DNA of 38,667 bases from an uncultured Spirochaetales bacterium. Its GTDB lineage: Bacteria; Spirochaetota; Spirochaetia; Sphaerochaetales; Sphaerochaetaceae. The notes under the pieces were generated by a model that was not told the DNA's origin, did no database searches, and saw only the letters and a list, made by a program, of their open reading frames with translations. The position numbers were made by a program, and so were the translations under genes. This document shows positions 1-38,667 of the stretch, piece after piece (positions within the stretch are counted from its first letter, which is position 1; each line of letters starts with the position of its first letter). The stretch is taken from assembly GCA_949282255.1 (NCBI GenBank), contig CASDPA010000019.1, forward strand, positions 1-38,667, read 5' to 3'.

Positions 1-68
1 TAATTCATTATAACATAATTACTTGATTTTTCCAATATATTCGGCAATTCATCTCCACCCTGAAAAGG

Positions 69-902
69 ATGGAGTCTTCTTGCCGATTTTTGATAAACGA
101 TATCCTCAAAATCAAGGAAATGGGGTTCAATACGATAAGAAAACATGTCAAGCTCGAATGTCCAAGATGGTATTATCATGCAGACAGGCTGGGAATGCTC
201 GTCTGGCAGGATATTCCAAACGGTGGAGAAAAATACAACGATTTCACAGTCACCCTGCCCCTTTTTTTTAGATCCTTTTTATCAGACAGGAAACACAGGC
301 GGCTCTTTTCAAGACGGAACAAGAAAGAAAGGGATGACTTTGTGTTTTTCACTTTGGATGTTGTTGCACACCTATATAACCAAACCTCGATCTGCATGTG
401 GGTTCTCTTTAATGAGGGATGGGGACAATTCGACTCAGACGATCTCAGGACAAGGGTTGAGGCTTTTGATGATTCGAGGACCATCGACCAGGCTTCAGGC
501 TGGCACGACCAGAAGAGCGGGGATTTCTCATCCAGACATGTATATTTCTTTCCCTTCAGGATGAAAATGGATGCCAGGTGCGTAATCCTTTCCGAATTCG
601 GCGGATACGGTCTTGATGGAGAAAAAACATCCGAAAGAAGAAAATTCACATACAAGGACAGCAGGGACAAAAAGGAACTAGGGAAAAACCTCCAAAAGCT
701 CTATAGACGGGATGTGATAAGAAACATTCCCAAAGGATTGGCAGCATCGATCTATACGCAACTGTCCGACGTGGAACAGGAAAAAAACGGCCTCCTTTCA
801 TACGACCGTAAAACCGTGAAGGTCGAAAAGGAGGCCATGCTCGAAATAAGAAAGGAAATAGATCAGACATTGAACTTGAAGAACATTATATCCCCATCCT
901 GA
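69..902 (+). pseudogene. 5'-truncated GH2 glycoside hydrolase remnant (beta-galactosidase/glucuronidase-like TIM barrel)
   Basis: The open frame encodes the C-terminal catalytic barrel of a family 2 glycoside hydrolase: GFNTIRKHVK, then WYYHADRLGMLVWQDIP, the acid/base Glu in WVLFNEGWGQFD, ASGWHD, the nucleophile Glu in LSEFGGYG, and the late barrel motif YTQLSDVEQEKNGLLSYDR. The family usually has 600 residues or more, with sugar-binding and Ig-like domains before the barrel; only about 280 residues remain. The loss is not just the window edge. All three forward frames are closed within the first 26 bases (TAA at 1-3 and 16-18, TAA at 11-13, TGA at 24-26), so the upstream domains cannot be contiguous. 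Recognisable homology starts only near base 100. The 3' end overlaps the convergent ychF by 40 bases. I infer a decayed gene whose N-terminal two domains were deleted; expression of the stub is unlikely. Confidence 0.72.
781..836 (-). terminator. Intrinsic terminator of ychF, inside the GH2 remnant
   Basis: On the minus strand GGCCTCCTTTTC (836-825) pairs with GAAAGGAGGCC (799-789), with one bulged base and an inner CGACC/GGTCG helix. It is followed by a run of seven T (complement of 787-781). It begins 27 bases after the ychF stop codon. The structure sits within the last 40 codons of the convergent GH2 reading frame. Confidence 0.75.
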
Positions 903-1969
903 ACAACATACTCTTTTCCTTCAAGACGCAGCTTGCCCGCTTCTTTGACCTTCTGCTCCGAACCATACAGGAAAAGATCCTCGCAGTTGTAGACCTCGGC
1001 CTTGATGAACCCTTTCTCGAAGTCGGAATGGATCACGCCTGCGCATGCAGGGGCCTTGTCCCCTTCATGGAATGTCCAAGCCCTGTCCTCATCCTTTCCG
1101 GCGGTAAAGAACGTCCTCAAGCCCAAAGTCTCATAAGCGGCACGTATAAGCGGATTCAGACCACTTTCCTTAAGACCTACCGCTTCGAGGAATTCCGCTT
1201 TTTCTTCGGCACTGTCCAATGCTGCGATTTCGCTTTCTATCTTTCCGCATATGACAACAACACGGCTACTCTCCTTCTCCGCTATGCCCCGTACGGTATT
1301 GACATATGCATTATCGCCACCGATTGAATCCTCATCCACATTGCAGACATAAATGACAGGCTTCATGGTCAACAGGTGCAGATCATAAACAAGAGCCCTT
1401 TCATCCTCATCAATCAAGATGTTCCTTGCAGGAATCCCTTCAGAAAGCCCCTTCATCAATTTCTCATAAAGCGGTAGCACAAGCTCGTTTTCCTTCTGCT
1501 GTTCCTTACTGACCCTGCCAAGCTTTCCCTGCTTCTGATAGCGCTTTTCCACCGTATCGTAATCGGCAAGGGCAAGTTCGATATTTATCGTCTCTATATC
1601 TCCTGCCGGGTCTATCTTGTTATTTACATGTATTATATCGGGATCCTCAAAGCATCTTACGACATGAGCGATCACACCTACTTCCCTGATCGAGGCAAGA
1701 AACCTGTTACCCAGGCCTTCTCCCTTGCTGGCCCCCTTCACAAGACCTGCTATGTCCACGAATTCCACAGTGGCGGGAATCACCCTTTCCGGGGGAATCA
1801 GCTTGACGATCTTGTCCAACCTCTCATCGGGCACGCTGACCATGCCCACATTGGGATCTATCGTGCAGAAAGGATAGTTGGCCGCTTCCGCAGGCGCGGA
1901 TGTGACAGCCGAGAATATTGTTGACTTGCCCACGTTCGGCAATCCGACTATACCACAATTGAGTGCCAT
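863..1969 (-). CDS. ychF: Redox-responsive ATPase/GTPase YchF (Obg/OLA1 family)
   Basis: A cytosolic P-loop NTPase that binds ATP in preference to GTP, associates with ribosomes and is linked to stress responses. The Walker A is GLPNVGKST at residues 8-16, switch I is in NYPFCTIDPN, and the G3 motif DIAGLVKGASKGEGLGN follows. A coiled-coil stretch lies near residues 130-180 and the C-terminal TGS domain carries FFTAGKDEDRAWTF and ends DGDIMFFKFNV. The 368-residue length is normal for the family. The start is well placed, with GAGGTG a few bases upstream of ATG 1969. The gene diverges from hflX across a 69-base gap, with a TATGAT -10-like box at 1998-1993 on its own strand. A clear terminator follows at 836-781. 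Confidence 0.96.
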   Translation of the reverse strand: MALNCGIVGLPNVGKSTIFSAVTSAPAEAANYPFCTIDPNVGMVSVPDERLDKIVKLIPPERVIPATVEFVDIAGLVKGASKGEGLGNRFLASIREVGVIAHVVRCFEDPDIIHVNNKIDPAGDIETINIELALADYDTVEKRYQKQGKLGRVSKEQQKENELVLPLYEKLMKGLSEGIPARNILIDEDERALVYDLHLLTMKPVIYVCNVDEDSIGGDNAYVNTVRGIAEKESSRVVVICGKIESEIAALDSAEEKAEFLEAVGLKESGLNPLIRAAYETLGLRTFFTAGKDEDRAWTFHEGDKAPACAGVIHSDFEKGFIKAEVYNCEDLFLYGSEQKVKEAGKLRLEGKEYVVQDGDIMFFKFNV

Positions 1970-2000
1970 ATTTTCACCTCGAAATGTACTTTATCATAAA

Positions 2001-2030
2001 TGGACATGCTTAACCAGCCTTGGTTATAAT
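2001..2030 (+). promoter_or_regulatory. Sigma-70-type promoter of hflX
   Basis: TGGACA (2001-2006), an 18-base spacer and a perfect TATAAT (2025-2030). Only eight bases separate the -10 box from the hflX ATG at 2039, so transcription should begin at or next to the start codon. The -35 box abuts the opposing ychF -10-like box. Confidence 0.7.
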
Positions 2031-2038
2031 CATATTCC

Positions 2039-3325
2039 ATGGAAGAAGGTTTTGTTTTGCTGATAACCCTTTTTACCCCGGGGCAGAGGGAGAGAAAGGC
2101 ATACATAGAGGAAATGGAAATCAGAAGCCTGCTTGCGACCTTGGATCTGAAGGTAGGCTTCCATAAGATGCTGACACATAAAGAGGACAACCCCAATTTT
2201 CTGATCGGACCGGGACAGGCTGAAGAAGCGGCGATGGTTGCAAAGGAAATCGGGGCAAAGGAGGTGGTCATAAACGCCTTCTTGTCTCCAAGGCAGGAAA
2301 AAAACCTTGAACGGCTGTTTCAGATCCCGGTTGTGGACCGGGAAAACGTAATTCTTTCGATATTCTTCCAAAACGCCCACTCTCCGGAAGCAAGACTGCA
2401 GATCATGAAAGCACAGGCCGAATATCTCAAACCAAGACTCCAGGCACGGGAGGAGAATCTTTCGCAGCAGCGCGGCGGCGTCAGGGGTGCAAAAGGAGAA
2501 GGAGAACGAAGAATCGAGCTTGAAAGGAGGCTGATCGACGAGAAGATCGGCTTTTTGAAAAAGGAAATCGAGAGGATAAAAAGGAACAGGCAGACGCGCA
2601 GCAAGGAAAGAAAGGCAAATGACATATATACCTTTGCCCTGGTCGGCTACACCAATGCAGGCAAGAGCTCGATAATGAAGGCTCTTACAGGAGCCGACGT
2701 GCTGGTGGAGGACAAGCTCTTTGCCACCCTTGATACCACAACAAAAGTTTTGAGGCTTCCAGGAGAAAGGAAGGTGCTTTTAAGCGATACGGTAGGATTC
2801 ATTTCCAATCTTCCCCACCGTCTGATAGAATCCTTCAGCTCAACATTGACTGAAGCGCTGGATGCGGATGCGATCATAATCGTATCAGACCTTTCCCATC
2901 CGGATGCCTACAGCTGCTATGAGACGACGTTGTCCACTCTCGAGGAGCTTGGGGCAAAGGAAAAGATCAAGCTGCTTGTGCTGAACAAGAGCGACAACAT
3001 CTATGACGACTTTTCGTATCTGAAGCTCAAAAGCACAAATTTCTTGACTGTGGAAACATCGGTCAAAGAAAACAAGGGCATGAAGGAACTGCTTGATGCG
3101 ATGGCTGCAATAAGTGGCGAGAATATGAAAGAGCTGACAATAAGCTGCAATGATGGAACCAGGATCATTCAATCTTTAAAAGGCAAGGCGGAAATCCTCT
3201 CATATTTTTGGAAGGACGATCATGCGGAACTGGCAATACGCTACGCCAAGAAATATGATGCATTCATACGCGAGGTCATAAAAAAATCCGGATCCCAGCA
3301 ATTGGAATCCGGAAACAATCCTTAG
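2039..3325 (+). CDS. hflX: Ribosome-splitting GTPase HflX
   Basis: HflX binds the 50S subunit and splits or rescues stalled ribosomes. The N-terminal HflX domain is seen in FLIGPGQAEE, AFLSPRQEKNLERLF and VVDRENVILSIFFQNAHS. A basic helical linker with LSQQRGGVRGAKGEGERRIE covers about residues 140-160. The GTPase domain starts near residue 200 with GYTNAGKSS (G1), DTVGFISNLPHRL (G3) and NKSD (G4). The 428-residue length is typical. There is no ribosome-binding site before ATG 2039, but the adjacent promoter makes a leaderless message plausible. A later start is disfavoured because the conserved first strand (VLLITLF) begins at residue 6. Its TAG stop overlaps the stop of the convergent outer-membrane gene (bases 3322-3325). 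Confidence 0.95.
   Translation: MEEGFVLLITLFTPGQRERKAYIEEMEIRSLLATLDLKVGFHKMLTHKEDNPNFLIGPGQAEEAAMVAKEIGAKEVVINAFLSPRQEKNLERLFQIPVVDRENVILSIFFQNAHSPEARLQIMKAQAEYLKPRLQAREENLSQQRGGVRGAKGEGERRIELERRLIDEKIGFLKKEIERIKRNRQTRSKERKANDIYTFALVGYTNAGKSSIMKALTGADVLVEDKLFATLDTTTKVLRLPGERKVLLSDTVGFISNLPHRLIESFSSTLTEALDADAIIIVSDLSHPDAYSCYETTLSTLEELGAKEKIKLLVLNKSDNIYDDFSYLKLKSTNFLTVETSVKENKGMKELLDAMAAISGENMKELTISCNDGTRIIQSLKGKAEILSYFWKDDHAELAIRYAKKYDAFIREVIKKSGSQQLESGNNP
3281..3313 (-). terminator. Intrinsic terminator of the outer-membrane protein gene, inside the hflX 3' end
   Basis: On the minus strand TCCGGATTCC (3313-3304) pairs along 10 bases (one G-T pair) with GGGATCCGGA, leaving a 7-base loop AATTGCT, followed by six or more T (complement of 3286-3281). 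It begins 9 bases after the minus-strand stop codon and lies wholly within the last codons of hflX. Confidence 0.8.
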
Positions 3326-3831
3326 TTGAACATCCAGAGGGCACCGATATAACCGGCGAATGCGAATCCAACCTTGAGTTCCGTATTCTCCATGATCGAC
3401 ATTCCCGGAGCAAGGCGGACATAGAGATTGATGGGCACTTCAGGGAATGTGTACTCGATTCCGACCGGAACGAGAATATCCAGATCGAAGCCGAACTTCT
3501 CAGCAAACCTGAAACCTGTCGATGCTCCAATTCCCACAGTTATCGGCATGTGGTTCTTCCTATCGATCTCGATATCATATACCTGATAGGATACGGCAAC
3601 ATCGCCTCCGAGGGTGAAGCTGTCCTTTGTGACCTGGAAATTGCTCAAACCGACGTTTGCAAGAATATCGAATTTGCCGAATCCGAATTTAAGTCCAAGA
3701 CCTGTGTTGGTACCTAGGTTAAGACCTACACCGACAGTTCCGTCATCGGTTGATCCCTTGTAGGAAGCGGCGGTGGCCGGAACAAGGACAAGTGCAATCA
3801 GCATAAGAACCAAAATAAATTTTTTCTTCAT
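3322..3831 (-). CDS. Small outer-membrane beta-barrel protein (porin-like, function unknown)
   Basis: About 169 residues. The first 22 form a Sec signal peptide (MKKKFILVLMLIALVLVPAT, cleaved after AxA). The mature part is made of alternating hydrophobic/polar strands rich in Gly and aromatic residues, such as GVGLNLGTNTGLGLKFGFGK, and ends in hydrophobic-aromatic ALWMFN with a terminal aromatic pattern typical of outer-membrane barrels. I do not recognise a named family; the length suggests an 8-stranded barrel. A longer frame exists upstream, but the start used here has AAGGA six bases upstream of the ATG and begins directly at the signal peptide. Upstream at 3856-3871 is a dyad (TATGGGC-AA-GCCCATA) that could be an operator. 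A strong terminator follows. Confidence 0.8.
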   Translation of the reverse strand: MKKKFILVLMLIALVLVPATAASYKGSTDDGTVGVGLNLGTNTGLGLKFGFGKFDILANVGLSNFQVTKDSFTLGGDVAVSYQVYDIEIDRKNHMPITVGIGASTGFRFAEKFGFDLDILVPVGIEYTFPEVPINLYVRLAPGMSIMENTELKVGFAFAGYIGALWMFN

Positions 3832-3855
3832 TTGTTTTCCTTGTAATATAAAGAT

Positions 3856-3871
3856 TATGGGCAAGCCCATA
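3856..3871. promoter_or_regulatory. Short dyad upstream of the outer-membrane protein gene
   Basis: TATGGGC, two bases, GCCCATA: seven-base perfect arms, 25 bases before the start of the outer-membrane gene. The two-base gap makes an RNA hairpin awkward, so a protein-binding site is the likelier reading. The binder is unknown. Confidence 0.35.
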
Positions 3872-3982
3872 TGAATAATTTACCCCAACCGTTTTTCATT
3901 GTAAAGTGAAGAAAGTATTGAAAAAATACGCGCAACAATGTAACTTTCTATAATTGTTTCGCAACCAAGGAGATACCCCAAA

Positions 3983-4996
3983 ATGAAAGAAAGCCTTTTT
4001 TGTAAAAAAATAGAAGAGATACAGCTTATCCTATCGCTTGAAAAAAAATTCCAGGCCCGGATTGTCAGGGATTTTCTGGTAAAAGGGGTGACAGACTTCG
4101 AAAACATGACCAGCTTGCCGAAAACGGACAGACAAAGACTGGGGGCAAGCGCATTGACAACCCAGGTGGTTGCAAGGATGGACAGTCTTTCAACAATAAA
4201 GCTTGCAATAAGATTGCAGGATGGTCTGACCATAGAATGTGTAAGGCTCTCCGATGGCAAGGACAGGTATACCGCATGCCTCTCAAGCCAGGTGGGCTGC
4301 GCAATGGGCTGTGCCTTCTGCAAGACAGGCACCATGGGCTTGCTGAGAAATCTCACCGCCGCTGAAATAGTGGAACAGTTCGTACAGCTTCAAAAGCTTG
4401 GAGAGCCGATAAGCCACATCGTTTTCATGGGCATGGGAGAAGCTCTGGCCAATTTCAATCCTGTAATGGAGGCCATCGGATGCCTGCATGACGAACAGTG
4501 GTTCGGAATCTCCTATAGGAAAATGACAATAAGCACATGCGGCCTGGTGCCTGCGATAACAAGGCTTGCGGAATTGGATCTGCCCATAAAACTTGCAGTG
4601 TCCCTTGTAAGCGCAAACGACGAAGTAAGAAGCAGGATAATGAAAATCAACAGGGCCTACCCTCTTTCGGACCTGAAGAAAGCATTGATCGCTTTCCAAC
4701 ATCAGGGAAACAAGAGGATAACTCTTGAATACTGCATGCTCTCAGGGATAAACACAAACGAGGCGTCGGCAAAAGAGCTCCAGAGGTTCACACGCGGACT
4801 CGATGCGCTTGTAAACCTCATTCCATGGAATCCCATAGAGGGAATGGATTTCAAAACACCTGAAGATAAGGAAATAGACGGCTTTACAAGATTGCTTGCA
4901 AGACTAGGCGTAAACTATACGATCAGGAGGAGCAAAGGAAGGGAGATTTCTGGAGCATGCGGACAGCTTGCCGCTGAAAACGGCCCTCAGGAGTGA
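3983..4996 (+). CDS. rlmN: 23S rRNA (adenine2503-C2)-methyltransferase RlmN
   Basis: A radical-SAM enzyme that methylates A2503 of 23S rRNA (and often A37 of tRNAs) through a methyl-cysteine intermediate. The CxxxCxxC cluster motif is in QVGCAMGCAFCKTG near residue 110. VFMGMGEALANF, STCGLVPAI, KLAVSLVSANDEVRSRIM and the late NLIPWNPIEG are family signatures. The methyl-carrying cysteine is in SGACGQL close to the C terminus. The length of 337 fits. AAGGAGA precedes ATG 3983, and a TATAAT box lies at 3949-3954 without a convincing -35. The gene ends 10 bases inside the convergent BASS transporter gene. Confidence 0.95.
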   Translation: MKESLFCKKIEEIQLILSLEKKFQARIVRDFLVKGVTDFENMTSLPKTDRQRLGASALTTQVVARMDSLSTIKLAIRLQDGLTIECVRLSDGKDRYTACLSSQVGCAMGCAFCKTGTMGLLRNLTAAEIVEQFVQLQKLGEPISHIVFMGMGEALANFNPVMEAIGCLHDEQWFGISYRKMTISTCGLVPAITRLAELDLPIKLAVSLVSANDEVRSRIMKINRAYPLSDLKKALIAFQHQGNKRITLEYCMLSGINTNEASAKELQRFTRGLDALVNLIPWNPIEGMDFKTPEDKEIDGFTRLLARLGVNYTIRRSKGREISGACGQLAAENGPQE

Positions 4997-5961
4997 TTTT
5001 CCTTTTGGGAAAAAAGAAACCTGCTGACTATTGCGCACACTGTCTGCTGCAGCACGATTCCTGAAATGACAGGTATGGCGGATGCAGGGGGAAAAAAATC
5101 AATCGCAAGAACAAGGGCTGCGCTGATGTTCTTCAATCCCACGGCATAAACAAGGGAGACCGTCTCCTCATGGCGTAGGGAAAAAAGCCTGGATGCAAGC
5201 CAGCCCAGCACGAACCCGGATGCAGAAAGGAGCAATGCAGAAAGCACCTGAGGCACATATATCCAATCAGCCTCGCTTATAAGACGCGACGCCACCTGTG
5301 AAGTGTTTATCATGATCACAAAAAGCAGGGCAAGCTTTGTGAAAGGCTTGAAGCATGGCGCAGCATGGTCGTTGCACCGCCCATGCGTGATATAGTTTAT
5401 CAGCATTCCAGCCAAGCTTGGTAGGACGACCATCATAACCAGAGATTTCATCATTCCAGATACATCGAAGCTTATATCGGACTTGGCCATCAGGTTCACT
5501 GAAAAAGGTGTCATAACCGGTGCAAGGCAGGTTGCAATCACCAATATCGTAATCGACAGGGCCATGTTCCCTCCGTATATTCCACACCACATGCAGGAAA
5601 CCACAGCAGTAGGTATGCAATAAAGAAGGACATACCCTGCAATCACATCTTCGCTTCCATGAAAAAAAACATTCACATAAAGGCAAACCAGAAGAGGCAT
5701 TACGATGTATCCGCATAAGGCAAAAATGAAAACAGGCTTTGGATGCTTTATCGTCGAATAAAAATCATTTACACCGACACTCATGCTGTTGATCAAAGTC
5801 AAAAAGGCAAAGAGCCAGGAGACAGAGGGCTTCATCCAGGATATCGACCCACCCAGAATAAGGCCAAGGACAACCCCCGATGGGGTGAGAAAAGGCATAA
5901 AACGCTCAAGATTCCTGTTCAATCCCCTGAGATTTGACTCCAGTGCATATATATCAAACAT
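4987..5961 (-). CDS. BASS-family (bile acid:sodium symporter-like) transporter
   Basis: An inner-membrane protein of about 324 residues with nine or ten hydrophobic helices. Features of the SBF/BASS family are visible: PSGVVLGLILG near the N terminus, SVGVNDF, the crossover-like GYVLLYCIPTAVVSCMW and ALSITILV, and the later VYAVGLKNISAALVLAI, which resembles the second conserved substrate and sodium region. The substrate is unknown; bacterial relatives move pantoate, bile acids, 2-keto acids or other organic anions. The ATG at 5961 is preferred because CGGAG lies six bases upstream. The longer frame from TTG 5982 begins inside the T-tract of the alaS terminator. The gene overlaps the rlmN stop by 10 bases on the other strand. 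No separate promoter is evident between the alaS terminator and this start. Confidence 0.8.
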   Translation of the reverse strand: MFDIYALESNLRGLNRNLERFMPFLTPSGVVLGLILGGSISWMKPSVSWLFAFLTLINSMSVGVNDFYSTIKHPKPVFIFALCGYIVMPLLVCLYVNVFFHGSEDVIAGYVLLYCIPTAVVSCMWCGIYGGNMALSITILVIATCLAPVMTPFSVNLMAKSDISFDVSGMMKSLVMMVVLPSLAGMLINYITHGRCNDHAAPCFKPFTKLALLFVIMINTSQVASRLISEADWIYVPQVLSALLLSASGFVLGWLASRLFSLRHEETVSLVYAVGLKNISAALVLAIDFFPPASAIPVISGIVLQQTVCAIVSRFLFSQKENHS

Positions 5962-5980
5962 TATGAGCTCCGAAAACATC

Positions 5981-6019
5981 AAAAATAATGGGGAAACCTA
6001 AATCCCAGGATTCCCCATT
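5981..6019 (-). terminator. Intrinsic terminator of alaS
   Basis: On the minus strand AATGGGGAA (6019-6011) pairs perfectly with TTCCCCATT (5995-5987); an inner CCT/AGG helix extends the stem, and it ends in ATTTTT. It begins 9 bases after the alaS stop codon and finishes about 20 bases before the transporter start. Confidence 0.75.
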
Positions 6020-6027
6020 TACCAAAA

Positions 6028-7821
6028 TCATTTCTCCAAGACAGCTTTGATTCTTCTGATTCCAGCTGAAGACGACTGTTCCTTCAATATCCTGAAATGG
6101 CCCATGTCGCCTGTATGGGTGACATGAGGTCCTCCGCAGACCTCTTTGGAAAAATCACCAATCGTGTAGACTGTCACCTTTTCCCCATACTTCGAATCGA
6201 AGAATGCTATCGCGCCCGATGCTCTGGCCTCGTCCAAACTCATGGTCTCGACACTCACCTTCAAATCTCTCTTTATCGCATCATTAACCAGATCCTCCAC
6301 CTGTTGGATCTGATCCTTTGTCATCGGCTCCGGATGGGTGAAGTCGAACCTGAGTCTTTCTGCGGTTATGTTGGAACCTTTTTGACCGACATGGGTTCCT
6401 AAAACCTTCCTGAGCGATGCATGAAGAAGATGGGTTGCAGTATGGAGCGCGGTGGTCTGCTCGCTATGATCTGCAAGTCCGCCCTTGAACTGCTGCTCAG
6501 CACCGGCGCGAGAAATTTCCTGATGCTTTGCAAAACACTCTTCAAATCCCTTCTGATCCACATCAAAGCCATGCTCCGAAGCAAGCTCCTTTGTAAGCTC
6601 GATCGGGAATCCGTATGTATCATAAAGCTTGAAGGCAAGACGTCCGGAAATGGTTCTCGAATTTCCCTTCATGAGATTGGGAAGCATCTTCTCGAACTCC
6701 CTTTCTCCTTTGACAAGGGTCTGGGAGAATTTGTCTTCCTCTTTGGCAAGCTCTTCCATGATGAAAGCCCTGTGTTCCTCGAGCTCGGGGTAAGGCTTGC
6801 AATAAAGGGAAAGGACGACTTCCGCAATCGAGGACAAAAACTCATGGTCTATTCCGAGCTTCTTTCCATGGCGTACCGCCCTTCTGATAAGACGGCGGAG
6901 GATATAGCCCTGTCCGACATTTGATGGAGCAACACCCTTTTGGTCGCCAAGGATGAACACGCTTGTGCGGATATGATCGGAGATTATGCGGATGGAAATA
7001 TCATCATCCTCGTTTTCTCCATATTTCTTGCCACAGAGGGCTTCGATGGCATGGATAATAGGCTGGAAGACCTCGGTCTCGTACACGCTCTTCTTGCCCT
7101 GAAGGACAGCAACCGTCCTCTCGATACCCATGCCTGTATCGATACACTTTCTTTCCATCTCATGGTATGTTCCGTCCTTTTCCTTACGGTATCCCATGAA
7201 AACATCATTCCAGATCTCAAAATATTTTCCGCACTTGCAGCCAGGCTTGCAATCCGGGCCGCATGCAGGACGTCCTGTATCGAAGAACATCTCCGAATCA
7301 GGTCCGCAAGGACCTGTTTCCCCGGCCGGACCCCACCAGTTGTCCTCGCGAGGCATGAAATATATCCTGGAACGATCGATGCCCAAAGAAGCCCAACGAT
7401 CGGCAGCCTGGGTATCACGGGGTACCTCGTCATCCCCTTCAAAGACCGTGACGGAAAGCTTTTCAACGGGGATTTCAAGTACTTTTGTAAGGAATTCGAA
7501 ACTGTACCCGATCATTTCTTCCTTGAAATAATCGCCCAGGGACCAGTTTCCGAGCATTTCAAAGAAAGTCAGATGATGAGGGTCACCAACGCTGTCGATA
7601 TCTCCGGTGCGGATACACTTCTGATAATCTGTCAGCCTTTTGCCGGCAGGATGTTCGGCACCCAGGATATACGGCACCAGCGGATGCATTCCCGCGGTCG
7701 TAAAAAGAACGGTCGGATCGTTTTCCGGAATAAGGGAAGCTCCGGAAATCTGCTTATGTCCCTTGGAGACAAAGAAGTCTATGTACAACTGTCTCAATTC
7801 ATTTGCTGTAATCTTTTTCAT
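6028..7821 (-). CDS. alaS: Alanyl-tRNA synthetase, short form without the beta-barrel insertion and C-Ala domain
   Basis: A class II synthetase charging tRNA-Ala. The catalytic domain carries the motif 2 region FFEMLGNWSLGDYFKEE and motif 3 in DTGMGIERTVAVLQG. The tRNA-binding helical domain follows. The editing site is present: HTATHLLH and CGGPHVTHTGDMG supply the zinc and deacylation residues. About 597 residues remain, against roughly 870-880 in most bacteria. The sequence runs from FKGGLADHSEQTT straight into HTATHLLH, so the usual beta-barrel insertion is absent, and the protein stops after RIKAVLEK with no C-Ala domain. This short architecture is what I know from spirochaetes. ATG 7821 starts the conserved MKKITANELR; the upstream extension in frame is not conserved-looking. 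No strong ribosome site is visible. It follows dprA by 50 bases. Confidence 0.95.
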   Translation of the reverse strand: MKKITANELRQLYIDFFVSKGHKQISGASLIPENDPTVLFTTAGMHPLVPYILGAEHPAGKRLTDYQKCIRTGDIDSVGDPHHLTFFEMLGNWSLGDYFKEEMIGYSFEFLTKVLEIPVEKLSVTVFEGDDEVPRDTQAADRWASLGIDRSRIYFMPREDNWWGPAGETGPCGPDSEMFFDTGRPACGPDCKPGCKCGKYFEIWNDVFMGYRKEKDGTYHEMERKCIDTGMGIERTVAVLQGKKSVYETEVFQPIIHAIEALCGKKYGENEDDDISIRIISDHIRTSVFILGDQKGVAPSNVGQGYILRRLIRRAVRHGKKLGIDHEFLSSIAEVVLSLYCKPYPELEEHRAFIMEELAKEEDKFSQTLVKGEREFEKMLPNLMKGNSRTISGRLAFKLYDTYGFPIELTKELASEHGFDVDQKGFEECFAKHQEISRAGAEQQFKGGLADHSEQTTALHTATHLLHASLRKVLGTHVGQKGSNITAERLRFDFTHPEPMTKDQIQQVEDLVNDAIKRDLKVSVETMSLDEARASGAIAFFDSKYGEKVTVYTIGDFSKEVCGGPHVTHTGDMGHFRILKEQSSSAGIRRIKAVLEK

Positions 7822-7871
7822 AACGGAAACATAGTAGTATTTAAGCCCTGCTTGGTCAACAAAGGAGCAAG

Positions 7872-8804
7872 TCAAAACAGATCTAAAGTAAGTTCGTCGG
7901 CACCCGTGCCTCGCGTTGCGCGGACTTTGGGGGACAAAAGCTTTTTAAAATCCTTCTTCCCATCGAACTGCAAAGCTCCAGAAACGATATGTTCAAGCAC
8001 GAACGAATACCCGGACCTGTTAATCATATGAGATGAAACAAGGCGCAGGCTGGAAGACGGATCCACGGAATCAAATATCCTCCACGCAGGCCCTCCATCC
8101 TTTTCCTCGACTAAAAAAACCTTGTCAGAGAGGACTCCGATTGCACGATTGCGTATCACCTGGTGCCACTTTTCCATTTTTGCCGCCGGTCCGAACGGAC
8201 TTATTATCAGTCCGCCGCGTTTCATTATGTCAACCATCTGGGCCTTAAGCTGTTCGTTCGGGGCCTTTGTCGGGAACTGGGAAGAGAAGGCTATCACATT
8301 GCCGCTCTTTTTAAGCATTTCAGCCATCGCCAGGCTGGAGATGCCGACCATCAGCGGGCAGAAGAGCACCAGCTTCTTCTCAAAAGCAAAATCCGCCGCC
8401 TCCGCAGCAAGTTCCACACCGGTTCCGCTCGGGGCCAATGTGCCTAATACAGTAAGTCGAGGCTTCGAAAGCAGAGAGAGGTTTCCTACGGCATAAAGGA
8501 ATGGGACCGGAAACTCAGAGGCTGTGAGGGAGGATGAAAAGAAAACGCTTTTTTCATCGATTATCTCATATGGAGCTCTGATTTTGTCGTACGCGGCCCT
8601 GACACCTCTCCAATGGAAATTTATATCCTCCTCTTTCATGCCCAAAATAGATGATGCCTTATTAGAGAATGCAGGCAATGGGGAATCCAAGTCGAAATTA
8701 GCGCCGAGAGTGCGGAAAAAGCCATATGCCTTCTTATAATCGTAGCCGAAAAGCTCTAAAAGCGTTTCATGTGTCAGGGATGCCTCAATACTTTTCAACC
8801 ACAT
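7872..8804 (-). CDS. Divergent DprA/Smf-like DNA-processing protein
   Basis: DprA proteins bind single-stranded DNA and load RecA during natural transformation. The Rossmann-like DprA core is recognisable from FLYAVGNLSLLSKPRLTVLG, through a SGTGVELAAEAADFA helix, a strand-turn GNVIAF in place of the usual G..TIAVLG, GGLIISPFGP in place of G.LLSE.P, and VIRNRAIGVLSDKVFLVE in place of F..RNRIIAGLS. The canonical VGTR is LGTL, so the nucleotide or ssDNA surface has changed. The 310-residue protein has N- and C-terminal extensions I cannot name. It overlaps the upstream dehydrogenase gene by 20 bases, implying coupled translation. ATG 8804 has AGGAGG only one base away. A TTG two codons later (8798) has the ideal 7-base spacing and may be the real start. 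Confidence 0.7.
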   Translation of the reverse strand: MWLKSIEASLTHETLLELFGYDYKKAYGFFRTLGANFDLDSPLPAFSNKASSILGMKEEDINFHWRGVRAAYDKIRAPYEIIDEKSVFFSSSLTASEFPVPFLYAVGNLSLLSKPRLTVLGTLAPSGTGVELAAEAADFAFEKKLVLFCPLMVGISSLAMAEMLKKSGNVIAFSSQFPTKAPNEQLKAQMVDIMKRGGLIISPFGPAAKMEKWHQVIRNRAIGVLSDKVFLVEEKDGGPAWRIFDSVDPSSSLRLVSSHMINRSGYSFVLEHIVSGALQFDGKKDFKKLLSPKVRATRGTGADELTLDLF

Positions 8805-9687
8805 GCCTCCTGGCTTCCAAAAGGATTGAAGAGAAATCCACGAAAGGTGTGGCTATGCCATGCTTCTTGCCCAGTCGGGAAACGGCACCGGCAAAATATC
8901 TGTTTTCCGTCTCCCTCATGGCCTGCACATCCTGAAGCATGCTGGTTTTCCCGTGGTCGGTAAGAGCCCCTACCCGTCTTATCATTTCCTCGATATCATC
9001 CTGGGTAATACATATTCCCTCGGTCTTGGCAACCATCTGCACCTCTTTTGCCACCAGGCGCACAGCTCTAACAAAGGATGTATTATCACACATGGCGCAA
9101 TAATCGGCATCAAGGATCGCAGAAAGCGTGTTATAGCAGGTATTGAGCATGAATTTCCACCACTTTTCATGCATGATATCTTTTGGAACAACAAACCGCT
9201 GCCCCGCCTCTTCAAAAAGTTTTGTAATTTTTTCCATCCTGCTGGTCGCAGAATTATCCTTTTCTCCGAAAATTATGGTGCCGCTGTTTGAGAAACAGAC
9301 AGTCTCAACACCCAAATGGTTGCTTGAGAGATCTGTAATGAACGCATAAAGCACCTTTTCAGATCCGAATCTCTCACAAAGGATCCTCTCGGCATCTATT
9401 CCGTTCAAAAGAGAGATTATGGTTGTATCAGCCCCTACAAAAGGAGCAATATCGTCAAGGATATCCTCAAGCTGGAAGTTCTTGACTGCAATAATCAGCA
9501 AATCGGCCTTGTCCGCCTCATCGGGGGACAATACCTTGAAATCAATTCTCTCACCGTTTAAAAAAATACCATGCTCGTATTTATCTTTTCTCTCTCCTTT
9601 TGCAATCAAAGCAAAATCCGAGACACAATTCAATTTGGCAGCTACTACGACGCCTACTGCGCCGGCACCTATAAGTCTTACCTTCAT
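8785..9687 (-). CDS. Ketopantoate reductase (ApbA/PanE) family protein
   Basis: NADPH-dependent reduction of 2-dehydropantoate to pantoate is the family's classic reaction; many members reduce other 2-keto acids. The N-terminal Rossmann motif is GAGAVG at residues 7-12. LLIIAVKNFQLED and ISLLNGIDAE follow, and the catalytic-domain Lys/Asn pattern is in KWWKFMLNTCYNTLSAIL near residue 180. About 300 residues, as usual. The start is taken at ATG 9687, which begins MKVRLIGAGAVG; a longer frame (to 9723) has no support and neither start has a good ribosome site. No other pantothenate gene is nearby, so I do not assign panE. The gene heads the dprA-alaS run. Confidence 0.82.
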   Translation of the reverse strand: MKVRLIGAGAVGVVVAAKLNCVSDFALIAKGERKDKYEHGIFLNGERIDFKVLSPDEADKADLLIIAVKNFQLEDILDDIAPFVGADTTIISLLNGIDAERILCERFGSEKVLYAFITDLSSNHLGVETVCFSNSGTIIFGEKDNSATSRMEKITKLFEEAGQRFVVPKDIMHEKWWKFMLNTCYNTLSAILDADYCAMCDNTSFVRAVRLVAKEVQMVAKTEGICITQDDIEEMIRRVGALTDHGKTSMLQDVQAMRETENRYFAGAVSRLGKKHGIATPFVDFSSILLEARRHVVEKY

Positions 9688-10059
9688 AAGAAGGATTTTA
9701 TTCTTTGACCCGATCATAATCAAGAATCGGATATTTGTTTTTTATATTTGACAACTACAACTTCGTATCTATATTTTCCTTACAAATGTCAAAATTCCAA
9801 TTTCTTTTCTTTATCAACAGAAATCAAACAAAAATATGGTCTGCAGGTAAGATATGAAAGCATAAAACAACATATTGTCTTAACAATAAAAATCCTACCG
9901 ATAAAAAAAACACACAATAAATCTCACTAAACCAACCACATTAAAAATGCTTTTTTTAGCGGGAGAGGGGGTAGAATCAATTTACTTTATGCCAATGGGA
10001 AAAGTCCATATATCATCAATAACGGAAAAATCCATAACATAAAGCAAAGTGGATTATGC
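9688..10059. other. AT-rich intergenic region between the core block and the large operon
   Basis: About 370 bases with no convincing gene. On the plus strand there is a promoter-like TTGACA (9748-9753), a 16-base spacer and TATATT (9770-9775), but nothing but a weak 60-codon frame of biased composition lies downstream. A modest hairpin (TGGATT 10050-10055 with AATCCA 10068-10073) overlaps the stop codon of the last operon gene and may act as its weak terminator. It marks a shift from GC-richer to GC-poorer sequence. Confidence 0.5.
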
Positions 10060-11211
10060 CTAGAAACAATCCACGATATGAACTTTCATCGGGGTTTCAG
10101 GCAGTTTTATTGCATTTTCTTCTCCGACAGCAACAGGATATTCCAACCGCAGTCCTCCCACTCCAGGAACATATAAATGAGCACCCATGGCGAACGTCAT
10201 TCCCATCCTGAATACATTCTTATTATCAAGATTAAGGGTAGGACCCGTACGAGCACATACTCCTATTCCATGTCCAAATCGCGGAAGACTATATTCGGAA
10301 AGGCCGTATTTCTCATAGACGTTCATACCTTTCTTTACAACATCGCATATCCTTACACCGGGATGTATGGCGCAGAACACGGTATCCACTACTTCTTCCC
10401 AACAGTCTATCAGCTTACGCTGTTCCATATTGGGTTTACCTAAAAACACAGGAATGCTGAAATCGCAAAGATAGAGATTCCAGCTTGGATGAAAATCTGC
10501 TATAACGAACTCATTTAGTTGCAATCGCCTATCGGTAGATATCTGTGTAACACCTTTATAAAAAGCTGTTCGAGGTCCTGATCCGACTTCCGTACCTGCC
10601 GTAACCGACCAAGCCCAATAGCTTCCTTTGTCTCTTATCGCTTTTTCGATGATGCCGGCGACCTGATTTTCGGTCAATCCCGGTCTAATCTCAGATAACA
10701 TGACATTAAATCCATGATCGGCAATATGGCAGACATGCCTCATCCGCTCAAGTTCTTCTTCACCTTTTATTATCAATAGATCATCGAGATACTGTACTCC
10801 ATTCTCGAACTCATATTCCGAATACTTCATTAATTCAAGATATTCGGATGCGGTCAGTATGCCGGGCGCCGGTTGAGCATTACCTTTAATCGATAAATCC
10901 AGTGCAATTCTCCCTTTTCCGATCCCATACTCCTTTAGCCTCGAAAAAACCTTTTCGAACAGATCATCAAAAAAGTACTCAACAATATCCATTGTCGCAC
11001 CTTCGGATCTCACTCGATTTACATCATTTGCCCAGTAAAACAAACAGAAATCATTTTTGTCTGTTATAAGAGCAACTCCACGCCATGGCATAAAGACTCC
11101 ACACAGATAATGCAAACCTGCCTGTCTTGTAACAAGATACGCTCTTATGCCAGCATTTCTAAGATTTTTAGAAAGAAGCTCTCTACGCGTTTGATAATCA
11201 ATCTCTTTCAC
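10060..11211 (-). CDS. M24 family (creatinase/prolidase-like) hydrolase with one metal-ligand Glu replaced
   Basis: A two-domain 'pita-bread' protein of 383 residues: an N-terminal creatinase-type domain (about 1-140) and a C-terminal M24 domain. The Asp pair is D239 and D250 with normal 11-residue spacing (IADF...LCDF), and the His is H314 in FGHGIG. At residue 343, where Xaa-Pro peptidases have the first metal-binding Glu (FTxEPG), this protein has Gly (FAMGAH). The last Glu (RLE, E357) is kept. Loss of a ligand suggests a mononuclear or metal-free enzyme, as in creatinase, so C-N hydrolysis of a small molecule is as likely as peptidase action. It is the last gene of the operon. GTG 11211 overlaps the kinase stop by four bases (GTGA), with GGGGAGG four bases upstream of the start. 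Confidence 0.8.
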   Translation of the reverse strand: MKEIDYQTRRELLSKNLRNAGIRAYLVTRQAGLHYLCGVFMPWRGVALITDKNDFCLFYWANDVNRVRSEGATMDIVEYFFDDLFEKVFSRLKEYGIGKGRIALDLSIKGNAQPAPGILTASEYLELMKYSEYEFENGVQYLDDLLIIKGEEELERMRHVCHIADHGFNVMLSEIRPGLTENQVAGIIEKAIRDKGSYWAWSVTAGTEVGSGPRTAFYKGVTQISTDRRLQLNEFVIADFHPSWNLYLCDFSIPVFLGKPNMEQRKLIDCWEEVVDTVFCAIHPGVRICDVVKKGMNVYEKYGLSEYSLPRFGHGIGVCARTGPTLNLDNKNVFRMGMTFAMGAHLYVPGVGGLRLEYPVAVGEENAIKLPETPMKVHIVDCF

Positions 11212-12719
11212 AGAACCTCCCCATCATGATCCATGACAACCATGAAAATGAGATCTTGAATGCTAATATTATGAATGGACCAAATTCCATTTCCCGTCTT
11301 CCACAAGGCTCTTGAAGTATCATGAAACTTTAAAGCTTTAAGAAAATCTTCCCCGACGGCAACCCCCTCGTCGAAAGAATAGCCATCAACGATTCCTCCC
11401 GCCAAGCAATCACACCCGAGAGCCGAGGCCTCGGAATCAAAATCACCTCCGGGGCCATCCGTTCCATCCGTATCGACAGATACGCTCACAATCCTCTTAT
11501 TTCCTCTAAGGATTTTTGCTGCTCCTAATGCAAATTCCTGATTTCTTCCACCTATACCCTTATAGCCATTCACTGCAACTACCATCTCTCCTGTCAAAAG
11601 AAACAAGCAAGGTGGTTTGAAAGGTTCATGTTCACTATCGGTATTTATTGCGATTCTGCTTATAAGTTCTCCAGTGGTCAAAGCATCAACAAAAGTCCTA
11701 CGCATCAGAAAATGGGGCTCATATCCAATCTTTCTTGAATAATTCATGATTGCGTTGATGAAGTTATACTTCTGCGGCATAAGACCAAATATCCTATTAT
11801 CATATTTATCAAATTCCGCCGGAGTTAAAACACCGTTCTCTTTAGGCGCATTCTCAAGATAATGACGAATCGACTCACTTACAGATTCCCATACCCCATG
11901 ATTTTTAAGAACATCAATTGCCATCTCCGGTGTGCTTATGTCCGGAAGCGAATGCAACCAGAAATTATTGTGGATATATCCATGATAACCACCCTTATTA
12001 AAAGCATTCGGTTCCCCAATATCGATCGGAAAAAGATGGATTAGCTTCGCTTTTGATAAAAGCCTTGTGATTCTTCCTCCCTTTAGTTGGTCAAGTTGAT
12101 TCCTGACTATGTTAAGGTATGGTGTAGTAACTCCTCTTTCTATCTGAAGCTTCTGGGTAATATCCGCAACATCTTCTATATCCAATCCCGGCCAAGGATA
12201 AGTCATCATGGAAGATGCACCATTCCCTATTATAATAAAGACAATATCCCTTGGTGTTAGATCGGATTCGGTTATATGTTTTTTCAGAATCCGGCTTGAT
12301 TCCACACAGCAAGACTCGGGAACAGGATGAGAAGCATAACATACATCGATTCTTTTAAGAGAATGTGCATCTTGATGTTTGATCAAAATCAATCCTCCCG
12401 TAAGATAATCACCTAATATATCCTCTAAAGCCTGGGCTATACGCTGAATCCCTTTTCCTGCACCAAATACAAAAATCCTATCTATATCGGTATCTAGATT
12501 ATATTCATCAATACCTTTTCTAGGCGAATCATTAAAAGTGAAATCATCATTTCCGATAAGAAGTTTGGCACCGTCTCTCCGTACAACCTGTCCGGTATTA
12601 ACATAAGGATCCGCAGCCCGTAATCCTTCTTCTAGGATATCAAGAGCAATTCTCCTTCCTTCTTTATTACCATGAGATACAAGTCTGTCAGTATTAATAA
12701 TTCTCAAGGGTGTCCTCAC
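11208..12719 (-). CDS. Glycerate 2-kinase (DUF4147/MOFRL family)
   Basis: The family phosphorylates D-glycerate (or hydroxypyruvate-related acids) to 2-phosphoglycerate using ATP. Family blocks visible in order: VFGAGKGIQRIAQALE near 85, SHPVPES, the nucleotide loop IIIGNGASSMM near 160 (usually SGGGSAL), NQLDQLKGGRI near 210 (usually KHLS.IKGGRLA), then the MOFRL domain with GGRNQEFALGAA and VDTDGTDGPGGDF near residue 420. The 503 residues are somewhat longer than typical. Several loops deviate, so the acceptor may not be glycerate itself. It starts four bases after the second enolase-like gene. GTG 12719 lacks a clear ribosome site; TTG 12707 sits six bases behind GAGG and is an alternative start. 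Confidence 0.85.
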   Translation of the reverse strand: MRTPLRIINTDRLVSHGNKEGRRIALDILEEGLRAADPYVNTGQVVRRDGAKLLIGNDDFTFNDSPRKGIDEYNLDTDIDRIFVFGAGKGIQRIAQALEDILGDYLTGGLILIKHQDAHSLKRIDVCYASHPVPESCCVESSRILKKHITESDLTPRDIVFIIIGNGASSMMTYPWPGLDIEDVADITQKLQIERGVTTPYLNIVRNQLDQLKGGRITRLLSKAKLIHLFPIDIGEPNAFNKGGYHGYIHNNFWLHSLPDISTPEMAIDVLKNHGVWESVSESIRHYLENAPKENGVLTPAEFDKYDNRIFGLMPQKYNFINAIMNYSRKIGYEPHFLMRRTFVDALTTGELISRIAINTDSEHEPFKPPCLFLLTGEMVVAVNGYKGIGGRNQEFALGAAKILRGNKRIVSVSVDTDGTDGPGGDFDSEASALGCDCLAGGIVDGYSFDEGVAVGEDFLKALKFHDTSRALWKTGNGIWSIHNISIQDLIFMVVMDHDGEVL

Positions 12720-12723
12720 TTTT

Positions 12724-14004
12724 TCATTCTGCTGTGCTGTATTTGAATTTATGGCCTTTTATTCCATATCTTCCCGAAAATCTAGCGCGGTGCCCGAGTT
12801 CTGATTCTATCTGAAGTAATCGATTCCCTGAATAGCACATACCATATTCATGAGCACTACCAGCATTTAATCCAACTGCATAATCACACGCATTGATTCC
12901 TTCTCCGCGTTCGCCACACAATACGATGCCAAAACCTTTTTCAACAGCATATAGTGATAATGCCATCATTTCTGACGTGGTTCCTATCTGACCTGCCGCA
13001 ATACGAACCGCATTGCCTGCTCCTTTTCCAATTGCCATTTCAAGACGCTTTATATCTCCTGCAACAAGATCATCGCATGTAATCTGTATATCCGTTCGTT
13101 TTGTAATTTCGGCAAAGCCATCAAAATCATCTTCTTCCAACGGATCCTCCACGATAACAAACGGGTATTCATTAATCATGGAAACTATCATCTCAATCTG
13201 CTCTCTCCTACTCCGCTCACCAGGAGCGAACAATCCTGAATAGACCTGCCTTTCCCGATTGTAAAAACAAGTTGCTGCAAAATCCGCTTGTATACCAACC
13301 TTTCCCAAATATCCTGATCGACTTATGGCAGATGTCATAAGATCCCATAGCACGCTATCCTCTGCAACCTTTCCTTTTGGAATAGCCATACCTGCTATAG
13401 GTTGCATCTTTATAGACAGCTTCTCTATCATAATATCATACCAGTTCATATAGACTTTCCAAAGAGCCTCGGAAGCTTCTGAATATGTCTTAAAACCATA
13501 TGCTACGAAACAATACGTTGGCTTATACCCGCAAGCGACAGTGTTTCCATATCTATTTGAACCACTTGCTGCAAGTGCGGCCGGAACAGGAAGTGTAATC
13601 GCCCTTACTCCTCCTAAATGTTTATATACAGGCAAACCCAAAGATGCCGCGCCTGCAAAAAGAATCGCTTCTGATATAGCCGCCACAGCATTTTTACCTA
13701 GATTGTCTTTACCACATGATAAAATGGCCTCATCACAAACAAGTTGTCTTGAAGCATCCATTCCTATAAGAATAGGCGCAACATGTTTCCTTATCTCTTC
13801 CACTGCAACGGAAACACCCATACCGATATCATCGATGCCACAAGGCAAAGCGTTTCCTTCATGATTACCCACAGATAGACCTTTGGAAATAATAGTATTA
13901 CCATATGCTCCATTCTGAGTCTCAACGACAACCTGGATAGCCGGTTGCATTCTATCGGAAAAAACCTTATATGCGCTTACTGATGTGATTGCTGATGATT
14001 TCAT
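12724..14004 (-). CDS. Enolase paralogue 2, catalytic lysine lost (probable partner subunit)
   Basis: Full-length enolase fold (426 residues; enolase is about 430): N-terminal capping domain with GLSVGNHEG in place of GASTGxHE, then the barrel. The three Mg-binding carboxylates are kept: D241 (QADFAATCFY), E286 (IVEDPLEEDDFDGF) and D311 (CDDLVAGD). The rest of the enolase site is gone. The general base Lys of KVNQIG is A336 (RIAAGQIG), the Glu of EFMI is Thr in PTYCF, GDEGG is GMAIPKG, SHRSGETED is CGERGEG, and the IKTG lysine is replaced in GSAHEYG. It closely parallels the neighbouring paralogue, and the two are translationally coupled (ATGA overlap). I infer a structural or regulatory partner, or an enzyme with different chemistry. 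It is not the housekeeping enolase. Confidence 0.85.
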   Translation of the reverse strand: MKSSAITSVSAYKVFSDRMQPAIQVVVETQNGAYGNTIISKGLSVGNHEGNALPCGIDDIGMGVSVAVEEIRKHVAPILIGMDASRQLVCDEAILSCGKDNLGKNAVAAISEAILFAGAASLGLPVYKHLGGVRAITLPVPAALAASGSNRYGNTVACGYKPTYCFVAYGFKTYSEASEALWKVYMNWYDIMIEKLSIKMQPIAGMAIPKGKVAEDSVLWDLMTSAISRSGYLGKVGIQADFAATCFYNRERQVYSGLFAPGERSRREQIEMIVSMINEYPFVIVEDPLEEDDFDGFAEITKRTDIQITCDDLVAGDIKRLEMAIGKGAGNAVRIAAGQIGTTSEMMALSLYAVEKGFGIVLCGERGEGINACDYAVGLNAGSAHEYGMCYSGNRLLQIESELGHRARFSGRYGIKGHKFKYSTAE

Positions 14005-15317
14005 ATTTCTGAATCCTTCTGAAATTTTCTTCCTTTTAAGCCTTCTGTACCTGCGTATCTTGCCAAAGAGCCTAATTCCCTTTCAATCTCTAGAAACCTA
14101 GTACCAGGGGTTCCTAAAGAGGATTCCCTTATACTACCAGCATTTATACCAACACTATAATCACATATCTCAACTCCTTCACCACGGCTAGAACAAGGCA
14201 TGACCGCATATCCATTCTCATATGCAAATTGAATCATCTCTAATGATTCGCTTATTGATCCGATTTGATTCACTTTGAGAAGGACGGTATTTCCAGAACC
14301 TAAACGTATTCCATGAGCAACCCTTTCTATATTCGTAGTGAAAAGATCATCTCCGACAATCTGAATTCCGGATTTTTCAGTAATAATAGCAAAACCTTCA
14401 AAATCCTCCTCATTTAACGGATCTTCGATTATTACGAAAGGATATTCCTTAATAAGATTGAGAATACAATCGATCTGCTGATCCCTGGTACGTATCTCAG
14501 AATTGAAAAGACCTTGATAGATGCCTTTTTCCCCATCATAGTAACAATCTGCGGCAAGATCGGCTTGAAGACCTATCCTTCCATCGTATCCGGTTTTACA
14601 TATAAGCTCAGTAAGCATGTCTAGTAAAACAAAATCATTATCGACTATGCCACGAGGAATGCTGAAAAACCCACAACAGGTATAAAATGGCGATGGCTCC
14701 TGGGATCTAAGTCCATAGAGGGAATTCATCTTTTCCTCCCATTTTGTGAATACTTCGAAAAGTGCATGCGACGCCTCTGTAAAACTATCGAAACCATGCC
14801 CAATAAGCGAATAAGTAGGCTTACTTCCACTTTTCTTTCCATCGCAATACCGAATTCCACCGCTGATACATCCATAAGAAGCACAAGGGAGAGTATAAGC
14901 CCTTTCGCCTCCGATATGCCTATAAAGTGGAATACCAAGAGAAGCCGCTCCGGCTTTGAGCACTGCTGCCGATACAGCAGCTACAGCATTACCACCCAAA
15001 CGCTCCTTTGCACCTTCCCCTCCAATATTCAAGATAGTATGGTCGACTTCAAACTGGCTGGCCGCATCCATTCCTATTATCGCAGGTGCTATAGTCTCCG
15101 TTATGTTTTGAACAGCATAATGAACACCCCTACCTCTCCATTTAGAACCTCCATCAAACCGAAAAGGTACTTCGTGTGTTCCAATAGATAGTCCTGAAAC
15201 TACCTGAGCTGTTCCAGAAGCTCCGTTTTCTGTGACAACAGTTGCCTCTATGGCAGGTTCTCCTCTCCCGGAAAACACCTGCCTGGCATATACATTTTTG
15301 ATCAATGTCCCATTCAT
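14001..15317 (-). CDS. Enolase paralogue 1, catalytic lysine and Mg ligands kept, other active-site residues changed
   Basis: 438 residues with the complete enolase fold. Kept: SGLSIGTHE loop, GGNAVAAVSAAV (for GANAILGVS), Mg ligands D253 (QADLAADCYY), E298 (IIEDPLNEEDFEGF) and D323 (GDDLFTTN), and the proton-abstracting lysine K348 in LLKVNQIGSISES. Changed: the Glu of EFMI is Thr (KPTYSLI), the GDEGG Glu region reads GFFSIPRG, SHRSGETED is SSRGEGVE, and IKTG is IRES. The phosphate-binding Arg-Ser and the His are therefore not in place, and 2-phosphoglycerate is unlikely to be the substrate as such. The retained base and metal site predict an enolisation or beta-elimination on a carboxylate. 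Overlaps the permease stop and the next paralogue's start by four bases each. AAGGAGA is 10 bases from the start. Confidence 0.86.
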   Translation of the reverse strand: MNGTLIKNVYARQVFSGRGEPAIEATVVTENGASGTAQVVSGLSIGTHEVPFRFDGGSKWRGRGVHYAVQNITETIAPAIIGMDAASQFEVDHTILNIGGEGAKERLGGNAVAAVSAAVLKAGAASLGIPLYRHIGGERAYTLPCASYGCISGGIRYCDGKKSGSKPTYSLIGHGFDSFTEASHALFEVFTKWEEKMNSLYGLRSQEPSPFYTCCGFFSIPRGIVDNDFVLLDMLTELICKTGYDGRIGLQADLAADCYYDGEKGIYQGLFNSEIRTRDQQIDCILNLIKEYPFVIIEDPLNEEDFEGFAIITEKSGIQIVGDDLFTTNIERVAHGIRLGSGNTVLLKVNQIGSISESLEMIQFAYENGYAVMPCSSRGEGVEICDYSVGINAGSIRESSLGTPGTRFLEIERELGSLARYAGTEGLKGRKFQKDSEI

Positions 15318-17308
15318 GACGCTGATGTCTCCTTTAATACTTTCTCTGCCTTTCTCCTTCTTATTTCATGTATGATCTGCGGTACAATCAAAATTAGAAG
15401 AATGGCTATACCGATAAGATCGGTTACCGCACCTGGATCGATGAGACATATTGCCCCGATTCCAACCAGGATCCTTTCAATAACCCTCTGGCTTCTATAG
15501 AAAAATCCTTCGGCGGCCACACCAAGAAAAATGATTCCAAGGCAAGAAGTAAAAATAGCCTGGATAAGAACGACAACAGAACTATACTCAAAAAGAAGAA
15601 TAGGATTATAGACAAAAAGGAATGGAACCATATAACTTGCAATTCCCAAAGCAAAGGCCTTATATCCTGTCTTGATCGGACTAGCTCCGGATAATCCTGC
15701 CGCAGTATATGCTGCAAGAGCTACAGGAGGAGTTATTGCTGATACATTTGCGAAATAGAAGGAAAAGAGATGGGCGGCAAGTACCGATACTCCAAAACTT
15801 CTAATAGTGGGTACTAAAAGAGTAGCAACAATGATATATGCAGGTGTTGTAGGCAGGCCCATTCCAAGTATAAGAGATGCAATTGCTGTTAGAACGAGAG
15901 CCAACAGAAGACTATTTCCGGCAACAGAAGATATGAGAGAACTGAATCTAGTGCCCAATCCTGTATAATTAACAATACCGACGACAATACCGGCACAGGC
16001 ACAAGCCAAAGCCACTGTAACACATCCCTTCGCGCCATCGACAAGGCAGTTGAGAATACGTCTTAATCCAAGCCGTGTTTCTTTTTTGAACAGAGATACT
16101 ATAAAAATAGCAAGAAGAGCCCTGAGAACAGCATACGTTGCCGAATACCCTAGAATAAGGAATATGACAAGTATCACCAAAGGAATAAACAAATAAATAT
16201 CTTTTATAAGATGCTTGAAGGTAAGTGTCGGATCCGTGTTCTTATCCGGAAGTAAGCCTAGTCTCTTAGCTTCAAAATGAACCATGACAAATACGGCAAG
16301 ATAATAAAGAACACCAGGGATTGCCGCTGCAAGTATTATACGACCATATGGGATTCCCGTATACTCTGCCATGACGAAAGCTGCTGCGCCCATGACAGGA
16401 GGCATAATCTGCCCACCAGTAGATGCAACAGCTTCTACAGCACCCGCAAATTCCGCTGAATAGCCGCTTTTCTTCATAAGAGGTATGGTGATCTGTCCTG
16501 TAGTCGCTACATTAGCTATCGTACTACCGGATATACTTCCGAAAAGACAAGAAGAGATAACGGCAGCCTTGGCAGGACCACCTACAGAGTTTTTGGTAAG
16601 AGTCCTCGCCACCTTGATAAAATATTCACCAACTCCTGAATATTCCAAAAATGAACCGAATATAACAAAAAGGACAACATATGTAGCTGAAGCTCCAAGA
16701 GCAACCCCGAATGGTCCTTCTGTAGTCATGTAAAGAGTATCTACAAATGCTATTGTAGAGAATCCTCCATTGCCAAGAAAGCCTGGAAGATATCGTCCCA
16801 AGAGCATATATACCATAGATACAATAGCAATGATCGGAAGCGCTATTCCCATCTTGCGTCTAGTTCCCTCAAGAATGGCAAGAATCATCATTGCACAGAA
16901 AAGGTATTCATACCAAGCAAGGTCTTCTATATAGTAAAACCTATTGATAATAATTTCCTCGTTTAACACCAGATAAAGAATCGGTATCACCGCGCATAGC
17001 GAAAGAAAGATATCCCACATCTTCAAAGGAATTCTGGACCTTTTCCCAGATATCTTTGAGGGACAAATAAAAAAAACAAGAAAACCTGCAAATGCAAAAT
17101 GTATTGACCTTTGATACAAAGCAAGCAACGATCCCGTCAATGCCGTATATAGATGGAACAAAGCAAAAGCCAAGGCAACTATCCATATTATCCAGCCATT
17201 AACCGTAGTTGGAAAGGCATTACCTGATCTGATAGAAGCTTCTTCAGATACTGTTTTCTCTTTGGGCATCTGATCCTTTGTCTCAATAATTTTCTCGTCC
17301 TGACTCAT
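15314..17308 (-). CDS. TRAP transporter fused permease (4TM-12TM, TAXI-associated)
   Basis: A 664-residue inner-membrane protein with about 16 hydrophobic segments after a hydrophilic N-terminal tail of some 35 residues. The DctM-like part shows the signatures SSCLFGSISGSTIANVATTG, MKKSGYSAEFAGAVEAVAST and MGLPTTPAYIIVATLLVPT, followed by FSFYFANVSAITPPVALAAY. This fused architecture goes with TAXI-type binding proteins and uses a sodium gradient to import dicarboxylates, keto acids or amino acids. The receptor gene lies 68 bases upstream. AGGAG stands seven bases before ATG 17308. Position between catabolic genes marks it as the importer of the operon's substrate; the substrate cannot be read from sequence. 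Confidence 0.93.
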   Translation of the reverse strand: MSQDEKIIETKDQMPKEKTVSEEASIRSGNAFPTTVNGWIIWIVALAFALFHLYTALTGSLLALYQRSIHFAFAGFLVFFICPSKISGKRSRIPLKMWDIFLSLCAVIPILYLVLNEEIIINRFYYIEDLAWYEYLFCAMMILAILEGTRRKMGIALPIIAIVSMVYMLLGRYLPGFLGNGGFSTIAFVDTLYMTTEGPFGVALGASATYVVLFVIFGSFLEYSGVGEYFIKVARTLTKNSVGGPAKAAVISSCLFGSISGSTIANVATTGQITIPLMKKSGYSAEFAGAVEAVASTGGQIMPPVMGAAAFVMAEYTGIPYGRIILAAAIPGVLYYLAVFVMVHFEAKRLGLLPDKNTDPTLTFKHLIKDIYLFIPLVILVIFLILGYSATYAVLRALLAIFIVSLFKKETRLGLRRILNCLVDGAKGCVTVALACACAGIVVGIVNYTGLGTRFSSLISSVAGNSLLLALVLTAIASLILGMGLPTTPAYIIVATLLVPTIRSFGVSVLAAHLFSFYFANVSAITPPVALAAYTAAGLSGASPIKTGYKAFALGIASYMVPFLFVYNPILLFEYSSVVVLIQAIFTSCLGIIFLGVAAEGFFYRSQRVIERILVGIGAICLIDPGAVTDLIGIAILLILIVPQIIHEIRRRKAEKVLKETSAS

Positions 17309-17342
17309 GTATATTCTCCTTGCTGATCAGATTCAGCCGACA

Positions 17343-17366
17343 GGCTGTCGCCGACATGCGACAGCC
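17343..17366. repeat. Post-stop hairpin, copy 1 (shares a 13-mer with 37288-37308)
   Basis: GGCTGTCGC (17343-17351), loop CGACAT, GCGACAGCC (17358-17366): a perfect nine-base GC-rich stem, 10 bases after the TAXI receptor stop codon. No T-run follows on the minus strand, so it is more likely an mRNA stabiliser or processing site that favours the receptor over the permease than a full terminator. GCTGTCGCCGACA recurs at 37291-37303. Confidence 0.6.
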
Positions 17367-17376
17367 CATCCAAAAT

Positions 17377-18363
17377 CTACTCCATTGCACCTATTTCCCT
17401 ATAATAACGAGCTGCACCTTCATGCATTGGAATACCAAGATCCTTAGCCATCTCCTCTGGTGTGAGGTTTGCATAAACGATATGACCTTGACCGATAGCA
17501 GGAAGTTCTTCAACAATCGCCTTTGTCATTTCATATACAAATTGCTCATCAAGATTCTTATTAACAATCATGTGCTGAGCATTACCCATGGTATAACAAT
17601 CCTCATCTACCCCAATGTAGGTTCCGGCAGGGATTATTTGTCTCATGTATGCAGGAGAAATCTTCTGCATTTCCGCAAGTTTATCATCAGGAATGCTGAT
17701 TAATCGGATATCCCTATTGGAAGCGATATCAAGAACGACGGAAACTGGAAGCGCAGATGCAAAACAGAGGCAGTCGGTAAGACCGTCTTTGAACTGTTCA
17801 CCCATATCATTCAGATTAGAGAATGTTATACTTCCGAGATCATCATATGTCATATCGTATACGCTCAAAAGATCACGGAAAATAACCTCCGCGGTATTTC
17901 CCTTTGCGAACGTGGTACAGTTTTTACCCTTCAAATCTGCTATACTGTAGATATCAGAATCCGCATTAACTATGATATGCGTATGCTCGTCGTAAAGAAA
18001 TCCCATATTCACAACATTGTCTGTTGGGGCTGTAAATGGTGGTTTTGCATTGTATCCATCGAAAGTCGTAGGAAGTTTTGACACAGCAAGTGTTATCTTT
18101 CCATCATTAACACCCTGTACATTACTCAGAGCTGCGCCAGGAGACACTGTCGTTCTAATTCCAGGTATATGGTCTGGAAGGAACTCGCCTACAACTGTAG
18201 TGAAAATATTCCAAGAGCCTCCTGTTGTACCGCCATAAATTATGACATCGGTAGGTCTCTCAATTGTGGTAGATCCAGCACTTGCTTCAGTTTGTCCGCC
18301 TGCGAACAAAAGTCCAACGGTCATGGCTGCGACAAGAGCCATCATTGTCAACGTCTTCTTCAT
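17377..18363 (-). CDS. TAXI family TRAP transporter solute-binding receptor
   Basis: A periplasmic binding protein of 328 residues. A Sec signal peptide spans about residues 1-22 (MKKTLTMMALVAAMTVGLLF, then AGGQTEASA); there is no lipobox cysteine. The mature protein begins with the TAXI hallmark IIYGGTTGGSWNIFTTVVGE, followed by TTVSPGAALSNVQGVNDGK, and has the paired VKG/AIP-like segments and a C-terminal QGHIVYANLTPEEMAKDLGIPMHEGA. It delivers substrate to the fused permease encoded next. It is preceded by a strong AGGAGG six bases from the ATG, consistent with the high synthesis binding proteins need. A stable hairpin follows the stop codon. Confidence 0.93.
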   Translation of the reverse strand: MKKTLTMMALVAAMTVGLLFAGGQTEASAGSTTIERPTDVIIYGGTTGGSWNIFTTVVGEFLPDHIPGIRTTVSPGAALSNVQGVNDGKITLAVSKLPTTFDGYNAKPPFTAPTDNVVNMGFLYDEHTHIIVNADSDIYSIADLKGKNCTTFAKGNTAEVIFRDLLSVYDMTYDDLGSITFSNLNDMGEQFKDGLTDCLCFASALPVSVVLDIASNRDIRLISIPDDKLAEMQKISPAYMRQIIPAGTYIGVDEDCYTMGNAQHMIVNKNLDEQFVYEMTKAIVEELPAIGQGHIVYANLTPEEMAKDLGIPMHEGAARYYREIGAME

Positions 18364-18386
18364 TTTTATCCTCCTTTTGGAATAAA

Positions 18387-19241
18387 CTAAATAATGTAAT
18401 TCTCCAGAGTTCCAATACCATCAATTGTTATCGTTACTTTTTGGCCTTGCTTCAGGAACTTTGGAGGATTGAATTGCAATGCTGTACCAGCAGGCGTTCC
18501 GGTTGCAATGATATCTCCCGGTTCCAACGACATAAATTCCGAAAAATACTCGATGATTTGAGGAACTCCGAATATAAGATTTGATGAATAAGAATCCTGT
18601 CTGACCTCATCATCAACCTTTGTCATAATATGAAAACTATAGTCATCTGCGAATTCATCTTTCGTAACGAGGACAGGACCACTGGAAAAGAATCCATCAA
18701 AGTTCTTTCCCCTAAAAAGCTGAACATCATTCTTTACCACGTCATTCGCTGTGAAATCATTAACGATTGTATAGCCGGCAATGTAATCCATTGCTTCAGA
18801 TGCCATCACATTTCTGCAAGATCGACCGATAACGACACCAAGCTCCCCTTCATATGTAACCGAGTGCCCTTGAATATCAACACCATCACCTGTACCGCTT
18901 ATAGTATTTTTTTCCTTTCCAAAGACCTTTAACTCTTTCGGTAAATCAATTCCACCTTTTTCACAGAAATCCTTATAATTTAAGGCGACTCCAAGAACTT
19001 TATCAGGATCCGGTATAGGCATGATAAGCCTTGCTTCCTCAGAAATCATGCTTGGGTTCTGATAATCATAAACCAATCTAAGAATATCCATATAATCCGG
19101 ATATCTGATAATCGTCTTTATCGAATGAAATTTTTCTTTGATACCGATTTTCGCAGCAGTTTTTCCAATATCGATTACCTTTCCATCTTTAAAGAGCCCA
19201 ATCATATGCTCATCATTCAAAACAAAAGATGCCAGTCGCAT
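18387..19241 (-). CDS. Fumarylacetoacetate hydrolase (FAH) family protein
   Basis: 284 residues: a short N-terminal domain and the FAH catalytic domain from about residue 75. VLGVALNYKDFCEK opens the domain. The metal-binding acidic pair is in YEGELGVVIGR (near 130), the third acid is in VNDFTANDV, and the closing GDIIATGTPAGTA loop is present. Family members hydrate or cleave C-C bonds in 2-keto or acylpyruvate substrates, for example 2,4-diketo-3-deoxy sugar acids in non-phosphorylated fucose and rhamnose pathways. That fits the MR-type dehydratases and the dehydrogenase encoded upstream. Starts 11 bases after the UxaA-type large subunit with AAAGGAGG well placed. The exact reaction is not deducible. 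Confidence 0.9.
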   Translation of the reverse strand: MRLASFVLNDEHMIGLFKDGKVIDIGKTAAKIGIKEKFHSIKTIIRYPDYMDILRLVYDYQNPSMISEEARLIMPIPDPDKVLGVALNYKDFCEKGGIDLPKELKVFGKEKNTISGTGDGVDIQGHSVTYEGELGVVIGRSCRNVMASEAMDYIAGYTIVNDFTANDVVKNDVQLFRGKNFDGFFSSGPVLVTKDEFADDYSFHIMTKVDDEVRQDSYSSNLIFGVPQIIEYFSEFMSLEPGDIIATGTPAGTALQFNPPKFLKQGQKVTITIDGIGTLENYII

Positions 19242-19252
19242 GACAACCTCCT

Positions 19253-20461
19253 TTAAAAAACAGGACCAAGAAAATAAGGCTCTATTTGATCTTGATATTT
19301 TATTGTTTCACCTTTCGCGTATTCACCATCTGCAACACTTATGATCTTCTCTAAAAGTGATTCTCCAGCTTCATCAAGTGTCATCTTCCCTCTAAGTACT
19401 TCCCCCGCAGAGAAATCTATACTTCTTGAAGCTTTTTCTGCAGTTATGTAGTTGCCGGTAACATACATCAAAGGCGCAACTATTCCTGTATTGGTACCAA
19501 GCATCGGAGGATCATTATCCGGCAGGTCTCCACCACCAAGCTGATATAACGTAATCACGCATCCTGCAGCCGCCAAACTTGCAGGAAGAGAAAATGCAGA
19601 GGCCCAACCATCCATAAAATGTAAGCCGGGCTTAGTAGGCTGTTGACAATACTCAAGTACACCGACAATAGGTTTGGAACCAGCTTTTCTGATTGCACCA
19701 AGAGATTTTTCTTCAAGAGTGGTTATACCTGCCGCTATATTCGCTGGAATCGGATTGATTGTACGAATATCTTCTCCTGTCGCCTTCGCCGCAGTTTCCA
19801 CCGCATTGACCATCTCCAGCAGACGCTTTGCATCATCCGGATTCACACAGCGTTCCGCAACATAGTTCTCCGCACCGATAAGCTCGGTAGTTTCAGAGAA
19901 AATCACTGTTCCTCCCGCATCAATAAGTTTATCAGCCGCAGCACCAAATGAAGGATTTCCACTTATTCCGCTCGTTGCATCAGACCAACCACACTTGACC
20001 CCTATTTTCAACTTGCCAAGAGGTACTTCCTGCCTATGTTCAAGAGAAGCCTTCCTAACCATTTCCCTTGCTGTCGCAATTCCGTTCTCAACAAGCCTAT
20101 CTTGCCCTCCAGCTTCGTTCATATAAAGAACAACACAAGGCTTACCACTTTCATCTATCCTAGTCTTCAAAGCCTCCGCCCGTACTTCCGGATAGCCATT
20201 GTCAGGTTTGAGGGCAAGGATGATTGTGCCATAGACATTTGCATTCTTCGCCAATCCCACATAAATATCGGAAAGACGCTTCCTGTCTTTGCTATGTCGG
20301 CACACTTCTCCAGTAGTAATAACGGTTTTCACACCTACTACGTAATCTGCAATTCTTTTGGCGATAATATTACATACCCTGCATGCAGGAACAATCAATA
20401 CATGATTTCTTACGCCGACGTCGCCGTTTGGTCTGATATAACCCCAAAAAACTTTTTTCAT
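19253..20461 (-). CDS. UxaA-family hydro-lyase, large (catalytic) subunit; altronate dehydratase/SuyB-like
   Basis: 402 residues matching the C-terminal catalytic part of altronate/galactarate dehydratases and SuyB of sulfolactate sulfo-lyase. Blocks: WGYIRPNGDVGVRNHVLIVP at the start, LAKNANVYGTIILAL near 75, KIGVKCGWSDATSGISGNPS near 155, GGTVIFSETTELIGAE, and GLHFMDGWA near 285. The usual tH.yGC motif is altered to TTGEVCRHSKDR, keeping a Cys and a His. Family members are metal-dependent and eliminate water (or sulfite) from a 2-hydroxy acid. The ATG follows directly after the TGA of the small subunit, with GAGGAG seven bases upstream, so the two are co-translated. Confidence 0.88.
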   Translation of the reverse strand: MKKVFWGYIRPNGDVGVRNHVLIVPACRVCNIIAKRIADYVVGVKTVITTGEVCRHSKDRKRLSDIYVGLAKNANVYGTIILALKPDNGYPEVRAEALKTRIDESGKPCVVLYMNEAGGQDRLVENGIATAREMVRKASLEHRQEVPLGKLKIGVKCGWSDATSGISGNPSFGAAADKLIDAGGTVIFSETTELIGAENYVAERCVNPDDAKRLLEMVNAVETAAKATGEDIRTINPIPANIAAGITTLEEKSLGAIRKAGSKPIVGVLEYCQQPTKPGLHFMDGWASAFSLPASLAAAGCVITLYQLGGGDLPDNDPPMLGTNTGIVAPLMYVTGNYITAEKASRSIDFSAGEVLRGKMTLDEAGESLLEKIISVADGEYAKGETIKYQDQIEPYFLGPVF

Positions 20462-20728
20462 TCAAATATCTCCTCTGCCTCTTAATCCTGCCATATTGTG
20501 TTCCCGGATAAGTTCACCTTTCTTAATGTCTGTAAGTGCATAACCAATAGGACAACCATATTTAATGATTTTCTCGCCTGCATTTATATCCACCAGGGCA
20601 CATTTATGTCCAAATGGTATATCTGATATAAGCTCAATAACATCCTTTCCGCATTTGATAGTCTGTCCTTTCTTCCCGTCCGCAATCATTACCGCAACAT
20701 TATCCTTTGAATCAAGGCGCATAAGCAT
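20462..20728 (-). CDS. UxaA-family hydro-lyase, small SAF-domain subunit; SuyA-like
   Basis: 88 residues. This SAF domain is fused to the catalytic part in UxaA/GarD proteins but separate here, as in SuyAB. Visible features are the beta-rich core from DNVAVMIADGKKGQ, GEKIIKYGCPIGYA, and the diagnostic C-terminal HNMAGLRGRGD, close to the family's HN...RGRGD. A longer frame exists from TTG 20755, but AGGAGG lies eight bases before ATG 20728, and the resulting length matches stand-alone small subunits better. The longer frame would overlap the dehydrogenase stop by four bases. The partner large subunit begins immediately after the TGA. Confidence 0.88.
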   Translation of the reverse strand: MLMRLDSKDNVAVMIADGKKGQTIKCGKDVIELISDIPFGHKCALVDINAGEKIIKYGCPIGYALTDIKKGELIREHNMAGLRGRGDI

Positions 20729-20751
20729 ATTCGTATCCTCCTCAGCCATTC

Positions 20752-21738
20752 TCAATTACGATTTCTCCAATATGGGGAACTATATACATCGGCATCATAT
20801 ACTCCACTCCATTCTTGCCCATTAAGGATTGCAAGAACGCCCTCAACAGCCTTTACAGCACATCTGGCGGCACTCTCTTTTGTCAATGCAGCCATATGAG
20901 GTGTCGCGATAAAATTATCAAGCTGAAGCAATGGACTGTTCATATCAAATGGTTCTTTACACATCATATCCTCGGCGGCATACGATATAACTCCGGTTTT
21001 AAGGCAATCAAAGAGCGCCGATTCATCAACAAGATCCCCTCTTGCGCAATTTATGAAAATCGAGCCCTTCCGCATTTGATGGAATAACCGTTCCGAAAAC
21101 ATTCCTCTTGTCTCATCAGTTGAAGCGACATGTACGGTTACGACATCACACATAGGAAGCAATTCTTCGAGCGAATGGAAGTATGAAAATCCTTTATCGA
21201 CAATAGAGTTCTCACTAACAAAAGGATCATAAATAAATACTTTCATTCCCAATGCTTTTGCAATATCCCCGACGATTCTTCCAACATGTCCAAATCCAAT
21301 TATCCCCAACGTCTTACCATATAACTCAAAAGCTTTATATGCATTTCTGATAGAGTAATTTCCCGAAAGCGCCTCTTTTCTGCTTTCAAAAAGGTTCTTA
21401 GAAATAGATAGAAGCAGAGCAAATACATGCTCGGCGACCGAACGGCTATTTTCTCCAGGAGTTATAACAACAGGAATACCGGACTTAGTCGCATAACCTA
21501 CATCTATGGTATCAACGCCCACCCCAGGACGAGCAATGACTTTCAGTTTCGAGCATTTCCTCATCATATTTGCATCGATACCACCTATTCTGAGAATAAA
21601 TGCATCTGCAGTAATCAGATATGGAAGTATTTTTTCTTTGTTGTTTTCATTAGCAACAATTACTTCCGTGTCAGGATGAGAGCATAATAACTGCATACCC
21701 TCGTCACAAAGGGCATGAGATAAAACAATTTTAAACAT
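20752..21738 (-). CDS. D-isomer-specific 2-hydroxyacid dehydrogenase (NAD-dependent)
   Basis: 328 residues. The substrate domain flanks a Rossmann domain with GIIGFGHVGRIVG near residue 150 and an acidic residue in YDPF that favours NAD. The catalytic triad is Arg in NCARGDLVDE, Glu in AAEDMMCKEP and His in TPHMAALTKES. It interconverts a D-2-hydroxy acid and a 2-keto acid. Relatives include phosphoglycerate, glyoxylate/hydroxypyruvate and (S)-sulfolactate dehydrogenases, so the substrate is open. In this operon it would oxidise or reduce an intermediate made by the dehydratases. AGGAG is five bases before ATG 21738; the previous gene ends 12 bases upstream. Confidence 0.92.
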   Translation of the reverse strand: MFKIVLSHALCDEGMQLLCSHPDTEVIVANENNKEKILPYLITADAFILRIGGIDANMMRKCSKLKVIARPGVGVDTIDVGYATKSGIPVVITPGENSRSVAEHVFALLLSISKNLFESRKEALSGNYSIRNAYKAFELYGKTLGIIGFGHVGRIVGDIAKALGMKVFIYDPFVSENSIVDKGFSYFHSLEELLPMCDVVTVHVASTDETRGMFSERLFHQMRKGSIFINCARGDLVDESALFDCLKTGVISYAAEDMMCKEPFDMNSPLLQLDNFIATPHMAALTKESAARCAVKAVEGVLAILNGQEWSGVYDADVYSSPYWRNRN

Positions 21739-21750
21739 TTGGGCTCCTGT

Positions 21751-22890
21751 CTATTTAATTAAATATTTCTTGATTACATCATGATTAACCGTTATTCCTA
21801 TACCAGGTTTGTCTGGAATTGAAACTACCCCGTTCTCCCTTCTTAAAGGTTCTTTTACCAAAAGTTCCCTAAATGGACTTTCCGTCTGTTCATATTCCAT
21901 CCATACAGGAGCAGCTTTCCAACTATGAGGAGCAGGAGGAAGTGCGGCCATAACTTGTAGAGCGGCAAACAATCCTATGGCGGAACCCCATACATGCATC
22001 ATAAGCATTGTCCCAGAAATCTCGGCAAGCGCAGAAATTTTCATTACTTCCGTGATGCCTCCGCAACAACATAGATCAGGCTGTATGATATCCATTGCTC
22101 TTTTTTCCATTATCTCATTAAATGCATACCGGGTAAAATTGTTCTCCCCTCCTGCAAGCGGAATGGATGTTTTCATTCTTAAATCCCTATAGCCATTGAG
22201 ATCATGAGGAGAAATCGGTTCCTCGAACCAGCTTATGCCAAGCTTTTCAAACTCTTTTGCAAGCCATACAGCATCATAAAAGCTATAACCATGATTTGCG
22301 TCAACCATCAGTTCAATGTCATCACCTATCGCCTCTCTGACAGCCCTCACCCTCTTTATTTCGTCCTTACGATTAAGAGCTATCTTCATTTTTATTCCTT
22401 TGAATCCTAGATCTTTGTACCTTACAGCTTCCTCAACAGCCGGAGAAGTAAAGTCGCCTTCCTCCTCTTTAAAATAAAGGCCTGTGGCATATGGTGTCAC
22501 ATATCGACGATGAGCACCTCCCAACAGCTTATATATCGGAAGACCCGCATCTTTTCCCTTAATATCCCATAAAGCAATATCTATAGCGCTTATAGCTGCA
22601 ACACCAAAACCCTGTGGGGCATAATCCTCTATCCTCTGGTACATTTTCTCCCAAAGAACATCTGTATCAAATGGATCTTGTCCTATAAGCAGGGGGGCCA
22701 GGAGGCTATCCACCACCATCTTCGTACATTCAGCAGGACCATAGGCTTCCCCCCATCCATCAATCCCCGCATCTGTCTCCACCTGAACAAGCATTGCGTT
22801 TTTTGTCTTATACCACCATCCTCTGGCAGAGGTAAAAGGCTTTTCTATTTTTGTGCGTAAAATCATTGCTTTTACAGAAGTGATCTTCAT
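21751..22890 (-). CDS. Mandelate racemase/muconate lactonizing-type sugar-acid dehydratase 2
   Basis: 379 residues, enolase superfamily, MR subgroup: alpha+beta cap (about 1-120) then a modified TIM barrel. The base motif KxK reads GIKMKIA near 175, and Mg ligands are in MVDANHGY, WFEEPISP and GGENNF. The MR-type His is in MMHVWGS near 300. The cap includes WGEAYGP and GLYFKEEEGDF on the substrate side. Such enzymes abstract the alpha proton of an aldonic or aldaric acid and eliminate water to give a 2-keto-3-deoxy acid. It is clearly different in sequence from dehydratase 1, so the pair likely act on two stereoisomers or two steps. GGAGAG precedes the start; the gap to the previous gene is 12 bases. 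Confidence 0.92.
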   Translation of the reverse strand: MKITSVKAMILRTKIEKPFTSARGWWYKTKNAMLVQVETDAGIDGWGEAYGPAECTKMVVDSLLAPLLIGQDPFDTDVLWEKMYQRIEDYAPQGFGVAAISAIDIALWDIKGKDAGLPIYKLLGGAHRRYVTPYATGLYFKEEEGDFTSPAVEEAVRYKDLGFKGIKMKIALNRKDEIKRVRAVREAIGDDIELMVDANHGYSFYDAVWLAKEFEKLGISWFEEPISPHDLNGYRDLRMKTSIPLAGGENNFTRYAFNEIMEKRAMDIIQPDLCCCGGITEVMKISALAEISGTMLMMHVWGSAIGLFAALQVMAALPPAPHSWKAAPVWMEYEQTESPFRELLVKEPLRRENGVVSIPDKPGIGITVNHDVIKKYLIK

Positions 22891-22902
22891 AATTTCTCTC
22901 CT

Positions 22903-24000
22903 TCAATCTATTTTATATTTTTCTATGAATTCCTCTTTGAGCTCATTACCCATTCCAGGAACAGAAGGCATCTGCACTTCGCCATTTTTAAGAACCAATG
23001 GATGCATCAGCATTTCGTTATCATGCTTGATTCCTTCACATTCCAAATATATCGTATTTTCAATCGAACACATCACATTCACATTTCCCGGTCCACCAAG
23101 ATGGCTGGCAAGCTTAAGACCTGCAACATCGGATATAGCTGCGATCTCCAGCCATTCCGTCACTCCTCCAGCCCTTCTGTTATCCGGTTGCACTATATCC
23201 AAACATCCTCCACGAATTGCATCGTAAAACTGATGTTTCATAAAAAAATTCTCACCGCCAGCAATAGGTATCCTAAGCTTTTCCCGCAACCGTTTATATG
23301 ATTCCATAAGATATGGAGGCAAGGGCTCCTCATACCAGAAAATATCTGCATCTTGATATGCGTATCCACGTCGTAACGCCTCGAATTCATCAAATGCGCA
23401 ATTTGCATCTATCATTATCCTGTAGTCATCACCGAGAGCCTTACGCACCGCATTTATTCTGGACATATCATCTTTAAGATCTCCACGTCCCACTTTGATT
23501 TTAACCGCGGAAAATCCTTCTTCCGCCGCGTTCACACATGCATTTACAAGCCCTTTGAGGCCATCTTCATAATACCATCCGACCATAGCATATGCGGGGA
23601 CAGACGTCCTCCGGGCTCCCAAGACCATAGCAACCGGAGTGTTTGCCGACTTTCCAATCAGATCCCAGCAACATATGTCTACAGCAGATATAGCCATTGC
23701 GGCCACACCTGATGTCCCATAATAACTGAGACGGTCATGAACCATTTTTCTTATAAGGCGAACAAAATGAGGATCTTGACCGATGAGTACAGGCGTGATT
23801 TCGCTGTCTATGATTTTCTTGACAGTGGACATTCCTGATTCAATCAATCCAAAATATGTTATAGCATTTCCTATATATCCGTTATCGGAATGAATTTGTG
23901 TTAAAAGATATCCACCAACATCATAGTTTGTAAGAGAGCTTCCGAATGTACGCTCAACACGTCTCTTCAATATCGTCACAGTGACTTTCTCTATTCTCAT
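22903..24000 (-). CDS. Mandelate racemase-type enolase-superfamily enzyme 1 (dehydratase or epimerase)
   Basis: 365 residues with the MR-subgroup plan. KxK is AVKIKVG near 165, Mg ligands are in MIDANCAF, WYEEPLPP and GGENFF, then QPDNRRAGG, and the catalytic His is in LASHLGGPG. The MR-type His-Asp pair plus KxK lysine allows 1,1-proton transfer (epimerisation) or dehydration. Substrate-specific cap residues are unlike common galactonate or gluconate dehydratases, so I do not name a substrate. It starts one base after the regulator's stop codon, tying it to gntR expression. Confidence 0.92.
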   Translation of the reverse strand: MRIEKVTVTILKRRVERTFGSSLTNYDVGGYLLTQIHSDNGYIGNAITYFGLIESGMSTVKKIIDSEITPVLIGQDPHFVRLIRKMVHDRLSYYGTSGVAAMAISAVDICCWDLIGKSANTPVAMVLGARRTSVPAYAMVGWYYEDGLKGLVNACVNAAEEGFSAVKIKVGRGDLKDDMSRINAVRKALGDDYRIMIDANCAFDEFEALRRGYAYQDADIFWYEEPLPPYLMESYKRLREKLRIPIAGGENFFMKHQFYDAIRGGCLDIVQPDNRRAGGVTEWLEIAAISDVAGLKLASHLGGPGNVNVMCSIENTIYLECEGIKHDNEMLMHPLVLKNGEVQMPSVPGMGNELKEEFIEKYKID

Positions 24001-24001
24001 A

Positions 24002-24673
24002 TCACTCTCCCAGTCTGGAACCTAAGACTTCCTGCAGCCGCTGTATATATCGATTTTTTGTTATGATTGTGTGACAGGTAACCAACGCCTCAGCATATTC
24101 GGCGTTTCCGCCCTTCATGGCATCCAAGATCTTCCTATGCTCATCTATAGACTCCTGTATTTCCCAATCACAGGTGTAATAATTCGGATATCGCGCGGAA
24201 AAATCGAAAAGTTCGGAAAGGAGTTTTATCAGCACATCGTTTCCGCAGAATTCATACATCGCGAAATGAAAGCGCCTGTTGTATTTCCAATATCCCATAT
24301 AATCTTCGGAACCCAAAAACTTCTTTCCATCATTAAATAACTTCTCAAGCCTCCCCATACCACCAGGCTCAATACGCTTTGTAGCCTCAAAGATAGCCAA
24401 ACTTTCCAGTTTCAACCTAACCTCAAATATATTCTCGACTTCTTGTTTTGAAATCTGACTGACATAAAATCCATTGTTGGGCTTGGATATAAGAACACCT
24501 TCTTTAACCAACGCAAGGAACGCCTCCCTTACAGGAATCTCACTTGTTCCATATTTTTCAGCCACAATAGAAGTAAGAAGACGTTCTCCGGGCTTGTACT
24601 CACCATCTAGTACACACTGGCGGACCATGTCATGAATCATTCCGCTTTTTGTCTTATACTTTTGCTCAATCAT
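24002..24673 (-). CDS. GntR-family transcriptional regulator, FCD subfamily
   Basis: 223 residues. The N-terminal winged helix is recognisable from GEYKPGERLLTSIVAEKYG and IPVREAFLALVKEGVLISKP (about 20-65). The C-terminal FCD ligand domain covers about 75-215, with metal-site His residues in NRRFHFAMYEFCGND, IDEHRKILDAM and VTCHTII; the first acidic ligand of the usual D..FH is Asn here. It is the first gene of the 13-gene operon and probably controls it in response to a carboxylate intermediate. Its promoter carries an AATATATTCT repeat directly over the -10 box (see the promoter entry), pointing to autorepression. AGGAAG sits upstream of ATG 24673. Confidence 0.92.
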   Translation of the reverse strand: MIEQKYKTKSGMIHDMVRQCVLDGEYKPGERLLTSIVAEKYGTSEIPVREAFLALVKEGVLISKPNNGFYVSQISKQEVENIFEVRLKLESLAIFEATKRIEPGGMGRLEKLFNDGKKFLGSEDYMGYWKYNRRFHFAMYEFCGNDVLIKLLSELFDFSARYPNYYTCDWEIQESIDEHRKILDAMKGGNAEYAEALVTCHTIITKNRYIQRLQEVLGSRLGE

Positions 24674-24685
24674 TTTTACTTCCTA

Positions 24686-24839
24686 AATATATTCTATGTC
24701 AAAAAATCTAAATGTCAACAAAGAAATTATTATTCTTAAGTTATATAATAATTCTTTATAATTAAAGAATTTATTTTAATATTTAATATTCTTTGCAAGA
24801 TTATATAGAATATATTCTTGTTGATAAAATATATTCTTG
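24686..24839. promoter_or_regulatory. Candidate GntR operator repeats (AATATATTCT x3)
   Basis: AATATATTCT occurs at 24686-24695 (on the -10), 24809-24818 and 24828-24837. The last two extend to AATATATTCTTG and are 19 bases apart. The middle copy is part of the perfect 12-base palindrome AGAATATATTCT (24807-24818). Related ATTCTT half-sites lie between them. The spacing suggests cooperative or looped binding. Assignment to the GntR protein is by position only; the region is AT-rich, so chance contributes. Confidence 0.45.
24691..24718 (-). promoter_or_regulatory. Promoter of the 13-gene operon
   Basis: On the minus strand TTGACA (24718-24713), a 16-base spacer and TAGAAT (24696-24691). The leader to ATG 24673 is only about 10 bases and contains the AGGAAG ribosome site. 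The -10 box overlaps a copy of AATATATTCT at 24686-24695. A second TTGACA at 24702-24697 has no -10 at proper spacing. Confidence 0.7.
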
Positions 24840-25146
24840 GATGTTTCTGTATTCCGTAAAAGCATAAAAAAAGCAAAAAAACAATCATGCTTATATATAA
24901 AAATATATAATCCTATATACGGAAAAATGCGCTAACCGAGGGTGTGATCTGTAAGAGCACATAAAATTTCATACCTGATCCCTATAAAACCGAAACTAAA
25001 CAATATCTATCCAATTACAAAAAAAATCGGCTGTCCTTAATAAAACTGTTCCATGACTTAGAATATTCACAATTGTTTTTATAGTCAGGTGAAGCCTTTA
25101 AATTTTATAAATCAATTGCTGGTCATGGTTATGTTGGAACAAAGCC
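24840..25146. other. AT-rich region without a recognisable gene
   Basis: About 300 bases between the operator repeats and the AbiEi remnant. All frames are short and biased. I looked here for the AbiEii toxin that normally follows AbiEi and found no trace. Confidence 0.5.
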
Positions 25147-25442
25147 TTATAATAAAAAGTTGTCATTTACACAGTTCTTTTTTGACGTAATATAACCTTG
25201 CACTGACCGTCTCTTTACGACGATGGCATTATAGCCGCTATATATCTTAACAGTATGGAAAGATGCTCCCTATCAGACAGACCATGATGATGAAATGCTT
25301 CATTATGTGAGAATACCGCTTTAGGACATTTCTGGTTTATGACAAAGAGATTGTCGACCAGGACATCCTCTTTGGGACATACGCCCAGCATGATTATTTC
25401 GAATTCATTCGAATGAATTTCTAGAATGTGTAAATACAACAC
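25147..25442 (-). pseudogene. Frameshifted, truncated AbiEi-type antitoxin remnant
   Basis: The minus-strand frame from 25442 reads a stretch like the middle of AbiEi antitoxins (type IV toxin-antitoxin): FEIIMLGVCPKEDVLVDNLF and KCPKAVFSHNEAFHHHGLSD, where intact members have SHETALYLHGLSDR. After SDREH this frame decays and stops at 25215. A different frame then continues the family pattern with HTVKIYSGYNAIVVKRRSVQ and ends at 25147. So there is one frameshift, and an in-frame stop just upstream of 25442 removes the N-terminal winged helix. No AbiEii toxin gene follows. This is a decayed defence or addiction cassette. Confidence 0.65.
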
Positions 25443-25617
25443 TTTTGAACTTTAGACTATGCATTATATCTTTATTTACAATAAAAAACTTGGATACTTA
25501 ATATATCTCAAAGTCTATAACTCTTAATCAGCTTTTATTTGATGATTCTATGAAAAAAGCGAATCCTATTCAAAACAAGCCTCATCCCACACAAATTATT
25601 TCTTTACTGTCTCTATT

Positions 25618-26919
25618 TTACTGTGGGCAGCGCATCGTTCTATAGAATTCTTCAATATAGCGATGGTCGATCTTCTCTATGATAGCTTTGGATGAAGCAA
25701 ATATCTCATTATAGTTTTTGTACAATGACAAAATCTCATCAGATTTTATAATATCATTTTGAGGCTGCTTGGTTCGAAAAATTCTATATGAGTTTTCACT
25801 TTTACATTGCGTCCAGTCTTCTTTCAAAATATTCTGCAACCTGTGATATTCCTTTTTGAATTTATGTTTTAAAGCATTTCCATATATATCTTTCACCTGA
25901 ATGTAACAGTAATTGATAGGATCTTGCATTGTGTCCTCATAGCCCCATTTATTAAGAACTTCACGGCTATAACAAGCTGGAGTATTTGATGAAAATGAGA
26001 AACCGGGTCTATCTTTGAAATAGATATGAGATGAGGAGCGTCCCCAATAGTATCCTCCTGGAGTCTTTCGTTCTTCAAATTGAAGATATACATTATATTT
26101 TTCAAGTGTATTGTTTATAAGTTTCTTATATTCTGCGTATGGAATATGATTGTAAGATTTACTTGGGTTGGTACTGAAGTTGAAATAATAATTATCAAAC
26201 CGATCTCCATAAATAGCTTCTCTAACATAGACACGATTATCATTTCTGATTATCAAATAAGGGCAACCAATATCGTAAAGCTTATGCGCTAAATCAAGTG
26301 TTAAATATTGTTCTAAATCATATACCACCGAATAAGAAACAGGTTCTATTATTCTTTCTCCAAAAATTTCGTTAAAATCAAGAACACACGTAGTTATACG
26401 AGGAAGATTTGAATTGACTTGTTGAAAATCGGTTTCGACAATTGGCTTAAGCGTTGCGTTCTTTTTATCCTTTTGATGTGTATTCTCCTCACGTTCAATA
26501 TTATCGGATTTGACATAATATGATTCATTTCCACCTGTGCCATCCTTCCCTCCAGGCCTATTATTTAGGTTTTTAGCATTATCATAAGACACTGCCAGAT
26601 ATATTCCTCCTAAAGCAACCACGATAATACCAATCCCATAAAGCCATCGATAACTGGTTCCTGCACTTTTGTTTTTCTCCCCCGGATAACTTCTCTTATA
26701 TGGTTGAACGTAAGTTCCATCTTTTCTCCGATATCCACTAACCGAAACGTATCGCTTGCCAGAAGAGACATACCCATATTCAATGCAAGTGGTGAATAGT
26801 GTTAAAACGAGAATTGTTGTTATAATCAAGATGAATTTTGAAACACCATTCTGCTTACTTTTAAAAATGAAGTAGAATATAATAAATCCAATAATTATAG
26901 CGAAAATAGTAAATACCAT
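25618..26919 (-). CDS. Unrecognised membrane protein with a GYRRKDGTYVQPY motif
   Basis: About 433 residues. Two membrane helices lie at the N terminus (MVFTIFAIIIGFIIFYFIF and the segment after KFILIITT), a third follows around SYRWLYGIGIIVVALGGIYL, then a charged low-complexity linker and a soluble domain of some 280 residues rich in Tyr and Asn. Between helices 2 and 3 is GYRRKDGTYVQPYKRSYPG. I know this RKDGTYVxPxxRS type of motif from many small bacterial secreted or surface proteins but cannot name its function. I find no catalytic signature in the soluble part. The TTG-initiated longer frame (26961) has no ribosome site; ATG 26919 starts at the first helix with a GGAGA close by. A sampled line is 38% GC, in an AT-rich patch. 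Confidence 0.6.
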   Translation of the reverse strand: MVFTIFAIIIGFIIFYFIFKSKQNGVSKFILIITTILVLTLFTTCIEYGYVSSGKRYVSVSGYRRKDGTYVQPYKRSYPGEKNKSAGTSYRWLYGIGIIVVALGGIYLAVSYDNAKNLNNRPGGKDGTGGNESYYVKSDNIEREENTHQKDKKNATLKPIVETDFQQVNSNLPRITTCVLDFNEIFGERIIEPVSYSVVYDLEQYLTLDLAHKLYDIGCPYLIIRNDNRVYVREAIYGDRFDNYYFNFSTNPSKSYNHIPYAEYKKLINNTLEKYNVYLQFEERKTPGGYYWGRSSSHIYFKDRPGFSFSSNTPACYSREVLNKWGYEDTMQDPINYCYIQVKDIYGNALKHKFKKEYHRLQNILKEDWTQCKSENSYRIFRTKQPQNDIIKSDEILSLYKNYNEIFASSKAIIEKIDHRYIEEFYRTMRCPQ

Positions 26920-27027
26920 TTCTCCAACTAGTATCAGGTCATTTGCCTGACAAATAAGCAACAGGTTAAAGATACAAACAAAGCCCTGAATATTTATTCC
27001 GGATGGGGTTGTGTCTCAATAAAATTA

Positions 27028-27855
27028 TCAGAGTTGTTTAAGAAAACCATCAACTACTGCATTCCACTCTTTTGGATATTCATAGAACATCAGATGTCCG
27101 CCCATTACATGGGTCTTGTATCCCGACAGCTGTGATTCAACAAATGGTTTAGCAATATCTGCCCAGTGTTCTGCGATAAACATCATGCAAGGTAGCTTCT
27201 CTCCGGCTTCTCTGGCAGTCTCAAGGAAATTCGAGAAAATTACATCGCAAAAGAGAGCCTTGCATATCCAGTAAGGCGTACGGCAAGAAATATCCAGAAG
27301 ATACTCTATCTCATCATCACTCATCGAATGCTGTATCATGACTCCGGTAGCATAATCACGGAAGAAATCACGTGTTCCCTCTGGAGAGCGAAGGAGTTGT
27401 GTAGCTACAGCAGAAAGCTCTTCTATTGTACCTTCTGTCCAACATGAAGAATCTGGAGATAGTGGAAGAGGAGACATATCGATAGTAATGACTGCCTTAA
27501 CTTTGTCCTTTCCAAACTGATGCAAATAACTCCAGATATCAAAGTTTCCTGTACTCCATCCGACAAGTATAACTTCTTCAATTCCTAAAGCGTTTATCAG
27601 AGCAGAAAGATCCTGACCATGAGTGATGTAATCATTTCCATCTACAGTTTTTGTTGAATTGCCCTGCCCGCGAGGATCGATAGCTATAACACGGTAATTC
27701 ATAGAGAAATGCTCAATTTGAGCTTTGAATATCTCTCCTGCAAAGGTCAGCCCTGGAATAAAAATCATAGGCTGTCCTTCTCCTTTTTCTAATATGTGAA
27801 GCTCAACATTCGGAGCAACGCTGATATATTTTCTTTCAATACAATCTTTTGACAT
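27028..27855 (-). CDS. Alpha/beta-hydrolase fold enzyme
   Basis: About 275 residues. Classic fold order: oxyanion strand-turn FIPGLTFAGEIF, AIDPRGQGNSTK, nucleophile elbow VGWSTGNFD (Ser near residue 95), a cap region around residues 140-210, and the late His in GGHLMFYEYP. The family covers esterases, epoxide hydrolases, C-C hydrolases and cofactor-free haloperoxidases; nothing narrows the substrate. The start at 27855 is chosen because AAGGAG stands six bases upstream; the longer frame (27876) places that site inside the gene. It stands alone between the unrecognised membrane protein and tRNA-Phe, with no obvious partner. Confidence 0.88.
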   Translation of the reverse strand: MSKDCIERKYISVAPNVELHILEKGEGQPMIFIPGLTFAGEIFKAQIEHFSMNYRVIAIDPRGQGNSTKTVDGNDYITHGQDLSALINALGIEEVILVGWSTGNFDIWSYLHQFGKDKVKAVITIDMSPLPLSPDSSCWTEGTIEELSAVATQLLRSPEGTRDFFRDYATGVMIQHSMSDDEIEYLLDISCRTPYWICKALFCDVIFSNFLETAREAGEKLPCMMFIAEHWADIAKPFVESQLSGYKTHVMGGHLMFYEYPKEWNAVVDGFLKQL

Positions 27856-28034
27856 TAATAACTCCTTGTTGTCCATAATAGTACCTTATATCGAAAAGGA
27901 TAGAAAAGAGAGAAGTACGCCATTTTGATAACTTTGTGCAAGAAAAATATTTTGAGAGATCGAATTTTCATAAATCGTACATGAAACACTACGTGTTGCA
28001 GACCTTTTACGGTCTTTTGTTTTTTTAGGTGTTA

Positions 28035-28061
28035 TAAAAAAAAACTCCTTAAATAAGGAGT
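28035..28061 (-). terminator. Intrinsic terminator of tRNA-Phe
   Basis: On the minus strand ACTCCTT (28061-28055), a four-base loop, AAGGAGT (28050-28044), then nine T. It starts 17 bases downstream of the tRNA 3' end. Confidence 0.85.
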
Positions 28062-28078
28062 CTGTCTTCTTGATTTAG

Positions 28079-28151
28079 TGCCGCCTCCAGGAATCGAACC
28101 AGGCACACAAGGATTTTCAGTCCTTTGCTCTACCAACTGAGCTAAAGCGGC
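28079..28151 (-). tRNA. tRNA-Phe (anticodon GAA)
   Basis: 73 bases on the minus strand with full cloverleaf: acceptor GCCGCTT/AGGCGGC, D arm GCTC...GAGC with AGTTGGTA, anticodon arm AAGGA-CTGAAAA-TCCTT (GAA), and T loop TTCGATT. CCA is not encoded. The T stem reads CCTGG on both sides of the loop, giving a U51-U63 mismatch in its centre (the other four pairs are good). It has its own promoter and terminator. Confidence 0.95.
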
Positions 28152-28177
28152 ATCGTTGATTTATTTTCAACGGCATT

Positions 28178-28206
28178 AATCTAGCAGAGAATCAAAACAA
28201 TATCAA
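28178..28206 (-). promoter_or_regulatory. Promoter of tRNA-Phe
   Basis: On the minus strand TTGATA (28206-28201), a 17-base spacer and TAGATT (28183-28178), about 27 bases before the mature tRNA 5' end. One mismatch in the -35 and two in the -10. Confidence 0.6.
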
Positions 28207-28340
28207 GGGTTTTTACAAAAAAATTGGCATATTGCCTCCATTTTATTTTCATCTGCTTTCATGATAATGAAATATCAAAAGAAAAACCTCTTGATGGCAG
28301 ATGAATCCATACTTCCAAAACATTTTTTAATACATTCAGC

Positions 28341-29192
28341 TCAATTTTTCCCATCAGGGGCATTCTCAGACTTATCGTCCCTATCCTTGATTCTGGTTGG
28401 AATGAAATTCTCGGCAAAACTTTTCTTTCCCTTTTCCCTTCCTCTTACGTAGAAGAATCCGAAAATGCTGAAACAGACAGCACCGATGAAATTGACAAGC
28501 ATGTCCTTCATGGTGTCTATCAGGCCAATGTCGAGATAACCGTTGACTCCGAGATCCATGCCGTTGACAGAAGTAGAGGTGATGTTCTTGACATGTACAA
28601 CCTTGTTGCTCAAAGTCGGATCGAGCGCAACCGAGTGAATGTTGGAAACCACATAGTCCTTCTGCATGTCTGTCAAAAACACCTGGTCCATAAAGAATTC
28701 AAAGAATTCCCACATGCAAGCCACAGTCATGGAAAAGCAGAATGCCACAAATGCAAGATACACAGGGGAAAGCTCCAGCTTATCACTGGTCCGGTTGAGA
28801 AGATCAACCAAGGAGAACCCTACAGCCGCAGCCAGAAATCCAGTGATCGTATGAAGCGCGGTATCCCATCCCGGATACAGCACATAATAGCTTTTTATCT
28901 CTCCAAGTATCTCAGCGGCAAAAATGAATATAAGGATGATGACTTCCAACACATTCGGAATATCTATCTTCAGCTTCCTTTCAATCAAGGAAGGAACCAA
29001 GAACAGTATCAATGTGAGCACACAGAGAAAAACATTGTAGTAATCCCTGTTTAAGAACTGAAGGACCAATGCAAGTATCACAAGAGCCCTGAGAATCACA
29101 TATACGAAAAACAGTACAGGATCCTTTTTGATCTGCACCTTCAAAGACTCGCGCTTTCTATCACGAATTTTTTTTCCATCCAGTTTATCCAT
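28341..29192 (-). CDS. Polytopic membrane protein, possibly YjdF/DUF2238-like
   Basis: About 283 residues. A basic N-terminal tail is followed by seven or so hydrophobic helices and a charged C-terminal tail. The central YPGWDTALHTITGFLAAAVG, with its conserved-looking Trp-Asp...His, and VACMWEFFEFFMDQVF resemble the YjdF/DUF2238 group of membrane proteins of unknown function. A loop of about 45 residues between helices holds NIHSVALDPTLSNK. The start at ATG 29192 (MDKLDGKK) is preferred to a frame starting at 29240; neither has a strong ribosome site. The gene stands alone, between tRNA-Phe and a gene-free stretch of about 500 bases. Confidence 0.65.
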   Translation of the reverse strand: MDKLDGKKIRDRKRESLKVQIKKDPVLFFVYVILRALVILALVLQFLNRDYYNVFLCVLTLILFLVPSLIERKLKIDIPNVLEVIILIFIFAAEILGEIKSYYVLYPGWDTALHTITGFLAAAVGFSLVDLLNRTSDKLELSPVYLAFVAFCFSMTVACMWEFFEFFMDQVFLTDMQKDYVVSNIHSVALDPTLSNKVVHVKNITSTSVNGMDLGVNGYLDIGLIDTMKDMLVNFIGAVCFSIFGFFYVRGREKGKKSFAENFIPTRIKDRDDKSENAPDGKN

Positions 29193-29718
29193 ACGACTCA
29201 GGATATGCCATTTAAAGTGTTTTTTCCATAATAAAATCATATCGAGCTAGTATGTTTCAGGATAAACAAAATTGAAAACCGCAGCTCAAATTTTGTCTTG
29301 TCACACATCAAAAAGGAGTAAGAATATTAGGTATGGATAAATCATTTTCATCCATTCCAAAGAATCTGGATTTCCGTTTTCTCTAAGACTTTGCCAACAT
29401 AAAGTTTATGACGCATCATCGTGCAAGCAGGAAACGATACTCTTTTTAAAAGGAACTGGCATTAAGGAAAAACCAAAAGGGAAATTCTTTTATCTCGACA
29501 GCTTTGCATACAGTTGCGCAAAAGATGAGAATAACAGCATAAACTAAATACCTGAACAGGCAAGGGCTGTACTGCCCGGCCTGATTTCAAATTAAAATAA
29601 AATAATCATCCCAAAACCTGTCTGGTCTGACAGGCTTTTCATTCTTCATCCATGACCAAAACTACTAAAATGTGAGTTTGTCACACAAATATGGTCTATT
29701 GCTAGTTATATTAGTGAT
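29193..29718. other. Gene-poor stretch with hairpins and a repeated TTGTCACACA
   Basis: About 525 bases. TTGTCACACA occurs at 29298-29307 and again at 29678-29687, where it forms part of TGTGA-N5-TCACA (29671-29685) just upstream of the rhodanese gene, a possible regulator site. Two hairpins lie at 29557-29583 (CAGGC/GCCTG outer, GGGC/GCCC inner) and 29617-29634 (CCTGTC/GACAGG, flanked by A- and T-runs, so possibly bidirectional). No open frame is persuasive. Confidence 0.4.
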
Positions 29719-30108
29719 ATGAAATACTTTATTTTAGCAGCAATGATCCTTATTTTGGTCCCAATATACCTTTTTGCTTCAGGAAATAAAAAGACAAACT
29801 CATATGAGAAGATAAGCCAGGCAGAAGCTTATGAGATGATGCAAAAAAACAGCGATATTGTGATACTCGATGTAAGAACGCCAGAAGAATTTGCATCCGG
29901 CCATATTAAAAATGCAATCAACATACCAAACGAATCAATAGGAATTGGTATTGTTGATGAACTTACAGACAAGAATGCGACAATCCTCATTTATTGCAGA
30001 AGCGGAAACCGCAGCAAGCAAGCCGCATCCAAGCTTGAAAAGCTCGGATACGGCAACATATACGAATTCGGAGGAATCAATACCTGGAAATACGGTATTG
30101 TGAAGTAA
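29719..30108 (+). CDS. Exported single-domain rhodanese-like protein
   Basis: 129 residues. A signal peptide covers residues 1-20 (MKYFILAAMILILVPIYLFA), putting the protein in the periplasm. The rhodanese domain has VILDVRTPEEFASGHIKNAI, and the active-site loop YCRSGNRS has the catalytic Cys, which would carry a persulfide in sulfurtransfer. GINTWKYG replaces the usual GG...W closing motif. No ribosome site precedes the ATG; a TATATT box ends seven bases upstream, so the message may be leaderless. It is monocistronic and converges on gnd, 17 bases away. The role may be sulfur handling or redox protection. Confidence 0.88.
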   Translation: MKYFILAAMILILVPIYLFASGNKKTNSYEKISQAEAYEMMQKNSDIVILDVRTPEEFASGHIKNAINIPNESIGIGIVDELTDKNATILIYCRSGNRSKQAASKLEKLGYGNIYEFGGINTWKYGIVK

Positions 30109-30125
30109 CAGTCAGGGGCCATCGG

Positions 30126-31580
30126 TCAGATGCTGTATGTCGAAGCGGATGTCATCCCCCCTTCTCCTGTCCAGTTGGTGTGGAAAAACTCACCCCGTTC
30201 TTTATCTGTGCGTTCATATGTATGCGCACCGAAGTAATCCCGCTGAGCCTGCAATAAATTAGCAGGAAGTCTTTCAGATGTATAGCCATCGAAATAGCTC
30301 AAGGCGGATGCGAATGCAGGAACAGGAACCGCACATAGCGCTGCTGTGGAAACAACTTTTCTCCATGAATCGAGCAGATTCTGCATCATGCCCTTGAAAT
30401 AGGGATCAAGAAGCAGGTTCGCCAGATGGCGGTTCCTGTCATAAGCTTCTTTTATCTTTCCAAGAAAAGTGGATCTTATGATGCAGCCTCCTCTCCACAT
30501 CAATGCAATCTCGCCGTAATCCAGATTCCAACCATATGTCTTTGCCGCAGAGCGCATTAATGCAAACCCCTGGGCATACGAAATAATTTTCGAAGCAAGC
30601 AATGCTTTGCGTATATCCTCTACCATCTCTTTTCTGGATCCTTGGAATTTTTTTCTTACAACCCCATATTCCTTGGAAGCCTCGATTCTCTCATCCTTCA
30701 TGGAAGAAAGACATCTAGCGTAGACGGCCTCAGCAATCAAAGTCAGAGGAACCCCTTCCTCCAAAGATGCTATGCCTGTCCATTTTCCAGTTCCCTTCTG
30801 CCCTGCTGAATCCAATATCTTGTCAAGCAAGGGGCTTCCGTCGGAATCCTTCTTTTCAAAGATGTCCGCAGTTATCTCTATTAGATAGCTGTCAAGCTCA
30901 CTCTTGTTCCATTCTTTAAAAACATCATGCATATCATTCGAAGAGAGGGAAAGCAGATTCTTCATCAGATGATACGCCTCGCAAATAAGCTGCATATCCC
31001 CATACTCGATTCCGTTATGCACCATCTTCACAAAATGTCCGGCACCATCACCGCCAACCCAGTTGCAGCAAGGGCTATTACCATCCACCTTGGCACATAT
31101 CTTCTGGAAAATATCTTTCACAAGAGGCCAAGCAGCGGCAGATCCGCCTGGCATCATGCTGGGCCCGTTCAAAGCCCCTTCCTCACCGCCGGAAATACCT
31201 GTGCCTACAAAAAGCAGGCCTTTGCTCTCGATATATCTGGTTCGTCTGATCGTATCAAGATAATTGCTGTTGCCGCTGTCAATGATCACATCCCCAGGTT
31301 CCAGGATATCCACCAGCTGCTCTATATAGTCATCAACCGGTTTTCCGGCCTTTACTAGGATAATAACCTTCCTAGGTCGGATTAAAGAATTACATAGTTC
31401 ATTTAAACTATGAGCTCCAATTATATTCTTGCCTATAGCACGTCCATTCAGAAATCTATCGACCTTTTCCACGGTCCTGTTGAAAACAGCAACACGAAAT
31501 CCCTTTGATTCCATATTCATTACAAGGTTTTCACCCATCACCGCGAGACCGATCAATCCAATATCAGCTTTTTTTTCCAT
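30126..31580 (-). CDS. gnd: 6-phosphogluconate dehydrogenase, decarboxylating
   Basis: Oxidative pentose-phosphate enzyme converting 6-phosphogluconate and NADP to ribulose 5-phosphate, CO2 and NADPH. The N-terminal Rossmann motif is GLIGLAVMGENLVMNM; VDSGNSN-type residues are in IIDSGNSNYLDT. The substrate region is GTGISGGEEGALNGPSMMPG, the catalytic Lys is in HFVKMVHNGIEYGDMQ, and the C-terminal all-helical domain includes GYGEI-like DYGEIALMWRGGCIIRS and QAQRDYFGAHTYER. 484 residues is standard (the long bacterial form). It starts just 19 bases beyond the terminator of the upstream ABC transporter gene, so it may depend partly on read-through. Confidence 0.96.
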   Translation of the reverse strand: MEKKADIGLIGLAVMGENLVMNMESKGFRVAVFNRTVEKVDRFLNGRAIGKNIIGAHSLNELCNSLIRPRKVIILVKAGKPVDDYIEQLVDILEPGDVIIDSGNSNYLDTIRRTRYIESKGLLFVGTGISGGEEGALNGPSMMPGGSAAAWPLVKDIFQKICAKVDGNSPCCNWVGGDGAGHFVKMVHNGIEYGDMQLICEAYHLMKNLLSLSSNDMHDVFKEWNKSELDSYLIEITADIFEKKDSDGSPLLDKILDSAGQKGTGKWTGIASLEEGVPLTLIAEAVYARCLSSMKDERIEASKEYGVVRKKFQGSRKEMVEDIRKALLASKIISYAQGFALMRSAAKTYGWNLDYGEIALMWRGGCIIRSTFLGKIKEAYDRNRHLANLLLDPYFKGMMQNLLDSWRKVVSTAALCAVPVPAFASALSYFDGYTSERLPANLLQAQRDYFGAHTYERTDKERGEFFHTNWTGEGGMTSASTYSI

Positions 31581-31598
31581 AATTCATCCAAAGTGCTT

Positions 31599-31639
31599 AA
31601 AAATGCAGGACCCTCCCGTGCTTTGAGGCAGGGCCTGCG
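31599..31639 (-). terminator. Intrinsic terminator after the ABC solute-binding protein gene
   Basis: On the minus strand GCAGGCCCT (31638-31630) pairs with AGGGTCCTGC (31614-31605), one bulge, followed by ATTTTTAA. It lies 11 bases after the binding-protein stop and ends about 19 bases before gnd. Confidence 0.75.
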
Positions 31640-31648
31640 TTTAAAAGA

Positions 31649-32686
31649 TCAATTGTAGACAGAAGCGTACAGCTCGTTCCATTTTTTTAGAAGCGCATCC
31701 TTTTTCTCCGTCAACTCCTCGACAGGCCTGTCTACCCATTTGATATCCTTCGTCTTGCCAAGCTGGAAAGACGCGGGCTCATCGACAAGTGCATTGGTGA
31801 AACGGACGCCGCCATACATCGCATACATCTTTTCTGTACCTTCCTTAGAAGTCATCGCCTCAACAAAAGCCTTTGCAGCCTCGGGATGCCTGCAACCTTC
31901 GATTATCGCGAAGCAGGAATCCTTGCCGGAGGTTCCGTTTGCAGGATATCTCATCTCATAATCCGGAGCACCAAGCACAGTCACCGCGCCGTTGTCATAT
32001 GTAAGTCCGACGACATATTCGCCATTGGCAACATCCTTGAAGCATTTTGAGGAGGAGGATCCGACAACCATGCCGTTTCGCATCAATTTCTCAATTATAG
32101 CCCAGGACTCTGGGGTATCCACGCCGTAAACGGAGAAGATGTTGCACAGATTGTTCCAGGCCGCAGAAGAGCTGTTCGGATCTGAAAAGATTATCTTGCC
32201 TTTGAGCTTCGGATCCAGAAGATCCTCGTAGCTTCTGATATCAAGGCCAAGCTCCTTTTCAAGCCTTGTGTTGACTGCAAAGCATACTGTGGACATTCCA
32301 TATACGCTGTAATAACCGTTCTTTGCCGGCGTAATCTGCTCATCATTATGGCTTGAAGTGTATTTCATGAAATATTGTTCATACTTGTTTCCATCGGTTG
32401 AGGAAAGCCCTCCAAGCATTATATCAGCGACCGGAGCATCCTTTTCCGCCTGCAGGCGGGCAAAGAGTTCGCCAAAACTTCCATTGACTATCTCAATGTC
32501 AACATCCGGATAAAGATCTTGGAAAGGGGCAAGCATCGCCGCAATCTCAGCTTCTGTATTTGAAGTATAGATTACGAGGGAATTGCCTATTCCCGAACCG
32601 GAAGCCGCAGACTCTTTTTCTCCTTTTGCGAATGCAGGGAAAAAAACCAAACAGGAAATCAGCACCAAAATGGCAATCTTTTTCAT
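31649..32686 (-). CDS. ABC transporter periplasmic solute-binding protein (family 1, AfuA/FbpA-like)
   Basis: About 345 residues. Signal peptide MKKIAILVLISCLVFFPAFA, cleaved after AFA; the mature start is KGEKESAASG. The family 1/iron-type binding fold begins with LVIYTSNTEAEIAAMLAPF, DVDIEIVNGSFGELFARL, then DIMLGGLSS, GKIIFSDPNSSSAAWNNL and ANGEYVVGLTYDNGA. Ser-rich ligand loops like GKIIFSDPNSSSA occur in AfuA, PhnS and related proteins that bind phosphorylated sugars or phosphonates, whereas ferric-binding Tyr pairs are not obvious. The start at 32686 has AAAGGAG upstream; the longer frame that would overlap the permease stop is rejected. A terminator follows. Confidence 0.88.
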   Translation of the reverse strand: MKKIAILVLISCLVFFPAFAKGEKESAASGSGIGNSLVIYTSNTEAEIAAMLAPFQDLYPDVDIEIVNGSFGELFARLQAEKDAPVADIMLGGLSSTDGNKYEQYFMKYTSSHNDEQITPAKNGYYSVYGMSTVCFAVNTRLEKELGLDIRSYEDLLDPKLKGKIIFSDPNSSSAAWNNLCNIFSVYGVDTPESWAIIEKLMRNGMVVGSSSSKCFKDVANGEYVVGLTYDNGAVTVLGAPDYEMRYPANGTSGKDSCFAIIEGCRHPEAAKAFVEAMTSKEGTEKMYAMYGGVRFTNALVDEPASFQLGKTKDIKWVDRPVEELTEKKDALLKKWNELYASVYN

Positions 32687-32724
32687 TTTTTTTCTCCTTT
32701 GTTTTCCAATATTGTTCAGTATTT

Positions 32725-34386
32725 TCAAAGCCTGATATCTTCAGACTTGCTTACCTTGAGATAAATCAGCAGGGATACGATGGTCATGACCGTCAATATT
32801 GCGGCAAAAGCCGCAGCCATGCCATCGTTACCTCTTGATATCGCAACATACGCAGAAATGGTCATCGTGATGCTTCTGTTGTTATACAGGATTATTGCAC
32901 TCGAAACCTCGGTCAATATAGCAACCCAGCTCAGGATCGCCCCTGAAAGGATCCCGCTGCTCATCATCGGGATGGTTATCCGGCTTAATGTCCTGAATTT
33001 AGACGCCCCCAAGCTGAGTGCAGCCTCCTCTATGCTGAGGGGAATCTGCGCAAGCGTTGCAGTAGCGGAACGTATCGTATATGGCAGTCTCCTTATCACC
33101 ACGGCAAGAAGCATTATCGTAAATGTTCCTGTAAGTTTCAGCGGCTTATGTCCAAATGCTGTAAGCAGCGCAATGCCGATGACAACCCCAGGCATAATGT
33201 AGGGAATCATTGAGAACGTATCTATGGCATCATTCAGTAAGCTTTTTCGTCTAACCGTCAGATACGCTATCATGATTGCTATGAATATTATCAGGGCAAG
33301 AGCGAACACGCCCAGCTTCACAGTATTTGTAATGGATCTCACCAGCAGCCTGTTCATTGCAGCTTGATAGCTTCCCAATGAGAATCCGTCCAAGAAGATT
33401 GTTCCAGCGGCATTTGTTTTCCTGAAAGACAGATAGATGATGAAAACCTGCGGCAGGAAAGCAATAAGGCAGACGGCATAGCAATAAAGATGGATGAGCA
33501 CGCCGAATATTCCGCGGGCTTCCTTCTTTTCAACCGGGTGAAGGGAATTCATGGAAAAACTGAATTTCCTTGATGCCCATTTCTGCAGGAAAAAGACCAA
33601 GGCTGTCACTATTATCGCGATTACAGATATTGCCGAAGCAAAACCGAAATCAGCACCATTTTCATTAACGAACTCCCTATAAATCAAAACAGGGAACGTC
33701 ATATAGCCTTCACCTATGATGACCGGAGTACCGAAATCGGCAAACGCCCTCATAAAAACAAGAAGAGAAGCGGCAAGGACAGTAGGCATCACCAGCCCAA
33801 GCACAACGGAAAACAATCTCCGAATGCCTGTACACCCCATGTTGGCGGAAGCTTCCATAAGCGAATTGTCTATATTTTTGAAGGCGCCGTTCATATAAAT
33901 GAACACCAATGGAAAGAATTTGAGTGTCTGGACAAGCAGGATTCCTCCAAAACCATATATATTACCAATTTCAAATCCAAGGTTGTTCCTAAAAAAGGTA
34001 GTGATCACTCCGCTTCTTCCTAAAAGCAATATCCAGGAATATGCACCCAAAAACGGCGCGCTCATACAGCAAAGAATGCTGATTGTAAAAATCAGTTTGG
34101 AAAGTTTCAGCTTATAAAACGAATAGAAATAAGACATCGAGATTCCGACAACCAATGAAAAAAAAGTTACAGCCAGGGTCACCTTTATGCTGTTGGAAAT
34201 CGTATTCGTGTAATATTTCTGACTGAAAAATTTCACAAATTGCCCAAGACCTACATGACCGTCCTCATTTATCACTGACTGTTTCATGATACCGACAAGC
34301 GGATAAATCAAAAAGAGCAGGAAAAGGAGAAACAGAACGATGGAAACGACGATCCAGGCATCAAAATGCTTTTTATTCGAATACAT
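32725..34386 (-). CDS. ABC transporter permease, fused two-domain (FbpB/PhnU-V type)
   Basis: 553 residues, about 12 membrane helices formed by two tandem permease domains. Each has an EAA-like loop for ATPase docking: MEASANMGCTGIRRLFSVVL in the first half and EEAALSLGASKFRTLSRITI in the second, plus the late GxxL-rich segments. The fused form is typical of iron, thiamine, 2-aminoethylphosphonate and sugar-phosphate importers. The start is exactly adjacent to the TGA of the ATPase gene (TGAATG), with AGGAGG five bases upstream, so translation is coupled. Confidence 0.93.
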   Translation of the reverse strand: MYSNKKHFDAWIVVSIVLFLLFLLFLIYPLVGIMKQSVINEDGHVGLGQFVKFFSQKYYTNTISNSIKVTLAVTFFSLVVGISMSYFYSFYKLKLSKLIFTISILCCMSAPFLGAYSWILLLGRSGVITTFFRNNLGFEIGNIYGFGGILLVQTLKFFPLVFIYMNGAFKNIDNSLMEASANMGCTGIRRLFSVVLGLVMPTVLAASLLVFMRAFADFGTPVIIGEGYMTFPVLIYREFVNENGADFGFASAISVIAIIVTALVFFLQKWASRKFSFSMNSLHPVEKKEARGIFGVLIHLYCYAVCLIAFLPQVFIIYLSFRKTNAAGTIFLDGFSLGSYQAAMNRLLVRSITNTVKLGVFALALIIFIAIMIAYLTVRRKSLLNDAIDTFSMIPYIMPGVVIGIALLTAFGHKPLKLTGTFTIMLLAVVIRRLPYTIRSATATLAQIPLSIEEAALSLGASKFRTLSRITIPMMSSGILSGAILSWVAILTEVSSAIILYNNRSITMTISAYVAISRGNDGMAAAFAAILTVMTIVSLLIYLKVSKSEDIRL

Positions 34387-35508
34387 TCAGTCCTCCTTCA
34401 ACCCATTGTCATTGATGACGCCGGAAAGGATATTAGCATTTCCATCAGCTGTAAACAGATTCACCTTATCCGTATTAATGGTCAGCTTGATATCTGTACC
34501 AGGCTCGATGATTGAATCGATTGAGGATTCCTGGATTATCTCTACATCCTCGCCTGTTTTTAATGTAACGAAGTAATGAGTGTTCAATCCAAGGAAAACG
34601 CAATCCTTGACCTTGCCTTCAATCCCTTCTTCCTGAAAGGATGACAGCTTGAATTCCTCGGGCCTGACAGAGAGCATGATATCCTGGCTCTTCATATAAT
34701 CGGGCAAGACACCGTTGATTGCCGCTTTATAGCCGCCATTTGTCACCAGATAAGCCTGATCATCGATGACTTCAAGCCTGCCTTTCATGATATTTGTCCT
34801 GCCGATAAACGTTGCAACAAAAAGGTTGGCAGGCCTCTGATATATGTTCTTAGGAGTTCCGATATGCTGAATGACACCCCCGTTCATGACAGCGATTCTG
34901 TCGGAGACAGCCATCGCCTCCTCCTGGTCGTGGGTGACATAAACCGTCGTAATCCCGACCTTTTTCTGAATCTCCTTTATTACGGTCCTCATCTCCACTC
35001 TGAGCTTCGCATCAAGATTGGACAAAGGTTCATCCATAAGAAGTACATCAGGGGTTATTGCAAGCGCTCGAGCTAATGCGACGCGTTGCTGCTGCCCGCC
35101 TGAAAGCCGCTCGGGCAGGCGGTCTGCATATTCATCAACATGCATCAGGCGCATGAATTTCTCGCTTTCAGATTTGATAACATCTTTCGGAAGCTTTCTG
35201 CTTTTTAGCCCAAATTCCACATTGCGCCTCACGGTAAGATTCGGGAAAATCGCATAGTTCTGAAAAACCATGCCTATATTCCTTTTTGCAGGATCAATAT
35301 CATTTATTCTTGTGTCATTGAAGTAAAAATCACCACCTTCGATGCTATTGAAACCCGCAATCATCCTCAAAAGCGTCGTCTTTCCACAACCGGAAGGTCC
35401 TAAAAGTGTAAAAAACTCACCTTCCTTCACAAAAAGATTCAAATCAGGGATTATCACATTCTCCCCATATCTTTTTACAGCATGGTTGATTCTAATGTTC
35501 TTTCTCAT
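34387..35508 (-). CDS. ABC transporter ATP-binding protein (FbpC/PotA-like)
   Basis: 373 residues. Nucleotide-binding domain: Walker A GPSGCGKTT near 40, Q-loop MVFQNYAIFPNLTVRRNV, signature LSGGQQQRVALARAL, Walker B VLLMDEPLSNLDAKL and the H-loop THDQEEAM. A TOBE domain follows from about residue 270 with SVRPEEFKL, a regulatory feature of CUT1/iron/spermidine-type ATPases. ATG 35508 has AGGAGG four bases away; the 25 extra codons of the longer frame run through the promoter region and are not coding. Powers the permease and binding protein encoded next. Confidence 0.94.
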   Translation of the reverse strand: MRKNIRINHAVKRYGENVIIPDLNLFVKEGEFFTLLGPSGCGKTTLLRMIAGFNSIEGGDFYFNDTRINDIDPAKRNIGMVFQNYAIFPNLTVRRNVEFGLKSRKLPKDVIKSESEKFMRLMHVDEYADRLPERLSGGQQQRVALARALAITPDVLLMDEPLSNLDAKLRVEMRTVIKEIQKKVGITTVYVTHDQEEAMAVSDRIAVMNGGVIQHIGTPKNIYQRPANLFVATFIGRTNIMKGRLEVIDDQAYLVTNGGYKAAINGVLPDYMKSQDIMLSVRPEEFKLSSFQEEGIEGKVKDCVFLGLNTHYFVTLKTGEDVEIIQESSIDSIIEPGTDIKLTINTDKVNLFTADGNANILSGVINDNGLKED

Positions 35509-35556
35509 GCGTCCTCCTGCTACCGTATAAATACTAGTAACATCAAGAACACATAT

Positions 35557-35599
35557 TGTCAAATTTTTTATTACTTTTAGCACAAAAATGTTGCTAAAA
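35557..35599. promoter_or_regulatory. DeoR operator candidate and -35 box before the ABC genes
   Basis: Perfect dyad TTTTAGCA (35575-35582), nine bases, TGCTAAAA (35592-35599), between the deoR stop and the ABC genes. About 12 bases further down on the minus strand is TTGACA (35562-35557); the -10 is unclear (TACTAG at 17 bases spacing). DeoR-family proteins bind such palindromes, and this one is probably theirs, but the assignment is positional. Confidence 0.55.
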
Positions 35600-35609
35600 T
35601 GTTCTAAAC

Positions 35610-36386
35610 CTAATCAAAAATAGGTTTTTCGACTTGTAAGACCTCTACATTCAACCCTCTGAATATATCCAGATAATAATCAGGGGCTGCACTATCGGTA
35701 ATAATAACATCTATGTCAGACAACTTGCCAACAACAGCAGGTTTTACCTGCCCGAACTTAGAACTGTCGGCCAATAAGACGACTTTTTTAGACTGTTTCA
35801 TGATCTTCGAACATAGAGATGCGGTTTTATGATAGAAATTTGTCAAGCCGAACTCATCAGAGATACCGGCAACGCCTATGAAAGCCATATCGGCACAATA
35901 TTTTGCAATCTCATCTTCTGTCCCGCTGCCAAGAAAAGCATGATTATCCCTGCGAAGTTCACCACCTGGAGAATACACGGTTATATCCGGATATTTTTCA
36001 AGCTCGCATATGACAGGGATGGAACAAGAAATTACAGAAAGGTTTTTTATACCATCCAGATGCTTTGAAACCTGAAGGACGGTTGTCCCCAGGTCAAGGA
36101 TTATGGTATCGCCATCTTTTACCAATTCAACAGCCTTTTTTGCTATAAGATCTTTTGTAAGGCTATTGATCGCAGCTCTAGGAAAATACGGTTTGTTCAG
36201 TTCCTCCTCGTTCAGAACCGCACCGCCATACACCCTTTTAATATATTTTTTTTCTTCCAAATCAGCCAAATCACGCCGTATTGTCATCACTGACACGTCA
36301 AACAACCTGGTTAAGTCAGTAATTTGGACGCTCTTATTGCGAGATACCAATTCCATTATCTGCTGCTTTCTTTCATTATTCGTCAT
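35610..36386 (-). CDS. DeoR-family transcriptional regulator
   Basis: 258 residues. The N-terminal helix-turn-helix has VQITDLTRLFDVSVMTIRRD and the LEEKKYIKRVYGGAV signature (residues 20-60). The C-terminal DeoRC sensor domain has DTIILDLGTTVLQVSKHL, SCSIPVICEL, FIGVAGISDEFGLTN and KVVLLADSSKFG, the phosphosugar-binding isomerase-like fold. Members usually repress and sense a sugar phosphate. It lies between a HAD phosphatase gene (19 bases upstream) and the ABC genes (100 bases downstream), and the dyad in that gap is its likely site. A G-run precedes ATG 36386. Confidence 0.93.
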   Translation of the reverse strand: MTNNERKQQIMELVSRNKSVQITDLTRLFDVSVMTIRRDLADLEEKKYIKRVYGGAVLNEEELNKPYFPRAAINSLTKDLIAKKAVELVKDGDTIILDLGTTVLQVSKHLDGIKNLSVISCSIPVICELEKYPDITVYSPGGELRRDNHAFLGSGTEDEIAKYCADMAFIGVAGISDEFGLTNFYHKTASLCSKIMKQSKKVVLLADSSKFGQVKPAVVGKLSDIDVIITDSAAPDYYLDIFRGLNVEVLQVEKPIFD

Positions 36387-36405
36387 CCCAAGTTCCCCCC
36401 AATTA

Positions 36406-37212
36406 TTAAAAAAACATCCGCCTTATGATTTCTGCCACCCCGTCATCCTCATTGGAGGATGTTACATATTTGGCAATCTTTTTCAATTCATCCATCGCAT
36501 TGCCCATAGCAACAGGAACACCGGCAACAGCAAACATTTCCATATCGTTAAAATCATCGCCTATTGCCATAATCTGAGAATAATCAATACCGTAATGGGA
36601 ACTTAAATCCTTGATTCCTGTACCTTTATTGATATTGCCGGGCATGATCTCCAAAAAATCCGCACCAGGATAGAATGTGACAATCCCCGACTGACCAAGA
36701 TGACAAGCAATTTCATGTTCGAGTTCGGATAATATGTTTTTATCCTTGGACATTATCAGGAGCTTGTTCATCTCCTTTTCTCTGAAAACGGAGTCAAAAG
36801 AGCATAAGATGCTGTCTGTGCCATAAATCCTGATCTTGTTCTCATAAAGATACCCGGTCTTCCGTTCTGTAAACCACATGTTCCCTTCGATGGATAGCAT
36901 GTCGACATCAAACCGCCGTACGACGGATAGTATCTCATTGCTGATGTTTTTAGCCAGCCTATGATCGCTCAATGGACTATCATTCTCATCATAAAGCATA
37001 CATCCATTAAGACATGACGATGGGCCTCGTACACCAAGCAAACGGAAATATTGTCTGATGGAAATATTCATCCGCCCCGTAACAATAGCAAAACGGATGC
37101 CAAGTTCCTTATTGACACGTCTTATCCACTTGATATTCTCACTGCTCAAAGATTTGTCATTTCTAACCAAAGTGCCATCTATATCGCAGCAAATCAATCT
37201 AATATCCGCCAT
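36406..37212 (-). CDS. Cof-type HAD hydrolase (sugar phosphatase-like)
   Basis: 268 residues, HAD superfamily class IIB. Motif I CDIDGTLVRND (nucleophile and general-acid Asp at residues 9 and 11), motif II in IVTGRMN, the C2 cap from about 85 to 190, a late Lys in NINKGTGIKDL, and motif III/IV MAIGDDFNDMEMF, then AGVPVAMGNAMDELK. These enzymes dephosphorylate sugar phosphates, flavin or PLP precursors with broad specificity. First gene of the cluster with the DeoR regulator and ABC transporter, so the imported ligand may be a phosphorylated compound. An extended -10 box lies upstream. Confidence 0.93.
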   Translation of the reverse strand: MADIRLICCDIDGTLVRNDKSLSSENIKWIRRVNKELGIRFAIVTGRMNISIRQYFRLLGVRGPSSCLNGCMLYDENDSPLSDHRLAKNISNEILSVVRRFDVDMLSIEGNMWFTERKTGYLYENKIRIYGTDSILCSFDSVFREKEMNKLLIMSKDKNILSELEHEIACHLGQSGIVTFYPGADFLEIMPGNINKGTGIKDLSSHYGIDYSQIMAIGDDFNDMEMFAVAGVPVAMGNAMDELKKIAKYVTSSNEDDGVAEIIRRMFF

Positions 37213-37239
37213 ATGAGATAATCTTCAAGGAAAAGAAGG

Positions 37240-37248
37240 ATTATAGCA
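37240..37248 (-). promoter_or_regulatory. Extended -10 promoter of the HAD-deoR-ABC cluster
   Basis: On the minus strand TGCTATAAT (37248-37240), a perfect TATAAT with the TGn extension; no -35 box is needed or visible. The start codon of the phosphatase lies 27 bases downstream. Confidence 0.6.
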
Positions 37249-37287
37249 AGAGAAAAACAGCAGCTTATTTCCAAATATGAAACGCAT

Positions 37288-37308
37288 GAAGCTGTCGCCG
37301 ACAGCTTC
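37288..37308. repeat. Post-stop hairpin, copy 2 (shares a 13-mer with 17343-17366)
   Basis: GAAGCTGTC (37288-37296), three bases, GACAGCTTC (37300-37308), perfect stem, 13 bases after the aminopeptidase stop codon on the minus strand. No T-run follows. It contains GCTGTCGCCGACA (37291-37303), identical to the copy downstream of the TAXI receptor gene and in the same orientation. Confidence 0.6.
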
Positions 37309-37321
37309 AGTAAGGGAAAAA

Positions 37322-38539
37322 TTAGAAAGTGAATACTCCTTTTTCCATTATCACAGTCTTTCTTCCAGCAAAGCTTTCAGCTGTGATTGTCATGTCATCG
37401 GAACCGACCATGAAATCCACATGCACAAGAGAGGAATTGAGCCCTAGCTTTTCAAGCATCTCATCATCAGCATCCCCTCCTCCTTTGAGTACATCAGGAT
37501 AGCTTGCCCCCAAAGCGATATGACAAGATGCATTTTCGTCCACAAGAATTGAACCAAATACAAGTCCAGATCGGCAGATGGGCGAATTCTGATCAACAAA
37601 GGCGGTTTCTCCCAACCTTCTTGCGCCTTCATCTGTATTTAATAGACTTTCAATGGCCTTGGCTCCTTGTTCCGCCTCAAATGAGACCACTTTCCCCTTT
37701 TCAAATTTGAAAGTGATTCCCTCGCACCTTGTACCCATCACATCCACTGGCCTAGTGGTTCTTATATAACCTTCGGCTGTATTCATATCTGGGCAGGTGA
37801 AAATCTCCTCCGTAGGAAGGTTTGGAAAATACACCCTACCATCCGAGATTGTCCTTGCGCCACCTTGAAATGTTCTTAAAGGATTATATGAAACATGGAA
37901 ATCAGTAACAGAAGACTTATAATGAAGTGTCTTTATATCCAATGAATCAAGTATGCGGCATCTTTCCTTATTACGCATATCGAGCTCGTCCCAATACCTG
38001 AGATAATCACCGTCAAAGCCCATTATTTTAGACAATACTTCAGCCAGATCCTCTTCGGTGCTTCCTTTTCCCAGAATCTGCTCAGCCCATCTTGGACCAG
38101 GGCATACTGCAACATTCCATGCAATATCATGGCGCATGGATTTATAGGAATAAACCTTATTGGCTTCAGATCTCGCTTTTGAAATGAGAGCTAGATTATT
38201 CCCGTTACTATCGTAGTTATCAATCCTCGCTTCACCACTGTCAAGGCGGACACGGGCCCAATCCTCATCCACCATCTCAGATGGGAGCGCTTTCAAAAAA
38301 GACGGGATGAATGAAAGATCCTCCTCTTCCTGCATAAGGGACCGTTTTGCATCAAGACGGTGATCAGAAACATCGATATATACAAACTTTGCACCCATTT
38401 CGTACGCTCTTTCTGCAAGGACCCTGGCATACTCATAGCTTTCTGGGGCGGTCACGACCTGCAGGCACTGCCCGTTTTTGAAAGCAAGACCCTTTATCAA
38501 AACAAGATTGGCAAGTTTATCGGCATATTCTTTTACCAT
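37322..38539 (-). CDS. M29-family aminopeptidase (AmpS/PepS/aminopeptidase T type)
   Basis: 405 residues. Metal-dependent cytosolic aminopeptidase releasing N-terminal residues from short peptides. Family metal and catalytic regions: LPTEEIFTCPDMN near 250, the Glu in VVSFEAEQGAKAIE near 310, SCHIALGASYPD (His near 345) and HVDFMVGSDDMTI (His and Asp near 380). The N-terminal domain has VVTAPESYEYARVLAERAYE. The start at ATG 38539 is supported by AGGAAGG five bases upstream; the longer GTG frame (38557) would swallow that site. Monocistronic, with a hairpin after the stop. Confidence 0.93.
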   Translation of the reverse strand: MVKEYADKLANLVLIKGLAFKNGQCLQVVTAPESYEYARVLAERAYEMGAKFVYIDVSDHRLDAKRSLMQEEEDLSFIPSFLKALPSEMVDEDWARVRLDSGEARIDNYDSNGNNLALISKARSEANKVYSYKSMRHDIAWNVAVCPGPRWAEQILGKGSTEEDLAEVLSKIMGFDGDYLRYWDELDMRNKERCRILDSLDIKTLHYKSSVTDFHVSYNPLRTFQGGARTISDGRVYFPNLPTEEIFTCPDMNTAEGYIRTTRPVDVMGTRCEGITFKFEKGKVVSFEAEQGAKAIESLLNTDEGARRLGETAFVDQNSPICRSGLVFGSILVDENASCHIALGASYPDVLKGGGDADDEMLEKLGLNSSLVHVDFMVGSDDMTITAESFAGRKTVIMEKGVFTF

Positions 38540-38619
38540 TTGCACCTTCCTAATCACAAATCAGTGATCTTGTTAGGGACGGCACGAAATGACCAACCGT
38601 AGCCGAGACCTCGAACCAT

Positions 38620-38651
38620 AAAAAGCGACGGGACCTGAAGCCAGGATCCCG
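38620..38651 (-). terminator. Intrinsic terminator of a gene beyond the right edge
   Basis: On the minus strand CGGGATCCTG, loop GCTT, CAGGTCCCG (one bulge), then GTCGC and a TTTTT run (complement of 38624-38620). It must end a minus-strand gene lying outside the window, and it insulates the aminopeptidase gene. Confidence 0.75.
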
Positions 38652-38667
38652 CCGACACGATCAACCG

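Follow-up and report, generated by a model that had tools for sequence, protein, structure and literature searches.

A tandem pair of enolase-like proteins, probably active plus inactive, encoded beside an altered MOFRL kinase in a spirochaete operon

The operon and its two enolase-like proteins

The window analysed here, a stretch of 38,667 nucleotides from an uncultured Spirochaetales bacterium (contig CASDPA010000019.1), contains a minus-strand operon in which two enolase-like genes, ENO1 and ENO2, lie in tandem. The order of the operon is GntR, two MR_MLE genes, D-2-hydroxyacid dehydrogenase, UxaA with a small ORF, FAH, TAXI-TRAP, ENO1, ENO2, MOFRL and M24 (Table 1), and it is identical in two congeners (L043 and L054). 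The host of ENO1 and ENO2 is a gut spirochaete.

Table 1. Genes and sequence features of the operon, listed from its head
Feature	Position	Strand	Remarks
GntR/FCD regulator	24002..24673	-	Operon head
MR/MLE-type sugar-acid dehydratase homologue 1	22903..24000	-	
MR/MLE-type sugar-acid dehydratase homologue 2	21751..22890	-	
D-2-hydroxyacid dehydrogenase (phosphoglycerate-dehydrogenase-like)	20752..21738	-	
97-aa ORF	20462..20755	-	Where the small UxaA subunit is expected; same-place homologue in L054
UxaA/galactarate-dehydratase-family large subunit	19253..20461	-	
FAA-hydrolase-family enzyme	18387..19241	-	Possible 2,4-diketo-3-deoxy acid hydrolase
TAXI-family TRAP solute receptor	17377..18363	-	Above cut-off
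TRAP transporter fused permease	15314..17308	-	NCBIfam TRAP_fused, 637 bits, above cut-off; ATGA overlap with ENO1
ENO1, enolase-like subunit read as catalytic	14001..15317	-	438 aa; Mg ligands D253/E298/D323, base K348
ENO1 new invariant residues			R156, Y157, K166, P167, Q251, S377, R378, R397
ATGA stop/start overlap ENO1-ENO2	14001..14004	-	4 bases
ENO2, enolase-like paralogue read as non-catalytic	12724..14004	-	426 aa; D241/E286/D311 kept, A336 at the base position
ENO2 further replacements			S377 equivalent, E365; R397 equivalent, H385
MOFRL/DUF4147 (glycerate-2-kinase-like) kinase	11208..12719	-	Altered RNQxD type; proposed maker of the ENO1 substrate
M24 metallopeptidase-family protein	10060..11211	-	Final gene of the conserved operon

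The first-pass annotation had described both reading frames as having full enolase length, and the ORF check, the domains and the predicted fold agree with it. Both proteins gave full Enolase_N and Enolase_C matches in Pfam, and the predicted single-chain structures are complete two-domain enolase folds (pLDDT 91.8 for ENO1 and 89.2 for ENO2). The PDB entries they resemble most are enolases, with superposition at about 2 Å over 407 residues for ENO1 (Z 48.1) and 400 residues for ENO2 (Z 48.4). With respect to the equivalog cut-off of 300 of NCBIfam TIGR01060 (eno), both proteins score below, with 278.0 bits for ENO1 and 194.5 bits for ENO2. The MR/MLE sugar-acid dehydratases, which are neighbours in the operon, share the chemistry of the enolase superfamily and the Mg ligands but represent another subgroup, since ENO1 and ENO2 match Enolase_N/C over the full length and MR/MLE weakly (partial MR_MLE_C only, 30 and 33 bits, and no MR_MLE_N). 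For a relation to CPEP synthase, a phosphinothricin-type biosynthetic context would be expected; the comparison covered the gene context of ENO1 and ENO2, which is catabolic.

Rebuilt active sites and the ENO1 family

Few known enzymes are as conserved as enolase, which normally functions as a homo-oligomer and whose active site hardly varies; in the yeast enzyme, the residues on the phosphate/carboxylate side can be distinguished by their roles from those on the leaving-hydroxyl side. Active-site positions are given in yeast numbering on the basis of a joint alignment with canonical enolases, which at E211 and H373 falls in variable loops. The alignment confirmed the three Mg carboxylates in both proteins and the base lysine in ENO1 only (Table 1), the equivalents of D246/E295/D320 and K345 being retained in ENO1. 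Out of the catalytic set H159/E168/E211/K345/H373/R374/S375/K396, ENO1 retains K345 alone and ENO2 none. In ENO1, H159 is replaced by Arg, E168 by Thr, H373 by Ser, R374-S375 by Ser-Arg and K396 by Arg, and E211 is gone; in ENO2, H159 is likewise Arg and H373 is Gly. Several replacements had already been read in the first pass: the EFMI Glu is indeed Thr in both proteins and the GDEGG Glu is absent from both, while others needed correction. The loss of the SHRSGE His-Arg-Ser stands for the His, but in ENO1 the Arg is shifted by one place and not simply lost. The IKTG Lys is replaced in both proteins, more precisely by an Arg that is invariant in the family of ENO1 and by His in ENO2, and among the replacement motifs said to be shared, IPxG is not strict, as the second copy of G001 has IPQH.

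With enolase (EC 4.2.1.11), both proteins have in common the fold, the domain order, the length, the Mg ligands and the KVNQIG motif, and ENO1 also the base lysine. They differ from it in the replacement of E168, E211, H159, H373, R374, S375 and K396, in scores under the eno cut-off, in the catabolic operon and in the presence of a second copy that has no base.

When species genomes were scanned with an ENO1 profile, relatives with 38-76% identity were found on about 25 contigs, in Spirochaetota, Clostridia, Chloroflexota, a deltaproteobacterium, Lentisphaerota, Myxococcota and archaea. Most of these genes occur singly, and a second sub-branch with SRGD/KITQ motifs was found in Chloroflexota and Bathyarchaeota. 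R156, Y157, K166, P167, Q251, P374, S377, R378 and R397 (ENO1 numbers) are among the residues invariant in 32 family members and are found in 0 of 9 canonical enolases; the positions equivalent to H373 and E211 are variable across the same 32. The sharing of these replacement residues goes beyond chance. K345 and the D/E/D Mg ligands are likewise invariant in the 32 members, and E168, E211, H373 and R374 are lost from the family. On sequence grounds, ENO1 is a member of a coherent, so far unnamed family. As read from the alignment, the phosphate/carboxylate side of its site is rebuilt with arginines, and on the leaving-hydroxyl side both acids are gone and a lysine is gained. Random decay of ENO1 was rejected in view of the invariance of the site in the 32 members. 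The earlier suggestion of a defined new site is well supported for ENO1: bacterial and archaeal members have the same site, and its changes go together with those of the adjacent kinase. For ENO2 it is half right: besides the three Mg ligands, this protein retains R151, K161 and R366, but the second copies of other lineages have lost Mg ligands. At the ENO2 base position there is Ala in the window and Val in two congeners, S377 is replaced by Glu, and R397 by His or Gly.

Origin of the second copy and absence of canonical enolase

The analysis yielded seven tandem pairs: three belong to the window's genus, one is in Treponema (L055), one in Spirochaetia (L075) and two in a single Oscillospiraceae genome (L152 and L065). 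In the tree, the seven second copies lie on one side of a branch and the first copies on the other (support 95/96), which is why we favour a single duplication followed by descent or transfer; the branches of L065 and L075 are very long, and therefore their exact positions are uncertain. The second copy was never found without the first at any locus examined. As judged from the tree, the second copy arose once, beside copy 1, in gut anaerobes. In a survey of the phylum, close ENO2 relatives were present in three genomes only, all of the window's genus, and a search for plasmid-borne close relatives gave none above the level of ordinary enolases.

The second copies differ in how much of the site is left. 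In the window's genus and in L152 K345 is lost (Asp in L152) and the Mg ligands are kept; in L055 (D/Q/R) and L075 (D/Q/S) Mg ligands are lost too; the L065 copy is shorter, at 381 aa, with nearly all catalytic residues gone. Between congeners, ENO2 has a pN of 0.23-0.27 and a saturated pS of 0.80-0.84, and ENO1 is tighter (pN 0.13-0.17). Considering that pN is low with respect to saturated pS, ENO2 is under purifying selection in the window's genus, and its random decay is unlikely.

The first-pass annotation had proposed an obligate heteromer of a catalytic and a non-catalytic subunit, on the basis of translational coupling. This argument is weak, and was rejected as proof, because the TRAP permease gene overlaps ENO1 by the same ATGA; overlapping genes are common in the operon. 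The heteromer itself, though not its obligate nature, gains inferential support from the single origin of the second copy, its constant association with the first and its constraint in the window's genus. ENO1 and ENO2 are probably an active-plus-inactive enzyme pair, and we infer a heteromer because a dead copy is kept beside the active copy of a normally dimeric enzyme. What speaks against a non-catalytic ENO2 is that the second copies of the window's genus have all the Mg ligands, so that a different, slower chemistry is possible.

Activation of enzymes by dead paralogues is known from the trypanosomatid AdoMetDC prozyme (PMC5201418) and from the dead subunit of deoxyhypusine synthase (PMC3663545). 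In these systems, too, an active enzyme and an inactive duplicate are kept together by selection, and by its sequence ENO2 appears to be of this type, without catalytic residues, selected, and beside the active gene. However, the prozyme-type pairs are eukaryotic, have unrelated folds and form complexes demonstrated by experiment, whereas the complex of ENO1 and ENO2 is our proposal. No paper on an inactive enolase partner was found among the open PMC papers searched, in agreement with the earlier remark, which knew of no description for enolase; ENO1 and ENO2 are probably a previously undescribed active-plus-inactive enolase pair.

Canonical enolase is missing in all three pair-bearing congeners (G000, 96.75% complete; G001, 97%; G014, 99%) and present in 29 of the 33 other congeners. 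The chance that all three pair carriers fall among the 7 of 36 without enolase is 35/7140 (about 0.005), a figure that takes no account of relatedness. With the enolase of a congener as query, no fragment was found in G000 or G014, and in G001 only a separate paralogue with 49% identity. The four other enolase-free congeners have near-identical phosphoglycerate mutases and represent one lineage; G000 groups with G003 and G034, which both have enolase. Phosphoglycerate mutase was found in 39 of 40 congeners, all pair carriers included, and the pair genomes G440 and G450 are also without canonical enolase.

The absence of canonical enolase from these pair genomes, and the presence of the mutase in G000, G001 and G014, would suit an ordinary enolase re-engineered to convert D-2-phosphoglycerate to phosphoenolpyruvate (PEP), alone or as heteromer, in place of the canonical gene. 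We consider this quite improbable, as E168, E211, H159, H373, R374 and S375 are all replaced, the kinase motif is altered in parallel and the genes sit in catabolic operons. Moreover, a search of the 24 other ENO1-family genomes found a canonical-grade enolase in 17 of them, so that ENO1 is usually an extra enzyme; G001 has its separate 49%-identical enolase, and the genomes are incomplete MAGs. The enolase gap may reflect a pair that fills it, rerouted metabolism, or MAG incompleteness.

The altered kinase and the candidate substrates

A MOFRL kinase was found at 29 of 39 ENO1-family loci as compared to 7 of 55 canonical-type enolase loci in the same scan, whose loci are of unequal length and in part truncated. 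The 10 ENO1-family loci with no MOFRL gene nearby, some of them on short or truncated contigs, count against the explanation that we prefer below. All seven MOFRL kinases adjoining canonical enolases, and two of known structure, have RKHx(S/C). In contrast, 24 of the 29 ENO1-linked kinases have R(N/T)xxD, and the remaining five are also without the Lys (0/29 have it). At the pair loci, 7 of 7 kinases show an additional His-to-Gln (or Ser) change. The window kinase has RNQxD in place of RKHx(S/C), together with the DUF4147 and MOFRL domains and the catalytic Lys/Arg motifs. The fold family, the GK(A/G) Lys and GG(R/P)NQE are those of MOFRL/DUF4147 glycerate 2-kinases (GckA; T. maritima, PDB 2b8n), some of which also adjoin canonical enolases; the ENO1-linked kinases retain the Lys of the GK motif and GGRNQE, but most differ in RKHxS to R(N/T)xxD, in GGGS to G(N/S)G and in an insertion after TDGPG. 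The split of the kinase motif tracks the ENO1 family, and this is our strongest evidence that the kinase and ENO1 probably handle one compound, which is not D-glycerate. It argues for kinase and lyase as one dedicated module.

At L071, a locus with neither pair nor MOFRL gene, the ENO1-type gene adjoins genes for a kinase-fold protein and for a protein of phosphoglycerate-mutase type (395 bits, cut-off 330.65), which points to a phosphorylated hydroxy acid as substrate. This neighbourhood, the tight linkage and co-variation with the kinase, and the several basic residues retained or gained make it hardly likely that ENO1 is an MR_MLE-like dehydratase or epimerase of an unphosphorylated hydroxy or sugar acid, with the kinase serving another step, even though the classical phosphate ligands R374 and S375 are changed and two MR_MLE genes share the operon. 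A carboxylate transporter of TRAP or TctA type is present at the pair loci of the window, L065 and L152 (an amino-acid permease in L055), and LarA-type/nickel-pincer 2-hydroxyacid isomerases at L152 (group 22, 515 bits, cut-off 400) and L055 (Lar_N). This suggests that an imported 2-hydroxy acid is isomerised, phosphorylated and cleaved.

Our preferred explanation, to which we give somewhat less than an even chance, is that ENO1 is a lyase eliminating a C3 group from a kinase-made 2-phospho-2-hydroxyacid, with ENO2 as its non-catalytic partner subunit; it commits us to a class of reaction and to no one substrate. The TRAP transporter would import a 2-hydroxy acid, or the sugar-acid enzymes encoded upstream would supply one, and the adjacent altered MOFRL kinase would phosphorylate it. 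Two Mg ions in ENO1 would hold the carboxylate of the product, K348 would remove the C2 proton, and the C3 group would depart, giving PEP or a close analogue. ENO2, a duplicate that would no longer catalyse, may be kept because it stabilises or regulates a heterodimer, or a higher oligomer, of which it is part. The leaving group, or the geometry, probably differs from that of D-2-phosphoglycerate, because the water-handling residues have been lost and the formerly acidic pocket at C3 is basic in ENO1 (Lys166, Arg156). We infer the phosphorylated substrate and the elimination, as we do the heteromer; the loss of the Lys and gain of an Asp in the kinase pocket is a poor obvious fit to a second anionic group in the substrate.

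The basic pocket could also arise from a swap of phosphate and CH2OH, if the kinase phosphorylated L-glycerate and ENO1 dehydrated L-2-phosphoglycerate, the mirror-image substrate. In agreement with this, the neighbours include possible sources of L-glyceraldehyde or L-glycerate (MR_MLE, DHDPS, FAH, KDPG aldolase, aldehyde dehydrogenase, AFOR), and the specificity motif of the kinase is altered, but we regard the reading as unlikely: no conserved general acid is left for hydroxide, and the hydroxyacid racemases at some loci, if acting on glycerate, would make a mirror-image kinase and enolase needless.

Sulfite, as a leaving group, needs no general acid, and for this reason 2-phospho-3-sulfolactate, made by the kinase and split by ENO1 into PEP and sulfite, fits the chemistry as a desulfonation route: no conserved acid has taken the place of those that served the OH leaving group, and the pocket at C3 has become basic. 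The reaction would be the reverse of that of ComA (phosphosulfolactate synthase) in coenzyme M synthesis, although ComA is not an enolase-subgroup protein. The content of a Clostridia operon resembles sulfo-EMP2 gene sets (PMC9594981): along with a PfkB kinase, class II aldolase, DUF4867 and aldehyde dehydrogenase, it encodes a FucI-like isomerase with SftI as sole NCBIfam match and an Ldh_2 protein with L-sulfolactate dehydrogenase as best NCBIfam match. In addition, glycerate would hardly call for a 2-hydroxyacid racemase together with a special kinase and a lyase. However, the SftI and sulfolactate-dehydrogenase matches are far under cut-off, SftI-like matches occur also in control genomes and hence are generic, and DUF4867 is mostly found outside sulfoglycolysis (PMC11968277). 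Most of the Clostridia genomes examined have no clear sulfoquinovosidase, YihQ homologues being absent or at generic GH31 level, and the window UxaA protein (32% identity to its UxaA-type counterpart in the Cupriavidus hps cluster and 37% to others of the UxaA type) is no closer to the SuyB-type protein. NIR_SIR and TauE are both missing from the pair genomes G001 and G014, so that sulfite genes do not track the pair, and the kinase pocket has lost a Lys. The sulfoquinovose/sulfolactate route, at first attractive in view of the Clostridia operon, was demoted on the generic SftI match, the UxaA protein, the absent or generic YihQ homologues and the sulfite genes, and we now find it very doubtful; among the open PMC papers searched, none linked phosphosulfolactate to an enolase in the sense of sulfite release.

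In its boldest form, the proposal is that an active/dead enolase-fold heterodimer and an altered kinase convert a non-glycerate 2-hydroxy acid to PEP with expulsion of a C3 group other than water, most strikingly sulfite from 2-phospho-3-sulfolactate. We hold this to be a low-probability outcome; the sulfite form, if true, would be an ATP-primed, oxygen-independent and radical-free desulfonation. As regards annotation, such genes would receive the names of enolase and glycerate kinase, and yet D-glycerate is probably not what the enzymes act on. Since none of the three pair-bearing congeners has a canonical enolase, the physiology is open to direct test. In gut anaerobes, the duplication offers a natural series in which a subunit loses catalysis stepwise and is nevertheless kept. 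The wide occurrence of an enolase branch whose site is rebuilt and whose kinase has co-evolved with it suggests a so far unrecognised metabolic step ending in or near PEP.

Canonical enolase in the pair-bearing genomes

No canonical enolase was found in the whole genomes of the three congeners carrying the ENO1-ENO2 pair (G000, G001 and G014), each of which has a phosphoglycerate mutase. Among the remaining congeners, 29 of 33 contain a canonical enolase.

Genes neighbouring the pair and its relatives

In a pair-free relative locus (L071), the ENO1-type gene adjoins a homologue of phosphoglycerate mutase. Compared with the iPGM model, the N- and C-terminal portions of this protein have changed places, possibly through circular permutation. 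The large proteins flanking the ENO1 operons of three Clostridia loci gave no Pfam match. In the window, the M24 protein is encoded by the fixed final gene of the operon (3/3 congeners) and is the only pointer to peptide metabolism. Elsewhere in the window, the domains of a short alanyl-tRNA synthetase-type protein (615 aa) are limited to synthetase and SAD.

Coordinates of the genes discussed
Locus	Position	Product
Window	10060-11211	M24 (Xaa-Pro peptidase/creatinase-like) protein
Window	6028-7875	Alanyl-tRNA synthetase-type protein
L071	11495-13030	Phosphoglycerate-mutase homologue
L064	2898-4910	Large flanking protein
L060	16862-18865	Large flanking protein
L056	16776-18212	Large flanking protein
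L046	7761-9050	Divergent enolase paralogue
L047	7980-9275	Divergent enolase paralogue
L045	7926-9143	Divergent enolase paralogue
L048	2335-3651	Divergent enolase paralogue

Other enolase-type genes

Additional divergent enolase paralogues were observed in the genus and class of the window (L045-L048), with sites altered further, for example E168 to Asp and H373 to Ala (yeast numbering); some of them lie in catabolic-looking operons of their own. Five genomes of Chloroflexota and Bathyarchaeota (G438, G444, G449, G451 and G453) contain 5-6 enolase-type genes each, the majority of which belong to the ENO1 family and which are often adjoined by sulfatases, MR_MLE or aldolases.
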